Source: Caldithrix abyssi DSM 13497 (GTDB lineage Bacteria; Calditrichota; Calditrichia; Calditrichales; Calditrichaceae). From it: a stretch of 64,000 bases of DNA. The position numbers and the translations under genes are program-made. Where the stretch lies: the NCBI RefSeq assembly GCF_001886815.1, contig NZ_CP018099.1, positions 3,036,501 through 3,100,500 on the forward strand, given 5' to 3'. The notes beneath the pieces were generated by a model. That model did not search any database. It was not told where the DNA came from and was given only the letters and a program-made list of their open reading frames with translations. Below, one piece after another: positions 1 through 64,000 of the stretch (positions are counted from its first letter, which is position 1; every line of letters begins with the position of its first letter).

Positions 1-922
1 TAGCGCAAGTTGGCGCAAAGTAATCACGGCCAGCCTTAGCTGCCGGCGAATCAAGATTCCATTCATGGGCTTGAGACAAAAAAGCTGCACCATGCATCGA
101 TTTGCCATACATTTCATAATTGGGATGGTCTTCAGATTCATGACAACGGCCGCAAGCGCCGCGCCCGACACGAGCTACGCGCAAACTGAAACTATGGAAA
201 GGATGACAGGCTTTACAGGAACCGATAGAACCATCGGGATTTACCGTTCCAGCACCGCTCATTGGCCAAGTTCTAAAGTCGAACACCACTTTTTCCCTGG
301 TTTTTTCCAGAACATTAATTACAGTTCCATGACAGGAATAGCACCCGTAATTAGCAAAAATCTTAACCACATCCTTTATTTTCGGATTTTCGGTCTGCAA
401 TTCTTTGGGTACACCGGCATAAGGCCAGATTGGATCGTTAACGATATCTTTCCAGAATTTCTGATGAATAATTTTGTCTGGCTTCCATCCTAACATGGAA
501 AGAATTATAACGGAAAAATTTCCGCCGGCCGAGGCCTCTGCTCGTTGGGCAATTAAACCAGAATGCGAATGAATCGATGCTTGATATTCTTTGACAATGC
601 CGGAATGGCATGAGGCACATTGATTTGGGGTAACCAGAGTGGAAATGGTGTAACCATTGTGTTCATACGCGGCAGGATTACTTTCATCTGTCTTATGGCA
701 CTCATAACAGCCAACGCCATTATAGTAGTGTTTGGATCGCTTCCAATCATTTACCACAAATGATGTCGCATCATTATGACACTCCAAACATTCTGTAGTT
801 GCTTCACTAAAAGTTTTGTACTGTGGTTTCGTATCTTTCACTCCCTGTTCACATATTCCGGAAGTTGAAAGAACGAAGGCGAGCATAAATCCACAAACAC
901 ATAAGAATTTTAACCCTTTCAT
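1..922 (-). CDS. HAO-family multihaem cytochrome c, cut by the left window edge
   Basis: The frame is open from an ATG at 922 to the window edge, so the C-terminus is missing. The start is supported by a strong AAGGAGG box just upstream. An N-terminal Sec-type signal (MKGLKFLCVCGFMLAFVLS) is followed by six complete CXXCH haem motifs (CLECH, CYECH, CASCH, CYSCH, CKACH, CGRCH), and a seventh begins at the edge. The order and spacing, including NPDGSIGSCKACH and CGRCH followed by DHP, match the octahaem cytochrome at 12470-14086, so this is probably a secreted octahaem hydroxylamine-oxidoreductase-like protein. Reductive relatives handle nitrite or hydroxylamine; that role here is inference. 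It lies 20 bp behind a porin gene, probably in one operon. Confidence 0.85.
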   Translation of the reverse strand, partial: MKGLKFLCVCGFMLAFVLSTSGICEQGVKDTKPQYKTFSEATTECLECHNDATSFVVNDWKRSKHYYNGVGCYECHKTDESNPAAYEHNGYTISTLVTPNQCASCHSGIVKEYQASIHSHSGLIAQRAEASAGGNFSVIILSMLGWKPDKIIHQKFWKDIVNDPIWPYAGVPKELQTENPKIKDVVKIFANYGCYSCHGTVINVLEKTREKVVFDFRTWPMSGAGTVNPDGSIGSCKACHPFHSFSLRVARVGRGACGRCHESEDHPNYEMYGKSMHGAAFLSQAHEWNLDSPAAKAGRDYFAPTCA

Positions 923-942
923 TTTTCGCCTCCTTTTTTTAG

Positions 943-1956
943 TTAAAACTTACATAAAAATGTTAAACGTGGAATAATATCCTCATCCGGTGTTACGCCA
1001 TTTGTTTTATCGTAAAGAACCGTTTCCAGATTCGGCATCAAATGGACGTCGGAATCAAAAGCATAATCAATACCGCTTATGATAAGAGTGGACCTGGCTG
1101 TCGGATCAAAAGGGATATAAGCAATTGTATTCCCTGCGGGGTCTGGATCGAAGCAACGATCAATGCGCATTATAGCGTTAGTCTTTTTCATTACTTTAGC
1201 TACCGCAAATACAGACCCCATGTCTAACTTAAGATCTTTAGCGCCTATCAACTCTCTTACCTGATGCGTATAAAGTAAACCTACCCTGAATTGTTCGGTT
1301 TTATATGCCATAAAACCGCGAAAGGTGTACCAATCCGTTTTACCCGGATTATTATCCCAGTCACCATAGAGATCGATTAAAAGATTTTTAACAGGCTTTA
1401 TACCCAATGAGAGCATTACCTTCTTTCCTTTATTCATATCTCCTACATTTCCAGAACCGTTAGCTATCATCAAATGGTATGTAAACTTTCCCCTTTTATC
1501 CAGATTCCCTTTTATAGCCAGGCCAAAATCAACCGTATGTACAAATTTGTGTAAATCCAGGGGAGTCTTTTCGATGGAACGATACCCCCACATTTTAAGG
1601 ACCGCCCCATAGGCAGGAGTAAGCGAAATTCCCAATAACGCTTGATGATTTCCACGATTCCAGGACAGATATGCTGCCTTAACAAAGGGAGTTAATTTAT
1701 TACTGACCTGATTCAGGCCATCGGGCGTATTCATTTCGAATAACACGCATGAGGAAAAGTTTTCTGTAATATCTTTTTGATATTTTAAATAAATCCTGCG
1801 AATCCAGAATCCGTTTCGATCTTTAAGATTACTATTATTATTAGAAACCTCATAATAGTAATCTCCAAACATCAAACCGCTTATCTTACCACTTTTATTA
1901 TTTTGGGCAAATAACAATGTCGAAATTAGTAACAGAATAAAATATAATTTTTTCAT
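943..1956 (-). CDS. Outer-membrane beta-barrel porin-like protein
   Basis: 337 residues with a clear signal peptide (MKKLYFILLLISTLLFAQ). The remainder alternates polar and hydrophobic residues in short strands and ends in Phe (LTFLCKF), as expected for an outer-membrane barrel. Strand-like stretches such as GFWIRRIYLKYQKDI resemble phosphate-selective porin O/P-type proteins. It is first in an apparent operon with the HAO-family cytochrome. The nap operon at 12.5-22.1 kb also begins with a porin followed by cytochromes, so both barrels may admit nitrogen oxyanions to the periplasm. Substrate is unknown. Confidence 0.7.
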   Translation of the reverse strand: MKKLYFILLLISTLLFAQNNKSGKISGLMFGDYYYEVSNNNSNLKDRNGFWIRRIYLKYQKDITENFSSCVLFEMNTPDGLNQVSNKLTPFVKAAYLSWNRGNHQALLGISLTPAYGAVLKMWGYRSIEKTPLDLHKFVHTVDFGLAIKGNLDKRGKFTYHLMIANGSGNVGDMNKGKKVMLSLGIKPVKNLLIDLYGDWDNNPGKTDWYTFRGFMAYKTEQFRVGLLYTHQVRELIGAKDLKLDMGSVFAVAKVMKKTNAIMRIDRCFDPDPAGNTIAYIPFDPTARSTLIISGIDYAFDSDVHLMPNLETVLYDKTNGVTPDEDIIPRLTFLCKF

Positions 1957-2478
1957 TTCATAACCCCCTTATCTTGTTATGTTTTTCACATGTGAGGGCA
2001 AAAAATTTTAGCTCTCTACAACTATTCGTCAAAAAGCAAATTTTCAAGGAGGTTTGTGTATCATGTGCATGTAAACTTCTATTATAAAATCCATTTTAAA
2101 TTTCGCTTTCATGCAAATTACTTTTTTCACGAATTTACGAATAAAAACCACGATTGCAAATTTTTTTTGGGTTTTTTACCTATTTAATTTAAAAGCGGAA
2201 TAAGCCTCAATGCACATCTCCAGTCCCCTTAATACAAAGGGAAAACGGCCTGCATAGGCAATTTTTTTCAACGATATGAGGAAATCCCTGCGCTGCTGCC
2301 CTTTTACCGTCACCGCAAAATCGGGATAAAATGACCTATCATCTATGGAGGTCAAATTCATAGAGGATAGCAAAACAAATACGCTTTGACTACTGGTTCT
2401 TAAAATTTACTCATGTTGATTACAAACCATTTAGCCACACGCAAGACAAAAATATGATGGGTATCGTCTTTTTCCCCT
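1957..2478. other. Intergenic region, AT-rich, with a 10-bp palindrome
   Basis: About 520 bp without a convincing gene. It contains the promoter region of the porin-cytochrome operon. A perfect palindrome TCACATGTGA lies at 1986-1995, about 30 bp upstream of the porin start, and could be an operator. No sigma-54 -24/-12 element was found here. A 65-codon open frame at 2176-2373 has only a TTG start, no ribosome-binding site and no recognisable similarity, and is not annotated. Confidence 0.4.
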
Positions 2479-3096
2479 TCAGGATCTATTTGATTTCTTT
2501 TTGTTTAGAAAAACTAAAGATATTTTTGGAATAAAACGCCCCACCTCTTGTTGATACTTTTTATATTCCTCGCCAAATTTGTTAACCATTCGTTTTTCTT
2601 CCAGGAGTGATCCAATCCAGAAATATAAAATAAGCCAGACAAGTAATAAAAATTTAAACACAGACATGCGCGGCTCAAAAAGAAAGATTACGATAGCAAA
2701 AAAATAGAGCGGATGACGCATATAGCGGAATAGACCTTCCCGCGTGAAAGTATATTGCTCAATCTTAACATGATTATTTTGATTTTTTGTAAAGCGCTTC
2801 AACTGTTTAATTCCTAAAAATTCCTGTAAATCAAACTGGCGAACGGCTAAAACAAAACCCATGACGCCGGCTAACTGAACGAGGCGAAAAAGCCAATAGA
2901 TTGTGCCCTCAAAATTCCAGAGATAGCCGCCTGGTCTGGGTAGCCAGTGGAACAGCCAGAGCAAAAGCGCCGTTTGCGTTACGTTGTAGGTAAAGCGGTA
3001 AAAAGGCGCAAAAAAAGGAAGCCTCTCTTCAACGTAGCGTTTCATCCAATCGCTGGCAAACAGACTGTGAATTACAGAGTAAAACAAAAACGCCAA
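2479..3096 (-). CDS. Isoprenylcysteine carboxyl methyltransferase-like membrane protein (ICMT/NnrU-like)
   Basis: About 205 residues with several transmembrane segments. The C-terminal half has the ICMT/PEMT-type signature: REGLFRYMRHPLYFF, a hydrophobic hairpin, then EEKRMVNKFGEEYKKYQQEV and RFIPKI. Such proteins methylate small or lipidated thiols or lipids at the membrane; the substrate here is unknown. The listed start is a TTG at 3096 with no ribosome-binding site. A GGAG box sits near 3132, and the frame stays open back to it, so translation may begin further upstream, possibly at the ATT codon at 3123. That would extend the first membrane helix. The gene is divergent from pdxA. Confidence 0.65.
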   Translation of the reverse strand: MAFLFYSVIHSLFASDWMKRYVEERLPFFAPFYRFTYNVTQTALLLWLFHWLPRPGGYLWNFEGTIYWLFRLVQLAGVMGFVLAVRQFDLQEFLGIKQLKRFTKNQNNHVKIEQYTFTREGLFRYMRHPLYFFAIVIFLFEPRMSVFKFLLLVWLILYFWIGSLLEEKRMVNKFGEEYKKYQQEVGRFIPKISLVFLNKKKSNRS

Positions 3097-3209
3097 TAAA
3101 ATTATTAAAATCTGATGTAGAATAAGTCCCGCTCCTTTTTTAAATCATTGCATTTTCATTATAAACATTGTACTTTATACCAAACAATTAAAATACATTG
3201 GTTATTTCC

Positions 3210-4211
3210 ATGAAAACAAAACACATTGGGATCACACTGGGCGATCCCGCGGGCATCGGCCCGGAAATAGTTCTTAAGGCGCTCTTAAACCATCCGGAAG
3301 TTTATGAGCTGTGCACACCCGTTGTCTTTGGCCCGCTGCCTGTACTCAAAAAATATCTGACGCTTTTCGGCATGGAAGCCAGCCTGATCTCCATTAATGA
3401 TTTCAAAAAAGCTCCGGAAAAGCTGTTTCAAAATGATATTCTGGTGTTTAACACGCCGCTGGTCGAGCCCATTCCCGAACCGGGCCAGATTTCCGCCGCC
3501 GGCGGTGAAAATTCTTTTAAGGCTATCAATGCCGCTATAGAGCAGGCGCTGGAAAAAAATATCTGCGCGATTGCAACCGCACCGATTAATAAACAATCCT
3601 TAAAAAAAACACAAATCCCTTTTTTAGATCATACGGCCATATTTACCAATTTGACCGATAGCCACCACACCATGACCCTATTCGTCACCGGCAATTTACG
3701 CATCTTTTTTTATTCTCGCCATATTCCTTTCAAAGAGATCGTAAACGCCCTGGATGAAGAGCGATTACTGGAGACCATTAAAGTTTGTAATCAGTATTTA
3801 AAACAAATGGGCTTTGAGAATCCACATCTGGCGGTGGCCGCCCTTAATCCTCATGCAGGCGAAGATGGTTTATTCGGCACCGAAGAGATCGATATCATCA
3901 CGCCGGCCATTGAACGGGCAAGAATGGCCAATATTAGAGTTACAGGCCCCATTCCGGCGGATTCGGTTTTTCATCTGGCCAGTCGCGGAAGATACGAGGC
4001 TGTGCTGTCGCTGTACCATGATCAGGGCCATATCGCAGCCAAAACGCTTGATTTCTTTGGCACCATCAGTTTAACGCTGGGCCTTCCCTTTTTAAGAACC
4101 TCGGTCGATCACGGCACGGCTTTTGAAATTGCCGGCAAAGGTATTGCCAACGAAACAAGCATGGTCGAAGCCATTAAAGCCGCTGCCCGTTATGCCTGGG
4201 AAAATGATTGA
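3210..4211 (+). CDS. pdxA: 4-hydroxythreonine-4-phosphate dehydrogenase
   Basis: NAD-dependent oxidation and decarboxylation of 4-phosphohydroxy-L-threonine in pyridoxal-phosphate synthesis (DXP-dependent route). About 333 residues, normal for PdxA. Family motifs are visible: ITLGDPAGIGPEI at the N-terminus, ATAPINKQSLK, the metal-site histidine segments LDHTAIF, YHDQGHIAAK and DHGTAFEIAGKG. The ATG at 3210 fits family N-termini; an in-frame TTG at 3198 is the only earlier option, and neither has a strong ribosome-binding site. Monocistronic, divergent from the methyltransferase-like gene. Confidence 0.95.
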   Translation: MKTKHIGITLGDPAGIGPEIVLKALLNHPEVYELCTPVVFGPLPVLKKYLTLFGMEASLISINDFKKAPEKLFQNDILVFNTPLVEPIPEPGQISAAGGENSFKAINAAIEQALEKNICAIATAPINKQSLKKTQIPFLDHTAIFTNLTDSHHTMTLFVTGNLRIFFYSRHIPFKEIVNALDEERLLETIKVCNQYLKQMGFENPHLAVAALNPHAGEDGLFGTEEIDIITPAIERARMANIRVTGPIPADSVFHLASRGRYEAVLSLYHDQGHIAAKTLDFFGTISLTLGLPFLRTSVDHGTAFEIAGKGIANETSMVEAIKAAARYAWEND

Positions 4212-4371
4212 CCGGCTCACTCCTCCCGCCATTACGATAGCAACTGACCTGTAATATCCTGGCAAGAGATAAAGTGGATGCCTGCAATGGCTGCTTGCCA
4301 TGCTGGCGATCATCTTCCCAGAGCTTCATTCTGTGAGATGGGGTGCAGGGGGGAGGACTATTGCGGTAAGC

Positions 4372-4457
4372 TAAAAACTCTTTTTAATTTAAAACATTCT
4401 TTGCGTCCATTGGGGGTAAATCAATCAAAGTTTTTTTAGTGCGGTTATGTTGCCTTT
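4372..4457 (+). repeat. Dispersed intergenic composite repeat, copy near rpoN
   Basis: The left block (ACTCTTTTTAATTTAAAA followed by CATTCTTTGCG) closely matches blocks at 49648-49692 and 55600-55640. The right block (CAATCAAAG, a T-run, AGTGCGG, TATGTTGCCTT) resembles blocks at 11775-11804, 10011-10042, 55681-55708 and 55889-55916. All copies lie between genes. Confidence 0.6.
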
Positions 4458-4586
4458 ACAGCTTGAGAATGGATTTCATTTTAAGGCTTTCCCCTATCTA
4501 TCGACAGAAAAAACGCATTTTGTATTTTTTTAACCGGCATAATTTCATCAAGCTCGCGAACGGCGATTAATAATCGAGGAAATATC

Positions 4587-4615
4587 TTGACACTATCTTT
4601 GGATTTGCCTAACTT
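4587..4615 (+). promoter_or_regulatory. Likely sigma-70 promoter of rpoN
   Basis: A perfect -35 hexamer TTGACA (4587-4592) is followed after 17 bp by a weak -10 TAACTT (4610-4615), about 45 bp before the rpoN start. The -10 is poor, so this is tentative. Confidence 0.4.
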
Positions 4616-4659
4616 TATTACATGAATCGTGCCAATTTAATAAATACGGGAAGTAATCG

Positions 4660-6138
4660 ATGATCAATCTCTCTCAAAACATTAAACTGAGTATGGAACA
4701 ACGGCTGACGCCGCAGCAGATTCTGCTTTCTACTTTACTGCAGTTACCGTTATTAAGCCTGGAACAACGCATTAAAAGCGAACTGGAAGTGAATCCCGTA
4801 CTGGAAGAAGGCGAAGAACAGGACGAAAATCCGGATGAAGAAGATATGATCGAAGAGCCAGATGATGATGAGATAGAAGAGATTTCCAAAGAACTGGAGC
4901 TTCTGGATCAACCTAAAAATAATGATGAATACGATAAAAAAGAATTAGAAGAAGCCCAGGCCGATGCGGATCTTGAAAATTATTTAAACGACGACGAATC
5001 GTTTGAAATTCGCATCCCCAGGGACAAAAACGAAGAAGAGTTTGAACGGCCCGAAATCCATCGTCCATCGCTTCCCGAGCACCTGATGGAACAACTTCAT
5101 ATGTTAGACCTTGACAATCGGCAACTGGCCATCGGCGAATATCTCATCTGGAACATTCGCGATGACGGCTATCTCGACGCCAGTTTAAATCTTGAAACCG
5201 TGGCCAATATGTTCGAGACCGATGTGCAAACGGTTGAAAAAATCTTAAAGAAAATTCAGTTCCTGGATCCTACCGGCGTGGGAAGCCGGGACCTTCGCGA
5301 ATGCCTGATGGTGCAATTGGAAGAACAGGGCAAGCAAGATACCATTGCCTACAAAATTTTAAAAGATCATTTTGACGATTTTAAAAACAAGCACTATGAA
5401 AAAATAATGGAAGCTTTGCATATCGATAAAGAAGAGCTGCAAAAGAATATTGATATTATCGTCAAACTGAATCCCAAGCCAGGCGAAGGCGAGTTTGATG
5501 CGCGCAGTAACTATATTGTGCCGGATTTTATTGTAGAAAAAATTGATGATAAACTGGTGGTTACGCTCAATGACTGGAACATCCCTCCCCTGCGCATCAG
5601 CAATCTTTACAAAAAGATGCTCATGGATCGCAAAAAATACGACAAGGAGACGCGCAAATACATCCGTAAAAAAGTAGAATCGGCCCGCTGGTTCATTACT
5701 TCTATCTGGCAGCGCAAAATCACCATGCTTAAGGTAATGGAAGCCATTGTGGAAAAACAACGCGAGTTTTTCGAAAAAGGGCCGGAATACATCAAGCCGC
5801 TGACCATGCGCGAAATCGCCGAAATGATCGATATGGACATCTCCACCGTCAGTCGTGTGGCCAACGGCAAATACGTGCAAACCGATTACGGTGTTTTTGA
5901 GCTGAAATACTTTTTTAATGAAAAGATTGAGACCGAAGACGGCGAAGAAATTTCCACGCGCCGTATTAAACAACGCATTCAGGAAATTATCGACGCCGAA
6001 GACAAACACAAACCGTTAAGCGATGAAAAAATCGCCGAAATATTGAAAAAAGAAGGGTTTCCCATTGCGCGTCGGACGGTCGCCAAATATCGGGAGCAAT
6101 TGCAAATACCGGTCGCCCGGTTGCGCAAAGAACTTTAA
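4660..6138 (+). CDS. rpoN: RNA polymerase sigma-54 factor
   Basis: 492 residues with the full sigma-54 architecture. Region I is Gln/Leu-rich (LSMEQRLTPQQILLSTLLQL). It is followed by an acidic linker at about 45-120, the core-binding region, the HTH (MREIAEMIDMDISTVSRVAN) and the C-terminal RpoN box ARRTVAKYREQ at 470-480, which recognises the -24 element. It directs transcription from -24/-12 promoters and needs AAA+ activators; one such activator is encoded at 24266-25675. Candidate target promoters in this window are upstream of the nap operon and of the DUF2202 gene. The start has a GGGAAGT box. The overlap of function with nearby genes is inference; the family assignment is firm. Confidence 0.97.
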   Translation: MINLSQNIKLSMEQRLTPQQILLSTLLQLPLLSLEQRIKSELEVNPVLEEGEEQDENPDEEDMIEEPDDDEIEEISKELELLDQPKNNDEYDKKELEEAQADADLENYLNDDESFEIRIPRDKNEEEFERPEIHRPSLPEHLMEQLHMLDLDNRQLAIGEYLIWNIRDDGYLDASLNLETVANMFETDVQTVEKILKKIQFLDPTGVGSRDLRECLMVQLEEQGKQDTIAYKILKDHFDDFKNKHYEKIMEALHIDKEELQKNIDIIVKLNPKPGEGEFDARSNYIVPDFIVEKIDDKLVVTLNDWNIPPLRISNLYKKMLMDRKKYDKETRKYIRKKVESARWFITSIWQRKITMLKVMEAIVEKQREFFEKGPEYIKPLTMREIAEMIDMDISTVSRVANGKYVQTDYGVFELKYFFNEKIETEDGEEISTRRIKQRIQEIIDAEDKHKPLSDEKIAEILKKEGFPIARRTVAKYREQLQIPVARLRKEL

Positions 6139-6241
6139 TAATCTCTGATCCACCAACCGCTTCAATCGCTTCCTGAAATTTCAAATTTCATTTTTTGAAG
6201 CAAATTGTCGGAAATCATTAAATTAGGGAGTGGCTGCCCCG

Positions 6242-7009
6242 ATGAGAACAACGTTTAAGCACATCGCCTTTCCAAGAGAACACGGCTCCTGGGCCTTAAC
6301 CTTTGAGCCTTTAATTTTGGCTCTGACGGTCGGCTTTTCTTCTGCCGGTCTTTTGCTTTTTTTCGGCGCGGCATTTGCCTTTTTAGCCCACCAACCGGCC
6401 CGTGTCTTAATTTCTGACAAAGAACGTCCGCCCCTTGCCTGGATCATGTTTTTTGCTTACGGACTGGTGGCGCTGGTTTTCGCAATTTTTTATCTGCAAC
6501 AGGCTGATTTGAATCAGCCCCTGCCTGCCCTTATTGCCGTCGGACTGATGGTTCTGTATTTAGTTGCAGAATATTTCGATTTACATCGCGCCCTGCTAAC
6601 CGAAATGATGGGCTCGGTGGCCATGGGCTTAATCGCTTTATCCATTGTGCTCGCCGACGCCTGGCCGTGGAACAAAGCCTGGCCCTTTTTGATTTTGCTC
6701 TATTTGCGCAGCCTCTCCACCACCCTTTACGTACATTTTCGTTTAAAGCTGGATCGTAAAAAACAGCGTTCCATCCTCTGGCCGGAAATCTGGCAAATAC
6801 TTACTCTGCTGATAGCCATTGTGCTGCGTTTTAATGAGGCCATTCCCTTTCTGGCTTTTTTAAGCGTGGTAATCTTAAGCATACGCGGCATTTACGGTCT
6901 TTCGCCGTGGCGCAACCCCATGACCGTCAAACAAATAGGCCTGGCCGAATTCTTTTTCGGACTGGTATTTTTGATCTTATCGGCCGTTGGTTATTTTAGT
7001 TGGACGTAA
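6242..7009 (+). CDS. YwiC-like integral membrane protein
   Basis: About 255 residues with roughly eight to nine hydrophobic helices. The N-terminus (FPREHGSWALTFEPLILAL) is diagnostic of the YwiC-like family. The biochemical role is not established; in Bacillus the founding gene lies near nitrate-respiration genes. The start is set by an AGGGAG box at about 6225-6230. The in-frame GTG at 6230 overlaps that box, so the ATG at 6242 is preferred. It follows rpoN by about 100 bp and is convergent with the YeeE gene. Confidence 0.75.
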   Translation: MRTTFKHIAFPREHGSWALTFEPLILALTVGFSSAGLLLFFGAAFAFLAHQPARVLISDKERPPLAWIMFFAYGLVALVFAIFYLQQADLNQPLPALIAVGLMVLYLVAEYFDLHRALLTEMMGSVAMGLIALSIVLADAWPWNKAWPFLILLYLRSLSTTLYVHFRLKLDRKKQRSILWPEIWQILTLLIAIVLRFNEAIPFLAFLSVVILSIRGIYGLSPWRNPMTVKQIGLAEFFFGLVFLILSAVGYFSWT

Positions 7010-7040
7010 AAAACAGGCGCTATTTTCGTCCGCTGCTACT

Positions 7041-8060
7041 TTATACAGAATGCTCTTTTTTTGCGTAGAACCACCGACCCGTAAGCAAAAGTCCCAGCAA
7101 AGCAAAGGCGCCAAAAACCAGACTACTGACAGCTATTTGCATTCCGCCGGAGAGAATATGTCCGCTGGTACAGCCTCCGGCCATTCGCGCGCCATAAATC
7201 AGGATAAAGCCTCCAAGAAAAGACCAGATGATACGCATTTGAGGGGCATCCCCTTTAAACCTTTTCCATAAAGCATGCTGCAGAACCAGTTTAAATTCTT
7301 TTTTAATAAGAGAAATGATCAGGCCAGCCAAAAATGCGCCGCCCAAAAAGATCAATTCCCATTGACCCGGTTGCCGTATTTTTTCGAAATATGCATTATT
7401 TTTTAATCCCAAAACAACGTCCGCCAGGTACGGATAGGTGGTCGAAGCCCCAATCGGTCTGTTCGCCACAAAAGACAAAAAAACCAACGCATTGATAATG
7501 GCAAGACCGACGCCGGCGTAAAGCCACTTCAGGTCGCTTTTCTGTTCTTTTTTATGCAACCAGAAAGAGAGACCTACCAAAATGGCGGCAAAAACAACCA
7601 TTAGTAAAATGAAAACAACACTCGATGTGGCGATCGTATGTAAAGCAATTTTACCTAAATTCGGCCCCAAAATCCATTTAATGCCTGGCAAAGTGACGGT
7701 AAAGAACCAGCCGCCAAAAAGGCCGCCGACCATTCCAACCCAGGCATCTAAAGAACCTTCGCCCATGGAAACGGCCAATGTCCCCGGACAGTACCCCAGT
7801 AAGGCCATGCCCGCGCCAAAGATCAGGCCTCCCAATATCACCCCGCCCACTAAAAATGGTTTTACATGGTAAGCCGCCAATCCCAGGCTGATTTCTATAT
7901 TGATCAAAAGCGCGCCAAAACCTACAGCCACAGCAATGGCCTTGGCAACGCTAAAATCTTCAAGAATGGCCAGACCGCTAATCACATCATAACGATTTAA
8001 TTTCGCATATTGTAGAATGGCGCCAAAGATAAAACCTAATACAAGAATAACTAACATCAT
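7041..8060 (-). CDS. YeeE/YedE family transporter (thiosulfate or sulfur-compound uptake)
   Basis: About 339 residues with nine or more membrane helices. It has the two Cys-containing family loops: GYCPGTLAVSMGEG in the first half and AGGCTSGHILSGG in the second. In characterised thiosulfate transporters of this family such conserved cysteines relay the substrate through the membrane. The GGAGG box at 8071-8075 fixes the start at the ATG at 8060 rather than at an in-frame TTG at 8084. It is 60 bp downstream of the DASS symporter on the same strand, so the two may form an anion or sulfur-compound uptake operon. Confidence 0.85.
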   Translation of the reverse strand: MMLVILVLGFIFGAILQYAKLNRYDVISGLAILEDFSVAKAIAVAVGFGALLINIEISLGLAAYHVKPFLVGGVILGGLIFGAGMALLGYCPGTLAVSMGEGSLDAWVGMVGGLFGGWFFTVTLPGIKWILGPNLGKIALHTIATSSVVFILLMVVFAAILVGLSFWLHKKEQKSDLKWLYAGVGLAIINALVFLSFVANRPIGASTTYPYLADVVLGLKNNAYFEKIRQPGQWELIFLGGAFLAGLIISLIKKEFKLVLQHALWKRFKGDAPQMRIIWSFLGGFILIYGARMAGGCTSGHILSGGMQIAVSSLVFGAFALLGLLLTGRWFYAKKEHSV

Positions 8061-8119
8061 AATATCATCCTCCATATTAACCAAATTAGCTTACCAATCA
8101 ATTTCACATCGTTCTTCTT

Positions 8120-9583
8120 CTATTTTAAGTTCCAGATATGAGGTAGCGCAAAGTGGACCAATAGCGTGATCAAAAAGGCGCCAATAAGGTTTAGCACCAT
8201 TCCAATCCTGGCCATTTGCGGAATGGTCAAATAGCGGCTGCCAAACACAATGGCATTGGGCGGCGTGGCAACCGGCAGCATAAAGGCGTAACTGGCGGCC
8301 ACGCCCGCCGGAATGATTAACAAAAAAGGATGAACCTGCATGGCCGCCGCCACACTGCCCAGTACAGGGATTATAACCGCTGCAGTGGCCGTATTGGAAG
8401 TAATTTCGGTCAACATTAAACTAAAAAACGTAACAATGAAGACAATGATTAAAATATTCATCCCTTGCAAAACGACAAATTGCTCGCCAATCCATTGGGC
8501 CAGCCCGCTTTCACTAAAACCTCTGGCCAGGGATAATCCCCCACCGAACAAAAGAATCACGTCCCAGGGCAGACGCACAGCCGACTGCCAGTCCAGCACA
8601 AAAATGCCTTCTTTCCAATTTACGGGAATCATAAAAAGCAAGATTGCTCCGCCCATGGCGATAGTGGCGTCGTGAATGGTGGAAGGGCCAAAATGGATAA
8701 AACCACGGCCTATCCACAGCAATGCCACCATTCCAAAGACGGTTAAAACATATCCTTCTGCTTTAGTCATTTTACCGATTTTTTTAAGCTCTGCCTCTAA
8801 TAATTCTTTGCCTCCTGGCAGACGATCAATTTCCGGAACCGAAGCAAAGCGCGTTAAATAGAGCCAGGCGATCAGCAGCATAATAACCGCCAGAGGAACG
8901 CCAAACATCATCCACTGCACAAAGCGGATTTGCATGTGATAGGTTTGCTCAATAAAGCCCACTAAAATCGTATTGGGCGGCGTACCGATTATGGTGGCCA
9001 CACCGCCGATCGATGCCGCGTAAGCGATGCCCAGCATGAGCGCGGTTCCAAACTTAAAATGGGGCGGCGTGGTATTAATGGCATAATCGTCGCTCTTCTC
9101 GATAAAATCCACGCTTTGTTTGATCACCGCCATACCTATGGGCACCATCATCATGGTCGTGGCCGTATTGCTAATCCACATGGAAAGGAAGGCGGTGGCA
9201 ATCATAAATCCCAGAATGATCCGATTGCTGCTGAAGCCGACCAGCCTGATGGTGTGCAGCGCCACTCTTTTATGCAAATTCCATTTTTCCATGGCAATGG
9301 CGATCAGGAAGCCGCCCATAAAAAGGAAGATCAAATGATGCGCGTACGGCGCGCTGGCTTCGCTGGCCTTTAGCACGCCCAGGCCCGGAAATAAGACCAG
9401 AGGCAGCAGAGCGGTTGCCGGTATGGGAATGGCTTCCGTGATCCACCAGATGGTCATCAACAGCGCCACCGCCGCAACCTTTAACGCCTGTGGATTCATT
9501 CCGCCTGACGGCCTGATGACTAAGAGCAAAAGGAACAGAATGGGGCCGCTAAAAAACCCGATCCTCTGTCGTAAAGAATACAT
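8120..9583 (-). CDS. DASS (SLC13-type) sodium:anion symporter
   Basis: 487 residues with many membrane helices and the two Ser-Asn-Thr sodium/substrate motifs typical of the divalent anion:sodium symporter family: ISNTATTMMMVPIGMAV in the first repeat and ITSNTATAAVIIPVLGS in the second. Family members import dicarboxylates, citrate or sulfate. The neighbouring YeeE gene makes a sulfur oxyanion possible, but sequence alone does not settle the substrate. A CAGGAGA box precedes the ATG. It is probably the first gene of a two-gene operon with YeeE. Confidence 0.88.
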   Translation of the reverse strand: MYSLRQRIGFFSGPILFLLLLVIRPSGGMNPQALKVAAVALLMTIWWITEAIPIPATALLPLVLFPGLGVLKASEASAPYAHHLIFLFMGGFLIAIAMEKWNLHKRVALHTIRLVGFSSNRIILGFMIATAFLSMWISNTATTMMMVPIGMAVIKQSVDFIEKSDDYAINTTPPHFKFGTALMLGIAYAASIGGVATIIGTPPNTILVGFIEQTYHMQIRFVQWMMFGVPLAVIMLLIAWLYLTRFASVPEIDRLPGGKELLEAELKKIGKMTKAEGYVLTVFGMVALLWIGRGFIHFGPSTIHDATIAMGGAILLFMIPVNWKEGIFVLDWQSAVRLPWDVILLFGGGLSLARGFSESGLAQWIGEQFVVLQGMNILIIVFIVTFFSLMLTEITSNTATAAVIIPVLGSVAAAMQVHPFLLIIPAGVAASYAFMLPVATPPNAIVFGSRYLTIPQMARIGMVLNLIGAFLITLLVHFALPHIWNLK

Positions 9584-9770
9584 TTTGCCGATCTCCTGAG
9601 AAATCCATCCATTTATTTACAAAATCAAACCAAACAATGCAACGCCATTCGCTAATTTTTTAATATTTTATCTTTGAGTTCATCCTAATAAAGCCTCCAT
9701 TGTCATTGAGAATACTTCCTCTGGAAGATCAATCCCGGCCGGGCGGGCTAAGAAAATTTTTGTGCTGCTG

Positions 9771-9810
9771 GATTGGTTGAATGGTTAATTAGTTGAATGG
9801 TTGAATGGTC
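9771..9810 (+). repeat. TTGAATGG heptamer-type tandem repeat
   Basis: Imperfect tandem copies of a 7-8 bp unit (GATTGGTTGAATGG, then AGTTGAATGGTTGAATGG). Similar arrays occur at 49393-49439 and 55511-55543, always between genes. Confidence 0.75.
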
Positions 9811-9860
9811 GCCGGGCTGTCATGCCGAATACCCGCCATGACGGTATGCGCGTAAATTGT

Positions 9861-10042
9861 GCCGATTTGCTTAGTTTTCGTCTTACATATTAAGATACAG
9901 TTCTATTTTTTCTTTTCGATCCTGGCGTTTACTTTTTCAGCTGACGCTGGACAAAAGGGTTTGCGTGAAAAAATTTTTGAGCTCTTTGTGGCTTCTTTGC
10001 CCTCTTGGTGGTTCTTTTTTGGTTGCTGCTGTGCTGCCTTAG
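9861..10042 (+). repeat. Dispersed composite repeat, 9.9-10.0 kb copy
   Basis: It begins with GCCGATTTGCTTAGTTT then CGTCTTA, nearly identical to 55797-55822, and ends with TTTGGTTGCTGCTGTGCTG then CCTTAG, nearly identical to 55891-55916. The middle (CTCTTTGTGGCTTCTTTG) is related to the CTTTGCG blocks of other copies. Confidence 0.65.
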
Positions 10043-10180
10043 ATTCCTACAGTTCAACAAAAACACCGTAGCGTTTCTCTCGACCAGTCCGTCGTTTGAT
10101 CGACCGTTGCGTAGAACTTCATAGAATCTATCATCCTTATTTTTTTCGCAACTTCTTTAATTACTATTACTTACATTTTT

Positions 10181-10196
10181 TGGCACAATAATTGTT
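10181..10196 (+). promoter_or_regulatory. Candidate sigma-54 promoter of the DUF2202 gene
   Basis: TGGCAC (10181-10186), 5 bp, then TTGTT (10192-10196) matches the -24/-12 consensus TGGCAC-N5-TTGC except for T in place of C at -12. The predicted transcript starts near 10207, leaving a leader of about 30 nt that contains the strong AAAGGAGGT box. Confidence 0.55.
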
Positions 10197-10237
10197 TACT
10201 AAGCTGAAAGTTTAACAAAAAAATAAAGGAGGTAATC

Positions 10238-10918
10238 ATGAAGCGAACCATTATCACCAGAGTATTAGGTCTGGTTTTCATTTTAAGCTTAACTTTTACA
10301 CTGGTACAATGCAGCGACGATTCTAACACCGTGCTCTCTTCAACTGCGCGCTCAGGAGCGTTAACGGAAGATGTTATTAATTCATTTCCTTTAGAAGAGG
10401 TATCGCCGGCAGAGGCAGAAGGTTTGACTTTTATGCGGGAAGAGGAAAAATTAGCACGCGATGTCTATCTGACTCTCTATGGACAATGGGGCATACTGGT
10501 CTTCAACAATATTTCAGGCTCTGAACAAATGCATTTCGACGCCATGGGTTATTTGCTACAAAAATACAATATTGATGACCCTGTAGTTGTCGATTCTATC
10601 GGCGTATTTACAAACGCAGACTTGCAAAATCTGTATAACACGCTCATTGTTCAGGGCAAAGACTCAGCAGCTGCTGCTTTAAAAGTAGGCGCGTTAATTG
10701 AAGAGGTGGACATCAGAGATCTTCAAAAAGAATTGGATGAAAATGTCGATAACGAAGATATTCAATACGTTTACGAAACTTTAATGCGTGGTTCGCGCAA
10801 TCATTTACGCGCTTTTGTAAGTTATCTTTCTGCGATGGGCGTTATCTATGAACCACAAATCCTGTCTCAGGAAGAATATGAGGCCATCATTAACAGTCCG
10901 ATAGAGCGCGGCTTTTGA
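10238..10918 (+). CDS. DUF2202 ferritin-like lipoprotein
   Basis: 226 residues. The N-terminus MKRTIITRVLGLVFILSLTF with LVQC at 22-25 looks like a lipoprotein signal, though Gln before the Cys is unusual. The rest matches the DUF2202 family: LTFMREEEKLARDVYLTLY, SEQMHFDAMGYLLQKY and MRGSRNHLRAFVSYL. The spaced Glu/His residues suggest a ferritin-like four-helix bundle that could bind metal. The function is not established. A consensus ribosome-binding site precedes the ATG. A sigma-54-like promoter lies upstream and a terminator follows, so it is probably transcribed alone. Confidence 0.85.
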   Translation: MKRTIITRVLGLVFILSLTFTLVQCSDDSNTVLSSTARSGALTEDVINSFPLEEVSPAEAEGLTFMREEEKLARDVYLTLYGQWGILVFNNISGSEQMHFDAMGYLLQKYNIDDPVVVDSIGVFTNADLQNLYNTLIVQGKDSAAAALKVGALIEEVDIRDLQKELDENVDNEDIQYVYETLMRGSRNHLRAFVSYLSAMGVIYEPQILSQEEYEAIINSPIERGF

Positions 10919-10943
10919 TACGAAAATTAAATAATTCGCATAT

Positions 10944-10971
10944 AAGGGCAGTTTTTAAATTGCCCTTTTTT
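10944..10971 (+). terminator. Rho-independent terminator after the DUF2202 gene
   Basis: Seven-base-pair stem AAGGGCA / TGCCCTT with a 10-nt loop, followed by a T-run, 25 bp after the stop codon. Confidence 0.8.
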
Positions 10972-11066
10972 ATTCCGCTAATTATTTTGCGCTCAATTTT
11001 ATCCTGTATTTTCGCAAACAAAGAAGATTTAAAGGAAAATTTGAGGAATAAAAATTTGGAATTCGC

Positions 11067-11092
11067 GTTTAAATCTATTAGTTTAAATCTAT
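11067..11092 (+). repeat. Short tandem repeat upstream of the SlyD-like gene
   Basis: GTTTAAATCTAT occurs at 11067-11078 and again at 11081-11092, 14 bp apart and about 30 bp before the start codon. It could be an operator or simply an AT-rich promoter region. Confidence 0.4.
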
Positions 11093-11122
11093 AGTTTTTA
11101 ACGTAATTTTAGGAGTTTTTAA

Positions 11123-11602
11123 ATGCAAATTTCGGAAAACAAGGTCGTATCTATCCACTATACCCTTAAAAATGATGCAGGGGAAGTTCTGGATAGCTCA
11201 ATCGGCCAACAACCTTTAAGCTACCTGCACGGCAGGAAAAACATTATCAGCGGCCTGGAAAATGCTCTGACCGGAAAAAATGTGGGCGACAAATTTCATG
11301 TGGACATTCCGCCAGAAGAAGCTTATGGCTTGCGGAACGATGATCTGTTTCAGGTTTTACCGCGCGAAGTGTTTCAGGGTGTTGAAAATATCGAAGTGGG
11401 AATGCAGTTTTACAGCGAAACGCCCGAAGGAGTGCAAATGATTACCGTAACCAACGTCAATGGCGACGAAATTACGGTTGACGCCAATCATCCATTGGCC
11501 GGCGAGACCTTGCATTTTGACGTGGAAGTGGTCGATATTCGTGATGCCACGGAAGAAGAACTGCAGCATGGTCACGTACACGATGGAAGCCATCAGCACT
11601 AA
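11123..11602 (+). CDS. SlyD-like FKBP-type peptidyl-prolyl cis-trans isomerase
   Basis: 159 residues. The FKBP core is split by the chaperone (insert-in-flap) domain as in SlyD: VSIHYTLKNDAGEVLDSS, GLENALTGKNVGDKF, PEEAYG, then the insert and VDANHPLAGETLHFDVEV. It ends in a short His-rich tail (HGHVHDGSHQH) like the metal-binding tail of SlyD. It probably folds proline-limited proteins and may take part in nickel handling. The start has a TAGGAG box. A terminator follows, so it is a single-gene unit. Confidence 0.93.
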   Translation: MQISENKVVSIHYTLKNDAGEVLDSSIGQQPLSYLHGRKNIISGLENALTGKNVGDKFHVDIPPEEAYGLRNDDLFQVLPREVFQGVENIEVGMQFYSETPEGVQMITVTNVNGDEITVDANHPLAGETLHFDVEVVDIRDATEEELQHGHVHDGSHQH

Positions 11603-11640
11603 GCGAGAACAATTCTGATATTGAAATCGAATTACGCAAA

Positions 11641-11671
11641 ATTCCGGCCTTGTGCCGGAATTTTTTTTTTT
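11641..11671 (+). terminator. Rho-independent terminator after the SlyD-like gene
   Basis: Stem ATTCCGGC / GCCGGAAT with a 5-nt loop, followed by about ten T residues. Confidence 0.9.
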
Positions 11672-11743
11672 CGAACGAAGATAGAAATCTTATAACTGCA
11701 ATAAAAACTTTCTTACTTTTTTAGAGTGGACTCATGAATATTA

Positions 11744-11804
11744 AAAAATTAAATTTTGCATTCTTTGTGCTTGATTCAATCAAAGTTTTTTGGTGCGGTA
11801 TAGC
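11744..11804 (+). repeat. Dispersed composite repeat, 11.7 kb copy
   Basis: It carries AAATTTTGCATTCTTTG, then TCAATCAAAGTTTTTTGG and TGCGGTATAGCC. This parallels the copy at 4372-4457 in block order. Confidence 0.5.
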
Positions 11805-11818
11805 CAATTAAATCCATC

Positions 11819-12406
11819 TCATTTTTTTACGCCTTCTTTCAGCTTAATTCCCGCCGCAAACAGAAGCGCCGCAAAAATCCCGGCCAGAACATGAAGCGCC
11901 AGAAAAAAGGCCATAACGGAAGTATCACCCCATTCGAAGCGTTTGAACAGACTTTCGTTCAATACCCACCGTTTAAATTTTACAAAATGAATCGAATTGC
12001 AAAAGAGTCCCTTTGTAAGCAATGGATGAAATGCCGAATACAGTTGCAGGCCAACGCCTACGGAAATGTCCGCCCGAAAATTAACGCCCAGTAAAACAAA
12101 CAGTGCTTCAGCCAGGGCGGCTTCGCACAGGATGGCAATAAACGGCCCCTCTACACTCATGCCAGCAAAAAAGAACTTCATTAAAGCAGCAATGACGCCC
12201 ATTAACAACACACTGCCCCGCATCGGTGCCAGACGTTTTGCAGAAATTAGGAGAAGAGCGACTATAAACGGCATCCAGATGCTAAATAATTCGGGCTGTA
12301 GTCCCTTTAAAATGCGGCTGCCGTAAAGTTCAACGATTCCCCACAGGATACCAATCGAAATAATTCGTGGAATCTGCTTTTCCAACGTAATTTTTTCTTT
12401 TTCCAT
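11819..12406 (-). CDS. Unknown integral membrane protein
   Basis: 195 residues with about five or six hydrophobic helices (for example IISIGILWGIVELYG, FSIWMPFIVALLLISA, GPFIAILCEAALAEALFVLL) and a positively charged C-terminus. I do not recognise the family; the overall look is of a small permease or transporter substrate-binding membrane subunit. It lies downstream of the nap operon on the same strand but behind a strong terminator, so co-expression is doubtful. It is tail-to-tail with the SlyD-like gene. Confidence 0.6.
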   Translation of the reverse strand: MEKEKITLEKQIPRIISIGILWGIVELYGSRILKGLQPELFSIWMPFIVALLLISAKRLAPMRGSVLLMGVIAALMKFFFAGMSVEGPFIAILCEAALAEALFVLLGVNFRADISVGVGLQLYSAFHPLLTKGLFCNSIHFVKFKRWVLNESLFKRFEWGDTSVMAFFLALHVLAGIFAALLFAAGIKLKEGVKK

Positions 12407-12415
12407 TTCAATTAT

Positions 12416-12453
12416 AACAAAAAGCGCCGCTCCCCTTTACAGTGGAGCGGCGC
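12416..12453 (-). terminator. Terminator of the nap operon
   Basis: A 10-bp perfect stem GCGCCGCTCC / GGAGCGGCGC with a 10-nt loop, followed on the minus strand by TTTTTG. It lies 17 bp after the stop of the octahaem cytochrome gene. Confidence 0.9.
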
Positions 12454-12469
12454 CCGAGGTTAGAAGGTT

Positions 12470-14086
12470 TTATCGGTTTTCAAAAAAGGATTTTCCGGGC
12501 AGGACAAGATCGATAACCTGCTCTTTCATCTTCTTCAGATCGTAATCGTTACGTTCTTTGTAAAAATTGAACGTAGAATCAACTGCCGGCGTATTTGCGA
12601 ACTTGGTACCCAGATAGTATTCTTTGTTTTTATAACGCTCTAACCATATCTGCCACTGTTCATCCGACAATAAGCCCTGCTGGTAAGCGGCTTCTACATT
12701 TTTGTACACACGATCCCAATAATCGGGATACTGATTGTAAACAAAGGGCGTTGTGTTTGATCTGGCATTTATACCCCATGCCTGGCCCGGAATATCATAC
12801 AGCGGATAGGTAATAAATTTGGCCGGGCTTTTAGATTTGGCGATCTTTTTAGCTTCAGGATCGCCGTGTTCGGCAGCCCATTTAATTAATTCAATCAACT
12901 TTTCCTGCACTTCCCAGATACCATGCCACTGCGTATAGTCCGCGCCCATCATCAAAGCGCCCATGCGGAAGCGACGGCCTTCGTGATGCCAGCCGTAATA
13001 CATTAAATATTCGGGTTCTTCATCCCAGCCATTTAACACCGGATCGGAATAAAATTTTCCATCCACTTCCAGACGGCTGATTTTACCTTCTTTGGTTAAC
13101 TTTTTAGTCCAGTACACAAATTGACGACGGATTTCATTGTACTGTAAATTAACCAGATCTGCGGTTAACAGGTACACTTTGTAAAAATCCGGCGAATGGC
13201 AACTGGCGCAGATCGCTTCCATACGTTCGCGTTTTTTCTGCCAGTTCCCCAGGTTTTCTTCATCCCATACCGTGCGGTAGCTCCAGGACATTTGCGATTC
13301 CCATGCCAGGCGTTCGCTTACATTATGCGTCATGGGTTGAGTTTCGTTGCCGTCCATGTGGCAGGTTGTACAAACCGGGGTTTCCAGTGGAATACGTTCG
13401 TTATTTTTACTGGAATAGTTCAAATCCATATGAGCTGACTTGGCTTTAAAAATATTGCCGTGTTTGGATTCCAGATAGATTTCGATTTGCGGGTGATCGG
13501 GACCCATGTGACATTCGCCGCAGGTTTCGGGTTGACGGGCAACCGCCTTGCTGTAAGAATGCTTGGCATGACAAACGTCGCACTCGCCAACGCTGCCATC
13601 GGGCCACAAATTGCCGATGTTATGGCATTGCTCGCACCCATGCCTGGTAGAAATCGGATTTTCAAAAACAGATCGATCGGCATTCTTAAGAATCCAGAAC
13701 TGATGGGCGTGCTTACTGTTGGCAAACTCTTCCACCTGTTGTTCATGGCATTTGGCGCAGTCTTTAGGTGTGGGATGTCTGCCCACTAAAATGCTGCTGC
13801 CCGTACAGGTAAAGGCGTCAAAATCATCTTTTTGCGCTTCGTGGCATTCATAGCAGCCCGTTCCGGAGACCGCGTGCATACTCTCCTTCCAGGCGTCAAT
13901 CTGATTTACAGCAATTCCTTTTTCTTCGTGACAGGTAATACATTTCGCCGACATTTCATCAATCTCTATTACAGGCTCAAAAGTACGGCTTTTTTTCATC
14001 TCCACGCCGGCAACAATTAACAGAGCAATAATTAATAAAACACTGAAAATTCCTATCAGCCATTGTTGGGCTTTAACAGTATCCAT
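12470..14086 (-). CDS. Membrane-anchored octahaem cytochrome c, HAO family
   Basis: 538 residues. A single uncleaved-looking helix (9-28) anchors a periplasmic domain with eight CXXCH motifs at Cys 49, 78, 110, 151, 169, 189, 239 and 293. This layout and the long haem-free C-terminal half (about 300-538) fit the hydroxylamine-oxidoreductase-like octahaem family. It is the last gene of the nap operon, directly after Rieske and cytochrome b genes. It most likely carries electrons from that quinol-oxidising module to periplasmic NapM/NapA, or itself reduces nitrite or hydroxylamine. Both are inference. A partial homologue lies at 1-922. No NapC or NapB is encoded nearby. Confidence 0.9.
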   Translation of the reverse strand: MDTVKAQQWLIGIFSVLLIIALLIVAGVEMKKSRTFEPVIEIDEMSAKCITCHEEKGIAVNQIDAWKESMHAVSGTGCYECHEAQKDDFDAFTCTGSSILVGRHPTPKDCAKCHEQQVEEFANSKHAHQFWILKNADRSVFENPISTRHGCEQCHNIGNLWPDGSVGECDVCHAKHSYSKAVARQPETCGECHMGPDHPQIEIYLESKHGNIFKAKSAHMDLNYSSKNNERIPLETPVCTTCHMDGNETQPMTHNVSERLAWESQMSWSYRTVWDEENLGNWQKKRERMEAICASCHSPDFYKVYLLTADLVNLQYNEIRRQFVYWTKKLTKEGKISRLEVDGKFYSDPVLNGWDEEPEYLMYYGWHHEGRRFRMGALMMGADYTQWHGIWEVQEKLIELIKWAAEHGDPEAKKIAKSKSPAKFITYPLYDIPGQAWGINARSNTTPFVYNQYPDYWDRVYKNVEAAYQQGLLSDEQWQIWLERYKNKEYYLGTKFANTPAVDSTFNFYKERNDYDLKKMKEQVIDLVLPGKSFFENR

Positions 14087-14104
14087 ACATCCTCCTAATT
14101 TTAT

Positions 14105-15151
14105 TTAAATAACAATTGTTTCCCAGATGGTTAAAATTAAAGTAATAACCAGCGTCAATACGCCGGCCGTACGGCTAAAAATGGTTCGCTTGGTTTTATC
14201 TTTAGAAATAAGCGGTTCGATAAACGGCCAGAACGTAAAGACTAAAACGAAAGCCGCCGTGGCGTAAATGCCCACATGCAATGGCACCATTTTCAAAAAT
14301 CTGTAAGTAGGGAAAAAGTACCATTCCGGTTTAATATGTTGCGGCGTAATGGCCGGATTGGCCGGTTCTCCGATTCCCGGCGGTAAAATAACCGTTAATG
14401 TGCTCATTAACGTTAAAAGAAAGAGCGTGGCAATGATGATTTTGTAAAAATGATGCGGATAAAATGGATAATATTTTTCTTCAAACCCCTCGGGAATGGA
14501 AACACCGTGCAAGCGTAAGATCACAATGTGCAGAAAAATAAAAAAGAAAATAATTCCTGGCAGGATCATTACATGCAAGGTGTAAAAACGAGTTAGGGTA
14601 TTGGCATTTACCACATCGCCACCGCGCAGAAAAAAGAGCATCATATCGCCGATCAGCGGGACTTCTTTAATCATATTAGTACCCACGGTGGTTGCCCAGT
14701 AAGAGAGCTGGTTGTAAGTTAAAGAATATCCGGTAAACGAAATGGTCATGGTTAAAAAGAACAATAGTACGCCTATGATCCAGTTCAATTCCCTTGGTTT
14801 GCGATAGGCCTGCGTAAAAAATACGCGCGTCATGTGCAACAGTAATGAAATAATCATTAAATTTGCTCCCCATCTGTGCATGCCGCGCACCCAATACCCA
14901 AAACGCACATCTTCGGTAATATGCCGGATGCTTTCATAGGCCATCTCTGGCGAAGGCATAAAATAGAAGGTTAAAAACAGGCCTGTTAGCACCTGGAACC
15001 CAAATAAAATCAACGGAGTGGCGCCCATGACAAACAGCCACTTCTTCATGTGCGTGGGAATGGGTTCTTTAATAAATATTTTTTCGTTAAACTCGACAAA
15101 CTTATCGTAGTCGATCGGGAAGCGTTCTAAAAACCATTCTTTGAATTTCAT
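14105..15151 (-). CDS. Cytochrome b of a Rieske/cytochrome b complex
   Basis: 348 residues, a single-chain cytochrome b. The haem ligands His92/His106 and His193/His208 have classical spacing. The quinol-site motif PEWYF is at 275-279. It should oxidise menaquinol together with the Rieske protein encoded just upstream. Its ATG overlaps the Rieske stop codon in an ATGA arrangement, with GGAG 8 nt before it; an upstream in-frame GTG at 15157 is less likely. The placement inside a nap operon suggests that it replaces NapC as the quinol-oxidising entry point. Confidence 0.93.
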   Translation of the reverse strand: MKFKEWFLERFPIDYDKFVEFNEKIFIKEPIPTHMKKWLFVMGATPLILFGFQVLTGLFLTFYFMPSPEMAYESIRHITEDVRFGYWVRGMHRWGANLMIISLLLHMTRVFFTQAYRKPRELNWIIGVLLFFLTMTISFTGYSLTYNQLSYWATTVGTNMIKEVPLIGDMMLFFLRGGDVVNANTLTRFYTLHVMILPGIIFFFIFLHIVILRLHGVSIPEGFEEKYYPFYPHHFYKIIIATLFLLTLMSTLTVILPPGIGEPANPAITPQHIKPEWYFFPTYRFLKMVPLHVGIYATAAFVLVFTFWPFIEPLISKDKTKRTIFSRTAGVLTLVITLILTIWETIVI

Positions 15152-15612
15152 ACCCACGGACTCCTCACTTTATCTTCCACATAAACATAAATTTTTTGGT
15201 CTTCAACAACGACCTTAAATTCATCCAGAGGTCGCGGCGGAGGGCCCCCGATAACATTCCCTAATTTGTCGAATATACCATTATGACAGGGGCAAAAAAA
15301 GCGGTTTTTATCCTGCTCCCATTTAATGATACAGCCCAGATGGGTACAAATACCAGACATGACTTTGAACTGGCCGTCATGCGGCACCACATAAACCGGA
15401 GTTTTCCCCAGACTGATTTGTTTGGGACGCCCATCCTTGAACTCCCGCTCATGAGCCACCAGGTATTTGTGGTAGGTTTTTTCCTTCTTTTCCGGGAAAA
15501 TGTAAAGAATCAGGTTTCGGAAAAACAGAGCGATGCTTGCGCCTAAAGCCGCGAAGACGCCGCTCTTAAAGAAAAATTCTCGCCGATTGATTTTTTTATC
15601 CTCTTCGGCCAT
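15148..15612 (-). CDS. Rieske 2Fe-2S protein
   Basis: 154 residues starting at the ATG at 15612, which overlaps the napH stop (TAATG) and follows AAGGAGG. Earlier in-frame starts would lie inside napH. An RRE-F-type N-terminus (NRREFFFKSG) and one hydrophobic helix (about 17-39) fit a Tat-inserted membrane anchor. The cluster ligands are in CTHLGC (89-94) and CPCHNG (107-112). It also has the GPPPRPL segment common in bc-type Rieske proteins. It partners the cytochrome b encoded next. Confidence 0.95.
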   Translation of the reverse strand: MAEEDKKINRREFFFKSGVFAALGASIALFFRNLILYIFPEKKEKTYHKYLVAHEREFKDGRPKQISLGKTPVYVVPHDGQFKVMSGICTHLGCIIKWEQDKNRFFCPCHNGIFDKLGNVIGGPPPRPLDEFKVVVEDQKIYVYVEDKVRSPWV

Positions 15613-16487
15613 TACATTTCCTCCTTCTTTATTGGTTCTTCTTTTCTTAATTGGTAGCGAGGCGTAAGGTTGGCAGTTAGATTCATGAAATTCATTTTTA
15701 ATGCCTCTCCGTAAAAATAGCATTCTTTTACACATTCGCCACAGTTAAAACAGGAAGGATAGATTTTATTGGATTTCGGATTGATATGGATTGGACAGCG
15801 CATGACACAGGGCGACTCCGTTTCGTTCATACTGCACACGCAATCCATTTCCGAATAGCTGACTATTAATCCTTTTTTGTAATGAAAACGTTGCAGCAGG
15901 GCGCCAACCGGACACAGTTCCCGGCACCAGATGCGATTGAAAACGACCACATCAAGCGCCAGCAATACGACAATAATTAACGACTCCGTGCCCACCATTT
16001 TCAAAAAGATTAAATCGCTGAAAAAAACGCCTATTTGTCCGGGCATGGAAACAAAATACAGAATGGGGAATCCGGCCAGCGCCGCCAGAATGAGCCAGCC
16101 GACCAAAATGCCCCAATAGCGTCGGGAATGCACAGGATAAACTCTGCCCTTTCCGGGGAAGATTTTTCGCAACCACTCGGCCAGTAAATTGTAGGGGCAA
16201 ATGAAACTGCAAAAAATCTTACCCGCAAAAAAGGCGATACCCACCGGAATGATGAGCCCCAATAGTAGCGTACGGTTAAGGCTCAATGTTAATAAAAAGT
16301 CCTGCAAAGCAAACAACGGATCGACAAATTCAATCTTCCAGATGCGCAGGCTGTAATAATTACCGGTGACGAATGTGATTTTCAAAACATTTAAGATCGG
16401 AATCATCACCAAAAAAGCCAATGACAAAACTTGAATCACCCGCCGTTTACGAAAAAGAAAGGACAGCACCTTCTGTTTTCCGTTCAC
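15612..16487 (-). CDS. napH: NapH-like membrane polyferredoxin
   Basis: 291 residues with about four or five helices. The two cytoplasmic CX3CP motifs of NapH are visible (CSFICPYN and CRELCPVG). Two 4Fe-4S motifs follow at the C-terminus: CSMNETESPCVMRCP, which is atypical, and CFNCGECVKECY. NapH with NapG forms a quinol dehydrogenase that feeds periplasmic nitrate reductase. The start overlaps the napG stop by 4 bp (ATGA). Confidence 0.9.
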   Translation of the reverse strand: MNGKQKVLSFLFRKRRVIQVLSLAFLVMIPILNVLKITFVTGNYYSLRIWKIEFVDPLFALQDFLLTLSLNRTLLLGLIIPVGIAFFAGKIFCSFICPYNLLAEWLRKIFPGKGRVYPVHSRRYWGILVGWLILAALAGFPILYFVSMPGQIGVFFSDLIFLKMVGTESLIIVVLLALDVVVFNRIWCRELCPVGALLQRFHYKKGLIVSYSEMDCVCSMNETESPCVMRCPIHINPKSNKIYPSCFNCGECVKECYFYGEALKMNFMNLTANLTPRYQLRKEEPIKKEEM

Positions 16488-16990
16488 TTTGACGCATTCC
16501 TTTTTATTACAACGATAGACGGTTCTTCATTGGGGCAGACGTTTTCGCAAATTCCGCATCCCACGCACTTCTCCTCCACCACCACCGGATAAATCTCATC
16601 TTTTAAAATAATGGCTTCCGTGTAAATGGGGCATCGTTCGTAACAGGCCCGACAGATAATGCCCATGTAAGGTAAACAGGTCTCCTGGTCAATTTTTGCA
16701 ATGCCCATTTGCACCTGCTCTTTTTTCAGAATGGGTTGCAGGGCATCGGTCGGGCATTCGGGCGGACATATCATACACAGATAACAGGGAATATCGCGGG
16801 GAATGATAACCGGCGTCCCTGAGTTTTTCCCAAGGCCCTTTTTAATCACTTTGATACTCTTATAGGGGCACACCTCCACACAGCGTCGGCATCGAATGCA
16901 GTGTTTTAAAAAAAGCTCTTCATCCAGCGCCCCGGGCGGTCTTAGCGGTTCCCGATAATTCGCAATTTTTTCCAGAATTTCCTTAAGCAT
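16484..16990 (-). CDS. napG: NapG-like ferredoxin with four 4Fe-4S clusters
   Basis: 168 residues with four cluster motifs: CIRCRRCVEVCP, CYLCMICPPECP, CLPYMGIICRACYERCP and CVGCGICENVCP. The sequence is homologous to NapG but lacks a Tat signal at the N-terminus (MLKEILEKIANYREPL), so it may stay cytoplasmic or be exported with a partner. It overlaps napD by 8 bp and napH by 4 bp, which indicates tight translational coupling. Confidence 0.85.
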   Translation of the reverse strand: MLKEILEKIANYREPLRPPGALDEELFLKHCIRCRRCVEVCPYKSIKVIKKGLGKNSGTPVIIPRDIPCYLCMICPPECPTDALQPILKKEQVQMGIAKIDQETCLPYMGIICRACYERCPIYTEAIILKDEIYPVVVEEKCVGCGICENVCPNEEPSIVVIKRNASK

Positions 16991-17252
16991 CTTTCTGATC
17001 TATTTCAATTTCAGACACTTCATCTTCAAAATTAACGTAAGCCGGATATATCCCTAAAATAGCCGGATCGTTATTTTGAACTTCCTCTAAATAGGCTTTT
17101 AAATTGGTTTGGGGCGTGGTTTCTATCACTGCAACAATATAATGCCCTTCATGGATGCCATAGGTGGTTATCTCAGGCAGTTGCTCCAGGCGCTGATAGA
17201 CCTTTTGCACTTCTTCTTTTTTGGTTAAAATAGCTACTCCTGCAATTGCCAA
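16983..17252 (-). CDS. napD: NapD-like chaperone of NapA
   Basis: 89 residues, the usual NapD size and ferredoxin-like fold pattern: IAGVAILTKKEEVQKVYQRL, TYGIHEGHYIVAVIE and PAILGIYPAYVNFEDE. NapD binds the Tat signal of NapA and guides its maturation. The start is a TTG: an in-frame TGA lies just upstream and AAAGGAAG precedes the TTG at the right distance. It begins 12 bp after the preceding ferredoxin gene. Confidence 0.9.
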   Translation of the reverse strand: MAIAGVAILTKKEEVQKVYQRLEQLPEITTYGIHEGHYIVAVIETTPQTNLKAYLEEVQNNDPAILGIYPAYVNFEDEVSEIEIDQKDA

Positions 17253-17264
17253 AACCGCTTCCTT

Positions 17265-17819
17265 TCATGTTTTAGGTTTAATCTCAATGGCCGGTTGTTC
17301 TGCCGGACATTGGTACTCGCAGATGCCGCAACCGGTACAAATTTCTTCGTTTACCACCGGCCGCCCGGAGGCATTAACCGAAATCGCTTCATTGGCCAGC
17401 GGGCAGGCGTTAACGCAAGCGCGGCAGAACAGGCCGCTGTAAGCCAGGCAAAGATTTTTATTGATCCGGGCCACGCCATTTAACTTTTGGGCAAACGCTC
17501 TTTGCAACGCCCCCGGTTGACAGGCAGAGATGCAGGGATAGTCCGAACACATAAAACAGGGTTGTTCAGATGGCACAATGATCGGCTTTCCGAAAAAGTC
17601 GTTTTCTGGGTCACGACACACACGCAACGCTTCATGGGGACAAACCGATACACATTCGTAACATTCTGTACAGGTCTGTAAAAACTGTTTTTCTGAAGCC
17701 ACGCCAGGCGGTAGAAGGACAAATGATCCTTTCGTATTCGCAGCCTGTGAAATTTCGCGAAATATTGCGGCGAAATTCTTCAAAAATGATTTTCTGCTTA
17801 TTCTCTCCGTCCTGGCCAT
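17265..17819 (-). CDS. Second four-cluster ferredoxin of the nap operon
   Basis: 184 residues with four 4Fe-4S motifs: CTECYECVSVCP, CFMCSDYPCISAC, CLAYSGLFCRACVNACP and CTGCGICEYQCP. It is a paralogue of the NapG-like protein at 16484-16990. The N-terminus contains SRKSFLK, close to a Tat consensus with Lys for the second Arg, but no hydrophobic stretch follows. It may be a NapF-like cytoplasmic protein or a NapG that has lost export. It is separated from napA by a 92-bp gap holding a terminator-like hairpin. Confidence 0.85.
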   Translation of the reverse strand: MARTERISRKSFLKNFAAIFREISQAANTKGSFVLLPPGVASEKQFLQTCTECYECVSVCPHEALRVCRDPENDFFGKPIIVPSEQPCFMCSDYPCISACQPGALQRAFAQKLNGVARINKNLCLAYSGLFCRACVNACPLANEAISVNASGRPVVNEEICTGCGICEYQCPAEQPAIEIKPKT

Positions 17820-17840
17820 TTAAAAACTCCATTTTCGTTT

Positions 17841-17897
17841 AAAAAAGGGAACTGTCTCTAAGGTCGCCATGCAACCGCCATTTTGAGACAGTCCCTT
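17841..17897 (-). terminator. Terminator-like hairpin between napA and the ferredoxin genes
   Basis: The arms AAGGGA-CTGTCTC and GAGACAG-TTCCCTT (one bulged base) pair around a 26-nt loop and are followed on the minus strand by six T residues. It could partly terminate transcription or protect the napA 3' end. Confidence 0.65.
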
Positions 17898-17911
17898 AAC
17901 CTTTTAAGGAA

Positions 17912-20185
17912 TTAAGCTTTTTTAATCCGAGCAGCGCATACTTTGTATTCCGGTTCTTTTGATCCTGGATCAAAGGCGTCTATGGTTAACACATTAGCCA
18001 TCCACTCTTCCCAGTGCCAGGGGATAAAGAGCGTGCCTTTTTCCGGGCGGTTAATCACGCGCGCTTCTATTTTCAACTTTCCGCGGCGTGTTTCAACGAT
18101 TACCTGATCCTTGTTGGCAATGCCCAGCGCCTTTGCGTCTTCCGGATTGATTTCCACGTATGCTTTTGGCACCGCACGATTCAGTTCAGGAACCGTTCCG
18201 GTCATGGTGTTTGTGTGCCAGTGTTCCAGAACCCGTCCGGTAGTTAGCGCAAAGGGATATTGGTCATCGGTCGGCTCTTCAGGGCCTTTGTCAGGGCGCG
18301 CCCAGATAACCGCCTTACCTTCCGGTTTGCCGTAAAAGTAGATCCAGCGTCCTTTTTTCTTTTCTGCAGGCAATTCATCGAAAATGGGATCGCCTTTGAC
18401 GTAACGTTTGTACGTGCCCGGATGATCTTCCGAAGGAACAGGCCAGCGTAAACCGCGCACTTCTTTTAAGCGACGATAGGTAGCGCCGCTTAAATCCATA
18501 TCACGTCCTTTGGTCAGAGTTAGATATTCGTTCCAGATGTCCTCGGCTGTTTGGTATTTTTCGAATTCTTTCTTAAAGCCCATGCGTATGCCCAGATCAC
18601 GCAAAATAAAGGCGTCCCATCTGGCCTCGCCCATGGGTTCAATCACTTTGGGCATGTACTGCGATCTTCTTTCGGTACAGCCGTAAACGCCTTCTTTTTC
18701 CGCCCAGAAAGCCGCCGGCAACACCACATCGGCATATTGGGTTGTGGCCGTGGGAAAGAAGGACTCAGCCACCACCACAAACTGCTCTTTTAACCCTTTC
18801 CAGTATTTACTGGCATTGGGCAGCGATTGGGCCGGATTGGTACACATGATGTAAATACCTTTAATTTTGCCCTCGTTCAAGGCGGTGAACATGGCAATGG
18901 TGTGCTTACCCGGTTTTGGTTGAATATTCTTAACCGGAACGCCCCACACTTTGGCCACTTCTTCGCGATGTTTCGCATTGGCTACTTTGCGATGGCCAGG
19001 TAACAAATGGCACAAACCGCCGCCTTCGCGCACGCCGCCACAGGCGTTGGGCTGGCCGGTTAAAGAAAACGTATCGCTACCTGGCTTACCAATCTTTCCG
19101 GTGAGCAGATGTAGGTTAGTAATCAAATTATTGGCCCATACGCCGCGCGTACGCTGGTTAATTCCCATGGTCCACATGCTCATGGCCGTTTTAGCCTGCC
19201 CGAACAGGCGAGCCGCTTTTACAATGTCTTCCGCTGGCACACCGCTTATTTTAGAGGCATATTCTGGCGTATATTTTTCCAGGAATTGTTTGTACTGCTC
19301 AAAGGTCATGTTCTTTTTGTCATTACCTTTAATGACTACATTATCTTTAATGAATTGTTCGTCTGCATAACCTTCTTTGATGATAATTCTGGCCATGGCA
19401 TGCAAAATGGCGAGATCCCAGCCCGGCTTGGGGAAAAGATGAAGGTCTGCCACCTGATCGGTAGGCGTTGTTCTGGGATCGATAATCACGATTTTTACAT
19501 TGGGATTTTTCGCTTTGTGACGCACAATCCGCTCAAAAAGTATGGGATGGGCCTCTGCCGTATTGGAGCCGATCAGCAAAAACAACTCTGCTTTCTCAAT
19601 ATCATCATAGGTGCCGGAAGGTTCATCCAGGCCCAACGATGTTAAATATCCTCCGACGGCGCTGGCCATACACAGGCGCGGGTTACCTTCCATATTATTG
19701 GTTCCTATGCAGCCTTTAAATAGCTTATTGGCCATGTAGGTCTCTTCGGTTTCTGCCTGACCGGAACCGTAAAAGGCCAGGGCATCCGGGCCGTGTTGCT
19801 TGCGTATTTCATTGAATTTTTTGGCCACATAATCCAGCGCTTCGTCCCAGCTAACTTTTTCGAATTTGCCGTTCTTTTTGATCATGGGATGGGTAAGACG
19901 GGTTTTGGAGTAAATAACTTTATGCAGATAAAACCCTTTTATGCAAAGGTGCCCTTTGTTAATGGTGTTGAATTTGTCGCCTCTAACGGCCACCACTTTA
20001 CCATTTTTTACGCCCACCATAACGCCGCATCCAACGCCACAAAAACGACACACCGATTTATGCCATTGCATGCCGCTATCCGCAAATAGCGGTTTAATAC
20101 CGCCGGGTAAAAGGGCTGTACCAATACTGGCGGCAGCAGCTGCCGCAGCGCTGGTTTTTATAAATTCTCTTCGGGTTACGCCCAT
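17912..20185 (-). CDS. napA: Periplasmic nitrate reductase catalytic subunit
   Basis: 757 residues from the ATG at 20185, which follows GGAGG. The GTG at 20209 and ATG at 20197 are less likely because the second overlaps that box. A Tat signal (TRREFIK at 4-10, then an Ala-rich stretch) directs export. The 4Fe-4S ligands are Cys46, 49, 53 and 81, with Lys83 placed for electron transfer to the molybdopterin. Cys172 (NPRLCMASAVGGY) is the likely Mo ligand. It reduces nitrate to nitrite in the periplasm with a bis-MGD cofactor. The size and motifs resemble monomeric NapA of the Desulfovibrio type. NapB is absent; the tetrahaem protein upstream is the probable donor. Confidence 0.95.
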   Translation of the reverse strand: MGVTRREFIKTSAAAAAAASIGTALLPGGIKPLFADSGMQWHKSVCRFCGVGCGVMVGVKNGKVVAVRGDKFNTINKGHLCIKGFYLHKVIYSKTRLTHPMIKKNGKFEKVSWDEALDYVAKKFNEIRKQHGPDALAFYGSGQAETEETYMANKLFKGCIGTNNMEGNPRLCMASAVGGYLTSLGLDEPSGTYDDIEKAELFLLIGSNTAEAHPILFERIVRHKAKNPNVKIVIIDPRTTPTDQVADLHLFPKPGWDLAILHAMARIIIKEGYADEQFIKDNVVIKGNDKKNMTFEQYKQFLEKYTPEYASKISGVPAEDIVKAARLFGQAKTAMSMWTMGINQRTRGVWANNLITNLHLLTGKIGKPGSDTFSLTGQPNACGGVREGGGLCHLLPGHRKVANAKHREEVAKVWGVPVKNIQPKPGKHTIAMFTALNEGKIKGIYIMCTNPAQSLPNASKYWKGLKEQFVVVAESFFPTATTQYADVVLPAAFWAEKEGVYGCTERRSQYMPKVIEPMGEARWDAFILRDLGIRMGFKKEFEKYQTAEDIWNEYLTLTKGRDMDLSGATYRRLKEVRGLRWPVPSEDHPGTYKRYVKGDPIFDELPAEKKKGRWIYFYGKPEGKAVIWARPDKGPEEPTDDQYPFALTTGRVLEHWHTNTMTGTVPELNRAVPKAYVEINPEDAKALGIANKDQVIVETRRGKLKIEARVINRPEKGTLFIPWHWEEWMANVLTIDAFDPGSKEPEYKVCAARIKKA

Positions 20186-20212
20186 TTTTTCCTCCATTGT
20201 TGTAATCACTGA

Positions 20213-20587
20213 CTATTGATGAAATTTTAAAGTATGTCCCTGATGGCAGGTAAAGCATTGTAAATTGCCGCCTTTAGAGGCGTCAACCGGACTGCCCGTG
20301 TGGCAGCTTAAGCAGCCCTCCGTATCCGGTTTGGCTTTAAACTCCACCTGGCCATCGCCATGACACATATAACAACCAAAATTCATCATCCCATGTTTTG
20401 AGCTCTTCCATTCGGCAACAATCTCAGGCGTTACTTCCTCATGGCACTCCGTACAGGAAATCGAATAATCCAACTCCGGATGTTTTTGCCCCTGGGCCTT
20501 GCCATCGCCCGCCTGGATTTGCCAGGCTGACAGCACAAAGACTCCCAGCGCCAAAGCCAAAAGTATTTTACCTAACTTATTGTTCAT
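20213..20587 (-). CDS. Tetrahaem cytochrome c, NapM-like
   Basis: About 124 residues with a Sec signal (LGKILLALALGVFVLSAWQIQA) and four CXXCH motifs: CTECH, CYMCH, CLSCH and CFTCH. It is immediately upstream of napA. Desulfovibrio-type nap operons carry a small tetrahaem NapM at this place, so NapM is the most likely identity and direct electron donation to NapA the most likely role. The second of two adjacent ATGs is preferred from the GGGGAG spacing. Confidence 0.85.
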   Translation of the reverse strand: MNNKLGKILLALALGVFVLSAWQIQAGDGKAQGQKHPELDYSISCTECHEEVTPEIVAEWKSSKHGMMNFGCYMCHGDGQVEFKAKPDTEGCLSCHTGSPVDASKGGNLQCFTCHQGHTLKFHQ

Positions 20588-20617
20588 CATTCACTCCCCT
20601 TTTTGTTAGTGGAAAAG

Positions 20618-20635
20618 GGGGCTATAAATAGCCCC
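20618..20635 (-). terminator. Hairpin between the porin and tetrahaem cytochrome genes
   Basis: Perfect stem GGGGCTA / TAGCCCC with a 4-nt loop, directly after the porin stop. The following CTTTTCC is a weak T-run, so processing or partial termination are both possible. Confidence 0.5.
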
Positions 20636-20640
20636 GTTTT

Positions 20641-22104
20641 TTAAAATTTGTAAGTAATGGTCGATTTGAGTTCCCAAACAGGATCCGTAAAATCATCGTT
20701 GCCGTTGATCAAATAGCCGGCGGCCGTTCCTGGTATAAAATAACCACCGCGAATGGTAAAATCCAGTTCATCGTAAATTTTGTAACTGCAGCGGAAATCT
20801 ACTTCCTGCCCAAGATCATTGGCCGATTTGTTCTGATCGATAATCCAGTCCCCATTGTCGTCGCCCCTCCATGCATGAACCGGCTGGGTGGAGCGGATAT
20901 AGCTGTAAGAAACAAAGGTGGTCAGTTTTTTCACGGGTTTATAAGTGGCGTTAACCTGAACAATAGTGGTATTCTCCAGCTCACGATAGGCGCGTACATT
21001 GGGCGCGCCCAGTCCCTGAGGCGTAATGCCTTCTTCATCGGGCATAATGGAATCTTCCCAGATTTCGGTAATGTAGAAGAAACCGGACGTGCGCAGTTTG
21101 TTAACATTGCCCTTACCGCCGCTTAAATCATCGTCGCCAGAACCCATTCCTACAACACCGCCCAGAGATAATTTGTCGGTGGTGGCGTGGGTCATCTTCA
21201 AATAAAGGTTGTAACCGCTCAAATCGCCGTTATTTTTATCCCACATTTGTTTGGCGCCGTAAATGTCGTTTTTGATGTCGTCTTTACCCATTAAATAATC
21301 CGCCTCAAAATCCGCGGTAACTTTACCTTTTTTGATGGTTCCGGAAATACCAACAGCGGTCAATTGCGTAATTTGCGGTGAAAAACGTGTTTTGAAAAAT
21401 TGCAGATGATCGGGCACGTAGGCGTTCATATCCGAAACACTGGCATCATTGTAATACAAACCGTACACATTATAATTAATACATTTAAACTCATTGTTCA
21501 AGTTTAATGTAAAAAGATGAGCGTCGCGGCCATCCGTGAAACCGCGTGAATCCTGAGCCAACACCTCTTTATCGCTAATTCCGTCAACGCCTTCCGATAC
21601 TTTAGCCCAGCTTAAGGTAAGTTTTTTGCCTACCACATTTTTTACATCCAGCTGAACGCCGTCGTAGTTATTGTCAACCATGAGCTTATTACCCAAACCA
21701 TACCACATGCGCCCGACACGAAAAGTTAGTGGCTTTTGCGGTAAATCGAACTCAATGTAAGCCTGATCAACATGGAAGAGAAAATTGGTATCTTTAAAAT
21801 CGAACAAGGCACTTCCCCCGGCCGTACCTGTTCTTTGTACACTGCGTAAAGCATTGTCAACGCCCCACCAGCCCTGGGCCATATCAAAACGCGTAATAAG
21901 ACGTAAATTATCGTTTACGGCAGCCTGTACTTTAAACCGAAGCATTTGTACAACATAGTTATCATTGTACTTGATTTTACCGAGCAAAAAATTATGCTGA
22001 GACTGTCCCCAGGCGGTGTAAACGCCATTTACTTTAAAATCCGCTGAAAAAAGCAATCCTACCATTAAGAAGATTGTTAGAATTAAAAGTGTAAAACGTT
22101 TCAT
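20641..22104 (-). CDS. Outer-membrane beta-barrel protein leading the nap operon
   Basis: 487 residues with signal peptide MKRFTLLILTIFLMVGLLFSA and a long series of amphipathic strands ending in KSTITYKF, the usual aromatic C-terminus of outer-membrane barrels. Segments such as VDQAYIEFDLPQKPLTFRVGRMWYG resemble alginate-export-type porins. It is the first gene behind the -24/-12 promoter and so is probably induced together with NapA. A role in nitrate or nitrite passage across the outer membrane is inference. Confidence 0.75.
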   Translation of the reverse strand: MKRFTLLILTIFLMVGLLFSADFKVNGVYTAWGQSQHNFLLGKIKYNDNYVVQMLRFKVQAAVNDNLRLITRFDMAQGWWGVDNALRSVQRTGTAGGSALFDFKDTNFLFHVDQAYIEFDLPQKPLTFRVGRMWYGLGNKLMVDNNYDGVQLDVKNVVGKKLTLSWAKVSEGVDGISDKEVLAQDSRGFTDGRDAHLFTLNLNNEFKCINYNVYGLYYNDASVSDMNAYVPDHLQFFKTRFSPQITQLTAVGISGTIKKGKVTADFEADYLMGKDDIKNDIYGAKQMWDKNNGDLSGYNLYLKMTHATTDKLSLGGVVGMGSGDDDLSGGKGNVNKLRTSGFFYITEIWEDSIMPDEEGITPQGLGAPNVRAYRELENTTIVQVNATYKPVKKLTTFVSYSYIRSTQPVHAWRGDDNGDWIIDQNKSANDLGQEVDFRCSYKIYDELDFTIRGGYFIPGTAAGYLINGNDDFTDPVWELKSTITYKF

Positions 22105-22164
22105 AACGCCTCCATCTTTTGGTTTAATTACATGATTTTGTGAAAAATTTTACGCTTTTAATAA

Positions 22165-22180
22165 GACAAATTACGTGCCA
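22165..22180 (-). promoter_or_regulatory. Sigma-54 -24/-12 promoter of the nap operon
   Basis: Read on the minus strand, TGGCACGTAATTTGTC matches TGGCACG-N4-TTGC with a single T for C at -12. Spacing between the GG and the -12 element is exact. The predicted start near 22154 gives a leader of about 50 nt with GGAGG before the porin ATG. The NtrC-type activator gene lies next door. Confidence 0.7.
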
Positions 22181-22265
22181 AAATTATCAAGCGTCTTCGT
22201 TTCATTGTTTTTTTTAAAGTTAATAATGATATTCCGTGTTCTTTGAGTAAAAACATCCGACAGCC

Positions 22266-22291
22266 TACGGTCATCTGACGGTATACGGTCA
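22266..22291. promoter_or_regulatory. Candidate activator-binding repeats (UAS)
   Basis: ACGGT occurs three times (22267, 22278 and 22285). TACGGTCA occurs exactly twice, 18 bp apart. The segment 22266-22283 is an imperfect dyad (TACGGTCA-TC-TGACGGTA). It sits about 110 bp upstream of the predicted nap transcription start, a usual enhancer distance for an NtrC-family activator. Confidence 0.5.
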
Positions 22292-22355
22292 CTGTGCGGA
22301 AAAATATTTGAATTATTTAAAAAATAAACTCAAATTATTTATGGAGGAAAAACAC

Positions 22356-24251
22356 ATGAACCTGACACGCAAAATCATTTTAATTATCGGTTTAACTACA
22401 ACTCTGTTTTTATCTGTTATTTTTAGCGTGTTAACTCTTCGTTATAATAAGCAAATAGAGAACACTCTTTTAAACAACGCCCGGACGCTCTACCGAATGG
22501 TCGTCGCCGTTCGAAGCTGGGCGTCCGAATATGAAGGTGTGCTGGTCAAAAAAAAGGAAAATACGCAGATTAATCCCTTTTTAGCCCATCCGATATTATT
22601 AACGCAAAACGGAGATACACTTGTTTTAAAAAATCCAGCGTTAATTACCCGCGAATTGAGCGAAATGAGCAAACATTTTCTGGGCGACGCTTCCTTTCAC
22701 ATGTCCAGTAAAAAATACATTAATCCGGCGAATAAACCGGATGATTTTGAATTAAACGCCCTTAACTTTTTAGAAACCCAAAAAGAGCAAAAAGAATTTT
22801 TTACGTTTGAAACAAAAAACAACAAACTCTATTTCCGTTACTTTGCTCCCCTTTACACTAAAAAGTCGTGTCTGAGCTGCCATTCAGAGCAGGGCTACCA
22901 TGAAGGCGACCTGCGCGGAGGGATCAGTATTCTGCTCTCTGCCGATTATTACCAGAAGGCGCGAGCGGATAATTTAAAGTTTATGATCTTTTCATCCTTT
23001 ATTTCCATCATTATTCTGTCCGTTATTCTCTATTTAGGATTGCGTAAGACGATTATCCGCCCCATCGAAGGGTTAACGGAGGCTGCAGAACGCATAGAAA
23101 CCCAGGATTACCAGTTCACCCTACAGCCCTTTTCGCACGGAAGTCTGGAAATTCAAAAGCTTTTTAAAACTTTCGAGCGTATGCGCCAGTCCATCTCCTC
23201 CTATTTAACGGATTTGCAGCTTTCAGAAAAAAAATATCGCTCGCTCATCGAAAATTCTCTGGAAGCAATCGCCATCGGCAACCAACACGGCGAAATCATC
23301 GAAACCAATAAGCGCTTTCATCAATTGTTCAATAACAGTAAGGTCAGTTTTAAAGGATTGCGTATTTCAGACCTGATTGATAAAAAGTCTATTAAGCCGT
23401 TGACCGACACCTCTGATTTACCCAGAGACACAAAACATTACGAAGCCAATATCATTTTAGATAAGGATAACCGAATTCCGGTAGAAGTTTTTGAGATCAG
23501 CAACATCAAACTAACCCAGGAAAAAACCATCAGCTTTTTTTACCTGAGAGATTTGCGCCTGCGAAAAAAACTGGAAACCTACAGCTTGCAGATGGAAAAA
23601 ATGCTGGTATTAGGCGAATTGTCGGCCGGGATTGCCCACGAGCTACGCAACCCGCTTTTTGCCATTTCCAATAATCTTGATTATTTACGCGATCGGCTAT
23701 CAGATCACAAAGATTTTACAGAAATTTATCCTGAACTGCTGGAAAGTCTGAATAAAATTCATAAAATCGTTTCGGCCATTCTGGATTATGCCACTCCCCA
23801 TCTTCCGGAACTCAAGCGTATCGATCTGATTCAGGTTATCGATCAGTGCCTTATTCTGGTGCGCAAGAAATTTGAAAAAGCGCATATTAAAATAAAACAG
23901 GAGTTCGTTGGCGATTGTTTTACAGTGAAAGCCGACCCGCATCAGATCGAACAGGTTTTCGTTAATCTAATCATGAATGCATTTAAAGCGATGGACGAAC
24001 ATGGCGAATTAACCATCCGCGGCGTGTGTAAAAACGGTCGTACCGAGATTGCCATTATAGACAACGGTTGCGGTATTCCGCCCCAGGATATGGACCGCAT
24101 ATTCGATCCGTTCTACACGCAATTTGATTCCGGCACCGGCCTGGGGCTTTCGATTGTTCAAAAAATATTGACGCAACACAAGATCAAATATAAAGTGAAT
24201 AGTAAAGTTGGAAAAGGAACAAGCTTTATCTTATATTTTAAAAGAGCATAA
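22356..24251 (+). CDS. Sensor histidine kinase with periplasmic c-haem (DUF3365/Tll0287-like) domain
   Basis: 631 residues from the ATG at 22356, chosen because GGAGG lies 8 nt upstream; the frame itself is open from 22308. TM1 spans about 7-28. The periplasmic domain (about 30-205) carries FRYFAPLYTKKSCLSCHSEQ, whose CLSCH at 172-176 is a c-type haem motif typical of DUF3365 sensors. TM2 spans 209-229, then come HAMP (about 231-283) and PAS (about 294-400). The H-box has His428 (IAHELRNPL) and the ATPase has DNGCGIPP and GTGLGLSIV. It probably senses redox state or NO-type ligands and phosphorylates the response regulator encoded 14 bp downstream. Confidence 0.92.
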   Translation: MNLTRKIILIIGLTTTLFLSVIFSVLTLRYNKQIENTLLNNARTLYRMVVAVRSWASEYEGVLVKKKENTQINPFLAHPILLTQNGDTLVLKNPALITRELSEMSKHFLGDASFHMSSKKYINPANKPDDFELNALNFLETQKEQKEFFTFETKNNKLYFRYFAPLYTKKSCLSCHSEQGYHEGDLRGGISILLSADYYQKARADNLKFMIFSSFISIIILSVILYLGLRKTIIRPIEGLTEAAERIETQDYQFTLQPFSHGSLEIQKLFKTFERMRQSISSYLTDLQLSEKKYRSLIENSLEAIAIGNQHGEIIETNKRFHQLFNNSKVSFKGLRISDLIDKKSIKPLTDTSDLPRDTKHYEANIILDKDNRIPVEVFEISNIKLTQEKTISFFYLRDLRLRKKLETYSLQMEKMLVLGELSAGIAHELRNPLFAISNNLDYLRDRLSDHKDFTEIYPELLESLNKIHKIVSAILDYATPHLPELKRIDLIQVIDQCLILVRKKFEKAHIKIKQEFVGDCFTVKADPHQIEQVFVNLIMNAFKAMDEHGELTIRGVCKNGRTEIAIIDNGCGIPPQDMDRIFDPFYTQFDSGTGLGLSIVQKILTQHKIKYKVNSKVGKGTSFILYFKRA

Positions 24252-24265
24252 CTTCGGAGAAATCA

Positions 24266-25675
24266 ATGAAATTTCAGATACACATTGTGGATGACGAGCA
24301 TACGGTAGCGCAATCTTTAAAAAGAATTTTAACCACCTCTGAACGCGAAATAGAGGTTTCAAACTCCGGTTACGAAGCGCTAAAAAAAACGGAAACAAAA
24401 TCCTTTGACTTATTCATCCTTGATTACCGGCTGGGCGATATGGATGGCATTCAATTACTGGAACATTTGAAAAATACGAGCGCCGACGCCATCTATATTT
24501 TTATTACTGCCTTTGGCAATGTGGAAACGGCCGTGCGAGCCATGAAGGCCGGCGCGTTTGATTTCATCCAGAAGGACCAGAATCCGGAGGTTATTCGCTT
24601 TACCGTTCAAAGAGCGCTGGATACCATCCGTTTGCGCAAAGAGGTGGAGCTTTTGAAAAACTCTATCTTTCAGGAAAGAGGCCCCAGAAAAATGGTGGCA
24701 GAATCGCCGGTAATGAAAGAAATCTTGCAAATAGCCGAAAAGTACGCCCAGACCGATTGCACCATATTGATTACCGGAGAGACCGGAACCGGTAAAAATG
24801 TGCTGGCGGAGTTCATCCATTACCAGAGCAACCGCTTTAACAATCCCTTTTTAGCCATCAATTGCTGCACCATTCCGGCTAATTTAATGGAAAGTGAATT
24901 GTTTGGTTACGAAAAAGGCGCCTTTACCGGGGCGCACACCAACGGAAAAGTCGGACTGATTGAACGAGCCAATGAAGGCACCTTATTTCTGGATGAAATC
25001 GGCGAACTTACGCCCGACCTGCAGGCCAAATTGCTCTACATCATCGAGCGGCAGGAATTTTTGCGCATCGGCTCGGTGGAACCTCAAAAAGTAAATACGC
25101 GCATTATCGCGGCCACCAATGTGGACCTGGAAAAAATGATCGAAGAGAAGAATTTTCGTAGCGACCTGTATTATCGCTTAAACGTGGCCTCCATCAAACT
25201 GCCGCCCCTGCGAGAACGAAAGGAAGACATTTTACCTCTCAGCAAACTTTTTATTGAAGAATTCAACAAACGCTTTAATAAAAATGTAAAACAAATCGCC
25301 GATGACGCGGCAGACTACCTGATCAACGCCCCCTGGAAAGGCAATATCCGGGAACTCAAAAACTTACTGGAACGCGTCATGATTTTAACCGAAGAAGAGA
25401 CGCTAAGCTTTCGGGAACTACAAAAAGCGTTTACCCCTTTTAGCAACGACCACTCGCCGGAAAAGAACGCGTTTTTTTCCTTGCACTTAAATCCATCGAA
25501 AGGAACCAATTTGCTGCAGGAAAGCCAGAAACAGCTGGTCATCCAGGCATTAAAGAAATGCAATTGCAATCGCAGTTCGGCAGCCAGAATGCTGGGCATT
25601 CCGCGCACCACACTAAATTTTTATTTAAAGAAATTTGATCTGCAATCTGAGGAGCCGGCGTTAAAAAACAGTTAA
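24266..25675 (+). CDS. NtrC-family sigma-54-dependent response regulator
   Basis: 469 residues. The receiver domain (1-120) has Asp53 as phosphoacceptor and Lys103 (IQKDQ). The AAA+ domain has Walker A GETGTGKN (171-178), the sigma-54-contacting GAFTGA loop (218-223) and Walker B TLFLDE (239-244). A Fis-type HTH ends the protein (NRSSAARMLGIPRTTLNFYL). It is paired with the haem-type kinase and divergent from the nap operon, whose promoter is of the -24/-12 type, so it is the likely nap activator. Its last 4 bp overlap tail-to-tail with nanE. Confidence 0.95.
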   Translation: MKFQIHIVDDEHTVAQSLKRILTTSEREIEVSNSGYEALKKTETKSFDLFILDYRLGDMDGIQLLEHLKNTSADAIYIFITAFGNVETAVRAMKAGAFDFIQKDQNPEVIRFTVQRALDTIRLRKEVELLKNSIFQERGPRKMVAESPVMKEILQIAEKYAQTDCTILITGETGTGKNVLAEFIHYQSNRFNNPFLAINCCTIPANLMESELFGYEKGAFTGAHTNGKVGLIERANEGTLFLDEIGELTPDLQAKLLYIIERQEFLRIGSVEPQKVNTRIIAATNVDLEKMIEEKNFRSDLYYRLNVASIKLPPLRERKEDILPLSKLFIEEFNKRFNKNVKQIADDAADYLINAPWKGNIRELKNLLERVMILTEEETLSFRELQKAFTPFSNDHSPEKNAFFSLHLNPSKGTNLLQESQKQLVIQALKKCNCNRSSAARMLGIPRTTLNFYLKKFDLQSEEPALKNS

Positions 25676-26379
25676 ACGCGCAAGGCCTGAACAAAGCGCG
25701 CTGTTAACACCCACGGACGAGTGATTGCCGTGCCTACCACCACGGCAAAGGCGCCCAAATCCAGGCACTGTTTAGCTTGCTCCGGCTGCCAGATTCGTCC
25801 TTCGGCGATCACCGGCGTTTGATCGCCAACCTCTCCGACCAGTTCTTTTAAAAGATTGAAATCCGGTTCTTGCGGATCGAAACGGTGTGCGGTGTAGTCG
25901 GTATAACCGGCCAGCGTGGTACCGATCAAATCAAACCCCAGGCGCGCGGCTTCCACGCCTTCGTGCACGGTAGAAACATCGGCCATCAGCAAACAGTTAG
26001 AATGCATTCGGCCAAAATGGATCAAATCTTCCAGCCGCTCGCCGCCCGGACGTTCTCTTTGCGTGGCGTCCAACGCAATAACGGGTGCCCCGCTTTTGAT
26101 GAGCGCTTTCAACTCTCTGATGGTTGGCGTAATAAATACATCGCTGTTTTCATGTTTCTTTTTGTACAGGGCGATGATCGGCACATCGAGCTTTTTTACC
26201 AGATGGCGCACATTTCGCGGCAGGTTGGCCCTAATTCCCACCGCGCCGCCCATCAACGCCGCGCGCGCCATGGCCAGAATCAGCGAGGGCCTGGCAAAGG
26301 GCTCCGGGGGCTCGGATTGGCAGGAAACGATCAAACCGCCTTTTAATTGATTTAACACCGTCGTTTTTTTCTCTTCCAT
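25672..26379 (-). CDS. nanE: N-acetylmannosamine-6-phosphate 2-epimerase
   Basis: About 235 residues of a TIM-barrel NanE: GGLIVSCQSEPPEPF at the N-terminus, VPIIALYKKK, VIALDATQRERP, LMADVSTVHEGVEAARLG, LAGYTDYT and VIAEGRIW with AVVVGTAITRP. It interconverts ManNAc-6-P and GlcNAc-6-P. The ATG at 26379 lies 2 bp after the stop of the GH94 gene, so the two are co-translated. It is last in a three-gene operon with a phosphohexomutase, which points to amino-sugar catabolism. No sialic acid lyase or kinase is nearby. Confidence 0.92.
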   Translation of the reverse strand: MEEKKTTVLNQLKGGLIVSCQSEPPEPFARPSLILAMARAALMGGAVGIRANLPRNVRHLVKKLDVPIIALYKKKHENSDVFITPTIRELKALIKSGAPVIALDATQRERPGGERLEDLIHFGRMHSNCLLMADVSTVHEGVEAARLGFDLIGTTLAGYTDYTAHRFDPQEPDFNLLKELVGEVGDQTPVIAEGRIWQPEQAKQCLDLGAFAVVVGTAITRPWVLTARFVQALRV

Positions 26380-26381
26380 CG

Positions 26382-28802
26382 TTACGCCCCCATTACCACC
26401 TTTACGCAAACAACAGGATCGTCATTTAGCCATCGGACGATTTGATCATTTTTTAGGTCGATTAAATTACCCGCAATGGAATGGCCATTCACTTCAATCT
26501 GCGCCACGCCTTTGTTTTTGCCAGAAGGATTTTCCACTTCTATTCTATAGGTTTTCCCTCTGAATTTTCTTTTGATCTTAAACTCTTTCCAGTCTGCCGG
26601 AACACATGGATCGATCAACAATCCCCGATAGGTGGGCCGCACGCCTAAAATGTAATCGACGGCGTCGCGCAACATCCAGACGGCCGATCCGGTTAACCAG
26701 GAGTGGCTGGCCTGGCCAAACGTGGGATGATCGGGGCTGGTCACATATTCGGCGTACACATAGGGTTCCACTTCATAACGATCGATATCCACCACGGGGT
26801 TCATGGGCAGGGCGCGTTTGTAGATGTTATAGGCCCGCTCGGCGCGCCCCAGCAGGCACTCGGCCAAAACGGCCCAGCTCACGGGATGGTTGAACACGGC
26901 CCCGTTCTCTTTTTTACCGGGAACGCAGCGCGTGGCCAGACCTATTTCAGGATCGATTTTGGTGTAGGCCGGATGTAAAATTTTAGGCCCTTTGGGCGTA
27001 TCCAGATATTTTTGCACGGCGGCCATGCACTTTTGCGCCCTTTCGCCTTCGGCCACGCCGCTGATCACCGCCCAGGTTTGAGTGTTTAAAAAGATTTTAC
27101 CCTCTTCATTCTGCGCGGAACCGATAACTTCTCCGCGATCATTGGTTCCGCGAATGTACCAGTCGCCATCCCAGGCGTATTTATTGATGCTTTCTTTTAC
27201 CTTTTGGTACTCCTTCGCATAACGATCTTTTTCAGCGTTCAATTTCAGATAAGCGCACAGTTCAACCGTTTCTTTTAAGATGTAAGCCAGAAACATGGCC
27301 ACCCACACGCTCTCTCCCTTTCCCTTTCGCCCCAGATAGTCCAGCGTGTCGTTCCAGTCGCCGGGACCAAAGCGGGGTAAATAGCGATCCGTTAACTGGC
27401 CCAGCGAAAAGTCAATGGCCCTGAACAGATGTTCGAGTATGGAAGCCTGCCCCTCATCGTAAAAAGGCGTTTTTTGTTTAAGGAAATCGAAATCACCGCT
27501 TTCTTTTAAATAGGTCATAATGGCCAGGGGTAGCCACAGGGGCGTATCGGAATGGCCGGTTTTTTCGCCGCTTCCGGAAAGCGGATGGTAAAGATGGAAG
27601 ACGCTGCCATCGGCAAACTGGTACTGGCTCATTTCGACAATACGCTCTTTTACCCACTGCGGCCGGGGTATTACCGGCCCCATGATGTCCTGACAGGAGT
27701 CGCGAAAGCCGCGACCAAAGAGCAGCCCTCCATGGTAGTAAGAGGCATCCCGCGAAAAGCGAAAGGTTACCGAAGTCTGGTACTGATTCCAGACGTTCAG
27801 CATGGCGTTCATATCTTCATCGGGCGTTTGCGCCTGCACATGTGAAAGATATTCCTGCCAGTACGCTTTTAAACGTTTAAGCTCGGCGTCAACCATCTCC
27901 ATGTCGCGATATTTTTGCACGATGGCAACGCCGTCCTGTTCAAAATTGTGGCGCGCTACAACGCCCAGCAAAACGGCAAAGTCCGCCGACTGACCGGGCG
28001 CCAGATTCACATTCATCTGTAAAACGCCCACAGCATCGCCAGCCGTTATTTCGGAATTGGCGCAGGCTCCCCGTTCCACAGCCAGCGGGTTGCTCTCCGA
28101 ACGCCAGCGCCCGATAAAGCTGTTTTTGCTGCCATCCCAGCCGATAACCGGCAAAGATGAAGCCATAAACACATAGCGATCCCACGCCTCATTGGCCTGT
28201 TTGACCGTGGCGCCCTGGTAACGCACCCAGTATCTTTTTGAAGCAAACAATATTTGTTTTTGACGATTGAAAAACACTTCGTTAAAATGCTGGTCGTTGG
28301 GCTGATTGATTAAGTCCACCAGCGCATGCCCCAAACAGAGCTCCACAAAGGCAAACAGGTTTAATTTTATCGTTCTGTCGTTTTTGTTTTCCAGCCGTAC
28401 GCGCCAAATTTCCAGGTCGTCGTCCAACGGCACAAAATAGGTGATTTCGTGCCTCAACTTTCGGTATTCCGATTGGATGGTTGTGTAATACACGCCATGT
28501 CGGCATTCATAAAAATCAAGCGCCGTTTCAGTGGGTTGCCAGGTGGGCGACCAGTAATGGCCGTCCTCTTCGTCCCGAATGTAAAGGTAGCGTCCGGGGC
28601 GATCGACGGGCAAAGCATTGTAGCGCCAGCGCGTTATCCGGCTATCGCGCGGAGAGAGGTAAAAGCTAAAGCCTCCGCCCGTATTGGAAATCAAACCATT
28701 GTATCGGCCGTTTGAAATGTAGTTAACCCATGGCAGCGGCGTATCGGGCCGTTTGATGACAAATTCCTTTTTATCTTCCGAAAACGCTCCGTAACGCTTC
28801 AC
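26382..28802 (-). CDS. GH94 family glycoside phosphorylase
   Basis: 806 residues, the size of cellobiose and N,N'-diacetylchitobiose phosphorylases. The N-terminal beta-sandwich begins with YISNGRYNGLISNTGGGFSF, and the (alpha/alpha)6 barrel contains FRDSCQDIMGP, HSDTPLWLPLAIMTYLKES and FGPGDWNDTLDYLG, whose first Asp is the likely general acid, followed by GESVWVAMFL. It splits a beta-disaccharide with phosphate to a sugar-1-phosphate plus free sugar. Neighbouring mutase and NanE genes favour a GlcNAc-containing substrate such as chitobiose, but this needs biochemical proof. It overlaps the mutase gene by 4 bp. Confidence 0.9.
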   Translation of the reverse strand: MKRYGAFSEDKKEFVIKRPDTPLPWVNYISNGRYNGLISNTGGGFSFYLSPRDSRITRWRYNALPVDRPGRYLYIRDEEDGHYWSPTWQPTETALDFYECRHGVYYTTIQSEYRKLRHEITYFVPLDDDLEIWRVRLENKNDRTIKLNLFAFVELCLGHALVDLINQPNDQHFNEVFFNRQKQILFASKRYWVRYQGATVKQANEAWDRYVFMASSLPVIGWDGSKNSFIGRWRSESNPLAVERGACANSEITAGDAVGVLQMNVNLAPGQSADFAVLLGVVARHNFEQDGVAIVQKYRDMEMVDAELKRLKAYWQEYLSHVQAQTPDEDMNAMLNVWNQYQTSVTFRFSRDASYYHGGLLFGRGFRDSCQDIMGPVIPRPQWVKERIVEMSQYQFADGSVFHLYHPLSGSGEKTGHSDTPLWLPLAIMTYLKESGDFDFLKQKTPFYDEGQASILEHLFRAIDFSLGQLTDRYLPRFGPGDWNDTLDYLGRKGKGESVWVAMFLAYILKETVELCAYLKLNAEKDRYAKEYQKVKESINKYAWDGDWYIRGTNDRGEVIGSAQNEEGKIFLNTQTWAVISGVAEGERAQKCMAAVQKYLDTPKGPKILHPAYTKIDPEIGLATRCVPGKKENGAVFNHPVSWAVLAECLLGRAERAYNIYKRALPMNPVVDIDRYEVEPYVYAEYVTSPDHPTFGQASHSWLTGSAVWMLRDAVDYILGVRPTYRGLLIDPCVPADWKEFKIKRKFRGKTYRIEVENPSGKNKGVAQIEVNGHSIAGNLIDLKNDQIVRWLNDDPVVCVKVVMGA

Positions 28803-30256
28803 GCTTCCGTCCTTTCCTGAGTTATCCTTTTTCCTGCTTGTTTTTGAGTCATTTGCGCAACGCCCCAGTCGAGCGCCTTTTTCACCGCATCAAGCTCCGC
28901 TCCGCCCACATAAATACGGGCCAGCGGTTCGGTTTGCGATACTCTGAAAAGCGCCCAGGTTCCGTTCTCCAGATAGAGTTTTAATCCGTCTTTCAGCGCA
29001 ACCTTTTCAACTGGCATGCCGGCCACGCGTTGCGGCGGTTGCGTCCTTAAGCGTAGTAAGTTAGCCTTTAGCAGTTCCGGTTCCCCGTAAAAATCTTTGC
29101 GCAAATAGTGAAACGGGCCAAATCTCTGACGCAAATCGTTCACCAGCGCAGAAATGGGGGCCTGATAATATCCCAACATTTCAAGCGCCAATAACAGCGT
29201 CAAAATGCCGTCCCGTTCCGGCAGATGTTTCCCGAATCCAAATCCGCCGCTCTCTTCGGCGCCGATCAGAATTTCTTGTTTTAACATGACTTCACACACA
29301 TTTTTAAAGCCCACCGGCACTTCAACGCTCGACTTTCCATAGCGGGCCATTAAACGATCGATGGTGTGGTGCATGGATGTGGTGCGCACAATATTGCCAT
29401 CCCATCCACGGATTTTGAAGAGATACTCTGCTAACAACGGCAACAAATCATGGAGCTGGACAAACTGCCCCTTTTCATCCAGCAATGCGCAACGATCGGC
29501 GTCGCCGTCGGTGGCCAGGCCTATTGCAAAAGGTCCCCGGGCGATCAGCCGACTTAGTTCGCTCAGATTGCGGGCCACCGGCTCCGGCGGCGTACGGTTA
29601 AAAAGCGGATTTTCTTCGCCATGCAGGATTTGCGCCTGTAAATTGAAGGCCTCAAAAAAATGGGACAAAAATCCCATGCCGCAGCCAAACATGGCGTCGT
29701 ACGCCATCTTCTTTTTAAAAGAAGCAAGCGACTGCGGATTAAGCAAGGTTTTTATCTGCCGAAAATAATCTCCAACAATGTCAACTTCCTGCAAATTCTT
29801 TTTAACGCGCAACGGATCGATTTTCGGCGAACGAGCATCCAGGCGTTTTTCGATCTGCTGCGTAAAATCGTTAAGCACCGGCCCGCCGTATGCAGCCTTA
29901 AACTTGATGCCATTGTAAAAATAAGGATTGTGGCTGGCGGTGATCATTACGCCGGCATTGAACTTCAACTGTTTAACGGCAAACGAAAGCGCCGGAGTGG
30001 GGGTAAATTTTTTGCTCAATGCCACAGGAATATCGTAACTGGCAACAACTTCCGCAAAATAGCGCGCGAAGCGCTCCGATAGAAAACGCGTATCAAAAGA
30101 GACGACCACGCCGTTTAAGCGTTCCGAAGTCTCAATCAAAAAACGACTAAAGGCGTCAGCCACGCGACCCACATTATCAAAGGTAAATTCTCTGGCCAAC
30201 ACCGCTCTCCAGCCATCCGTTCCGAATCGAATCACTTGCGCCAACACTCCTGTCAT
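28799..30256 (-). CDS. Alpha-D-phosphohexomutase (phosphoglucomutase/phosphoglucosamine-mutase type)
   Basis: 485 residues with the four family motifs: FGTDGWRA at the N-terminus, the phosphoserine loop TASHNP, the metal loop DGDADR and the sugar-binding loop EESGGFGFG. It moves phosphate between C1 and C6 of a hexose or amino sugar. In this operon it would convert the sugar-1-phosphate made by the GH94 enzyme to the 6-phosphate. The ATG at 30256 has no ribosome-binding site. A GTG at 30235 follows AGGAG and gives a family-like VIRFGTDGWR start, so it is a serious alternative. Confidence 0.9.
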   Translation of the reverse strand: MTGVLAQVIRFGTDGWRAVLAREFTFDNVGRVADAFSRFLIETSERLNGVVVSFDTRFLSERFARYFAEVVASYDIPVALSKKFTPTPALSFAVKQLKFNAGVMITASHNPYFYNGIKFKAAYGGPVLNDFTQQIEKRLDARSPKIDPLRVKKNLQEVDIVGDYFRQIKTLLNPQSLASFKKKMAYDAMFGCGMGFLSHFFEAFNLQAQILHGEENPLFNRTPPEPVARNLSELSRLIARGPFAIGLATDGDADRCALLDEKGQFVQLHDLLPLLAEYLFKIRGWDGNIVRTTSMHHTIDRLMARYGKSSVEVPVGFKNVCEVMLKQEILIGAEESGGFGFGKHLPERDGILTLLLALEMLGYYQAPISALVNDLRQRFGPFHYLRKDFYGEPELLKANLLRLRTQPPQRVAGMPVEKVALKDGLKLYLENGTWALFRVSQTEPLARIYVGGAELDAVKKALDWGVAQMTQKQAGKRITQERTEA

Positions 30257-30277
30257 CTGAAAAAAAAGATTAAAAAT

Positions 30278-30306
30278 ATGCCGGTGCGAAAAACTCGCAC
30301 CGGCAT
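30278..30306 (-). terminator. Terminator after the T9SS-exported protein gene
   Basis: A 12-bp perfect stem ATGCCGGTGCGA / TCGCACCGGCAT around a 5-nt loop, followed on the minus strand by ATTTTTAATC and a T-run. Confidence 0.9.
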
Positions 30307-30334
30307 AAGAGGAATGAGATTAATTCGAGTTCGA

Positions 30335-33300
30335 TTATTTCATTAAGACCATCTTTTTGGTGGCGACGAATTTACCGGCTTTAACGCGATAGAAATAAAC
30401 GCCGGAAGCCAGGCCGGTACCATCAATTTCAAAGCGATGGATACCTGCCGGCAGTTCGCCATCAAATACTTTTTTAACCTTCTGCCCCAGGGTGTTGAAT
30501 ACTTCGACTTCAACTTTTTCTGCCTTTGGCAAAGCCAGATCGATCCTGGTAGTAGGATTGAAGGGGTTCGGGTAGTTCTGGCTCAGCTCATAGCGAACCG
30601 GAAGTTTATCGCTGTTCGAGGCAATGGCCGTGAGCGTATCGGTAAGCGTCACATTATCAATCTGCCAGTTGTCGCCGCCCACATTGGGATTATTCGGATC
30701 GCCGAAGTTTTTAACCATAAAGGCAATGTAAACATAGTCGCCCTGGAACTGGCTCAGGTCGATGGATTTCATCTGCCAGGAATCATAGAATTCGCTTTCC
30801 GGATAGCTTTCCACCAGCACAAAATCTTCCGGATTATCTTGCGATGCGGTAGAGACCAGAATGTTTAATTCTGAGCCAAAGTCGTTGGCCGCGTTGTTCC
30901 AGTCGTCCTTTGCCATAAAGGTAAAGTATTTGAGATCGGTATTCAGGCTGATAGCCGGAGTAACCAGCCAGCAACGTGATTTGGTGTTGTAATTGGGCAT
31001 ATAGGCGTTCTTTTCGCCTTCAAACGGATTGTAATCGCTCACGCGCCAGGCCGGCGTCGGATCGCCTACTTCAACGCTATCGGCAAAGGTCAGCCAGCCG
31101 TCCGGTATCTGGCCTTCTGGCGTGGTTTCAAATCCTTCGTTCAATTCGACAATCATACGCACGTCTTTAATGGCATCGGGTACAACCACATCAAAACTGT
31201 AAGCCGAAATACCATTGTTGGTGATCAATTCGATGAGCATGTTATCCACGCTGTTGTAAACGGCCAATCCGGTGCCATTTAAATTCACATTGGTGGCGTA
31301 ATCTTCTGTGGGCGCTTCAAGCATGTTAAAATCGGCGCACAAATTGTCTCCCGGCTCGCCAAGCAATTCGATGACGGTTGTTCCGGAGCTGAGAGCATTG
31401 GTGATGCCAATAAAACGCCGTACGTTATCGCCCGGAACCTTTACTTCAAAGTAATTAATGCTGGTGCCGGAAGGAATGACATCGGTGTCAAAGGTGTAGA
31501 GCACGGTTCCGTCACGTTTAATGTAACGCGGCGGGGTTGTGCCGTTAATGAACAGGTAATTGCCCGCGTCGTCAACCGGAGCGATGCCAAAGCGACCTGC
31601 GCCAGGTTCTGACAGCGGAATATCGTCTCCTCGACTCCAGGTTTCGCCATCGGTGGTAACCAGTGTATGGATTTTTTCGTTGTTAGAACCAGACCAGTAA
31701 ACCGTCAGATTTTTACCCGTTCCGGAAACGGCAACCACATCGCCCACGCGACCGCCCAGGTCGTCAAAGGTGCCGTCAAAAATCATCTGCGGCGCGGCTT
31801 TTTCATTTTTGTAGTAATAAAGTCGTGCGATTTGTCCGCCCCAGGCAGCCAGATTGCTAACGATGATTTGTCCGTCTTTGGTGCAGGCAATGGTGTTAAT
31901 CGGATACGTTCCTCCGCCAATGCCTTCGGTGTTCAGCGTGCCGATGGTGTCCCCTGTGGCCGCATCCAGAATGTACACAAATACGCCGCCTACACGGCTG
32001 ACCACGTACAGATGATTATTCAGGCGGTTGTAAGCCATGCCGCGCACCATATTTTCTGCCAAGTCTTTCTGATAGAACCAGGAAGCGTTAGCAGAGTCGG
32101 CGTGAATGCGCCATACCAGCGGGAACAGCTCATAACCGCTACCTTTAAGTTCCACCTTGTAGGTGCCAAAATTCAGGTGAATGCTCAGCACATCCATCAC
32201 TTCTTCTTCTGCCATGGGCATAAACGTCACCGGAATTTCAAGCGAATCGCCGGCTGCAATGGTGGTATCGCTCATCAGCGAAGATTTGAAGTAAGGCGAG
32301 GTAAAGGTTAAAGAATCCAGCGTAAAATCACTGTCGCTGATGTTCTTAATGAACAACGACATGGTATTTTGTCCGTTTATAGCCACAGAGCCAAAATCGA
32401 TCATATAAGCCGAAAGCTGTACCACCAGGTCTTCGAAATCGCTGCGTAAACGACCGCGGATGGAATAGCCGTTATCCGGTGGTGTTTTGGAAGTGTACTG
32501 ATCGTGAATTCCCACAACGTTCATCAAAGATTGCGGTGGGAACCAGCCGTCGAGATCCGTATCGCGATCAATAAAAATGTAAGTCGTATCGCTGCCATCG
32601 GTCACATAAACCGAGCCGTTGCTGCCTTCATCGGGCCAGCGAGAAGGATCAACCATCCAGATGCTGTCCAGCCGCACCAGCATGCCTTCGTATTGTTCGC
32701 CCATATCGGCAATTTTGATTTTAAGGGGCTCAACCACATTACCGGTACTTTGCACCCAGATATCGGTCGGACCGATTTCGGTCAAACCTTTGTATTGCAT
32801 CAGGCTGCCCTTAACCAGCACTTCATCGCCGATATTCAGATTCCAGCGAGTGGAGCCGGAATAGAGGTTGATGCCGGCGGTCGTATCCTGGATATAATAT
32901 TGCGAGCCTGAGCCGCTGTAGTTCACCGAAGTAACGATGCCCTGCACCTCAAAGGTTTCGCCAAGGTGATCCGGGACAAAATCTCCGTCGGCGTCCACTT
33001 TAACGTCTGCAATCGGCGTATTGGGCACACCGGGCGTTAATTTAGAAACCATTTTGTGCAGGCCGGTAAAATGAATTACGTAGGCCACTTCTTCATCGTA
33101 ATCAACGGCCACGCCGCGCGGTCTTTCAACGGTAATGGTTTGTTTTACATTGCCGTTCAAATCGGCTATAATGATTTCATTGGCCGATGTATTTGATATC
33201 CACATGCGATCTGCCGCGTCGATTTCGCAGGCCGAAGGATTGCTTAAACCGGTCATAAAATCCGTACCTTTGGCATAATAGCAAGAATCCGTTCCGACAA

Positions 33301-35308
33301 TGCCGCCTTCCCACATGGCAATGACATCGCTGGATTCATCGGCCAGAAATACTTTGGAGCCGTCTTTGGTTACGCTAATGCCCCGATTAATATGCCAGCC
33401 GGTGGCGCCAAACGGCGAACCCTTTAGCTCATTTCCGTTAATATCGAACACCGAGAACATGGCTTCCACCTTGTGGGCGATGTAAACATAACCGTTTTGA
33501 TCGATATCCAGATCGCCCGGCGAAAAGTTGAGCGCCCAGCCGTTCAAGGGCGTTCCATCCGTTTTATAGCGGAGTACTTTTTTATTTCCGTAACTGATCA
33601 CATAGATAATGCTGTCGTAATAGGCAACGCCGCCGGGGTTGGCAATGCCTACTTCGACGCCGTTTTCATCCAGACCTTTGGTGATGGGGCTGAAATCAGC
33701 CATGGTGCTGTCCGGATTGAACACCAGTACCTGAGAGGTGCCCGGTGCGCCGTAATCGGTCACCCACAATTTGCCTTCGTAATCCAGGGCGGCAAATTGG
33801 CCGGATTCGTTCTTTGGCCCAAAATGGAAGCGCACTTTCCAGTAATCAACCGGAGTAACCGGCGGAAGCGTAAGCGCAACGATGTCATTTTCATCGCGCG
33901 GTAAAATTTTGTACTTGCCGTAGCTGTAGGTCACAACGCCGGTTACATCGTACTTAACGCCAGAATCCGGCGAAAAGGTGTAAATTGCGTCGTCTATTCT
34001 GGCCGGGCCGCTACCATCGTCCACCTGCCATTCGCCATAGCCAAGGTCTTCATCGGTACAGGTGGCGTCTTTGACCTGCACCAGCACGCCTTCGTACATC
34101 TCCTGCGAAACATCACCGGTGGCCACAACGAGCGGATCCATGGTATTGCCGGAACTGACAATGGTGAAAGCATCTACATTTTTGAGTTCGGTTAAATTAT
34201 AATACTCGGCAACTTCAGCTTCCAGCGCAACCTCATCGCCCATAGCCGGTTTGTTATTTTTATCATAAACATAAATTCCGCTCCATGCAGCCTGGGCATC
34301 CTGCAGGTAATATCCGCTGCCGGTAACGGCCGTAACAATGCCGGATGTTTTGACAACCTGCCCGACGTAAGGAGAAGGTCCCGCCTGGCCATCGGCCGTT
34401 GTTTGAATATCGGCAATGGTTACCTCGGGAATGTTTTTAAGTCTGGTAACCATTTTAACGGCCGAAGTAAAATGGATAATGTATGCCGTATTGTTGGCCC
34501 AGTCAAAAGCCGCGCCTCTGGGGCTTTGAAGGCCGCTAACGGTTTGCAACACGTTGCCGCTCGTATCGGCCACCAACACCTCATTGTTGCCGGTATTGGA
34601 AATCCATATATTTCCGTCGGGGTCAATTTCACAGGCAGATGGATCGCTCAGGCCGGTCATAAAATCGGTCTGCTTTTCAAAATGGCAGGAGTCTGTTCCT
34701 ATAAAGCTTCCCTTCCAGTAAGCAATAACATCTGAACTCTCATCGGCTAAAAAGACTTTTGAGCCATCCGCGGTAACGCCGATGCCCCGGTTAATATGCC
34801 AGCCGGTAACGCCAAAGGGCGAACCTTTCAGCTCGTTGCCGTTAATATCGAAAACGGAGAACATCGCTTCTACTTTATGAGCGATAAACACATGACCGTT
34901 GGCGTCGATATCCAGATCGCCGGGCGAAAAACTCAGCTTCCAGCCAGTCAGCGCCGTTCCGTCTTTCAAAAAGCGCATTACCAGCTGGTTGCTGTAGCTG
35001 ATCACATAAATCGTATCGCCAAATACAGCCACGCCTCCGGGGTAAAGGATACTTACGGACGCACCGGTTTCATCCAGCCCGGAAGTAATCGGGCTGAACG
35101 CCGCCTCGGTTGTGTCCGCATTAAAAACGCGAACACTGGCGGTGCCTGGCGTACCGTAGTCCGTAACCCACAGTTTCCCATCGCTATCAACCGCGGCAAA
35201 TTGCCCGGATTCGCCGGTGGGGCCAAAGGCCACATCAACTCTCCACTCTGCCATAACCATGGTTGATAGCAAAAGGAGAGAGGCGAAAATGGTAACAAAT
35301 ACTCTCAT
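30335..35308 (-). CDS. Large T9SS-exported beta-propeller protein
   Basis: About 1657 residues from the ATG at 35308, which follows AGGAGG. A Sec signal (MRVFVTIFASLLLLSTMVMA) comes first. Next are two tandem NHL/SMP-30-like propellers, each followed by an OB-fold-like module. After them come an ASPM-SPD-2-Hydin-like Ig domain (IDFGSVAINGQNTMSLFIKN), a further repeat region, a choice-of-anchor-J-like jelly-roll (FETTPEGQIPDGW) and a C-terminal type IX sorting domain (LSQNYPNPFNPTTRIDLALP ... FYRVKAGKFVATKKMVLMK). It is probably displayed on or released from the cell surface. Function is unknown. It stands alone, with terminators on both sides. Confidence 0.88.
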   Translation of the reverse strand: MRVFVTIFASLLLLSTMVMAEWRVDVAFGPTGESGQFAAVDSDGKLWVTDYGTPGTASVRVFNADTTEAAFSPITSGLDETGASVSILYPGGVAVFGDTIYVISYSNQLVMRFLKDGTALTGWKLSFSPGDLDIDANGHVFIAHKVEAMFSVFDINGNELKGSPFGVTGWHINRGIGVTADGSKVFLADESSDVIAYWKGSFIGTDSCHFEKQTDFMTGLSDPSACEIDPDGNIWISNTGNNEVLVADTSGNVLQTVSGLQSPRGAAFDWANNTAYIIHFTSAVKMVTRLKNIPEVTIADIQTTADGQAGPSPYVGQVVKTSGIVTAVTGSGYYLQDAQAAWSGIYVYDKNNKPAMGDEVALEAEVAEYYNLTELKNVDAFTIVSSGNTMDPLVVATGDVSQEMYEGVLVQVKDATCTDEDLGYGEWQVDDGSGPARIDDAIYTFSPDSGVKYDVTGVVTYSYGKYKILPRDENDIVALTLPPVTPVDYWKVRFHFGPKNESGQFAALDYEGKLWVTDYGAPGTSQVLVFNPDSTMADFSPITKGLDENGVEVGIANPGGVAYYDSIIYVISYGNKKVLRYKTDGTPLNGWALNFSPGDLDIDQNGYVYIAHKVEAMFSVFDINGNELKGSPFGATGWHINRGISVTKDGSKVFLADESSDVIAMWEGGIVGTDSCYYAKGTDFMTGLSNPSACEIDAADRMWISNTSANEIIIADLNGNVKQTITVERPRGVAVDYDEEVAYVIHFTGLHKMVSKLTPGVPNTPIADVKVDADGDFVPDHLGETFEVQGIVTSVNYSGSGSQYYIQDTTAGINLYSGSTRWNLNIGDEVLVKGSLMQYKGLTEIGPTDIWVQSTGNVVEPLKIKIADMGEQYEGMLVRLDSIWMVDPSRWPDEGSNGSVYVTDGSDTTYIFIDRDTDLDGWFPPQSLMNVVGIHDQYTSKTPPDNGYSIRGRLRSDFEDLVVQLSAYMIDFGSVAINGQNTMSLFIKNISDSDFTLDSLTFTSPYFKSSLMSDTTIAAGDSLEIPVTFMPMAEEEVMDVLSIHLNFGTYKVELKGSGYELFPLVWRIHADSANASWFYQKDLAENMVRGMAYNRLNNHLYVVSRVGGVFVYILDAATGDTIGTLNTEGIGGGTYPINTIACTKDGQIIVSNLAAWGGQIARLYYYKNEKAAPQMIFDGTFDDLGGRVGDVVAVSGTGKNLTVYWSGSNNEKIHTLVTTDGETWSRGDDIPLSEPGAGRFGIAPVDDAGNYLFINGTTPPRYIKRDGTVLYTFDTDVIPSGTSINYFEVKVPGDNVRRFIGITNALSSGTTVIELLGEPGDNLCADFNMLEAPTEDYATNVNLNGTGLAVYNSVDNMLIELITNNGISAYSFDVVVPDAIKDVRMIVELNEGFETTPEGQIPDGWLTFADSVEVGDPTPAWRVSDYNPFEGEKNAYMPNYNTKSRCWLVTPAISLNTDLKYFTFMAKDDWNNAANDFGSELNILVSTASQDNPEDFVLVESYPESEFYDSWQMKSIDLSQFQGDYVYIAFMVKNFGDPNNPNVGGDNWQIDNVTLTDTLTAIASNSDKLPVRYELSQNYPNPFNPTTRIDLALPKAEKVEVEVFNTLGQKVKKVFDGELPAGIHRFEIDGTGLASGVYFYRVKAGKFVATKKMVLMK
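32940..35245 (-). repeat. Internal duplication within the T9SS-exported protein gene
   Basis: Two coding copies, roughly 34340-35245 and 32940-33845, encode near-identical propellers. Shared segments include WHINRGI, SKVFLADESSDVIA and TDFMTGLS-PSACEID. The period is about 1.4 kb. This looks like a domain duplication that has diverged modestly. Confidence 0.8.
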
Positions 35309-35507
35309 AAGAGACCTCCTCAATGTTGGTGGATATGTTTGCACTTCAGAAGCTTTGAAGCTATATCAATTTACAATAGAAATTTCTTATTCTCAACAAA
35401 AAATTTAACAAATTTAAATTATCGAATGATATGATCTATTCAATTGTAATTTAATGACTTAACAATCAATATTACAAGATTAGTAATTTAAGCGAACTAA
35501 CTTAATT

Positions 35508-35553
35508 TAAAAAAATCAGACTGCTCCGCCTCGTGAAACGAAACAGTCTGATT
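35508..35553 (-). terminator. Terminator of the pilus operon
   Basis: A 10-bp perfect stem AATCAGACTG / CAGTCTGATT with a 20-nt loop, followed on the minus strand by TTTTT, 9 bp after the last gene of the pil locus. Confidence 0.85.
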
Positions 35554-35561
35554 TACGAATT

Positions 35562-36965
35562 TTATTGCGAGGTTTTATTGCCTATAATGGAAGTAGAAGT
35601 GTAGCCGTTGCCTTCCGGAGGCGAATCGACGATAATATTAATATATACCTGAGGATCGGCCAGACTATCGCCTGGGGCCCAGGTAAAACTAAATTCGGTT
35701 ATGCCGGGTCCGGCAGTTTGAGAATCCCTTAGCTCCACATCCACATCGCCATATAAAGTTCCGGCGGTAGCCTGCACCTTGATGGAAGTTTGCGCCACTA
35801 AGGGCAAGCCCCATACATCGTGCACTTTGTAATTAAACTGTATGGGTTGATTTAAATCGGTATAAGTGAAAGAAGTCGGCTCCACTTCGATGGGCGCCGC
35901 CGCATCTGTCAGCAGAACCTTTGTGCTGGCTTCAATAGATTTTTGTCCCAATGTATCGCTGTAGGTATAAGCGGTAATGGTGGCAAAGGGATTGACCAGC
36001 GGTTCAGGAGGTAATGGTGCGGCGCTTATCAGGCGAACCGTAGCCTCTCCCATTTCATTGGTCACAGCGGAACCTTCTATAATACAGTAGTCGCTTTTAA
36101 AGTACACAACCGTGCCCGGGGCAACCGGATTGCTGAATTTATCGCCCACATAAGCTGTTATTTGATCAATAATACCAAAATGAACGCGTCCGGCTATATT
36201 GGCAATACTGGGTACAACGCTAAAGTGATTTTCATCGGGCAGGCCGCCATGAATGGCCACCCGAATGGGCTTGGAGTGGATGGTTTCGCCGTCAACCTGC
36301 GCCTCGGCCACAATTTGAACCGCTCCGGCCATGGTTCCGCTGTTCAGCACCGTGTACACATAGCCCTCTCTGGTGGTCATGGTATCCGGAAAGACATACT
36401 CTCCCCCGCCCGGTCCGTTCAGGATATAGAACCTAACCAGCACGCGATGCTCGGCGTCAACCCGGATGCCATTGGCGTCTGTAACGGTAAAGTTGAGTAC
36501 AGCCGATTCATTCAACCCGGAACTTTTAATGTAAATATGATCGGTTGTTTGATTTAGAACGGTAATGTGTCTGGCCGGTCCGCTATTGCGTAAGGTATCG
36601 GTGGGCGTGAGCAATGTATCGGAGCCTATTTGTTGCAGAACTATATCCGGCACGGTAATCGTGGCGCCCGTTTTGGCCTTAATACTCATCGTTTCCATTG
36701 AAAAACCGACCTTACTGAACTGGAGTTCCACGACAAAGGTATCTTTAGCAGATTCTACCGCCAGAGTATAGGCTCCGGCGGCGTCGGTTTTGGTTTGTAC
36801 AAAATAATCTTTGGCAACCACCAGAACCCCTTCGATGGGCTGAACAACATTGTTTTTATCGAGATAGAAAACATTGCCCTGTAAAGTGGCCATATTGTCT
36901 TGCGTGGATGTTGTACAGGAAACCGCCAATAATAAAGCGAACAATATAACTACAAATTTTTGCAC
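35562..36965 (-). CDS. Ig-like-domain lipoprotein at the end of the pilus locus
   Basis: About 467 residues. The GTG at 36965 is preferred because AAAGGAGG lies just before it; the overlapping ATG frame stops after five codons. A lipoprotein signal ends at AVSC. A carboxypeptidase-regulatory-like module follows (GVLVVAKDYFVQTKTDAAGAY), then several bacterial Ig-like (invasin-type) domains (FYILNGPGGG, YCIIEGSAVTNEMGEATVRL, FTWAPGDSLADPQVYINI). It lies 10 bp behind pilT in the same orientation. A cell-surface or pilus-associated adhesive role is inference. Confidence 0.75.
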   Translation of the reverse strand: MQKFVVILFALLLAVSCTTSTQDNMATLQGNVFYLDKNNVVQPIEGVLVVAKDYFVQTKTDAAGAYTLAVESAKDTFVVELQFSKVGFSMETMSIKAKTGATITVPDIVLQQIGSDTLLTPTDTLRNSGPARHITVLNQTTDHIYIKSSGLNESAVLNFTVTDANGIRVDAEHRVLVRFYILNGPGGGEYVFPDTMTTREGYVYTVLNSGTMAGAVQIVAEAQVDGETIHSKPIRVAIHGGLPDENHFSVVPSIANIAGRVHFGIIDQITAYVGDKFSNPVAPGTVVYFKSDYCIIEGSAVTNEMGEATVRLISAAPLPPEPLVNPFATITAYTYSDTLGQKSIEASTKVLLTDAAAPIEVEPTSFTYTDLNQPIQFNYKVHDVWGLPLVAQTSIKVQATAGTLYGDVDVELRDSQTAGPGITEFSFTWAPGDSLADPQVYINIIVDSPPEGNGYTSTSIIGNKTSQ

Positions 36966-36975
36966 ATGACCTCCT

Positions 36976-38007
36976 TTAATTTGCAAAGTCAACTTTTATC
37001 ATATCGGGCGGGACCAAATTTCTTTGACGCAGCTCATCCAGGCTTTTCTGAAAGGTACGCATGCCGTACTCTGCCCCCATTTGAATGGCCGATTCTATTT
37101 GATGCGTTTTCCCCTCCCGAATCAAATTTCGAATGGCCGGGGTGGCAATTAAGATTTCTAACAGAGCGATCCGATCTGCCCGGTGCGCCTGGCGTACCAG
37201 GCGCTGTGAGATGACGGCTACAAGCGACCCGGCCAGAATAACGCGAATTTGCTGTTGCTGCTCGCCGGGAAAGACATTAATGATGCGATCGACCGTTTCG
37301 CTGGCCGAGTTGGTGTGCAACGTCGAAAAAACCAGATGACCTGTTTCGGCTGCGTGCAGGGCGTTGGTAATCGTTTCGATATCGCGCATTTCGCCTACTA
37401 GAATAACATCCGGGTCCTCGCGTAAGGCAGCGCGCAGCCCCTGCGCAAAGCTTTGCGTGTGCACGCCTACTTCTCGTTGGTGAATGAGCGAAAGCTTTGG
37501 GCGATGGAGGTATTCGATTGGATCTTCGAGGGTAATAATGTGGTCCCGCCGGTTCCGATTTATTTCATCGATCATCGCAGCCAGCGTGGTCGATTTTCCG
37601 GATCCTGTTGGACCGGTGACCAGAATCAAACCTTTTCGATGCCGGACGATTTCCTTTAATACCGGCGGCATCAATAGTTCGTTAAGCGTGCGAATTTGTT
37701 CAGGGATGATCCTGAGCGAGGCGCTAAGGCCATTGGAATGTTTAAACACATTTACACGAAATCGACTTATCCCCTCGATGGATAATGAAAAATCGATTTC
37801 CAGATTTTTTTCAAATGCGGCTTTTTGCTCAGGGCGTAAGTAAGCGAAGATAAAGTTTTTCAACTCCTCGTACGTTATCACAGGCGCATCGATTCTTTTC
37901 AACTCGCCGACCAGACGAATGATCGGCTGCATGCCGCTGCTGAAATGAATATCTGAGGCATTTTGCCTTACTGCAAAACGTAAAACCTGACCAAAATTAA
38001 CAGACAT
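36976..38007 (-). CDS. pilT: Type IV pilus retraction ATPase
   Basis: 343 residues, standard PilT length. It has the N-terminal ASDIHFSSG, Walker A TGPTGSGKSTT, Asp and His boxes (ITLEDPIEYLH, STLHTNSASETVDR) and Walker B LREDPDVILVGEMRD. It hydrolyses ATP to depolymerise pili in the cytoplasm. It lies 8 bp behind pilQ. Confidence 0.95.
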   Translation of the reverse strand: MSVNFGQVLRFAVRQNASDIHFSSGMQPIIRLVGELKRIDAPVITYEELKNFIFAYLRPEQKAAFEKNLEIDFSLSIEGISRFRVNVFKHSNGLSASLRIIPEQIRTLNELLMPPVLKEIVRHRKGLILVTGPTGSGKSTTLAAMIDEINRNRRDHIITLEDPIEYLHRPKLSLIHQREVGVHTQSFAQGLRAALREDPDVILVGEMRDIETITNALHAAETGHLVFSTLHTNSASETVDRIINVFPGEQQQQIRVILAGSLVAVISQRLVRQAHRADRIALLEILIATPAIRNLIREGKTHQIESAIQMGAEYGMRTFQKSLDELRQRNLVPPDMIKVDFAN

Positions 38008-38015
38008 AACTCCCT

Positions 38016-39317
38016 CTACTTCGCTTCCAGAACTTTGCTTGTTATAAATATCAATAAATCATTTTTTTCTTTTTTGACGGTGGTGTGCTTAAACAAATAA
38101 CCTAAAATGGGAATGCTGCTCAACAGCCAGATTCCCTCTTGCTGCTCGCTTTTGGTCTCTTTTACCAACCCGCCAATGGCCACCGTTTCACCGTCGTTTA
38201 TTACAACCGTTGTTTCCACCTCGCGCACAGAGATAATTGGTTGAGGCGCTTCTGCCGTTCCCACATAACCAATAATTTCCTGCATAACGGGATGGAGCTT
38301 TAAAGTAATTTTATTGTCTTTTCCCACAGTAGGGATAACTTCAAGGCGCATGCTGACGTCTCTTTCTTTGTAAGAATACAGATCGCCTGCCACGCTACGT
38401 TGAATTTCCGGAATAGGTACGGTGGTTCCAATTCTTATAATCGCTTTTTGATTATTGACCGTGGTTACCTTAGGATTAGAGATCAGCTTGGAACGATTGT
38501 CGCTTGCCAGCATATTTAGCGCGGCCTGTAACTTGTCAATGGTTAACACGCCCAGATGAATTTGATCCGGAGTTTCAGGTAACTCGTACCAGCCGGCTAA
38601 AATGGTTTGTTCGCCGCCCTGAGTTTGTTGCCCTTGGTTGGTGATTGGAGCGGTGGTTTCAGCCCCCATTACCGAGGCCCTGATCGACGTGGGCCACTTT
38701 AAGCCCAGTTGCTTGTTATCTCCAATCAGGGTTTCTATTAAACGAACTTCTATCAACACCTGTTTGAGCGGCGCGTCTAATTCCTGAATAATCTGATCGA
38801 TAATGGCCAGATTCTCCTCAAGATCGGAAACGATCAAAACGTTCGAACGATCGGGCTCATTTGCGGTAGTTTTTTCAGTTATTAGAGCTTCCAGCTTGCC
38901 TTTTTTGGATAAAAACTTGCTCACAGTCGCTTTGATTTTAAGAGCGTCGATATATTGAAGGTGGTAAATCTTTGTCTGAAGCTCGCCGTAATACTCATCT
39001 TTTAAAGGCTTGATAATCATTACATTATCTTTGATGAGATAGTGGTATCCATTGGGCTTTAAGATGTATTCAAGCGCCGTCCGTATCGGAACATTAGTTA
39101 AACGGACATTCACCACTTCTTTTCCGTCTCCGGTAAAAACATAATTAAAGCTGTTTTGTTTGGCAAACAGACGCAAAGCATCTTTTAGCATAACGCCTTC
39201 AAAAGATGGCGAAACGCGTTGTTCTAATAATTTTTCGATATTAACCGCCAGGCTGGCGCTTACGGATAGCAATAAGATAAGAAAGACGCTGACTATTTTT
39301 ACACAAAGGTTTCGCAT
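38016..39317 (-). CDS. pilQ: Type IV pilus secretin
   Basis: 433 residues with a signal peptide, an STN-like domain (FEGVMLKDALRLFAKQ), a secretin N domain (IYHLQYIDALKIKATVSKFL) and the secretin pore domain (VLIEVRLIETLIGDNKQLGL through NDGETVAIGGLVKE and IPILGYLFKH). It is shorter than proteobacterial PilQ and lacks AMIN domains. It forms the outer-membrane channel for the pilus. Confidence 0.92.
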   Translation of the reverse strand: MRNLCVKIVSVFLILLLSVSASLAVNIEKLLEQRVSPSFEGVMLKDALRLFAKQNSFNYVFTGDGKEVVNVRLTNVPIRTALEYILKPNGYHYLIKDNVMIIKPLKDEYYGELQTKIYHLQYIDALKIKATVSKFLSKKGKLEALITEKTTANEPDRSNVLIVSDLEENLAIIDQIIQELDAPLKQVLIEVRLIETLIGDNKQLGLKWPTSIRASVMGAETTAPITNQGQQTQGGEQTILAGWYELPETPDQIHLGVLTIDKLQAALNMLASDNRSKLISNPKVTTVNNQKAIIRIGTTVPIPEIQRSVAGDLYSYKERDVSMRLEVIPTVGKDNKITLKLHPVMQEIIGYVGTAEAPQPIISVREVETTVVINDGETVAIGGLVKETKSEQQEGIWLLSSIPILGYLFKHTTVKKEKNDLLIFITSKVLEAK

Positions 39318-39330
39318 TAAACTTCTCCCC

Positions 39331-39801
39331 TTAAATATTAGTCAATCTTAAGATTTTTCGCTTTTTGCCATCCCATAAGATGACTCTTTTTTCTTCTATT
39401 TTAATAACTTTATAGCCTTCGATCACATCGCCCTCTTTTACAATTCGATCATTAATCAGAGCAACCGAACCCCGCGGTTTAAAGCTGATCCCTTTTAGAA
39501 CAAAAGTCGGTTCTTTTACCATTTTCCTTGAACTTTTTGTAATCTTCTTCGCCTTCTTTTTAATTAAAAAGGGATCATCCCCCCAGCTGGAGGTCAGGTC
39601 AATCTTTAACGGATCGTTCAATAATTGATCCGTTTCTTGCTCGGCGGCCTGTTCCTCAGCAGGGATTTCTGTGCTCTGGCCGGCATAAAAGCTAAGATAG
39701 GTCTCTTTATTTTTTATAAAGTCAAACACGGCATAGACTAAAACGATTCCCAGAATTATAAACAAGATCTTCTGACTTTTGGTTAATTGTATCTTTTCCA
39801 T
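39331..39801 (-). CDS. pilP: PilP-like inner-membrane assembly protein
   Basis: About 156 residues with one N-terminal helix (ILFIILGIVLVYAVFDFI), an acidic linker and a small C-terminal beta domain (FVLKGISFKPRGSVALINDR, EGDVIEGYKVIKIEEKRVIL) of the PilP/GspC homology type. It is not a lipoprotein, unlike classical PilP, so the name rests on this fold and on position between pilO and pilQ. The ATG at 39801 lies 1 bp after the pilO stop. Confidence 0.7.
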   Translation of the reverse strand: MEKIQLTKSQKILFIILGIVLVYAVFDFIKNKETYLSFYAGQSTEIPAEEQAAEQETDQLLNDPLKIDLTSSWGDDPFLIKKKAKKITKSSRKMVKEPTFVLKGISFKPRGSVALINDRIVKEGDVIEGYKVIKIEEKRVILWDGKKRKILRLTNI

Positions 39802-39802
39802 A

Positions 39803-40342
39803 TTACTCATTCCAGGTATATAGTTTTGTATCAATTACTGCCTGAACATCATAACCGTTTTCGTCCAATCTTTCCATAATTATGGATTGCGGTAAAATGT
39901 AAAACGGTAATTCTTGCCACTGCTCAATATATTTACCGATTGCCAGGTATTGGCCAACCAGGGTGATGGTAAGCGGTAAGGGGATAATCTTTTTGTCTTT
40001 TTGCTCAAAATAATCTTTAAACCCTGGCGAAAAATCAACCAGTTTCAGATTATATTTTTCAGCCAGACTTTGCAGACGTTCCGTAACCTGCCCCAGATTT
40101 TCACGTCTGACAAACTTAGCTTTTTCTTTCTCCAGTTGAATTTGTTCTTGTTCAAAGCGTTTTTTAATGTTTTCCAGATTTGATTTGGCATTTGAAGCCA
40201 TATTTACTTTATTTCTGACTTCCAAAAGCTCCACATCCAGCAGTGTCAGCCGGTTAATCTGAGCCACATAAACAAAATTATACCACAATAATACAACTAA
40301 CACAATAATGCCTAATTTGATAGCAAATTTTTTTCTTGTCAT
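39803..40342 (-). CDS. pilO: PilO-like pilus alignment protein
   Basis: About 179 residues: a short cytoplasmic start, one helix (LGIIVLVVLLWYNFVYV), a coiled coil (about 40-95) and a ferredoxin-like periplasmic domain (LPLTITLVGQYLAIGKYIEQW, LPFYILPQSI), as in PilO. The start follows GAGGTGGGA. It sits 11 bp behind the pilMN fusion gene. Confidence 0.85.
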   Translation of the reverse strand: MTRKKFAIKLGIIVLVVLLWYNFVYVAQINRLTLLDVELLEVRNKVNMASNAKSNLENIKKRFEQEQIQLEKEKAKFVRRENLGQVTERLQSLAEKYNLKLVDFSPGFKDYFEQKDKKIIPLPLTITLVGQYLAIGKYIEQWQELPFYILPQSIIMERLDENGYDVQAVIDTKLYTWNE

Positions 40343-40353
40343 TCCCACCTCAT

Positions 40354-42174
40354 TTAAAATGTCAACGTAAGACTAAATTCAATCTTTTTATTCTGGATAT
40401 CTTTATTTTTTTGTTCCAGATTAATGCTCTTGAATATATTCAGATTATTCAGACTATTAATAAAATTAATCAACTCCACATCTCCGGTAACCAGATCGCC
40501 TTTAATCTCTCCGGCGAGCGAAATGACATACTTTGGCAAATCTTCTGGCGCATTTTCGTTTTCTATATTCCCGCCTGCCTGGAGCGGTTGCAATACAAAA
40601 CTTGTCAGTCGGATAGGCTTTGGCGTCAAATTGCTAAATAGTCGCATCATTTCCAGAATCGGCGGCTTGTCTTTATTGATTTTGTTTTGCAATTCCAGGT
40701 TTTCTTTTTTGACATCGCCAATAAGTTTCAATAAACTGAGGTAAGATTGTTCATACGGATTTAGCTCATGGTACTGCGCTTCCAGCACAGAGAGTTCTGC
40801 TTCTTTTGCTGTTATGGCCTGGTATTGTAAAAAAGTTAAATAGCCAAAGGTAACCGCTCCCACAATGCAAAAAAGATTAACATAGCGGTTAATCCGGGCC
40901 AAAATCAACTTTTCTTCGTAATCTTTGGGGATCAGATTAATCGAATTTTTATCGGCCAGTACTGCGCCAAATGCGGCCGTGTATTCGCCATATTTAACCG
41001 CATCTTCCTGAGCGTTTTCGATAAAGCCAGGATACAAAACAAACACAGGCATGGATAATCTTGATTTGAGGTAGGGGATCAAACTTTCCTTTTGAATGCC
41101 ATAGCCCGTTAATAATATCCGCTCGACAAAATTTCGTTTGTCTTCGCCCTGAATAAAAGCGATGGAGCGCAAAATTTCTGCAAAAAAGGTATGTAACACC
41201 GGGTTCTGTTTAACTTTTAGGTCTTTTAATTTTTCCATTAAACGTCTTTTTAACAGGCTTTCACCGGACTCAGGTTCAGAAATTTTCCCCTCATCTACTT
41301 TTTCTTCAGTATTTCTTTTACGCGTTTCGTCCTGTTTAATGGTCACTTCCAGATTTCTGGAACCAATGCCTAAATTCCGCAGATAGATCAGTTGTCCGTA
41401 TTTTAAATAACAGATTTGAGTAAAATCATAGGAAATATTCAATAATAAATCCGATTTTGGATCATCAACCATTTTATTGTAAGCCAGAACAAGACTCATA
41501 GGACGCGGCACTAAATAACTAACAGGAAACTTCAGATGAGAAAAGATATAAACAAACCGATCGACCGTTTCTTTCGGGGAAAAGACCATTTGTAACCTTT
41601 GCTTTTTTATCCCCTGCTCTTCAAACTGATCGACCACATAATATTCCAGATAGAATTCATTATCTTTAAAATGTTTGAGTTCTTCTTTATATCGAAAAAT
41701 AATGGCCTGTTCCAGTTCTTTCCTGTTCTTAATACGAGGAAACACATCATTTTTAAACAGCAAGTCCGTGCTAAAAAAGGTTACCCTTACCTCCATGCCG
41801 GCTTTATAAATACGCGACTTGATATTTTCGAGCGCGATTTGCATTGCCCGCGTGGCCTGAGTGATTTCAGTCGGGAAGGTTTGTATTCCCCAGTCTTTTA
41901 CCTGAATATTATCGCCGATCTTTTTTACAACAAGGTAACGAATTTTATCGATATCAATATCAAGCGACAGGATGGTTTTGGCGCCCAGCTTTTTAGCAAA
42001 CGAAAGCGGAGCGAAAACATCGGTCGTGTATATTTTAGTTTTGGGCGGCATTGTTTTCTGCATATTCGAAACAGAAACGCCCGCCTCTTTCTCAGCCGAC
42101 TTTTTCCCTGACGAAGTTTGAAAACTACTTCTTTCCGCAGAAACCGCTTTTCCTTTTTTGTTCCGTTCGTCCAT
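40354..42174 (-). CDS. PilM-PilN fusion protein
   Basis: 606 residues. After a charged N-terminal extension (1-65), residues 66-410 form the actin-like PilM ATPase (ILSLDIDIDKIRYLVV, LLLNISYDFTQICYL, ILLTGYG). Residues 411-606 are PilN. They begin with INLIP (412-416), the motif by which free PilN docks into PilM, then a helix (about 431-449), a coiled coil and the periplasmic ferredoxin-like domain. In most type IV pilus systems these are two genes. The fusion joins the cytoplasmic ring and inner-membrane partner covalently. Confidence 0.9.
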   Translation of the reverse strand: MDERNKKGKAVSAERSSFQTSSGKKSAEKEAGVSVSNMQKTMPPKTKIYTTDVFAPLSFAKKLGAKTILSLDIDIDKIRYLVVKKIGDNIQVKDWGIQTFPTEITQATRAMQIALENIKSRIYKAGMEVRVTFFSTDLLFKNDVFPRIKNRKELEQAIIFRYKEELKHFKDNEFYLEYYVVDQFEEQGIKKQRLQMVFSPKETVDRFVYIFSHLKFPVSYLVPRPMSLVLAYNKMVDDPKSDLLLNISYDFTQICYLKYGQLIYLRNLGIGSRNLEVTIKQDETRKRNTEEKVDEGKISEPESGESLLKRRLMEKLKDLKVKQNPVLHTFFAEILRSIAFIQGEDKRNFVERILLTGYGIQKESLIPYLKSRLSMPVFVLYPGFIENAQEDAVKYGEYTAAFGAVLADKNSINLIPKDYEEKLILARINRYVNLFCIVGAVTFGYLTFLQYQAITAKEAELSVLEAQYHELNPYEQSYLSLLKLIGDVKKENLELQNKINKDKPPILEMMRLFSNLTPKPIRLTSFVLQPLQAGGNIENENAPEDLPKYVISLAGEIKGDLVTGDVELINFINSLNNLNIFKSINLEQKNKDIQNKKIEFSLTLTF

Positions 42175-42192
42175 AAATCTCTTTTCCCGTAT

Positions 42193-43161
42193 TTAGTAAA
42201 TTTTAACCTGCGTGGATTTAAATATTAATGGACCGCCATTTACCGAATATTTAAAGAACTTTGCAATTTTATATCGATTGTAATAAACTCTGAAGCGAAA
42301 CGGCCAGAAGGGCTTAGAAGTACCGATCACATCTCCGTTTGTAATGATTCCTCCCGATAAAGCGCGCCAGATAAACTGCCAGTCGCACTGAAATCGGCTA
42401 CCGGGATTAAACTGGTACATCACGCCGCTGGTAACGCCAAAGATCAACCAGCTGGGTTTTATACGTATGTCGCCGCCAACCGCAAAATTGCCTATATTCA
42501 ACCAATTGAATTTGCCAAAAGTTAAATTCTTTTCCACAAAGGCTATATCTTTAATAAAGCTAAATATCCCGTTGATGGTAAGATTGCCTGCGTAATAATG
42601 ATAAGGTTTTGCCGCCTCACGCAGTTCATCCGGGTCAAAAAGAGGAAAATATTTGGCGTTCTCCATCACTTTATTGTGGGGAATGGTACGAATATATCTA
42701 ACTTTTCCTGTGGCATAAACCGCGTATTTGGCCACATCAATGTACTCCACCGTTTTTTCGATCACCTTCGCAAAGTTCTGACTAATACCGGTTGCCTTAA
42801 TCCTGATTTTATCTGTTCCAATGATATGGATATTAATCTGGCATTGGGTGCCGGGGCCTGTTTCGACCGTTTCGGAATAGTTACTTAATCCCAATAAAAA
42901 GCTGTTATACAATGCATATTCACTAATCAAACGCATGGCATATTCAATGCCCGCCTCTGCCGCATACAAAGCTCTTCTTTGATTCACATCAACAATTTGC
43001 ATGCGCGCCTCTGCAGCCAGCAGGGTTAATAAACTTACGATGATCATGCCGATAAAGACCATAAACAACAATAACCCAATCAACATCACGCCGCGTTGAT
43101 TGTGGCGCAAACTCCTAAGGCTAACGTTCCTGCTTTGCTGTTTGTCAGTTATTTTTTGCAT
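42193..43161 (-). CDS. PilX-like pseudopilin or prepilin-like protein
   Basis: 322 residues with a type III prepilin-like leader: NQRG then VMLIGLLLFMVFIGMIIVSLL. The Glu at mature position 5 is replaced by Gly, as in some minor pilins. The motif ALYAAEAGIEYAMRL is typical of PilX-type proteins. The long C-terminal part is beta-rich and not recognised. It is probably a minor pilus component, between the pilMN fusion and two other pseudopilin genes. Confidence 0.75.
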   Translation of the reverse strand: MQKITDKQQSRNVSLRSLRHNQRGVMLIGLLLFMVFIGMIIVSLLTLLAAEARMQIVDVNQRRALYAAEAGIEYAMRLISEYALYNSFLLGLSNYSETVETGPGTQCQINIHIIGTDKIRIKATGISQNFAKVIEKTVEYIDVAKYAVYATGKVRYIRTIPHNKVMENAKYFPLFDPDELREAAKPYHYYAGNLTINGIFSFIKDIAFVEKNLTFGKFNWLNIGNFAVGGDIRIKPSWLIFGVTSGVMYQFNPGSRFQCDWQFIWRALSGGIITNGDVIGTSKPFWPFRFRVYYNRYKIAKFFKYSVNGGPLIFKSTQVKIY

Positions 43162-43187
43162 TTCCGCTTTTTTACCTTTTTTAGTGC

Positions 43188-43871
43188 TTAATCCTCGCCA
43201 TGGCGATGACGGTGGTGATGCTGGTGGTTATTATCGTCGTCATCATCATCATCTTTATGATCATGATCTTTATCGTCGTCTGAATCGTTGCCAATTTTTG
43301 GTTGTTTTATGGTAAGGTTTCTTAAAAAAAAGAGGTCTTCTGCCGAACGCACATTGCCATTTTTATTTACCGCTAACGATGCTTTAATATAGACTATTTC
43401 ATTCTTATTATTGATCGGATTCATGTTGGAATCAAAATAGGCAAAAGGTGGAGTGGTCACATTGGTGAGCAAAACTTCCCACGCTTCAGAATTTTTTCTT
43501 CTGGAAAGCGTTTGATTTAAGTAGGAATAACGGACCTTATCGCCATTTATTTTTTTGAAATATATTTCATTGCCGTTAGAAATGCTCAGGATATTGGCAG
43601 GATTGAGTTCTAAAAAATCTTCGCGCATGATGTTTAAGGTTTTGCGCAATTCCCAGCGCGTTGAAATTTCGCCGGATAAAGTTCCGAACATTCGGGCGTT
43701 CAACAATACCACGCCATAAGCTATGGCTGAGATGGAACCAATTATAACCAAAGTCACGATCAATTCCATCAAAGAAAATCCATCTTCCCGTGCCAGAAAC
43801 TTTTGGAAGACCATTTTCTTTTGCCCGGTTGCAACTTTTCTGTTCTTTGGCATTTGAATGAACGTGTTCAT
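43188..43871 (-). CDS. PilW/GspJ-like pseudopilin with an Asp/His-rich tail
   Basis: 227 residues with a prepilin cleavage site (EDG then FSLMELIVTLVIIG, Glu5 present). The body resembles PilW/GspJ pseudopilins. From about 195 the protein is strongly acidic and then His-rich (DSDDDKDHDHKDDDDDDDNN followed by HQHHHRHRHGED), which could bind divalent metal. The start overlaps the preceding pseudopilin stop (ATGA). Confidence 0.85.
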   Translation of the reverse strand: MNTFIQMPKNRKVATGQKKMVFQKFLAREDGFSLMELIVTLVIIGSISAIAYGVVLLNARMFGTLSGEISTRWELRKTLNIMREDFLELNPANILSISNGNEIYFKKINGDKVRYSYLNQTLSRRKNSEAWEVLLTNVTTPPFAYFDSNMNPINNKNEIVYIKASLAVNKNGNVRSAEDLFFLRNLTIKQPKIGNDSDDDKDHDHKDDDDDDDNNHQHHHRHRHGED

Positions 43872-44290
43872 TCTTTAATCTCATAATATTTCGAAAAACG
43901 AATGGATAAAGTGACATTCTCTTCCAGCACAGGGTGCGACACCGTAACCGTAACCTGCCAACCTTCGATTTGCGCCTTTCCCCAGTTTTTAATTTTTTCG
44001 ACCTTCACACTTCTGGTGAAATCATCGTCCAGAGTCTCTGTTTTTTCAAATTTTTCAATGGATTTGTACCAGTCCCAGTTTAATTTTCTAAAACCGATTA
44101 TCTCTTCCATTTTGCTTTCTGCCAGATACTGGGCCTGTTGAGAACGAAGAAATTTTGCCGCCTTTACCGATGCCATTCCGGCCAGGCTGAAAAATGTAGG
44201 AAAAATAATGCCAATCAGCACAAGTACCACAACTAATTCGATTAATGTTAAACCCTCTTCACGCTGTTTGAATCTGGTTAGCATTATCAT
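43868..44290 (-). CDS. PilV/GspI-like pseudopilin
   Basis: 140 residues with a short leader and prepilin site EEG followed by LTLIELVVVLVLIGIIF. AQYLAESKMEEIIGFR is typical of PilV/GspI minor pilins. It begins a group of three minor pilin genes translated together, separated from the pilA-like gene by a terminator. Confidence 0.85.
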   Translation of the reverse strand: MIMLTRFKQREEGLTLIELVVVLVLIGIIFPTFFSLAGMASVKAAKFLRSQQAQYLAESKMEEIIGFRKLNWDWYKSIEKFEKTETLDDDFTRSVKVEKIKNWGKAQIEGWQVTVTVSHPVLEENVTLSIRFSKYYEIKE

Positions 44291-44317
44291 GTTTACGTTT
44301 TTCTGTTAAATGGTAAA

Positions 44318-44344
44318 ATGGGACTTCAGAAACTGAAGTCCCAT
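44318..44344 (-). terminator. Terminator after the major pilin gene
   Basis: A 12-bp perfect stem ATGGGACTTCAG / CTGAAGTCCCAT with a 3-nt loop, then TTTTACC on the minus strand. Termination is probably partial because pil genes continue beyond it. Confidence 0.75.
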
Positions 44345-44366
44345 CCATTTCACCCTATCCGAAAAC

Positions 44367-44711
44367 TCATTTTATAACAAGAGCGCCGGATGAGGATACA
44401 CTCACACTGAAATCAGATCCATTCGATTTTTTAGGCACCTTGCCATCGGTAAAGAATGAGCCAGGATTCTTCTTGTAATCGTTAACCGCTTTTTGCAAGG
44501 TGTAGGTTGGGTCTGCCATTACCTTATTGGCAAAGTGCATCATGATGGCCGCTTCAATGGATTTGGCATTTGCCAGGTCGCGTGTGGCATTGGCATTTTT
44601 GGTTAAGTCAAGATAGCGCGGTACGGCAATAGCTGCCAGCACCCCTAAAATGACGATAACCACAACCAGCTCGATTAAGGTGAAACCTTTTTGACTTCTT
44701 AAGGCACGCAT
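44367..44711 (-). CDS. pilA: Major type IV pilin-like protein (PilA/PulG type)
   Basis: 114 residues: leader MRALRSQKG, then FTLIELVVVIVILGVLAAIAVPRYLDL, the classical pilin N-terminal helix with Glu5. The small C-terminal domain has no cysteines. The gene is followed by a strong hairpin, which would allow high expression relative to the downstream minor pilins. A GspG-type pseudopilin cannot be excluded. Confidence 0.88.
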   Translation of the reverse strand: MRALRSQKGFTLIELVVVIVILGVLAAIAVPRYLDLTKNANATRDLANAKSIEAAIMMHFANKVMADPTYTLQKAVNDYKKNPGSFFTDGKVPKKSNGSDFSVSVSSSGALVIK

Positions 44712-44756
44712 AATTGTACCTCCTTTGATTTTTGTGGGACATTAGTTGTCTTTTAT

Positions 44757-45956
44757 CTACATTAAATTCATCATATCTAACATGGGCATTATCAGCGCCA
44801 GAGCCAGGATTAATATCATCCCGCCAAGTACAATGGTCATAACCGGCTCAATCAAGGAACTCATATTTTCTACCATGTCGCTTACTTCCTCTTCGTAATA
44901 ATTCGAAACACTCAGGAGCATGTCGTCCAGAGAACCCGATTTCTCTCCGATGGAAACCATATCGATCAACAAATCCGGGAACTCTCCGCTTTTCCGTAAA
45001 GCGTCTGCAATACTTTCTCCCTTTAATATTCTATCGGCCACACTGGCTAAAACTTTATTATAAAAGAGATTACCGAGCGATGTCTGGATAATTTCCAGGG
45101 TTTCGGTAATATTTACCCCTGTCCGATTCATTGTATAAAAAAGACGGGCAAAGCGCGCGATTATCACTTTTCTGATAAAGTTGCCGAATACGGGCAATTT
45201 TAAGATGTGTTCATCCAGCCAGTATCGGCCTTTTGGCGTTCGAAAATAGTAAATGGCCGTCCCAGAGAGTACAATCATCACAAATAAAGTTATTAATCCA
45301 TATTTAGTTAATAAGGCATAAACGCCGAGCAGCAAACGCGTGGGCAAGGGAAGCTGGGCGCCTGTGGCTTCAAACATGGGAATAAAATTGGGGATTACGG
45401 TGGTCACAAAAATGAGGAAAGCGGCCACAATGGCAATCACTACAAACATGGGATAGCGGAGCGCTTTTTTCACCGAGGAACGCATTTTAATATCTTTTTC
45501 CATGTATTCGTGCATATATTGCAAAGAATCTTCCAGCGTTCCGCTTATCTCTCCCACTCTGATGGCATTGATGAAAATTTTTGAGAAAATTTTCGGAAAC
45601 TGGGCTAAAGCATCCGAAAACTTGCTGCCCTGCTCAATATCTTTGCGAATGGTCTCAATAACCTGTTTAAGGTTTTCATCTTTGGTTTGATCTTTTACCG
45701 TTTGTAAGGCCAACAACATGGGGATTCCGGCGCGCAGCATGGTGGAAAGCTGCTTTGTAAAATGCAGAACAGCATCGTCTTTGATGTTCATTCTTATCTT
45801 TCTGGTTTTTTTAGACGATTCCACCGGCTCAATGAACACCGGAACCATATTGAGTTCATCAAGCTGACGCGTTACCTCATCCTCGCTGCTGGCCAGCATG
45901 GTGCTTTCCACCAGCTTTCCTTCTGCATTGTAGGCCTTATATTTATAGTTCGGCAT
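44757..45956 (-). CDS. pilC: Type IV pilus inner-membrane platform protein
   Basis: 399 residues with two GspF domains and three membrane helices. Markers include FTKQLSTMLRAGIPMLLAL, ARLFYTMNRTGVNITETLEII and SLIEPVMTIVLGGMILILAL near the C-terminus. It links PilB/PilT motors to pilus assembly. Confidence 0.95.
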   Translation of the reverse strand: MPNYKYKAYNAEGKLVESTMLASSEDEVTRQLDELNMVPVFIEPVESSKKTRKIRMNIKDDAVLHFTKQLSTMLRAGIPMLLALQTVKDQTKDENLKQVIETIRKDIEQGSKFSDALAQFPKIFSKIFINAIRVGEISGTLEDSLQYMHEYMEKDIKMRSSVKKALRYPMFVVIAIVAAFLIFVTTVIPNFIPMFEATGAQLPLPTRLLLGVYALLTKYGLITLFVMIVLSGTAIYYFRTPKGRYWLDEHILKLPVFGNFIRKVIIARFARLFYTMNRTGVNITETLEIIQTSLGNLFYNKVLASVADRILKGESIADALRKSGEFPDLLIDMVSIGEKSGSLDDMLLSVSNYYEEEVSDMVENMSSLIEPVMTIVLGGMILILALALIMPMLDMMNLM

Positions 45957-45976
45957 TTTAGACCTTTTTTATTGAT

Positions 45977-46744
45977 TTAACTCAACCAACTCAAATACCA
46001 TTGAATGAGCAACTTTCCATAAAATAGATAGACAATAAAGCCCAGCGCTAAAAAGGGCCCCATAGGGATTAAGCTGGGCGCCTCTTTCTTTTTAAATAAC
46101 CAGATAGCCAGAATAAACAGCAGCGCAATCACAAAGCCCAGATATAATGCGAGCAAAATGTGCTGCCAGCCCAGAAAAAAACCGGCCACAAACGCCAGTT
46201 TTACATCGCCCATGCCCATTGCTTCTTTTTTAAATATTTTTGCGCCCAAAATAGCCGCCATCCACATTATGCCGCCGCCTAAAAAAGCGCCAGATAAGGC
46301 GTCTTTAAAAGGAATTATTTCGCCAAAGAAATTAAGCAGGACACCGGCAGTGAATAAAGGTATTAACAAACGATTTAAAATTAACTTTGTTTTAAAATCG
46401 ATTAATCCGATGACAATGAGAAAATAAATAAAAATACCATAAAAAACAGCGGTTATACTTAAACCAAATTTTAAATATAAAGCATAGGTCACCAGTGCGC
46501 TAAATGCCTCAATTAAAGGATATTGCAAAGAAATTTTTGCCTTACAATAACGGCATTTACCTTTTAATAAAACAAAAGACAAAAGCGGAATATTATCGTA
46601 CCACGAAATCTGATGTCCGCAAACGGGACATTGAGAACGCCCCCATAACACAGAGCGCTTTAAAGGAAGGCGCGCCGCACACACGTTCAAAAAACTGCCT
46701 GTCGCCAATCCAAATAAAATGACCAGGATATCGATTGTTTTCAT
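45977..46744 (-). CDS. pilD: Prepilin peptidase / N-methyltransferase
   Basis: 255 residues. The cytoplasmic loop has the paired cysteines CPVCGHQISWYDNIPLLS and CRYCKAKIS; the aspartate protease sites are in GLIDFKTKLI and MGMGDVKLAF. It cleaves and methylates the prepilins encoded downstream. It is 7 bp behind pilB. Confidence 0.95.
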   Translation of the reverse strand: MKTIDILVILFGLATGSFLNVCAARLPLKRSVLWGRSQCPVCGHQISWYDNIPLLSFVLLKGKCRYCKAKISLQYPLIEAFSALVTYALYLKFGLSITAVFYGIFIYFLIVIGLIDFKTKLILNRLLIPLFTAGVLLNFFGEIIPFKDALSGAFLGGGIMWMAAILGAKIFKKEAMGMGDVKLAFVAGFFLGWQHILLALYLGFVIALLFILAIWLFKKKEAPSLIPMGPFLALGFIVYLFYGKLLIQWYLSWLS

Positions 46745-46751
46745 CGCTTGT

Positions 46752-49256
46752 TTATACGCTTACTTTTTGATTGTTTAAACTTATTTTCTTCGGATAGGTT
46801 CTTGCCAGATGTCGTTGAATTCGCGCGATTAATGAATTCATATTGATGGGCTTGGTCACAAAATCATCGGCCCCATATTCAAAGCCTTTTAATTCGCTTT
46901 CCGTTCCATTCAAACTGGTAATGATCAGTACCGGCACATTCTCGGTTTCGGGGCTACTCCTCAAATGCTGTAGAAATTCATAACCATCCATATTGGGCAT
47001 CATCAGGTCTAATAAAATAATATCTGGAACCTTTTTATCCACCTGATCCAGGGCATCATAGCCATCTTCTGCTTCTCTTACCTTCCATCCTTTTTGTCGC
47101 TCCAGCATCTTTTTTAAAAGGGTTCTTGTAACCGCATAATCTTCTACCACCAGAATATCCACTTCGCGGTCTTCCGCCTTCTTTTCGGGGGCTGGCGGTG
47201 AAATTTTAGGCGCTTCACTGGATGCAGCCCTGTCTGGAACGCTGGTTTCTTTTTTAATTTCTTTTGCTAATTTTTTAATTTCGGATAAGGGATCTTGTGC
47301 CCCCTTTTTGTCTTTCACGCTTTTAGATGATTTTGGCGCGCTTTGCGGGACGCCCATTTCACCTTCCACGGTGGGCCCTGTCTTTGAGGCGGCCGTATCT
47401 TCGGCCTGTAAATCGTCATCCATTTTCAGGAGGTCTTCTTCTTTGTAAAATAATTCTTCATCCTCGTCTGCTTTCAAAGCAGATTTTTTTTCCTGAACGG
47501 TTCTTGGAGTCGATACTGATACTGGCTGAACGGACGTTTCTTCGTATTTGCATTTGATCGGAGTCAAATCTGGTTGAATGACGCGCAAAACTTCCTGATA
47601 ATCGGTGATGCCTTCGGCAACCAGCGACAGACCGTCTTCAAAAAGATTACGAAAGCCATGTTTTCTGGCGATGGAACGCAGTTCGCGCAGGGAGGCCTTA
47701 TTGTACAGGGCGTCTTTTAATTCGCGATTAATTAAAAGGATTTCATAAACGCCGGTACGTCCTTTGTATCCCGTGTAATTACAGGCTGCGCATCCTTCAG
47801 CGCTGTACACCTGATAATTTTCACATCCTAAATTCCTAAAAAAATGTATTAATCCTGGATCTAAAAGCTTAGAATCCACCGGCTTTTTGCATTGCATACA
47901 AAGTTTGCGCACCAGACGTTGCGCGATCACCGCCTGCAACGCCTCCGCCACCTTCGTCTCATCAATTCCCATATCGGCCAGACGCGTAATGGTGCCAAAC
48001 GTATCGTTGGTGTGTAAGGTACTGAGAACGAGGTGACCGGTCAAAGCGGCCTGGATGGCAATTTCTGCGGTTTCAGCATCGCGAATCTCTCCCACCAGAA
48101 TGACATCGGGATCCTGACGTAAAAATGAGCGCAGAGCCGAGGCAAAGGTGATGCCCGCTTTTTCATTAACCTGCACCTGATTTATGCCTTCAAACACATA
48201 TTCAATGGGGTCTTCCACCGTTAAAATATTGGTGGCTGAAGAACGCAGTCTATTAATGGCCGCATACAGGGTTGTACTTTTTCCGGAACCGGTAGGTCCG
48301 GTCACCAGAACCAATCCCTGGCGCACGGAGAACACCTTTTCCAGCTGCTGTAAATTAAAGCCCCGAATGCCGAGTTGTTCAAATGATACCATGGCCTTAC
48401 GTTTATCCAGCAATCGAATGACCACTTTCTCGCCGTAACTGGTTGGCAAAACCGAAACGCGCAAATCGATATCCGCATCATCGACAATGATTTTAGCCTT
48501 ACCGTCCTGCGGTTTTCTGGTTTCGGCGATGTTCAGGTTTGAAATGACCTTAATTCTGCTCACCAGCTGCGAATGCAGGGTTTTGGGCAGCTCCATAATG
48601 GTATGCATTACGCCATCGATGCGTAACCGCACCACCACTTCTTTTTCTCCGGCCTCGATGTGAATATCGCTGGCATCGTTGGCCACCGCCTCGGCAAAAA
48701 TCTGGTTTACCAGCTTAACAACGCCTTTTTCCTCAACGAAATCTTCCCCTGCAACCCGGACTTTAAGATTATGTCCATCTTTATTTACCAGAGTATCGAT
48801 CAACTCTTCCGGCGTGTAATACTCTTTAATTTTTCTTTGAACCTGTTCCAAAAGGGCAAAATAGGTCTTTACATACTTTCCGCTTATTAATTCAATCTCT
48901 TTTTCCGCTTCCAGATTATAGGGATTAAAGCAGGCAATGTGTACTTCGCTCTTATTTTGCCTGAAAGGAAATATCTGGTATTTTTCGCACAATTCTTTGG
49001 GAATGGTTTTAATCAGCTGCTGATCTATTTTGATTTTATCAAGATCGATTACCGGTATTTGTAATGCTTCTTCAATAAAAGTTATCAGATCTTCCTTTTG
49101 CAAATAGTTATTTTTTATTAACACATTAAAAAAGTATTTTTCTCCGGCGTAGCGACCGGCCAGCTCATCATACAATTTTTCATCTATGATCTGATAATAG
49201 AGCAAGGCCTTGACCAGCCAATCGTCTTCAAAAACATGTTTATGAGAAACCACCAT
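46752..49256 (-). CDS. pilB: PilB assembly ATPase fused to a C-terminal receiver domain
   Basis: 834 residues, against about 560-580 for ordinary PilB. An MshEN-like N-terminal domain (1-160) precedes the ATPase with Walker A TGPTGSGKS (319-327), Walker B (380-390) and a tetracysteine zinc site (Cys453, 456, 489, 492). A charged Ser/Pro/Lys-rich linker (about 575-695) joins a full CheY-like receiver (698-825) with acidic pair Glu705/Asp706, phosphoacceptor Asp750 (LLDLMMPNMDG), Thr780 and Lys802. Phosphorylation could therefore control pilus extension directly. It is the first gene of the pil locus. Confidence 0.95.
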   Translation of the reverse strand: MVVSHKHVFEDDWLVKALLYYQIIDEKLYDELAGRYAGEKYFFNVLIKNNYLQKEDLITFIEEALQIPVIDLDKIKIDQQLIKTIPKELCEKYQIFPFRQNKSEVHIACFNPYNLEAEKEIELISGKYVKTYFALLEQVQRKIKEYYTPEELIDTLVNKDGHNLKVRVAGEDFVEEKGVVKLVNQIFAEAVANDASDIHIEAGEKEVVVRLRIDGVMHTIMELPKTLHSQLVSRIKVISNLNIAETRKPQDGKAKIIVDDADIDLRVSVLPTSYGEKVVIRLLDKRKAMVSFEQLGIRGFNLQQLEKVFSVRQGLVLVTGPTGSGKSTTLYAAINRLRSSATNILTVEDPIEYVFEGINQVQVNEKAGITFASALRSFLRQDPDVILVGEIRDAETAEIAIQAALTGHLVLSTLHTNDTFGTITRLADMGIDETKVAEALQAVIAQRLVRKLCMQCKKPVDSKLLDPGLIHFFRNLGCENYQVYSAEGCAACNYTGYKGRTGVYEILLINRELKDALYNKASLRELRSIARKHGFRNLFEDGLSLVAEGITDYQEVLRVIQPDLTPIKCKYEETSVQPVSVSTPRTVQEKKSALKADEDEELFYKEEDLLKMDDDLQAEDTAASKTGPTVEGEMGVPQSAPKSSKSVKDKKGAQDPLSEIKKLAKEIKKETSVPDRAASSEAPKISPPAPEKKAEDREVDILVVEDYAVTRTLLKKMLERQKGWKVREAEDGYDALDQVDKKVPDIILLDLMMPNMDGYEFLQHLRSSPETENVPVLIITSLNGTESELKGFEYGADDFVTKPINMNSLIARIQRHLARTYPKKISLNNQKVSV

Positions 49257-49392
49257 TTTTACTTTCCTGAATTTTCTATTTTCCTTCCTTTATATTATCG
49301 TTTATTGCGTTTAAATCATTAATTAAAATTCGCTAATTACCAACGATATGTGAGAATTATAGGCGGGAGCGAAAATTTTTTGTGCCGCAAAA

Positions 49393-49439
49393 ATGGTTGA
49401 ATAGTTTATTAGTTGAATGGTTGAATGGTTGAATAGTTA
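49393..49439 (+). repeat. TTGAATGG heptamer-type tandem repeat
   Basis: About six imperfect 7-bp units (GGTTGAAT, AGTTTATT, AGTTGAATGGTTGAATGG, TTGAATAGTTAG). Same family as 9771-9810 and 55511-55543. Confidence 0.8.
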
Positions 49440-49494
49440 GTCTGTCATTTCAAAAATGTTTCTGCAAATGTGATGAATTCCTACCACCGTTTAT

Positions 49495-49604
49495 GTAGGG
49501 GCGAAGGATTTACAAGAACAATTCAGCGCTGGTAAGCATTAATCTTTAGTCATCTAAAAAAAGCACACTGAATAAAGTGGGGATGGAAATCCTTCGCCCT
49601 TACA
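49495..49604. mobile_element. MITE-like element with 18-bp terminal inverted repeats
   Basis: The left end TGTAGGGGCGAAGGATTT (49495-49512) and right end AAATCCTTCGCCCTTACA (49587-49604) are inverted copies matching at 17 of 18 bases. They enclose about 74 bp of non-coding DNA. No transposase is present, so this is at most a non-autonomous element. No clear target-site duplication was identified. Confidence 0.5.
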
Positions 49605-49647
49605 AGTACGGTCATTCCTAATCTTTTGTCTGAGAGTAAGGGCAATT

Positions 49648-49692
49648 GAAACTATTTTTACTTTAAAATATTCTTTGCGCCCTTTGCGCTTG
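49648..49692 (+). repeat. Dispersed CTTTGCG block, 49.6 kb copy
   Basis: AACTATTTTTACTTTAAAA followed by TATTCTTTGCGCCCTTTGCG, matching the left block at 4372-4404 and 55600-55640. Confidence 0.65.
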
Positions 49693-49729
49693 TTTTTTAC
49701 CCCCAAAACCGTCTCTTATCGACCGCTCG

Positions 49730-51571
49730 CTATCTCCAGCGCCACACGCCCGGCCTTCGAGGACGCATGCTTCCATGGCCGGCCGTCGAGGGCTCGCTTC
49801 GCGCGTGTTTTTGACCAATTGCTTCTGGCACCGTTACTCTGGCCGCTTCCAGTTTTTGTTCGATGGAAAAGGCACGCTGGGCGGCGCGGATGATTTCCGG
49901 CTTCAATCCCTCCGCGGCAATTTCTTCGGTAAACTTCTTGCGGCCTTCGATCAGTTCCTTTAAATAGTTATTGATCTGTTCTTCGGAATAAAATCTGCGC
50001 ACATCGTATTCATGGAGGGGACGTCCTTCCACGGCCACAATGCCTTCGGTGCCCAGAATACCGACTTCGTACGTATTGGTGACGCGCAGATCGCCGCGCT
50101 GAATGGCGGCCATTAAGTTCAAAGGCACGCGTTCCACCTTGCGCACCAGTTTTTTGACGATCTTTCCGTTTTGCTCACTGGTTTCGATAATTTCCCCCAT
50201 GCCGCCCGTATTGTACATGACAAAGCGCACTTTATCGGGATACTTTTCTACTAACTTCATGACGATGTCATAAAAGCGATTGACTTTTACGCCGCGCGAT
50301 CCAATGATAAAAGGATCGGTGCCCACAATGCGCACCGATTCGCCGGCCTTTTCCGGATTGGATGCGTAGCTGTGCGTGGATTCGCCCCACAGATAGGCCA
50401 GTACGCCCTGTTCCGGCGTCAAGCGCTGGGCAAAGGGCATGATGGTATTGCGGCGCGTAATAAAGGCGAAAATAATGCCATCCATTTCATCTAACGAGGG
50501 CAGGTTAACCGACGGCGCGCTGATGCTGACCAGTTTTTTATTTTGTTCGACCATCAACCGTTTTCTGAAAATCACCGCCCGTCCGTTGCCGCACAGCGAT
50601 TCATCCAGAAAGTCGATTTCACCTCGATAGTTCATCATCACATTTTCAATAAGCGCGGACTTATGCACCAGGGCGTTGTACATGGCCTCTTGCTGATCGG
50701 GACGCACATCGGTTTTTACGTAAAAATTGTTTTCCGATCCCAGGGCCGATCCGTCGTCGCGCAAAAAGACGATATCGTCCTGACAGACTTCGGTCTTTTC
50801 GCCGCGCGTATGATCCAGCCCCAACTGGTGGCAGGACCAGGTGGATTTGCCGGTGGCGGTCATGCCGAACAAAAAGACGCCGTACTTTTTTAATCGGTTG
50901 TCCTGTGGATCGCGCACCGTAACGATTTTAGTGCCGGCATGCAGGCCCAACATGCCCTGTTCGTCGGCGCGCCACATGGCCTGACGTAAAAAGCCTTTTT
51001 TGTCTTCGCCTAGATAATCTGTGCCCAGCGCAATGTTTAAATTGTATTCGGGCAAAGCCAGAACCTGAGCGCGCATGATGTGCTCTTCCGGAATGTGCAG
51101 CATGATGAACTCCGGCCCCGGCCGACGCCCCACATCGAACATGGTGCTGGCCCACATATAGGCGTTGCGCACATTTTTAGGATCCGCCACCGAAACGTAC
51201 AAATTGCAGATCGGATTGTAATAATCATTGTTGCCCATCTGGCGGCGAATATGAACAAAGGGTAAGTTTTTAACCAGGTGCAGAACTTTTTTCAATTCTT
51301 CTTCATGATTTTCCAGGATTTTGATGTGCGAATCCAGCAATTTAGGCTGACGTACGCGCGGGCTGCCCAGGTAAACCGTTTTGGGCGCCAATCTGCTGGA
51401 AAATTTAGACATCCAGACATACGAATGAAAGCGTGACTTGTTGGCGTATTTACGCGCTTCCTTTTCCAGATAGCCCATATTTACTGTTTTGATGTTCGGG
51501 CCCTGTAAAAGCTGCCTCAATTCCTGATAAAACTGTTCGTAAAACGGTTCGTTGTAAAGCGCTTCGTACAT
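49730..51571 (-). CDS. Divergent ATP-type phosphoenolpyruvate carboxykinase-like protein
   Basis: 613 residues, longer than usual ATP-PEPCK (about 530). The core is recognisable: GMLGLHAGTKI with His211 at the metal-site position, P-loop GMTATGKST (236-244), kinase-2-like CQDDIVF (263-269), IDFLDESLCGNGRAVI, IMPFAQRLTPEQ and YNTGGMGE. Usual DDEHGW and TENTR signatures are altered, so PEP carboxykinase activity is uncertain. The last 25 residues or so (SEPSTAGHGSMRPRRPGVWR) come from GC-rich, repeat-like DNA and may be a recent extension. It lies 29 bp behind the aminotransferase-kinase fusion gene, implying oxaloacetate-related work. Confidence 0.75.
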   Translation of the reverse strand: MYEALYNEPFYEQFYQELRQLLQGPNIKTVNMGYLEKEARKYANKSRFHSYVWMSKFSSRLAPKTVYLGSPRVRQPKLLDSHIKILENHEEELKKVLHLVKNLPFVHIRRQMGNNDYYNPICNLYVSVADPKNVRNAYMWASTMFDVGRRPGPEFIMLHIPEEHIMRAQVLALPEYNLNIALGTDYLGEDKKGFLRQAMWRADEQGMLGLHAGTKIVTVRDPQDNRLKKYGVFLFGMTATGKSTWSCHQLGLDHTRGEKTEVCQDDIVFLRDDGSALGSENNFYVKTDVRPDQQEAMYNALVHKSALIENVMMNYRGEIDFLDESLCGNGRAVIFRKRLMVEQNKKLVSISAPSVNLPSLDEMDGIIFAFITRRNTIMPFAQRLTPEQGVLAYLWGESTHSYASNPEKAGESVRIVGTDPFIIGSRGVKVNRFYDIVMKLVEKYPDKVRFVMYNTGGMGEIIETSEQNGKIVKKLVRKVERVPLNLMAAIQRGDLRVTNTYEVGILGTEGIVAVEGRPLHEYDVRRFYSEEQINNYLKELIEGRKKFTEEIAAEGLKPEIIRAAQRAFSIEQKLEAARVTVPEAIGQKHARSEPSTAGHGSMRPRRPGVWRWR

Positions 51572-51600
51572 GATTTTTTCCTGTTTTTACAAGTTCTACT

Positions 51601-53949
51601 CTAACCGGTAATCATTTCTTTAAGCCGTTCGGCCAGCCGGGCCGGCGTCTGATTGGCCGTGTTCAGCTGAACGACTTTTACAAACTGCAAGAGTCGCAAA
51701 AATCGCTCCTGATGCTGCTTAAGACGCAATTCGTCATGCGGCAGCAAATAGGGATTGTAAAAAGGTTGATCTTTTCCCTGGCCGGGCATGGCCGCCCCGC
51801 TGCTGCTCCCTCTGCGCAAAAGCTGCAAAGCATGTTCCGCATCCAGCTCTTTTAATGGTTCTGCCAGCGGATCGTTGGTCAGTAAAAATAAAAACTGCAG
51901 ATCGATCCGCTTCACATGGCGTTCCATTCCCCCAATCCAGTAAGGATCGAGCATGGCCGTTGAGGTTTTTGAAGCCATAAAACAGTACGGCGCGCCGCGA
52001 TCCATTGAACATTGCTCGGCGTTTACGCAGTTTTGATATTCGCAATCAACGCGATTGGTGATCACGTTTTCGCATTTACACTTTTCAAACAGGGCTTCCA
52101 GCGCAGGAAAATATTCCGCATGTTGGGTGGGCAGGTAAAATTTACGTTCGGCCACATCGGCCGCGGCAAAACCTCCGCCAAAGCGCACGAACAAAAGATC
52201 ATTGCTGTGCAGAGCCATGTTTTCATCCTGTAAAAGCTGGTAAAACAGCGGCGTTTTTTGCGTGCCTCTGGGGCCGATCAAAACAAATCCGCGTCCCTGA
52301 AAGTCGCCGGAAAAACCACGCACTGTGTGTAAATCGAACAGGCGTTCGCCCAAATCGGCAACCAGGGTTAAAGCCAGGGAACGCAAAGCGCCGTAATAAT
52401 CGCTATTGAACAAAAGACCCGTGCTCGATTCCGAATGATAAAAAGCGTGTGGTTCGCGGCCCACCACGCCATCCACAGCGTAAATAACGCCGTGCGGTTC
52501 CAGGTCGGATTCCAGCTGGGCGGGATACCAGTTTTCAATCCAAAAATCGTTTAAGTGGGCGCTATTGGTGCGCAGCTGGATAATCAGCCCGTTAATATTG
52601 GCATTCCACTCAAAATACTGATTGAATTTTAAGTGGGCTTCGGCCTCGGCAATCAGCGCTTCTCGCTGTTCATAGTTGATCTTGCTTTCCAGCGGGGCCT
52701 TTTTGGGCACCTTTGTTCGATAATTGTTGAGTTGCACAAATTTTATTTTGGTCGGCGTTTTAAGGCGGCGCAGGGCTTCGGCCATGCGCTTCATACCTTT
52801 TTCGATCTGTTCCATAGAGGCCGAATAAGAGATGCGGATGTGTTGATCCGAGCCAAAGGCCGCCCCGGGCACCACCACCACATTAGCCTCGCGCAGTAAA
52901 TAGTAAGCCAGGCCGTAAGAATTGCGGATGTAATGTCCCTTATGCTCCTTGCCAAAATAGGCGGAGATATTGGGGAAGACATAAAAGGCCCCCTGCGGCT
53001 CGGTAACCGAAATATCGGGAATGGCGCGCAAACGCTGCACCACATAATTGCGCCTGCGCTGAAATTCTGCCACCATGCGCCCCACTTCGTACGATGGTCC
53101 TTTTAAAGCCTGCAGGGCGGCAAATTGTGAAATGGAATTGGCGTTTGAAGTGGAATGGCTTTGAATTTTGTTAGCGGCTTCCACAATTTCTTTTGGCCCG
53201 GCCAGATAACCAATGCGCCAGCCGGTCATGGAAAAGGCTTTGGAAAAACCGTTGATCAGAATGGTGCGTTCTTTTAATTTGGCGCTGATAGAGGCAAAAC
53301 TGGTAAAGCGGAAATTGTCATACACCAGTCTGGAGTAAATTTCATCGGCAATGATGAATATTTCTTCCTCCTCTAAAACTTTTGCCAGTTCCATCAGGTC
53401 GTCTTGACTGTAAGCGGCGCCCGTGGGATTGGATGGATTGCAAAGGATGAAAGCCCGCGTACTGGCCGAAATATTTTGTTTTAACTGCTCGGGCGTAAGG
53501 CGAAAGCCGTTTTCTTCATGCGTTTCCACAATCACCGGCCGCCCGCCGGCCAGTCGCACCATTTCCGGGTACGAAACCCAGTAGGGCGCGGGCACAATCA
53601 CCTCGTCGCCGTCGGAAATAAGAGCCATGATGACGTTAAAAATAGCCTGTTTAGCGCCATTGGTCACCAGAATCTGCTTTGCAGGATCGTATTCCACGCC
53701 GTGTTCTTTGTACAGATATTCGGCAATGGCTTTGCGCAGTTCCATGGTGCCGGCGTTCATGGTGTACCTGGTAATGTTTTGATCGATGGCCTGTTTTCCG
53801 GCGTCTTTGATGAACTGCGGCGTGGGAAAATCCGGTTCGCCAACGCTAAAATCGACCACGTCAATCCCCTGCGCGCGCATGGCAATCGCCTTGGCCGCAA
53901 TTTTCATGGTCGGCGAAACGCCAATATGTTTTATCCGTTCGCTAAGCAC
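51601..53949 (-). CDS. Aspartate aminotransferase fused to an HprK/PEPCK-like kinase domain
   Basis: 782 residues. Residues 1-395 are a complete class I aminotransferase of the aspartate type: NPSNPTG at 171-177, ADEIY at 201-205 and the PLP lysine in NGFSKAFSMTGWR (Lys236 or so). Residues 400-782 are a separate module with LFDLHTVRGF, a P-loop-like LIGPRGTQKT (557-566) and SNDLLFV downstream, the layout of HprK/PEPCK-type kinases. A Cys-rich insert (Cys624, 626, 636, 641, 647, 656) may bind metal. It precedes the PEPCK-like gene. The kinase substrate is unknown; frameshift fusion is unlikely because the linker is normal coding sequence. Confidence 0.88.
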   Translation of the reverse strand: MLSERIKHIGVSPTMKIAAKAIAMRAQGIDVVDFSVGEPDFPTPQFIKDAGKQAIDQNITRYTMNAGTMELRKAIAEYLYKEHGVEYDPAKQILVTNGAKQAIFNVIMALISDGDEVIVPAPYWVSYPEMVRLAGGRPVIVETHEENGFRLTPEQLKQNISASTRAFILCNPSNPTGAAYSQDDLMELAKVLEEEEIFIIADEIYSRLVYDNFRFTSFASISAKLKERTILINGFSKAFSMTGWRIGYLAGPKEIVEAANKIQSHSTSNANSISQFAALQALKGPSYEVGRMVAEFQRRRNYVVQRLRAIPDISVTEPQGAFYVFPNISAYFGKEHKGHYIRNSYGLAYYLLREANVVVVPGAAFGSDQHIRISYSASMEQIEKGMKRMAEALRRLKTPTKIKFVQLNNYRTKVPKKAPLESKINYEQREALIAEAEAHLKFNQYFEWNANINGLIIQLRTNSAHLNDFWIENWYPAQLESDLEPHGVIYAVDGVVGREPHAFYHSESSTGLLFNSDYYGALRSLALTLVADLGERLFDLHTVRGFSGDFQGRGFVLIGPRGTQKTPLFYQLLQDENMALHSNDLLFVRFGGGFAAADVAERKFYLPTQHAEYFPALEALFEKCKCENVITNRVDCEYQNCVNAEQCSMDRGAPYCFMASKTSTAMLDPYWIGGMERHVKRIDLQFLFLLTNDPLAEPLKELDAEHALQLLRRGSSSGAAMPGQGKDQPFYNPYLLPHDELRLKQHQERFLRLLQFVKVVQLNTANQTPARLAERLKEMITG

Positions 53950-53982
53950 TTTATTACCTCACTACTGATTTTGCCGTTATTA

Positions 53983-55380
53983 CTACTCTTCTTCCCCGGA
54001 CAACTTATCTTTTAAAAACTTTTTAAGATCGGCTCCGGTTAGCGCTTCTACCACTTCCGGAAGCTGGGCAAGTATTTCTGCAACCTGCCCGGTCAGTTTG
54101 GAGGCGCCTAATTTTCCATCGTGTTCAATCATCACGATTTTATCCAGCTTGGAAAGAGGCTGAGCCACGGCAGAAGCCAGTTCCGGCATCTTTTCCAGAA
54201 TCATCTGGTAAAGGGCCGCCTGATTGTAGCTTTCGAAGGCTTTTGCTTTGGATTTCAGATTTTCTGCCTCGGCCTGGCCTAACAGGCGCAGGCGCTCGGC
54301 TTCGGCCCGGTCTTCGGCAATTTTGGCTTCAATTTTGGCCTGTGCTTCGCTTTTGATGCGATAGCTTTCGGCTTCGGTTTCCGTCAAAATTTGCGCCTTG
54401 CGCGCCTCGGCCGGTTTTATGATGTTGGCCTCCAGCTCCTTCTGTTTTTTGGCGATATTTAACTCTTCCAGCTTAATGCCTTCGTCCATTTCCAGTTTTT
54501 TAAGCTTGTACTCTTCTTTTTTCAATTCCTGTTCAATGCGGTAGCGTTCCAGTTCGTATGCCATGTCGGCCATGGCTTTTTTGCGATTGACTTCCACCTG
54601 CGATTCAGACTTCATGGCCTCGTTTTGCCAGTTTTGCTTGGCGATCAGGGCTTCAGCCTGCAAACGGGCGATCTCCGCTTCTTTTTTGGCCTCGGCCGAA
54701 CGAATGGTGATGTCGCGATTCTTTTCGGCCTGATCGACCTCGGCTTCGTACTTGGCTTTAGTAATTTGCGGGCGACTTAAAGCCTCTAAATAGCCCTGGG
54801 TGTCCACCACTTCGTTCAAACCAAAGGACATGAGCACCAACCCCAGATTGTTAAAATCGGCCTGCGCGTCGCCAGATACCCTGGCCACAAACTCGCTGCG
54901 TTTAGTGAACAAATCTTCTACGGTAAACTGACCTATCAATTCGCGCACCTTACCCTCTAAAACGGTTTCAGCCACTTCGCGGATGCCCTCGGTGCCTTTG
55001 CTTAAAAAATTGGTAATGGCCAGGTAAAGGGCGTAATCGCTGGTGTCGATGCGCACCTGAGCGGCAAATTCCACCGACACGGGAATGGAATTTTGCGTCA
55101 TGACTTCTGCAATTTTACCATGGATGGGAATCACTTCGATGGGCAGGCGCTCTACGGTTTCGAACAGAGGATTAACAAAAGTGCCTCCGCCAATCCGATA
55201 GCGGAAGCCAATTTCCTTGACCGTACCGTCTGGCATGGTTATCCTGCCTTTTTTACCACCAGAAATGATTAAGATTTCATTGGGACCGACTTTTCGATAT
55301 TGTCTGGACAAAAACCAGATGAAGAGCGCAATGAGCAGAATTACTGCTCCAATGACGACAAACAGCGTTAGCGACGACAT
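53983..55380 (-). CDS. Flotillin-like SPFH protein
   Basis: About 465 residues: one N-terminal membrane helix (LTLFVVIGAVILLIALFIWF), an SPFH domain (VGPNEILIISGG to LVLMSFGLNEVVDTQGYLEAL), then a long Ala/Glu/Lys-rich coiled coil (about 215-400) with the EAE repeats typical of flotillins. Such proteins scaffold membrane microdomains. Two adjacent ATGs are possible; the second fits the AGGAGG spacing better. No NfeD partner is seen in the window. Confidence 0.92.
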   Translation of the reverse strand: MSSLTLFVVIGAVILLIALFIWFLSRQYRKVGPNEILIISGGKKGRITMPDGTVKEIGFRYRIGGGTFVNPLFETVERLPIEVIPIHGKIAEVMTQNSIPVSVEFAAQVRIDTSDYALYLAITNFLSKGTEGIREVAETVLEGKVRELIGQFTVEDLFTKRSEFVARVSGDAQADFNNLGLVLMSFGLNEVVDTQGYLEALSRPQITKAKYEAEVDQAEKNRDITIRSAEAKKEAEIARLQAEALIAKQNWQNEAMKSESQVEVNRKKAMADMAYELERYRIEQELKKEEYKLKKLEMDEGIKLEELNIAKKQKELEANIIKPAEARKAQILTETEAESYRIKSEAQAKIEAKIAEDRAEAERLRLLGQAEAENLKSKAKAFESYNQAALYQMILEKMPELASAVAQPLSKLDKIVMIEHDGKLGASKLTGQVAEILAQLPEVVEALTGADLKKFLKDKLSGEEE

Positions 55381-55510
55381 CATTCCTCCTGTTTGCTAAA
55401 ATGTTTCAACAACAATTCAAGTACAATTTAATGAAAAAAATAATTATTACCAATTCGATTTTTCACTTTTTTTCACAATATAGGAAAATTTTACTGCGCG
55501 GGGGGGATGG

Positions 55511-55543
55511 TGGATTGGTTGAATAGTTTAATGGTTGAATGGT
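55511..55543 (+). repeat. TTGAATGG heptamer-type tandem repeat
   Basis: GGATTGGTTGAATAG, then TTTAATGGTTGAATGG. Third member of the family in this window. Confidence 0.75.
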
Positions 55544-55599
55544 CTTTGGCCTATCATTCCGATTCCATCCAATGGCGAGGGCAATTACGGAAAACAAAA

Positions 55600-55708
55600 A
55601 ACTATTTTTAATTTGAAACATTCTTTGCGCGCTTTGTGACTTCTCTGTGCGCTCTGTAGTCGCTTAAATTCCTGCGGGAATGTTTTGGTTTGCTGCTATG
55701 CTGTACTA
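55600..55708 (+). repeat. Dispersed composite repeat, 55.6 kb copy
   Basis: AACTATTTTTAATTTGAAAC then ATTCTTTGCGCGCTTTGTG, ending in TGTTTTGGTTTGCTGCTATG. Left and right blocks match the copies at 4.4, 10.0 and 49.6 kb. Confidence 0.65.
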
Positions 55709-55710
55709 AA

Positions 55711-55785
55711 ATTAAAAATTATCACACGAAGTGGGAGGCTGTGCCCGAATTATCACGCGGAGCGGGAGGCTGTGCCCGAATTACG
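55711..55785 (+). repeat. Tandem pair of a 33-bp GGGAGGCTGTGCCCG repeat
   Basis: Two direct copies of AATTATCAC-CG-AG-GGGAGG followed by CTGTGCCCGAATT, differing at three or so positions. Two further copies in inverted orientation lie at 56334-56376 and 59925-59968. Confidence 0.85.
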
Positions 55786-55796
55786 AATAGTAGAGC

Positions 55797-55916
55797 GCCG
55801 ATTTGCTTAGTTTGCGTCTTAAATGTTTAATCATTTTCTGCGATGTTTGGCGTAATCTGCCAGAAATTACTTTGCGCGCGTTGGGGTTGGTTTTGGTTGC
55901 GGCTGTGCTGCCTTAG
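55797..55916 (+). repeat. Dispersed composite repeat, 55.8 kb copy
   Basis: Starts GCCGATTTGCTTAGTTTG, ends GGTTGCGGCTGTGCTGCCTT. It is the partner of the 9861-10042 copy, with the same two ends but a different middle. Confidence 0.7.
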
Positions 55917-56333
55917 TTGAATGGAAAGGGACACTCATCTACTGTTTTAACGGCGGAAGTTTGAGCTTTTCGCTGAGCGCAATTATTGTTGCAATTTTTT
56001 TTATTTCTGTCTGCGAGTATCTGCGCAATCTACGTAGAAAAGAAATTGGTCAGCGCTGGCGCCGAGTACACCGTCTGATAAAATTCTCACCAGCAAGTCT
56101 CCCCCCTCCCAGACTTTTATTCTAAGAGAGAAAGAACGAGGGAGTGAAGGCTATCGTTTCGGTTTTTTCTTCATTTGCAGAAACAAATTTTAAATGACAG
56201 GCCGGTGTCCAACCAACGCTTACACTTTTATGTTCCTTATCCCCTGCCAGGGCGAGATCAAAATGATAGATCACCCCCTTTGAAACAAACTCATTCGTAA
56301 TTCGTGCCACATGCATCATGCCCTGGCGAGATA

Positions 56334-56376
56334 ATTCGGGCACAGCCTCCCGCTCCGCGTGATAATTTTTAATTGA
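56334..56376 (-). repeat. Inverted copy of the GGGAGGCTGTGCCCG repeat
   Basis: ATTCGGGCACAGCCTCCCGC followed by TCCGCGTGATAATTTTTAAT, just upstream of the patatin gene. It is nearly identical, in the same orientation, to 59925-59968, so the two copies bracket the lipid operon. Confidence 0.85.
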
Positions 56377-56432
56377 CTCATTATGTTTTTTTTGCAAGAT
56401 TGTTAAACAACAACAAAAATATGGAGCAATAT

Positions 56433-57347
56433 ATGGCGGAATTAGGAGTGGCCCTTGGTGGGGGCGGCGCACGTGGGCTGGCGCACATCGGGGTTTTAAA
56501 AGTACTGGAAAGGGAAAAAATCAAAATTCAGGCCATTACTGGCTGCAGCATGGGCGCCATTGTCGGCGGACTTTACGCCTATCTTGGCGAGGCGCAAAAA
56601 GTGGAAGATTTCATTCGCGAAATTCTAAATAGTCCTAAAATAAAGGAGTTGGGGCTCGATCAACTCAGCGAAAATAAAAACACCGATAAGGGCTTTTTTG
56701 AACAGTTTTTCGACTTTATCGATATTCGCTTTAAAGCGGTTCAATCTCTCGGTCGTCTCTCATTTTTCGACGAGGCAACCACAAACCTCATTTTCGATTT
56801 TATGCCAGATGTGCCCATCGAAGAGCTGCCCATCCCTTTTTCGGCCATTGCTACCGATCTGGTCTCCGGTCATGAGGTTAATTTCACCGCCGGCAGCCTG
56901 CGGGAGGTTTTAAAAGCCAGCGCCGCCATTCCAGGTATTTTTCCACCTGTAGAAATTGACCATTATCTGCTGGTCGATGGCAGCGCCTCCGAAAGTGTTC
57001 CCGCAGGAAAGGTCAAAGAGATCGGCGCTGACCGCGTACTGGCCGTTAATGTTTCGCGGGACATCACGATTTTCGAAAAGCCGAAGAATTTGATAGAGAT
57101 CCTGTTCAGGGCCGAAGACATCACCAGCCATCAACTTTCGCAGATTCGTCTGAAAGAAGCAGACCTGGTAATCACGCCTCGCGTGCAGAACCTCTCATGG
57201 GTCGATTTTGATAAGATCGATTACCTGGTAGCCGCCGGAGAAATCGCAGCGCTGGAAAATCTCGAAGACATAGAAAACCTGGCTAACCGCAACAGTTACC
57301 TTCTGGAAATGGAGCAGTTTATTAAACGATTGAGAGGAAATATTTGA
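56433..57347 (+). CDS. Patatin-like phospholipase
   Basis: 304 residues from the ATG at 56433, which follows GGAG by 6 nt; the open frame extends upstream into repeat DNA. The patatin hallmarks are an oxyanion-hole GGGGARG near the start, the nucleophile elbow GCSMG and the dyad Asp in LLVDGSASESVP. It resembles the RssA/YlbK group. It probably removes acyl chains from membrane phospholipids. The next gene starts immediately at its stop codon, followed by a phosphodiesterase, which fits a phospholipid-breakdown operon. Confidence 0.93.
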   Translation: MAELGVALGGGGARGLAHIGVLKVLEREKIKIQAITGCSMGAIVGGLYAYLGEAQKVEDFIREILNSPKIKELGLDQLSENKNTDKGFFEQFFDFIDIRFKAVQSLGRLSFFDEATTNLIFDFMPDVPIEELPIPFSAIATDLVSGHEVNFTAGSLREVLKASAAIPGIFPPVEIDHYLLVDGSASESVPAGKVKEIGADRVLAVNVSRDITIFEKPKNLIEILFRAEDITSHQLSQIRLKEADLVITPRVQNLSWVDFDKIDYLVAAGEIAALENLEDIENLANRNSYLLEMEQFIKRLRGNI

Positions 57348-58916
57348 TTGAATCGTGATTATTTCGTCCAACAGCTTGAGCGCTCTGCCGACAGCCCCTG
57401 GGATGTGCTGATTATTGGCGGCGGCGCCACGGGCCTGGGCTGTGCGGTGGATTCTGCCACGCGCGGATTTAAAACCCTGCTCGTTGAACAGGCCGATTTT
57501 GCCAAAGGCACCTCCAGCCGCAGCACCAAACTGGTGCATGGCGGCGTACGCTACCTGGCGCAGGGCGATGTGTCGCTGGTTTTTGAAGCCCTGCACGAAC
57601 GCGGCCTGCTCATGCAAAACGCGCCGCACCTGGTCAAAAATCAGCCTTTTATCATCCCTCTGTACGAATGGTGGGAAGGCCCTTTTTACAACATCGGCAT
57701 GAAGGTTTACGACCTGATGGCCGGCAAATTAGGCTTTGGACCTTCTGAAAAATTGAGCAAAGAAGAAACATTAAACGCCATTCCCAATCTGGATCAGCAC
57801 GGTTTAATGGGCGGGGTGATCTACTTCGACGGCCAGTTTGACGACGCCCGCCTGGCCGTTAACCTGGCCCAAACCGCGGTGGATCATGGCGCCACGGTCT
57901 TAAATTATTTCAAAGTTATCGAACTGCTTAAAGACGCTTCCGGCCTTTTAGAAGGCGTTGTCATCCGCGATATGGAAAGCGGGCAGAGCTTTACCGTTAA
58001 AGCCAAAACCATCATTAACGCCACCGGCGTTTTTTCGGATCAGATTCGCCAGCTGGATGAACCGGGAATGCCGCCTTCCATTGTGCCCAGCCAGGGCGTT
58101 CATTTGATGGTTGATCAAAGTTTTCTGCAGGGAAATTCTTCGATCATGATTCCGCACACCGACGACGGACGCGTCCTGTTTGCCGTTCCCTGGCACAACG
58201 AAGTGATCATTGGCACAACCGACACGCCTGTCAGCGAGATTACATTAGAGCCGCGGGCAAAAGATGAAGAAATTGAGTTTTTGCTAACCACATCCGCCCG
58301 CTATTTAAAAAAAGATCCTTTGGCTTCCGACGTTTTAAGCGTCTTTGCCGGCCTGCGGCCCTTAGCCGCGCCACAGGGTTCCGCTGCAAAAACCAAAGAT
58401 ATTTCCCGTCGGCACCAAATCACCATTTCACGCTCCGGATTAATCACCGTCACCGGCGGCAAGTGGACTACCTACCGCAAAATGGCGCAGGAAACCATCG
58501 ACAGGGCCATTCTGGTGGGCGGCCTGCAAGAAAAAGATTGCGTCACCAAACAGCTGCCCATTCACGGTTACCGCTTAAACACCCATTTTGATGAGCCGCT
58601 CTACTACTACGGCGACGATCGGCCTCAAATCGAATCGCTGATCAATGCGCAGCCCACATTACGTGAACGGCTTCACCCTGCGCTGCCCTATCTTAAGGCC
58701 GAAGTAATCTGGGCCACACGCCAGGAAATGGCGCGCACGGTGGAAGATTTTCTGGCGCGTCGCTCGCGGGCGCTTTTCTTAAACGCCCGGGCCAGTATGG
58801 AAATGGCTCCCATTGTGGCGCAGTTGATGGCCGGCGAATTGAATCAATCCAATCAATGGATCGAAACACAAATCGAACAATTCAAAAACCTGGCAAAACA
58901 CTATTTACTGGAATAA
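57348..58916 (+). CDS. glpD: FAD-dependent glycerol-3-phosphate dehydrogenase
   Basis: 522 residues. The FAD-binding motif DVLIIGGGATGLGCAVDSA lies near the N-terminus, followed by GTSSRSTKLVHGGVRYL, the GlpD signature; PWHNEVIIGTTDTP and VTGGKWTTYRKMA also fit. It oxidises glycerol-3-phosphate to DHAP and passes electrons to quinone. The start is a TTG directly after the patatin TGA, with GAGGAA about 9 nt upstream. It supplies the last step of the lipid-headgroup route and links it to respiration. Confidence 0.95.
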   Translation: MNRDYFVQQLERSADSPWDVLIIGGGATGLGCAVDSATRGFKTLLVEQADFAKGTSSRSTKLVHGGVRYLAQGDVSLVFEALHERGLLMQNAPHLVKNQPFIIPLYEWWEGPFYNIGMKVYDLMAGKLGFGPSEKLSKEETLNAIPNLDQHGLMGGVIYFDGQFDDARLAVNLAQTAVDHGATVLNYFKVIELLKDASGLLEGVVIRDMESGQSFTVKAKTIINATGVFSDQIRQLDEPGMPPSIVPSQGVHLMVDQSFLQGNSSIMIPHTDDGRVLFAVPWHNEVIIGTTDTPVSEITLEPRAKDEEIEFLLTTSARYLKKDPLASDVLSVFAGLRPLAAPQGSAAKTKDISRRHQITISRSGLITVTGGKWTTYRKMAQETIDRAILVGGLQEKDCVTKQLPIHGYRLNTHFDEPLYYYGDDRPQIESLINAQPTLRERLHPALPYLKAEVIWATRQEMARTVEDFLARRSRALFLNARASMEMAPIVAQLMAGELNQSNQWIETQIEQFKNLAKHYLLE

Positions 58917-58919
58917 GCC

Positions 58920-59792
58920 ATGGAAGTTGAATCCAAACAAACCACGCTCATTGTCGCCCATCGCGGCGCTTCACACGCCGCGCCGGAAAACACGATACCC
59001 GCCTTTAAACAGGCCTTTGCAGAAAAAGCCGACTTCATCGAAGGCGATTTCTGGATGACGGCTGACCGACAAATCGTTTGCATTCACGACCCCAACACCG
59101 CCCGCGTAACCAATCAAAAATTTAATCTGGATGTGCGCCGCTCCACTTTGCGGCAATTAAAACAACTGGACGTGGGAAGCTGGAAGGGCCAACAATTTAA
59201 AGGCGCCGCCATTCCAACGTTGCAAGAACTTCTCGACATGCTGCCTGCGGACAAAGGCCTTTTTGTCGAATTAAAGGATACACGCCCCGCCTTTTTAGAA
59301 CGTTTAAAAGAAATTTTCACACAATACGGCATGGAACCTCAACGCCTGCGTTTAATCGCCTTTGATCCGGATCTGGTCAAAATGACGCGGAAAGTATTTC
59401 CGGACTTTAAAATTTACTGGCTCTACAACTGGTACAAAGTAAAAGAAACAGGGGATTTTTCCAATACGCCGCATGAGATTTTGCGCATGCTTGAACAACT
59501 ACCCTGCGACGGCCTGAACATCAATCCCTTTCCCTGGATCGATCTTTCGTTCGTCCAGAATCTGCGCCAGTTGAACATGGACTTTTGCGTGTACAACGTC
59601 AATTCTTTTGATGAATTGTTAAAACTCCTTACGCTGGGCGTTGACGCCATCGCCACAGACCATCCGGCCAAACTGCGACAACAATTAGAAAAATACTTCA
59701 ACCCGCTTCCTCTCTCCCGCACTAAAAACGAAGAATTAAAAGTAAAAGAAAACGGCGATTACACCTTTCGCAACCATCCGATTGAGGATTGA
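58920..59792 (+). CDS. Glycerophosphodiester phosphodiesterase (GDPD)
   Basis: 290 residues of the GDPD TIM barrel: VAHRGASHAAPENTIPAF, IEGDFWMTADRQIVCIHDP and LFVELKD contain the catalytic His pair and metal-binding Glu/Asp. No signal peptide is visible, so it is cytoplasmic (UgpQ-like). It releases glycerol-3-phosphate from glycerophosphodiesters, the substrate of the GlpD encoded 3 bp upstream. The final 25 residues or so are charged and not part of the barrel. Confidence 0.93.
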   Translation: MEVESKQTTLIVAHRGASHAAPENTIPAFKQAFAEKADFIEGDFWMTADRQIVCIHDPNTARVTNQKFNLDVRRSTLRQLKQLDVGSWKGQQFKGAAIPTLQELLDMLPADKGLFVELKDTRPAFLERLKEIFTQYGMEPQRLRLIAFDPDLVKMTRKVFPDFKIYWLYNWYKVKETGDFSNTPHEILRMLEQLPCDGLNINPFPWIDLSFVQNLRQLNMDFCVYNVNSFDELLKLLTLGVDAIATDHPAKLRQQLEKYFNPLPLSRTKNEELKVKENGDYTFRNHPIED

Positions 59793-59924
59793 CGATTAGG
59801 ATGAATATCATTTTATTCAACGTGTTCGTTTATAACTCGCATCCTACCTCAATTCGTAATTCGTAATTTTTAATTCGTAATTATAAGCCAGCGAGAGATC
59901 GAAATGACAGGGCCATGCTTTGTC

Positions 59925-59968
59925 ATTCGGGCACAGCCTCCCGCTCCGCGTGATAATTTTTAATTGAC
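59925..59968 (-). repeat. Inverted copy of the GGGAGGCTGTGCCCG repeat
   Basis: ATTCGGGCACAGCCTCCCGC then TCCGCGTGATAATTTTTAAT, same orientation as 56334-56376. It lies about 70 bp before the small coiled-coil gene. The adjacent GCGAGAGATCGAAATGACAG resembles DNA at 56246-56265. Confidence 0.85.
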
Positions 59969-60037
59969 AATTCCCTTCACCTTTTATTAACTTATTGCAC
60001 AATCTTGCAATAAAGCACAAATATGGAGATAAATATC

Positions 60038-60277
60038 ATGCGCAGAAGAAAACATTTTCATTGGAATTTTTTTCCGGGCCATTTCTGGGGCATGCGCTTC
60101 GGCTTCGGTCCCATGATGGGCTTTCCCTTTGCCGCCTGGCGCAAACGGCCTTCCAGAGCGGAAGAGCTGGATTGGCTGGAAGACTATCTTGAAGGATTAC
60201 AGGAAATGAAGGAAGAGCTGGACGAAGAGATCGCAGAAGTGCAGCAACGCATAGCAGAATTAAAAGATAAAACGTAA
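60038..60277 (+). CDS. Small coiled-coil protein of unknown function
   Basis: 79 residues from the ATG at 60038, preceded by GGAG; an in-frame ATG at 60023 overlaps that box. The N-terminal half is rich in Phe, Gly, Met and Arg (HFWGMRFGFGPMMGFPF); the C-terminal half is a charged coiled coil (LEDYLEGLQEMKEELDEEIA). Small proteins with this plan occur widely in anaerobes, often called DUF5320-like, but I cannot assign a function. A hairpin follows the stop. Confidence 0.7.
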   Translation: MRRRKHFHWNFFPGHFWGMRFGFGPMMGFPFAAWRKRPSRAEELDWLEDYLEGLQEMKEELDEEIAEVQQRIAELKDKT

Positions 60278-60284
60278 AGCGCTT

Positions 60285-60326
60285 GGCGGAAGGGAAAATC
60301 TTATTTCCCTGTTCTTCCGCCGTTTT
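60285..60326 (+). terminator. Terminator-like hairpin after the small gene
   Basis: GGCGGAAGGGAAA pairs with TTTCCCT-GTT-CTTCCGCC (3-nt bulge), followed by GTTTTC. Confidence 0.6.
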
Positions 60327-60467
60327 CGGTCATGTCCATGCCTTTCCCCATGTCCGGCATGAGATGCCGCTGATTGATAAAATAAAAGTTAAAGGCTGGC
60401 ATCTTCCGGTTAGGAAAGGCGCGTCAGGCGCTTAACGCCAGCCGCGCTCGCTCTAACAGCAAAACCA

Positions 60468-62327
60468 CTAATTTCTTGAAACCTTAATTTTATCCCCGGG
60501 CCTGATCCTTACCGAACGCATGTTATTTAATTTTTTGAGTTCCTCGATACTCACGCCGTACTTGCGCGAAATATCCCACAGCGTGTCGCCCGTCTTTACG
60601 GTGTAATAGGTGGCGTTTTCATCGTATTTTTTTGAAGCGTTGCGCCCGGTGGAAGCCGTAAGCTGTGGCGTTACCCAGATGGTCAGTTTTTGTTTGGGAT
60701 AAATATATTCGCCGTAGCGCAAGCCGTTCCAGCGGCGGATGTAGCTGGCGCGCGTATGAAAACGTTCGGCAATATCGCCCAGAGTGTCGCCGGGTTTTAC
60801 TTCGTAAATTACTTTTTTGGCGTTGGGCATTTTAGGAATGACGTTAGCCTTACTTAAGGTTCTGGTTTTCCTGGTTGATCGCTTTTTCGTTTTAGCGATC
60901 GATGCATAGTAATGAGCCTTGTTTTGCGGGACGGGTATTAAAAGATACTGCCCGGCGCGAATTAAATTGCTCCGTAATTTATTAATGGATTTAATCACCG
61001 AAACAGAGGTACGGTACTTTCTGGCAATGAGCGATAGCGCTTCGCCCGGCTTAACACGATGCCTGACCCAGGAACGTTTTTTATTGTCCGGGATTTTGGC
61101 ATATTCCACTTTAAATTTCTCTTTGGTGCCCTTGGGTAAATAAAGCGTAAAATCTTTGATGCCCGGCGGCGTTACCCATCGCAATACCGCGGGATTAATC
61201 TCTCGAATATAGGCGTAGGTGGTGTCAACGATCTCGGCGATGACGTTTAAATCAACAGACTCCGAAATAATCACAGAATCCACCTCAAACGGTGGGTCCT
61301 TTTCAACATAAAAGCCGAATTTCTCAGGATTTTTAGCGATAATGGTAGCCGCTAAAAAGGTCGGTACGTAGTTTTTGGTCTGTCGTGGCAAACGACGTAG
61401 CTTCCAGAAGTCGCGCGTTTTGTAGCGGCGAATATTGTACTTTACCCTTTTGGGATTACAATTATAGCCGGCCATTGCCAGGTACCAGTCGCCAAAATCC
61501 TCGTACAGGTGGCGCAGATGCTGAGCCGCCGCGCGTGTGGCTTTAAAAACGTCCCGGCGTTCGTCAAACCACCAGTTGTGGCGCAAACCGTAATAGCGTC
61601 CCGTGGCCGATATGAATTGCCACACGCCAACGGCGCGAGCATAAGACCTGGCGCGCGGCTGAAAGCCACTCTCGATCATGGCCAGATAAAAAAGATCTTC
61701 CGGAACGCCTTCTTCGCGTAAAATTTCTTTAATGATTTTTTCGTAACGGCCGCTGCGTTGTAACCACTTGCTAAACACCTTGCGACCCTTTGTCTGAAAA
61801 TATTTAATGGCCAGCCTTACTTTGGGATTAAGCGTAATGGGAATGGGCCCGGAACTGTCGATTACCGTTCCCTCGCCAAACAAAACAGAGTCGGGGAAGC
61901 TTAACTCTTCCAGTTGGGTGATATCTTCCCTTACTTCTTCCGCTTCCAGCACCTGATCAGCTTCTGCGCCCAGGTAAATTTTGTGGTATTGATTGTCCAT
62001 CTGTTGAATGAGAGAATCCAGCTCATCCCAGTAAGACAGCGTGTTGCGATCTTCATCCGAAAGTTCGGCCAGTTGATTAAACGCCTGCTCAAAATAAATC
62101 TGGGCGCCAATCGTATCGCCTTCGGCCAGTTTACGGCGGGCGTCCTGGTAATAGCTTTTCAGATTTTCCATCCTGTCCGAAAGGTTTTGCGAAACCCACA
62201 AACTATCCGGTAGCGAACGAGGCCATTGTGTGGTAACGACTTCTGGCTGATTGCGCACCTGCCGCCATTGACATGCCTGGAGTACAAGCAGAATTGCTAT
62301 TAAAAGCAGAAATTTTCTATTAAACAT
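60468..62327 (-). CDS. MltD-like membrane-bound lytic transglycosylase with LysM repeats
   Basis: About 619 residues. A lipoprotein signal ends in LQAC. An SLT domain (about 200-340) has the catalytic Glu in YLAMIESGFQP, then YARAVGVWQFISATGRYYGL and AMAGYNCNP. Three C-terminal LysM repeats follow (VKPGEALSLIARKYRTSVSV, VKPGDTLGDIAERF, VKTGDTLWDISRKYGVSIEE). It cleaves peptidoglycan glycan strands to 1,6-anhydro ends. The second ATG (62327) has better AAGG spacing than 62333. It is 16 bp behind rfaE2. Confidence 0.93.
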   Translation of the reverse strand: MFNRKFLLLIAILLVLQACQWRQVRNQPEVVTTQWPRSLPDSLWVSQNLSDRMENLKSYYQDARRKLAEGDTIGAQIYFEQAFNQLAELSDEDRNTLSYWDELDSLIQQMDNQYHKIYLGAEADQVLEAEEVREDITQLEELSFPDSVLFGEGTVIDSSGPIPITLNPKVRLAIKYFQTKGRKVFSKWLQRSGRYEKIIKEILREEGVPEDLFYLAMIESGFQPRARSYARAVGVWQFISATGRYYGLRHNWWFDERRDVFKATRAAAQHLRHLYEDFGDWYLAMAGYNCNPKRVKYNIRRYKTRDFWKLRRLPRQTKNYVPTFLAATIIAKNPEKFGFYVEKDPPFEVDSVIISESVDLNVIAEIVDTTYAYIREINPAVLRWVTPPGIKDFTLYLPKGTKEKFKVEYAKIPDNKKRSWVRHRVKPGEALSLIARKYRTSVSVIKSINKLRSNLIRAGQYLLIPVPQNKAHYYASIAKTKKRSTRKTRTLSKANVIPKMPNAKKVIYEVKPGDTLGDIAERFHTRASYIRRWNGLRYGEYIYPKQKLTIWVTPQLTASTGRNASKKYDENATYYTVKTGDTLWDISRKYGVSIEELKKLNNMRSVRIRPGDKIKVSRN

Positions 62328-62343
62328 ATCCATCCTTGTGTTT

Positions 62344-62823
62344 TCAATATTCTTGTCTTATTTTCTTAACTATGTTCGTAGTCGATCGCCCTTTTATTAA
62401 GGGAATGGTTAAAACTTTACCGCCAAGGCCTTCCACCACTTCCCGACCTACGATTTCATTAAGCTCGTAGTCGCCTCCTTTAATCAACAAATCCGGCTTA
62501 ACGCGTTTTATCAATTCCAGCGGCGTGTCCTGTTCAAAAATACAGATCACATCCACGCTTTCCAGGCGGGACAGAATAAAAGCCCGGTCGTCCTGATCAA
62601 TATAAGGTCGCTCTTCGCCTTTTAAACGGCGCACGGAATCATCTGAATTGAGCCCCAGAATAAGAAAATCTGCCTGCTGGCGGGCCGCTTCCAGATAGGC
62701 CACATGGCCGCGGTGAATTAAATCGAAACAGCCGTTGGTAAAGGCAATTTTACAGCCCGGGTATTTCTTCCTTAATTGTTCGACGAATTGGCCTATTTCA
62801 TTAAAATCTACTATTTCATTCAT
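62344..62823 (-). CDS. rfaE2: D-glycero-beta-D-manno-heptose 1-phosphate adenylyltransferase
   Basis: 159 residues of the nucleotidyltransferase fold: FTNGCFDLIHRGHVAYLEAA (HxGH-type site), LKGEERPYIDQDDRAFIL and PDLLIKGGDYELNEIVG. It makes ADP-heptose for lipopolysaccharide core. In E. coli this activity is the C-terminal half of HldE; here it is a separate gene overlapping rfaE1 by 8 bp. Confidence 0.95.
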   Translation of the reverse strand: MNEIVDFNEIGQFVEQLRKKYPGCKIAFTNGCFDLIHRGHVAYLEAARQQADFLILGLNSDDSVRRLKGEERPYIDQDDRAFILSRLESVDVICIFEQDTPLELIKRVKPDLLIKGGDYELNEIVGREVVEGLGGKVLTIPLIKGRSTTNIVKKIRQEY

Positions 62824-63820
62824 CGGCTAATCGTTCGCTTTTTAATTTTTCGAACAGATGCTCGCGATAGATTGGCACAATGCCCACCTCTTCACAAACC
62901 ATGCCAGCGGCGTAATTGGCCATGGTGGCGGCCTCGCGGAAGGTTGCTCCCCCCACCAGGGCGGCGGCCAGCGTGCTGATGACCGTATCACCCGCACCGG
63001 AAACATCGGCCACTTTGCGCGTGCGCGTGGGGATGTGGTTGACGCTACGATCTCTTTCAATTAAGGACATGCCCCTGCCCCCGCGGGTAATTAACACACA
63101 TTTGGCGTTTAGCCTTTCCAGCAATTCTTTGCCGGCAAGCTCCACTTCCGTATCGCTGTCCACCGGCCGGCCCAGGGCATGCACCGTTTCCTTAATATTG
63201 GGCTTAAATACCGTCACATTACGGTATTCCAGAAAATTCACAAATTTGGGATCGACCAGCACGGGTTTATGGAGCTGCTGCGCCTTTTGCGTCAAATGCT
63301 GGATAACCTGGGTGGAGAGAACGCCTTTATTGTAATCTTCCAGCACAATCGCCTCGATGCTATCCAGAACGGCCTCGAAGCGTTCGATAATGCGTTCGGC
63401 AAGCGGGCCATTTACATATTCGATTTTTTCGCGATCGACGCGCGCAATGTGCTGGTTGTCGCCAATAATCCTGGTTTTTAAAGTGGTTGGTCGGTCATCG
63501 GACACCAGAATACCTTCGGTTGTCATGCCGGCCTCTTCCAGTAATTGAACGAGAATATCGCCCGCCCGATCGTTTCCCACCAGACCAAGCGTTACCGGCT
63601 CGCAACCCAGGGTCTTCAGATTAATGGAAACATTCGCCGCCCCGCCCAGATGATACGACTCGTGATCGATTTCCACCACCGGAACGGGCGCCTCTGGCGA
63701 CAGACGATGGACGGCGCCCCGAAGATACTCATCGACCATCAGATCGCCAATAACCAGAACTTTTTTTCCGGCAAAGCCTTTAAATATGTTGTTCAATCGT
63801 TCAAAACTAAAATTTACCAA
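62816..63820 (-). CDS. rfaE1: D-glycero-beta-D-manno-heptose-7-phosphate kinase
   Basis: 334 residues, PfkB/ribokinase family: VLVIGDLMVDEYLRG, HLGGAANVSINLKTLG, LVGNDRAGD and the anion-hole motif DVSGAGDTVISTLAAAL. It phosphorylates heptose-7-phosphate at C1 in ADP-heptose synthesis. The start is a TTG at 63820 preceded by GGAG with 6-nt spacing. It forms a tightly coupled pair with rfaE2. Confidence 0.95.
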   Translation of the reverse strand: MVNFSFERLNNIFKGFAGKKVLVIGDLMVDEYLRGAVHRLSPEAPVPVVEIDHESYHLGGAANVSINLKTLGCEPVTLGLVGNDRAGDILVQLLEEAGMTTEGILVSDDRPTTLKTRIIGDNQHIARVDREKIEYVNGPLAERIIERFEAVLDSIEAIVLEDYNKGVLSTQVIQHLTQKAQQLHKPVLVDPKFVNFLEYRNVTVFKPNIKETVHALGRPVDSDTEVELAGKELLERLNAKCVLITRGGRGMSLIERDRSVNHIPTRTRKVADVSGAGDTVISTLAAALVGGATFREAATMANYAAGMVCEEVGIVPIYREHLFEKLKSERLADE

Positions 63821-63852
63821 ATCTTTCTCCGTCTCACTTGGGCAACGCCTTA

Positions 63853-64000
63853 ATGGCTACCCCTTTTTCATTTCTGTTTAGAAGTGTCAAATTTAAGAAA
63901 ATTATTGATTTGTTCAAAATGATTTCGTTCTGGCATTTTAGCCGGGGAGCCCTTTTAAAAAGACTTTATTGGAAGCTGCGCTTTTCCAAAACCGTCGCTT
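63853..64000 (+). CDS. Partial open frame cut by the right window edge
   Basis: The frame is open from an ATG at 63853 to the edge (49 codons), divergent from rfaE1; another ATG lies at 63919. The visible residues are basic and aromatic (SFWHFSRGALLKRLYWKLRF). That resembles the start of some envelope glycan acyltransferases, but the match is too short for a call. No strong ribosome-binding site is seen. Confidence 0.35.
   Translation, partial: MATPFSFLFRSVKFKKIIDLFKMISFWHFSRGALLKRLYWKLRFSKTVA

What the first reader, a model, noticed from the sequence alone, without database searches (positions are those of the whole stretch)
12470..22104. nap operon with Rieske, cytochrome b and an HAO-type octahaem cytochrome in place of NapC/NapB
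NapA, NapD, two NapG-like ferredoxins, NapH and a NapM-like cytochrome are followed by a full Rieske/cytochrome b pair and a membrane-anchored octahaem cytochrome, ending at one strong terminator. This suggests menaquinol oxidation by a bc-type complex with an octahaem outlet to NapA. Anammox bacteria also have Rieske/cytochrome b gene sets with HAO-like proteins, so a shared module is possible. It could couple nitrate reduction to extra proton translocation.
Basis: partly seen in the sequence, partly recalled or inferred. Interest (0 to 1): 0.78.

Follow-up and report, generated by a model that had tools for sequence, protein, structure and literature searches.

The report
Nitrate-to-ammonia operon with quinol-driven octahaem reductase
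A gene set for turning nitrate into ammonia carries a respiratory (Rieske/cytochrome b) complex joined to an eight-haem enzyme; this locus is already published, and comparison across many phyla suggests the eight-haem protein is the nitrite-reducing enzyme rather than a wire to the nitrate reductase.

Summary
Size, gene order and count match Caldithrix abyssi Cabys_2564-2556, published in 2017 (PMC5317091) with the OCC as the nitrite reductase 'eHao'. Across about 98 related loci the OCC is the constant part and its quinol-oxidising partner changes: Rieske/cyt b, NapC/NrfH-type or NrfCD-type. Rieske-cytb-OCC also occurs without nap, including Nitrospira moscoviensis, whose OCC is a published nitrite reductase. 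In 40 Calditrichota genomes OCC and NrfA never co-occur. The OCC has the HAO fold, keeps the active-site Asp-His pair and lacks the HAO cross-link Tyr. Best explanation: an electrogenic menaquinol:nitrite reductase in which OCC replaces cytochrome c1, consuming the nitrite that NapA makes; a branch to NapM/NapA is not excluded. Extra here: the N-terminal anchor tracks the Rieske/cyt b partner (36/37 vs 4/23) and the Rieske looks low-potential.

The parts
20641..22104 (-). porin-like outer-membrane protein, first gene of the unit
   Evidence: NF033939 E=4e-20, PF13372 E=4e-10; conserved at the head of the operon in relatives
20213..20590 (-). napM: exported tetrahaem cytochrome c
   Evidence: 4 CxxCH, PF14537; = Cabys_2564 by order
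17912..20209 (-). napA: periplasmic nitrate reductase, Mo-bisMGD, TAT signal
   Evidence: NF010055 E=4e-217
17265..17819 (-). napG-like ferredoxin 1
   Evidence: NF007012 E=2e-35; TAT export of Cabys_2562 reported in PMC5317091
16983..17252 (-). napD chaperone
   Evidence: PF03927 E=5.5e-8
16484..16990 (-). napG/napF-like ferredoxin 2, no export signal seen
   Evidence: NF007012 E=5e-42, napF E=1.5e-17
15612..16487 (-). napH membrane ferredoxin
   Evidence: TIGR02163 E=9e-29
15148..15612 (-). Rieske [2Fe-2S] protein; CTHLGC...CPCHNGIFD, lacking the potential-raising Ser and Tyr
   Evidence: PF00355 E=2e-17; motif; start after AAGGAGG
14105..15157 (-). cytochrome b (b6 + subunit IV in one chain, PEWY), the only PF00032 hit in the genome
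   Evidence: PF00033 E=6e-53
12470..14086 (-). OCC: membrane-anchored octahaem cytochrome c of the HAO superfamily, proposed nitrite reductase
   Evidence: 8 CxxCH; AF2 model pLDDT 89.6; PDB fold matches Z 22-29 to HAO family
12420..12455 (-). intrinsic terminator directly after OCC
   Evidence: GCGCCGCTCC...GGAGCGGCGCTTTTTG; -28.2 kcal/mol, z=-5.2
22165..22180 (-). candidate sigma-54 (-24/-12) element TGGCACGTAATTTGTC, about 64 nt before the porin start
   Evidence: scores 13/16; a match, mostly weak, at 50-66 nt before the porin start in 9 of 11 related operons; consensus match, not proof
22308..24251 (+). divergent histidine kinase with a haem-type Tll0287-like sensor domain
   Evidence: PF11845 E=2e-20, HATPase; homologues beside the operon in relatives
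24266..25675 (+). sigma-54-dependent response regulator
   Evidence: PF00158 E=6e-68

Best explanation
A nitrate-ammonification operon. NapGH/NapM (donor route inferred) reduce NapA, which makes nitrite from nitrate in the periplasm. The Rieske/cyt b pair oxidises menaquinol by a Q cycle and passes the high-potential electrons to the octahaem cytochrome, which sits in the place of cytochrome c1/f, held by its own N-terminal helix, and reduces nitrite (likely to ammonium) at its five-coordinate haem. The nitrite step would then conserve energy, unlike NrfHA. Shown here: gene content, synteny, fold, haem-ligand and active-site conservation, partner swapping, exclusion with NrfA. Inferred: the reaction and its product, direct docking, Q cycle, electron route.
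For: (1) HAO fold: Z 29.1 over 352 residues to 4qo5 and 22-25 to HAO, HAOr and HDH; Asp197-His198 invariant in 91 of 91 sequences, as are seven further non-CxxCH His. (2) The HAO cross-link Tyr467 is absent: the column aligned with it is Gln/His/Trp/Asn, never Tyr, as in reductive octahaem proteins. (3) Partner swapping: OCC with Rieske/cyt b (37 loci with a full OCC), or with PF03264 NapC/NrfH-type or NrfCD modules (23 loci); the last two are the known kinds of donor of the nitrite reductase NrfA. (4) Rieske-cytb-OCC without nap in the locus: L080, L081, L084-L086, L090, L091, L117; L090 is N. moscoviensis, where an ONR with its upstream Rieske/cyt b genes is the proposed assimilatory nitrite reductase, with expression support (PMC6606698, PMC12342949). 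(5) 24 of 40 Calditrichota genomes have this OCC, 6 have NrfA, none both (hypergeometric p about 0.002, not corrected for kinship); within one genus, G019 has nap + NrfA and G020 nap + OCC. 44 of 50 further OCC genomes lack NrfA. (6) Anchor helix in 36 of 37 Rieske/cyt b-linked OCCs against 4 of 23 others. (7) Menaquinone pathway genes present.
Against: No OCC of this clade has been assayed, as far as the papers read tell. Nap genes do lie next to many OCCs, and OCC distances follow NapA as closely as cyt b (partial r 0.44 vs 0.41), so co-evolution does not separate the two readings. Anchor/partner agreement is 3 of 3 in phylogenetically independent pairs, too few for significance. The genome also has an eHao-like octahaem elsewhere (L038) that could be the ammonifying enzyme. 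C. jejuni shows that a Rieske/cyt b complex can feed Nap (PMC6195509). The G020 OCC has a cleavable signal and its neighbouring Rieske/cyt b belongs to a different module.
Confidence: 0.72

Rival explanations
1. One reading: the octahaem is an electron-transfer subunit only, carrying electrons from Rieske/cyt b to NapM and NapA in place of NapC/NapB, making nitrate reduction electrogenic.
For: Same operon and strict synteny; Qcr-dependent Nap in C. jejuni with dihaem QcrC (PMC6195509); Rieske-cytb-OCC directly before napA in L076, L077, L088, L089, L094, L097, L116.
Against: Intact HAO-type active-site residues; the same module without nap; OCC with NapC/NrfH/NrfCD partners; exclusion with NrfA; napMADGH is found without QcrABC in the nitrate-reducing Deferribacter autotrophicus (PMC6896113).
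Confidence: 0.1
2. Dual role: Rieske/cyt b-OCC both reduces nitrite itself and passes electrons through NapM to NapA, so both steps are fed by the Q cycle.
For: Proposed in part by Kublanov et al. (PMC5317091: Rieske/cyt b donating to NapM and/or eHao); multihaem chains conduct to several partners; napA next to OCC in unrelated lineages.
Against: No direct evidence of an OCC-NapM contact; NapGH is present and can serve NapA.
Confidence: 0.13
3. OCC removes toxic NO or hydroxylamine (or makes NO from nitrite), and the real ammonifying enzyme is the other octahaem (L038, 417 aa).
For: L038 is HAO/eHao-like and lies beside Rrf2-type, hemerythrin-like and PAS-domain genes (named by eye; fit to HAO chains), a nitrosative-stress setting; HAOr makes NO from nitrite (PMC12485887).
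Against: Exclusion with NrfA concerns the nap-linked OCC family; Nitrospira ONR expression follows ammonium need (PMC6606698, PMC12342949).
Confidence: 0.05

Closest known systems
Caldithrix abyssi Nap/eHao cluster Cabys_2564-2556 (Kublanov et al. 2017, PMC5317091)
   Same: Same nine genes in the same order and the same relative genome position; the window is almost certainly this locus
   Different: The paper names the OCC a periplasmic nitrite reductase and says NapC is lacking; here it looks membrane-anchored, belongs to a wide Rieske-cytb-OCC family, and one PF03264 protein exists elsewhere in the genome
Nitrospira ONR with petBC (N. moscoviensis; PMC6606698, PMC12342949)
   Same: Rieske-cytb-OCC in the same order, anchored OCC; in some Nitrospirales a NapC replaces petBC
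   Different: OCC about 34% identical and in another branch of the tree; no nap; assimilatory; Rieske CTDLGC and cyt b PPWY
Kuenenia R/b-3 complex kuste4569-4574 (PMC12954380, PMC12485887)
   Same: b6-type Rieske/cyt b with an HAO-like octahaem proposed to reduce nitrite
   Different: Split cyt b, extra multihaem subunit, NAD(P) oxidoreductase, Rieske at +303 mV with Ser and Tyr
Epsilonproteobacterial eHao (literature) and Ignicoccus OCC 4qo5
   Same: HAO superfamily, eight haems; no cross-link Tyr (eHao by the literature)
   Different: No Rieske/cyt b gene partner reported for them in the papers read; 4qo5 has Asp-Val where OCC has Asp-His
QcrABC-NapAB electron route of Campylobacter jejuni (PMC6195509)
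   Same: Rieske/cyt b complex supporting periplasmic nitrate respiration, electrogenic
   Different: Dihaem QcrC, no octahaem enzyme in the complex

Membership tests
HAO superfamily of octahaem cytochromes | HAO fold with eight covalent haems | tested here: met
   8 CxxCH; Z 22-29 to HAO, HAOr, HDH and 4qo5 over 306-352 residues
Hydroxylamine oxidoreductase (oxidative, P460) | cross-linking Tyr (Tyr467 in N. europaea) | tested here: not met
   Aligned column is Q58/H18/W14/N1 in 91 OCCs, never Tyr (two-step alignment)
ONR/NrfA type nitrite reductase | CxxCK at the active-site haem | tested here: not met
   No CxxCK flagged in any relative examined; all eight motifs are CxxCH in the window protein
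eHao-type Tyr-less reductive octahaem nitrite reductase | nitrite/hydroxylamine reduction activity | not testable with these tools
   Only fold, residues and gene context were tested
Rieske/cytochrome b (bc/b6f) complexes | Rieske cluster ligands, four haem-b His, PEWY | tested here: met
   CTHLGC/CPCH; His spacing 13 and 14; PEWY
Rieske/cytochrome b (bc/b6f) complexes | cytochrome c1 or f gene | tested here: not met
   No mono-haem c gene in the unit; the OCC takes that place
NapMADGH nitrate reductase system | napM, napA, napD, napG, napH and no napB/napC | tested here: met
Anammox R/b complexes | Rieske with Ser and Tyr, NAD(P) oxidoreductase subunit | tested here: not met
   CPCHNGIFD in the window Rieske; no such subunit gene in the unit

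The most novel reading that the evidence does not exclude
A widespread but unnamed membrane complex in at least a dozen phyla: an HAO-family octahaem has replaced cytochrome c1/f as the anchored c-subunit of a low-potential, menaquinol-type Rieske/cytochrome b complex, giving an electrogenic quinol:nitrite (ammonifying) reductase that substitutes for NrfHA.
Probability: 0.5. Interest if true: 0.62.

Novelty: already known. Interest (0 to 1): 0.4.

Why it matters
Ammonification by NrfHA does not itself pump protons. A Q-cycle-linked nitrite reductase would make the nitrite step of nitrate ammonification energy-conserving, and genome surveys that count nrfA alone would miss its carriers. The module gives a clear protein set for a biochemical test.

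Tried and rejected
Octahaem as NapC/NapB substitute: rejected as the main role for the reasons above. True ONR/NrfA membership: rejected (no CxxCK; fold match only Z about 10). Close kinship with the anammox complex: rejected on Rieske residues and missing subunits. Distance-matrix test of OCC with cyt b versus NapA: done, does not discriminate. I first counted L057 (G020) as an OCC-linked Rieske/cyt b; L113 carries a homologous Rieske/cytb/multihaem set apart from its own OCC set, and sister G019 has a cyt b of the same length on another contig than its nap genes, so I dropped it from the argument. It is still counted as the one exception in the 36/37 figure. First AlphaFold run on a shallow alignment was useless (pLDDT 51) and was replaced. 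The built-in terminator scan did not list the terminator after OCC, probably because its loop exceeds 8 nt. PHROGs gave no match.
Full report
IDENTITY. The window lies at G000:C1:3036501-3100500 of a complete 4.98 Mb genome. The unit porin-napM-napA-napG1-napD-napG2-napH-Rieske-cytb-OCC matches, from napM on, the nine genes Cabys_2564 to 2556 of Caldithrix abyssi, and the published text describes this very cluster (PMC5317091): no NapB or NapC, NapM, Rieske/cyt b inside the nap cluster, and an adjacent octahaem called eHao and proposed to reduce nitrite.

THE GENES. Families; spacing (overlaps or short gaps throughout; the largest, 92 nt, follows napA). A strong terminator follows the OCC directly. 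A sigma-54-like site stands about 64 nt before the porin, with mostly weak matches at similar distances (50-66 nt) in most related operons, and a divergent pair of haem-type sensor kinase and sigma-54 activator lies upstream with homologues beside several related operons. The site is a consensus match only.

THE OCTAHAEM. Eight CxxCH, one N-terminal helix without an obvious cleavage site, and a roughly 110-residue C-terminal extension found in its own clade. Sequence and fold place it in the HAO superfamily, nearest the Ignicoccus octahaem 4qo5, then HAO, HAOr and HDH; NrfA and ONR are at Z about 10. In 91 relatives Asp197, His198 and all eight proximal His are invariant, with seven further His (71, 126, 176, 209, 254, 367, 368) invariant and His388 nearly so: enough for seven bis-His haems and one open haem. 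The column aligned with the HAO cross-link Tyr is never Tyr; this rests on a two-step alignment (OCC to 4qo5 and to L038 by the shared PDY..W.G motif, L038 to 1fgj).

WHO IT KEEPS COMPANY WITH. In Calditrichota the full unit is syntenic in six further contigs. A scan of 84,980 species' genomes kept 80 loci of over 570. Rieske-cytb-OCC in that order recurs in Calditrichota, KSB1, Kryptonia, Marinimicrobia, Ignavibacteria, Bacteroidota, Chlorobiota, Planctomycetota, Nitrospirota, Nitrospinota, Acidobacteriota, Myxococcota, Spirochaetota, Omnitrophota and Thermodesulfobacteriota; many are MAGs, so single phylum calls are provisional. napA is next to some of these and not to others. Other OCCs lack Rieske/cyt b and pair with 5-haem NapC-like, NrfH-like (PF03264 E=9e-58) or NrfC/NrfD-like (PF03916 E=5e-39, 1e-42) genes. 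The donor changes at least four times on the tree. The OCC is the constant part, which is what one expects of the enzyme and not of a wire to NapA. For about a third of the loci no donor was recognised.

EXCLUSION WITH NrfA. In 40 Calditrichota genomes 24 carry this OCC (E below 1e-30), six carry NrfA (E below 1e-150), none both. The NrfA carriers are mostly one family, so the p of 0.002 overstates independence; the within-genus contrast G019/G020 (same nap, 91% NapA) is one independent event.

ANCHOR AND RIESKE. 36 of 37 OCCs with Rieske/cyt b have an anchor by a simple hydropathy rule, 4 of 23 with other donors, and those four show AxA cleavage sites by eye. The exception, L057, sits by a different Rieske/cyt b module. 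With phylogeny taken into account only three independent pairs exist, all concordant. The window Rieske reads CPCHNGIFD: Ser and Tyr positions are Gly and Phe. In yeast, loss of these costs about 130 and 65 mV (as cited in PMC12954380), so a low-potential, menaquinol-type Rieske is predicted; menaquinone genes are present, and this is the genome's only PF00032 cytochrome b.

VERDICT. The breadth, partner swapping, anchor correlation and NrfA exclusion were not found stated together in the papers read, but the Nitrospira work already reports partner exchange on a small scale.

Noticed in passing
L090:8358-8801 and L080, L081, L085 (Nitrospira): The Rieske protein beside the Nitrospira ONR reads CTDLGC in all four loci: the first cluster His ligand is Asp, and cyt b has PPWY in place of PEWY. 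PF00355 still matches (E=9e-11). An unusual cluster ligand set.
   Followed up: partly
window 2-922 (-), continuing left as L037:9417-10922: A second octahaem cytochrome (501 aa, PF13447) next to a beta-barrel-like gene, 11.5 kb from the nap unit.
   Followed up: partly
L038:7512-8765 (-) (G000:C1 about 2.64 Mb): A third, eHao-like octahaem (417 aa) next to Rrf2-type regulator, hemerythrin-like and PAS-domain genes (named by eye); it may be a better match to eHao proper than Cabys_2556.
   Followed up: partly
L039:5165-6667 (+) (G000:C1 about 2.137 Mb): A 500-aa, 6-haem NapC/NirT-domain membrane protein (PF03264, 44 bits), alone; the published statement that C. abyssi lacks NapC needs this qualification.
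   Followed up: partly
window 4660-6138 (+): An ORF that looks like sigma-54 (RpoN) by eye, fitting the sigma-54-type activator beside the nap unit; not run against a library.
   Followed up: no
L066, L067, L068, L073: Close relatives of the window OCC with signal peptides, no Rieske/cyt b found, and a following small exported gene of similar size (SurA_N-like in L065, where Rieske/cyt b is present).
   Followed up: partly
window 12473-12797 (OCC residues about 430-538): C-terminal extension seen only in the window OCC's clade, modelled with mostly high confidence; no clear fold match, role unknown.
   Followed up: no
L057:10721-13577; L113:1973 onwards: Another Rieske/cyt b set with a multihaem cytochrome with a C-terminal hydrophobic segment (443 aa), separate from the OCC module.
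   Followed up: partly
window 11819-12406 (-): 195-aa membrane protein after the terminator, no Pfam hit, conserved beside the operon in several relatives.
   Followed up: no

Follow-up and report, generated by a model that had tools for sequence, protein, structure and literature searches.

Tandem palindromes and a predicted sigma54 promoter as the probable control region of the nap operon in Caldithrix abyssi

The window, by which we mean the whole 64-kb stretch of DNA that was analysed, carries a porin-nap gene cluster on its minus strand and, divergently, a histidine kinase gene and a response regulator gene on its plus strand. The 251-bp gap between the porin and the kinase holds a -24/-12 box and two palindromes (Table 1). 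The order of the nap genes is that of Cabys_2564-2556 of Caldithrix abyssi, as given in the part of PMC5317091 available to us, and the operon presumably reaches through the remainder of the cluster at 12470..16990. For the NapA-like protein the best NCBIfam match was NapA with 723 bits, under the cut-off of 904.

Table 1. Genes and predicted regulatory elements at the locus (positions in the window)
Feature	Position	Strand	Remarks
rpoN (sigma54)	4660..6138	+	single copy found in own genome; RpoN box ARRTVAKYR intact; Ile at the Glu378 position
Cluster remainder: FeS protein, NapH-like, Rieske, cytochrome b, multihaem eHao-like	12470..16990	-	ORFs; names by gene order (PMC5317091, in part)
NapD-like chaperone	16983..17252	-	NapD E 5.5e-8
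NapG-like ferredoxin	17265..17819	-	below NCBIfam cut-off
NapA-like periplasmic nitrate reductase	17912..20209	-	Tat signal, Fe4S4 and molybdopterin domains; named NapA in PMC5317091 (in part)
NapM-like tetrahaem cytochrome c	20213..20590	-	four CxxCH; Cytochrom_c3_2; order as Cabys_2564 (PMC5317091, in part)
Outer-membrane porin, first gene of the operon	20641..22104	-	Pfam Alginate_exp E 4e-10; NCBIfam DESULF_POR1 E 4e-20, below cut-off
-24/-12 (sigma54) promoter box TGGCACGTAATTTGTC	22165..22180	-	predicted from letters; kept in 15/16 loci
Promoter-proximal palindrome, putative activator site	22258..22273		11/14 to TGACNGTATACNGTCA; centre 85 bp upstream of T(-26)
Promoter-distal palindrome, putative activator site	22276..22291		14/14; centre 103 bp upstream of T(-26)
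Histidine kinase: Tll0287-like (CxxCH) sensor, HAMP, PAS, HisKA, HATPase_c	22356..24251	+	domain search
NtrC-type response regulator, putative palindrome binder	24266..25675	+	receiver, Sigma54_activat AAA+ with GAFTGA, Fis-type HTH (HTH_8)

An earlier note on this DNA had described a minus-strand promoter with exact sigma54 spacing and one mismatch, and both points held. GG-N10-G is present in TGGCACGTAATTTGTC (T(-26) = 22180, GG = 22179-22178, G(-13) = 22167, T(-12) = 22166), and the only departure from the consensus, T in place of C at -12, is itself conserved across loci. T(-26) lies 76 bp before the porin start, and the position of the box predicts a nap transcription start (+1) at about 22154. 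With the window counted, 15 of 16 loci have GG at -25/-24, a 10-bp spacer and G at -13. The genome has one rpoN copy, which lies inside the 64-kb window, and a bEBP with GAFTGA is accompanied by a UAS within the 80-150 bp upstream range expected for one; C at -12 is absent, the window having T. Scanning the region for sigma70-type promoters gave 13 matches against a shuffle mean of 10.2 (sd 3.3) and thus no excess.

Further upstream, ACGGT was recovered three times (22267, 22278 and 22285) and TACGGTCA twice (22266 and 22284), as previously counted. This cluster resolves into two tandem 16-bp palindromes with the consensus TGACSGTATACSGTCA, whose centres lie at about -111 (22258-22273) and -129 (22276-22291), 18 bp apart. 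An imperfect dyad proposed at 22266-22283 is present as letters but straddles these two conserved units; it was rejected as a functional unit, since the conserved register is that of the 16-bp palindromes. Dinucleotide shuffling of the 251-bp intergenic region produced a 14/14 palindrome in 0 of 20,000 sequences, one of at least 12/14 in 3 of 20,000 and a tandem pair with a summed score of at least 23 in 0 of 20,000 (observed sum 25).

In the 4.98-Mb own genome, which is one contig, the zero-mismatch palindrome is single, at 22276-22291, and the runners-up carry two mismatches; the regulator therefore appears dedicated to the nap operon. A larger regulon in this genome was rejected, as palindromes with up to three mismatches (85 per strand) are about as numerous as in the reversed control (69). 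Counts of palindromes with up to two mismatches generally followed the control in 40 genomes. One copy with a single mismatch lies within the porin coding region of the genus relative G001 (contig C102, 5786-5801). Between the palindromes and the kinase start, an ATTTGAATT ... TCAAATTA element at 22306-22337, similar in the genus relatives G001 and G003, is perhaps the promoter of the kinase-regulator genes.

For phylogenetic footprinting, 40 genomes (own included) were searched, and regulator orthologues of at least 50% identity were obtained from 11 further genomes of the class; stretches were taken for all 11. In one of the searches, regulator matches below 300 bits and kinase matches below 100 were left out. 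A contig scan with the kinase sensor alignment (thresholds 250 and 90, with others for nap genes) gave 34 loci and added complete systems from KSB1 (L179), Neomarinimicrobiota (L183, L184) and an unplaced bacterium (L196), as well as a partial system from KSB1 (L188). The box and the tandem palindromes are kept at near-fixed spacing in 15 of the 16 related loci, window included. The palindrome centres lie 83-87 and 102-106 bp from T(-26) in the 15 loci, with a 70-bp range allowed in the search; the box was required to score 8/9, so that its own letters are partly given by construction, the spacing not. Within the window's genus (three loci) the two palindromes are 18 bp apart; in the other 12 loci the distance is 19 bp. 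Box and porin are separated by 62-224 bp in the 14 of these loci with the porin on the contig. As the palindrome-box spacing is near-fixed and the box-porin distance variable, the UAS holds its position relative to the box, not to the gene. Several of the loci are closely related to one another (G021/G023; window/G001/G003), and the 15 therefore do not amount to 15 independent events.

The second palindrome is weak (8-9/14) in G022, L184 and L196. L188 (4343-4584) is the one locus with neither box nor palindromes; it keeps the order of porin-napM-napA and kinase despite their absence, for which loss, rewiring or an assembly error are possible reasons. Because the contig of G002 (L031, L175) starts within the kinase, this genome was not used in the footprint. 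The contig of G026 ends before the porin, and its 265 bp, being the distance to the contig end, was excluded from the range given above; the end of this contig (L038, 1-300) repeats its own promoter stretch, probably as an assembly artefact.

We read 22165-22291 as the UAS and sigma54 promoter of the nap operon, activated by the divergently encoded Tll0287 kinase and NtrC-type regulator, and give this reading, which is drawn from sequence comparison, a probability of about 0.88. Sigma54-RNA polymerase would form a closed, transcriptionally silent complex on the -24/-12 box. The periplasmic Tll0287-like domain of the kinase would hold a covalent c-type haem, and on a signal the kinase would phosphorylate the regulator. 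The phosphorylated regulator would bind the two tandem palindromes, assemble as an AAA+ oligomer and contact the polymerase with its GAFTGA loop via DNA looping, whereupon the promoter would open. Regulation would in this circuit be sigma54-dependent and consist of activation rather than repression.

Located 65-98 bp upstream of the kinase start and between two divergent units, the palindromes could instead serve autoregulation of the plus-strand kinase-regulator genes or form a hairpin in the leader of their mRNA, with the nap promoter working independently. G008 makes this decidedly improbable, since there about 47 kb of a single contig separate the kinase-regulator pair from the porin-nap operon. 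The box and palindromes stand before the porin there, and the 19 kb around the kinase-regulator genes contain no site of at least 12/14 and two 11/14 sites more than 7 kb from the kinase start. With the kinase-regulator genes far away, the palindromes are still found beside nap, and the site therefore belongs to nap; their register with the minus-strand box also speaks against autoregulation. Of the earlier description as a compact enhancer-promoter for the neighbouring activator, the sigma54 promoter and the UAS stand, conserved in 15 of 16 loci, but the target is the porin-nap operon and not the activator's own gene. The arrangement is associated with nap and not with the regulator genes.

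That the palindromes are bound by a regulator other than the neighbouring NtrC-type protein, for example a nap repressor, is improbable. The dyads would fit the operators of any dimer, and it is sequence that is conserved; however, the dyads are found together with the regulator and nap in Calditrichota, KSB1, Neomarinimicrobiota and the unplaced bacterium, in loci that were found by regulator or sensor, and bEBPs typically use tandem sites at such distances (about -111 and -129). Doubt could also fall on the box, if a housekeeping promoter matched the pattern by chance and the regulator worked on another polymerase. Thirteen of 15 loci have T or A at -12, and TGGYAYN5TTG arises on the same strand in 56 of the 20,000 dinucleotide-shuffled versions of the intergenic region. 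Against this, in 15 loci TGG and TTG are again found at a distance of 102-106 bp from the distal dyad (the letters partly by construction, the spacing not), and TGGCAYN5TTG sites are enriched throughout the own genome (126 versus 59 in the reversed control), which renders a box of another kind highly improbable.

To return to the proposed activation by the kinase and regulator, the kinase sensor is a Tll0287 domain (PF11845, E 2e-20), which places the protein among the Tll0287/sCache_heme kinases. Its CxxCH is invariant in 12 of 12 aligned kinase orthologues, and GAFTGA is likewise invariant in 12 of 12 aligned regulator orthologues. The predicted sensor structure showed a modest match to the haem sensor GSU0935 (3b42; Foldseek E 2.8e-3). 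According to the accessible part of a preprint, c-haem is present in Tll0287 domains, and those of the signalling type form a stable complex with NO and do not bind O2; for NO binding, one Pseudomonas domain was tested (PMC12889525). By analogy, the kinase signal would most likely be NO, or a nitrogen-oxide or haem redox change, with NO, nitrite, nitrate and redox state all compatible with the recurrence beside nap genes. A Tll0287 kinase and an OmpR-type regulator adjoin nap genes in two Thermodesulfobacteria loci (L207, 7860-16228; L200, 7860-10216), the former also encoding a cytochrome c552 family protein. Consecutive genes in a MAG labelled Hydrothermarchaeum (L190, 7977-15241) encode a Tll0287 histidine kinase, a receiver protein whose HTH is ArsR-like, a multihaem cytochrome and a NapA-like protein; a binning error or transfer may lie behind this arrangement. 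The occurrence of a Tll0287 kinase beside nap with differing regulators supports a link to nitrate or nitrite respiration.

The architecture is that of a standard sigma54 enhancer-promoter; what is new, within the literature searched, is the assignment of the site to nap and a haem sensor. NorR is a one-component NO sensor, unlike the phosphorelay with a periplasmic haem sensor that is proposed here. The NorR-norVW region resembles the present one in its divergent genes, its tandem palindromic UAS before a sigma54 promoter and its link to NO, and differs in having three GT-N7-AC sites instead of two TGAC-N8-GTCA sites (PMC1274295, in part). NrfS-NrfR of Desulfovibrio (DVU0621) is a two-component system that controls nrfHA through sigma54, and sites are also predicted upstream of napM (PMC3333781, PMC5701242, both in part). 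It shares with our locus an NtrC-type regulator, sigma54, a divergent nitrogen-oxide respiration operon and a napM-type nap without napB; this likeness is one of description. Differences are that nap of D. desulfuricans is also under HcpR1, and that a Tll0287 sensor does not appear in the descriptions of NrfS in the available portions of these papers.

The sCache_heme (DUF3365/Tll0287) sensors likewise have a CxxCH sensor domain on a histidine kinase, and the target operon is what is proposed here; the words nitrate, sigma54 and response regulator do not occur in the main text of the preprint as far as it was at hand (PMC12889525). The portion of PMC5317091 at our disposal nowhere mentions sigma, RpoN, histidine kinase or two-component, and a literature search on Calditrichota sigma54 and Caldithrix nap regulation returned one unrelated paper for the former and, among the matches listed, nothing for the latter. 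With a target operon and a DNA site now proposed for the c-haem Tll0287/sCache_heme sensor kinases, recently reported to bind NO, the whole circuit from signal to promoter becomes testable in vitro.

The -12 base at the nap promoter is T in six and A in five of 11 Calditrichota loci. Outside Calditrichota, it is A in L179 of KSB1, T in L196 and C in both Neomarinimicrobiota, so that all 15 loci with a box give T 7, A 6 and C 2. Of the 126 sites in the own genome, 99 distinct ones were examined, sequence-context duplicates having been removed. The 33 noncoding ones, each followed by an ORF start no more than 250 bp downstream, have T 17, A 9, C 7 and G 0, and the 66 coding ones A 20, G 18, T 15 and C 13, the coding status being approximate because ORF calling was mechanical. 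The noncoding sites show an enrichment of T (p 0.006), an exclusion of G (p 0.0005) and no enrichment of C (p 1.0); AT-rich intergenic DNA itself favours T and A to some degree. On these promoter-like counts, T(-12) of the window was treated as a lineage variant. A Desulfuromonadaceae genome with the canonical recognition helix has C in 4 of 4 noncoding sites (30 sites examined), and a KSB1 genome has T 3, A 2 and C 1 in six (30 sites examined).

Counting both forms over 40 genomes of the phylum gave 463 TTGTA (control 136) and 184 TTGCA (control 60); the 11 comparison genomes gave 49 (control 25) and 58 (control 14), respectively. TTGCA outnumbers TTGTA overall in the KSB1 genome G043 (26 versus 12). 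A clean C-to-T switch was rejected, as TTGCA too exceeds its control in the 40 genomes. The enrichment of TTGCA alongside TTGTA implies a -12 specificity that is relaxed and not switched; this relaxed element is our most surprising result and also the least secure.

The -12 recognition helix of the window's RpoN reads MDISTVSR, compared with MHESTISR in the best-matching solved sigma54 chains, which we take to be the K. pneumoniae protein and from which the residue numbering was adopted. Ile replaces Glu378 in 20 of 20 Calditrichota sequences (the window and 19 others), in KSB1 and in the genome of L196. The two Neomarinimicrobiota have Val and Ile and six other genomes Glu; G049 yielded no RpoN match for this comparison. 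E378 and R383 are highly conserved, and Bpa at both positions crosslinks to promoter DNA (PMC5505868, in part). We see an even chance that in Calditrichota and KSB1 the -12 element recognised by sigma54 is re-coded, with C losing its preference (T > A > C, G excluded), and that this is linked to Glu378->Ile in the -12 helix-turn-helix; the association of the residue change with the base shift across these sequences is correlative and has counter-examples. As the sole cause Glu378->Ile was rejected, because both Neomarinimicrobiota (Val, Ile) keep C at the nap promoter. Loss of Thr385 (SRVT->SRV[AVCS] in Calditrichota) was rejected as the main cause, because KSB1 keeps Thr and shows the noncoding base counts given above.

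Sigma54 promoters of D. vulgaris (tGGcacg / tTGCt) share the -24 TGGCA, the spacing and G at -13 with those described here and have C at -12, where Calditrichota and KSB1 carry T or A (PMC4641369, in part). Natural variation of the -12 region is likewise known from the paralogous sigma54 proteins of Rhodobacter and Bradyrhizobium, with promoter variants at -11 or -12; our case differs in its single rpoN match in the own genome and in a phylum-wide tendency (PMC3162934, in part). It would be a natural instance in which the -12 specificity of sigma54, long held to be near-invariant, appears shifted together with one recognition-helix residue. The TGGCAC/TTGCT consensus has been used over 16 phyla, with Calditrichota unmentioned in the part of the source at hand (PMC12316311). 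Standard sigma54 promoter matrices may under-call regulons in Calditrichota and KSB1, and would miss much if the re-coding is true. A second sigma54-like box in the window, TGGCACAATAATTGTT, lies on the plus strand at 10181-10196, has T at -12 and is located 57 bp before a 226-aa ORF starting at 10238.

Follow-up and report, generated by a model that had tools for sequence, protein, structure and literature searches.

A gene of Caldithrix abyssi DSM 13497 encodes an aspartate aminotransferase (AspAT) fused in frame to a C-terminal domain (CTD) with the predicted fold of phosphoenolpyruvate carboxykinase (PEPCK) and an eroded active site. It lies in a stretch of 64,000 nucleotides, hereafter the window, between a flotillin gene and a gene for a divergent PEPCK, PEPCKL (Table 1). 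The conservation of the fusion together with the flotillin and, often, PEPCKL suggests an undescribed metabolic module. We propose, giving the idea an even chance, that this module is membrane-associated and acts along the path from aspartate through oxaloacetate to PEP, with the CTD as a ligand-binding or docking pseudoenzyme. A search of the open-licence literature found no paper describing the fusion or the flotillin-AspAT-PEPCK cluster.

Table 1. Features of the fusion locus in the window
Feature	Position	Strand	Basis or remark
AspAT::CTD fusion ORF	51601-53949	-	782 aa, GTG start, intact, no internal stop
AspAT domain, fusion residues 1-395	52765..53949	-	Pfam, NCBIfam, PDB homologues, motifs
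CTD, fusion residues 396-782, eroded PEPCK-fold domain	51604..52764	-	AlphaFold2, Foldseek, hhalign
Degenerate P-loop GPRGTQKT, residues 559-566	52252..52275	-	Glycine preceding lysine replaced
Four-Cys insert C-x4-C-x5-C-x8-C (C636, C641, C647, C656)	51982..52044	-	Conservation across 43 CTDs
Flotillin (SPFH/Band_7 + Flot)	53983..55383	-	Pfam; directly upstream of fusion, 33 nt gap
PEPCKL, divergent PEPCK, 613 aa	49730..51571	-	Pfam, Foldseek, motifs; starts 29 nt past fusion stop
C-terminal tail of PEPCKL, RPRRPGxWRWR	49733-49765	-	Nearly invariant, basic-aromatic
PilB-type secretion ATPase (MshEN + T2SSE) with C-terminal response-regulator receiver	46752-49256	-	Response_reg 9e-31

The two halves of the protein belong to one true reading frame. 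The same frame, ~770-800 aa long, was seen again in dozens of independent genomes, which excludes chance or sequencing error and rules out a frameshift or assembly artefact as the source of the fusion. The CTDs of fusion homologues are 45-76% identical in the close set, and as little as about 34% identical in the wider set, and the fusion is present in Calditrichota, Ignavibacteria-type, Bacteroidota-labelled and Acidobacteriota/Aminicenantes genomes. No standalone CTD was found among the homologues collected, the short frames being contig edges. In a tree of AspAT domains the fused proteins are not dispersed among single-domain ones (the separating branch is weak, 56/90), and the fusion may have had a single origin. 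Two entries in the collection deserve mention on their own account. The locus on JAGHBR010000530.1 (L010), labelled Caldisericaceae, matches a genome from the window's genus and is likely mislabelled. At L170 (G029:C1:2118160-2119278) the AspAT match falls within an open frame of 1245 aa, which may be a further fusion of an aminotransferase.

The N-terminal domain matched Pfam Aminotran_1_2 (E 7e-81) and the NCBIfam model for aspartate transaminase (440.6 bits, short of the equivalog cut-off of 617), in agreement with the full PLP aminotransferase of the original prediction. Its closest solved relatives are 1j32 (E 1e-107), 5wmh (E 4e-107) and 1bjw, which we take to be, respectively, the AspAT of Phormidium, the bifunctional AspAT/prephenate aminotransferase of Arabidopsis and the AspAT of Thermus. 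The domain contains SKAFSMTG (236-243), GAKQ (98-101) and HIRISY (370-375), which hold the PLP lysine, the acidic-substrate lysine and the carboxylate arginine known from class Ib AspATs, as well as NPSNPTG and ADEIYS. Residues 1-395 thus have the fold-type I, the PLP lysine and the acidic-substrate Lys/Arg motifs of class Ib, and align end to end with the solved AspATs and AspAT/prephenate aminotransferases of that class (1bjw, 1j32, 5wmh), substrate-binding motifs included. The known enzymes are single-domain, whereas here a PEPCK-fold domain is permanently attached to the C-terminus. We confidently predict from these features that residues 1-395 interconvert aspartate and oxaloacetate. The next best-scoring aminotransferase of the window genome is only 31% identical to this domain.

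PEPCKL was recognized by Pfam PEPCK_ATP (E 1.8e-22, 80.1 bits, cut-off 26.5), as had been anticipated for the gene following the fusion. Its score with NCBIfam NF006821, 283.8 bits, lies below the cut-off of 369, and its predicted model, weaker than that of the CTD (pLDDT 74, low near the P-loop), matched PEPCK in a Foldseek search of the PDB (E 7e-23) with about 12-19% identity to solved PEPCKs. The catalytic motifs align with those of canonical PEPCK (hhalign E 4e-11; for the canonical types see PMC8100219). In the profile alignment, the catalytic residues Y207, K213, H232, K254, D268-D269, K288 and R333 all have equivalents in PEPCKL, that of R65 being plausible only, and the motifs GTDYLGEDKK, LHAG, GMTATGKS, QDD, FYVK and NGR are conserved. 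PEPCKL therefore shares overall fold and catalytic motifs with ATP-PEPCK (PF01293) and differs from it by its strong divergence and by the extra basic tail, a possible site of contact with the membrane or a partner. The tail is absent from the profile match of a second PEPCKL clade.

The distribution of these genes was surveyed in 297 Acidobacteriota genomes, with PEPCKL called above 700 bits and with absences that depend on thresholds and genome completeness. PEPCKL was found in 24 of the 297, and in 20 of these 24 neither ATP- nor GTP-PEPCK passed the thresholds applied. Thirty-five genomes carried the fusion; 14 of the 35 were without PEPCKL and, among these 14, GTP-PEPCK was present in 12. 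For the exclusion between PEPCKL and canonical PEPCK, Fisher tests gave p values of 2.5e-11 over all genomes and 1.4e-4 among those with the fusion; for the presence of the fusion in 21 of the 24 PEPCKL genomes the p value was 5e-20. The genomes being related and some of them incomplete, these values are descriptive only. The near mutual exclusion suggests that PEPCKL performs the PEPCK reaction. Because the catalytic motifs are kept and the gene appears to displace canonical PEPCK, PEPCKL is probably a divergent but active enzyme interconverting oxaloacetate and PEP. Outside Acidobacteriota the displacement argument does not hold, since the window genome also holds a canonical ATP-PEPCK elsewhere, as do most PEPCKL-bearing Calditrichota; that PEPCKL might be the sole PEPCK of the window genome was thereby ruled out.

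Calditrichota without the fusion provided a further comparison. In four such loci (L180, L181, L182, L183) a 405-aa aminotransferase abuts or overlaps a canonical 550-aa PEPCK, and L181 has aminotransferase, PEPCK, AspAT and pilB in succession, separated only by short gaps. PEPCKL is followed downstream by a pilB orthologue in the window and in L014, and AspAT has one beside it in L180 and L181; the products in L180, L181 and L014 share the C-terminal region of the window PilB. Hence, at the syntenic site, Calditrichota without the fusion have an unfused AspAT next to a canonical PEPCK, and the clustering of AspAT with PEPCK recurs here with a non-orthologous PEPCK. Together with the exclusion between PEPCKL and canonical PEPCK, this lends comparative support to the link from aspartate to oxaloacetate to PEP that had been put forward from the window alone.

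The most constant partner of the fusion, overlooked in the original prediction, is the flotillin. The upstream gene product shares both Band_7 (88.5 bits, E 7e-25) and Flot (29.7 bits, E 7.6e-7, cut-off 27) with bacterial flotillins of the SPFH/Band_7 type, and a flotillin gene is found immediately upstream of the fusion in 51 of the 56 loci, of which a few are duplicates, more often than any other neighbour. Three of the others (L008, L021, L027) reach a contig edge first, and in L012 the sequence extends a mere 467 bp upstream; in L026 the absence of an upstream flotillin seems genuine. The order flotillin, AspAT::CTD, PEPCKL occurs in several phylum-level groups. In Calditrichota, Ignavibacteria and part of the Aminicenantes, most group I loci (defined below) have PEPCKL downstream in the orientation of the fusion; in a second arrangement, seen in other Acidobacteriota, PEPCKL is divergent to, and adjoins, the flotillin gene, and its profile match ends before the basic tail. 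In the window, the spacing of the three genes is consistent with one operon; in a scan of the region for promoters and terminators, promoter-like sites were no more frequent than in shuffled sequences. The pairing of fusion and PEPCKL noted at the outset is thus conserved across phyla, although PEPCKL is not an obligatory neighbour, being absent from the 14 Acidobacteriota genomes mentioned above. Neighbours in Aminicenantes (lipid A acyltransferase, glycosyltransferase, epimerase, RNase PH, SIS) had no clear pathway link. Well-known flotillin operons carry NfeD, and an AspAT-PEPCK partner of flotillin was not found in the literature searched.

Could the aminotransferase be a housekeeping aspartate/prephenate enzyme that the CTD, as a structural appendage, brings to flotillin microdomains, with PEPCKL as a mere neighbour that need not use oxaloacetate? 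Such an arrangement would account for the flotillin-fusion pair being more constant than PEPCKL, and would suit an AspAT domain that is close to bifunctional AspAT/prephenate aminotransferases and has only a distant second in its genome. It would leave unaccounted for the strong association of the fusion with PEPCKL genomes, the two different arrangements that keep the genes together, the recurrence of AspAT-PEPCK clustering with a non-orthologous PEPCK and the invariant presumed active-site residues of the CTD described below. We consider it unlikely.

The CTD alone had no significant match by sequence in Pfam, NCBIfam or the PDB. An AlphaFold2 model computed with 23 homologues had a pLDDT of 82.9 and a pTM of 0.84, and was poor mainly in the N-terminal linker and in the Cys-rich insert (CTD residues 235-259). 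The best 50 matches listed by Foldseek against the PDB were all PEPCKs, ATP-PEPCK ranking first; the top match (E 7.4e-17, TM 0.75 by query length) covered most of the CTD. In addition, a CTD profile aligned colinearly with canonical Calditrichota PEPCK over 343 columns (hhalign, E 5e-5). Family models gave weak matches of both kinds in the 41 CTDs scanned: TIGR00679 (HprK) in 24 (best 6.7e-5), HprK_rel_A (best 3.9e-7), HprK_rel_B (best 2.6e-5) and the PEPCK model NF006821 in 12 (best 5.6e-6). In ten CTDs inspected singly, the HprK matches spanned about 45-60 residues near the P-loop, as against about 130-170 residues for the better matches to PEPCK; on CTDs scanned in this manner PF07475 reached at most 20.4 bits and TIGR00679 at most 22 bits, below the HPr kinase family cut-offs of 33.3 and 240. 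The best PDB sequence matches were HprK chains (E 0.007-0.025). From the uniformly PEPCK structural matches listed and the weak HprK and PEPCK sequence matches, the CTD is placed in the HprK/PEPCK superfamily, with its type of P-loop fold, and PEPCK is the closest overall fold of the model. The fold search, which had been named as the test of an HprK/PEPCK relation, thus found one, to PEPCK (E 7e-17). The earlier description of the domain as HprK-like holds for the superfamily and fails for the overall fold: HprK was ruled out as the best match by the 50 listed structures, even though the sequence models near the P-loop favour it. That the CTD arose from PEPCKL by recent duplication was also rejected, direct profile comparison being weak (probability 1.8%, E 0.027).

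Relative to ATP-PEPCK (PF01293; 1j3b of T. thermophilus, 1ayl of E. coli), the CTD shares the fold (TM about 0.70-0.75 by query length) and colinear motifs, and differs in its size of about 390 aa, its eroded P-loop and metal-site residues, its four-Cys insert and its fusion to AspAT. With HprK and the HprK-related kinases A/B (TIGR00679, TIGR04352, TIGR04355) it has in common the short stretch near the P-loop and an 'LHG..VD..G.G' strand; overall architecture and partners differ.

The motifs first noticed in the window CTD are all present, as LHTVRG (about 540-545), GPRGTQKT and HSND (581-584). Profile scores split the CTDs into group I (34 sequences, including that of the window) and group II (9 sequences), and their residues were mapped onto PEPCK (E. 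coli numbering) by profile alignment, not superposition. The residue before the P-loop lysine in the 34 group I members is K in 23, R in 4, G in 3, H in 2, N in 1 and Q in 1; the glycine is thus replaced in 31/34, with the lysine itself retained in 33/34. In group II this lysine is Arg in 9/9. The position of H232, the His common to HprK and PEPCK, is occupied by Arg in 34/34 members of group I and by His in 8/9 of group II, and that of K213 by Ser in 29/43 CTDs and Lys in 6/43, Ser prevailing in both groups. The CTD therefore departs from the intact P-loop (GxxGTGK[ST]) of active PEPCK and, as mapped by profile alignment, from its Mn2+ ligands K213 and H232. One CTD (L100) has an intact Walker A, GPPGTGKT, so that not all CTDs need have lost nucleotide binding, which may persist in some of them such as this one.

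Among the invariant residues are N67, R207, K208, E232, N233, D273, W276 and N368 (CTD numbering), the basic and Asn residues of which presumably form an anion site. Different components of a common catalytic machinery are missing from group I and from group II, while many residues are invariant, and this suggests a CTD that still binds a ligand or docks and no longer catalyses the PEPCK reaction. It would not simply be a docking domain for PEPCKL, given the 14 fusion genomes without the latter, and the idea of an obligatory PEPCKL dock was weakened accordingly. The Cys-rich insert noted originally is real: C636, C641, C647 and C656 are kept in 42/43, 40/43, 43/43 and 42/43 CTDs, respectively. 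It is a candidate Zn or Fe-S site, and was modelled metal-free, with low confidence in that segment.

These substitutions bear on the earlier suggestion that the CTD is an active kinase for a metabolite or protein, responding to nitrogen/carbon status. Such an enzyme would be HprK-related and might phosphorylate, for instance, PEPCKL or the attached AspAT domain. The HprK-related models closest to the P-loop, the HprK chains among PDB sequence matches and the lysine retained in nearly all of group I would suit such a kinase; yet, in the CTDs inspected singly, the matches to those models are short and far below curated cut-offs, no HprK is found among the 50 structures listed, and the His common to the two enzymes has been replaced in all of group I, as has the P-loop lysine in all of group II. 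Because the catalytic motifs have been eroded in two different ways, we regard an active kinase as quite unlikely. Very improbable is a new kinase or carboxykinase for another keto-acid supplied by the aminotransferase, with the CTD active only in a heteromer with PEPCKL: the low identity of PEPCKL to solved PEPCKs, its own P-loop variant and its special tail would allow for it, but PEPCK carboxylate- and metal-binding motifs align in PEPCKL, canonical PEPCK appears to be displaced by it in Acidobacteriota, and the fusion also occurs without it.

In the module that we favour, the flotillin would be the membrane scaffold, the AspAT domain would supply or consume oxaloacetate by exchange with aspartate, and PEPCKL would exchange oxaloacetate and PEP, so that amino-acid nitrogen exchange would be coupled to the PEP-oxaloacetate node. 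Any channelling along this path, as first suggested, is conjectural. The CTD would be a PEPCK-fold pseudoenzyme that kept the fold and the presumed anion-site residues; erosion of its P-loop and metal site makes ligand binding or docking likelier than catalysis. Most likely it would bind a PEP-, oxaloacetate- or nucleotide-like ligand and gate the aminotransferase, or dock its partner enzyme. A more elaborate version, which we advance only tentatively, is a flotillin-anchored metabolon in which the pseudo-PEPCK senses PEP, nucleotide or, through the four-Cys site, redox state to gate nitrogen-carbon flux, with PEPCKL as a third and very divergent line of PEPCK that can take the place of canonical ATP- and GTP-PEPCK alike.

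In PEPCK-type C4 photosynthesis, aspartate is converted to oxaloacetate and then to PEP by AspAT and PEPCK. The likeness to the proposed module is one of chemistry alone, with two enzymes; the C4 pathway is eukaryotic and has no fusion, pseudo-PEPCK domain or flotillin. If correct, our proposal would mean that several phyla, largely uncultivated, organise the PEP-oxaloacetate-aspartate node in an undescribed way. It would bring to light a divergent branch of PEPCK, one that falls short of the threshold of an annotation model, and a metabolic enzyme that contains a PEPCK-fold pseudoenzyme as an integral part. It would also give a flotillin scaffold a nameable cargo; as few flotillin cargoes are known, the module makes the scaffold question directly testable.

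Elsewhere in the window, on the opposite strand, positions 56373-59792 (+) encode patatin-like, glycerol-3-phosphate dehydrogenase-like and glycerophosphodiester phosphodiesterase-like proteins in a row, as judged by eye.
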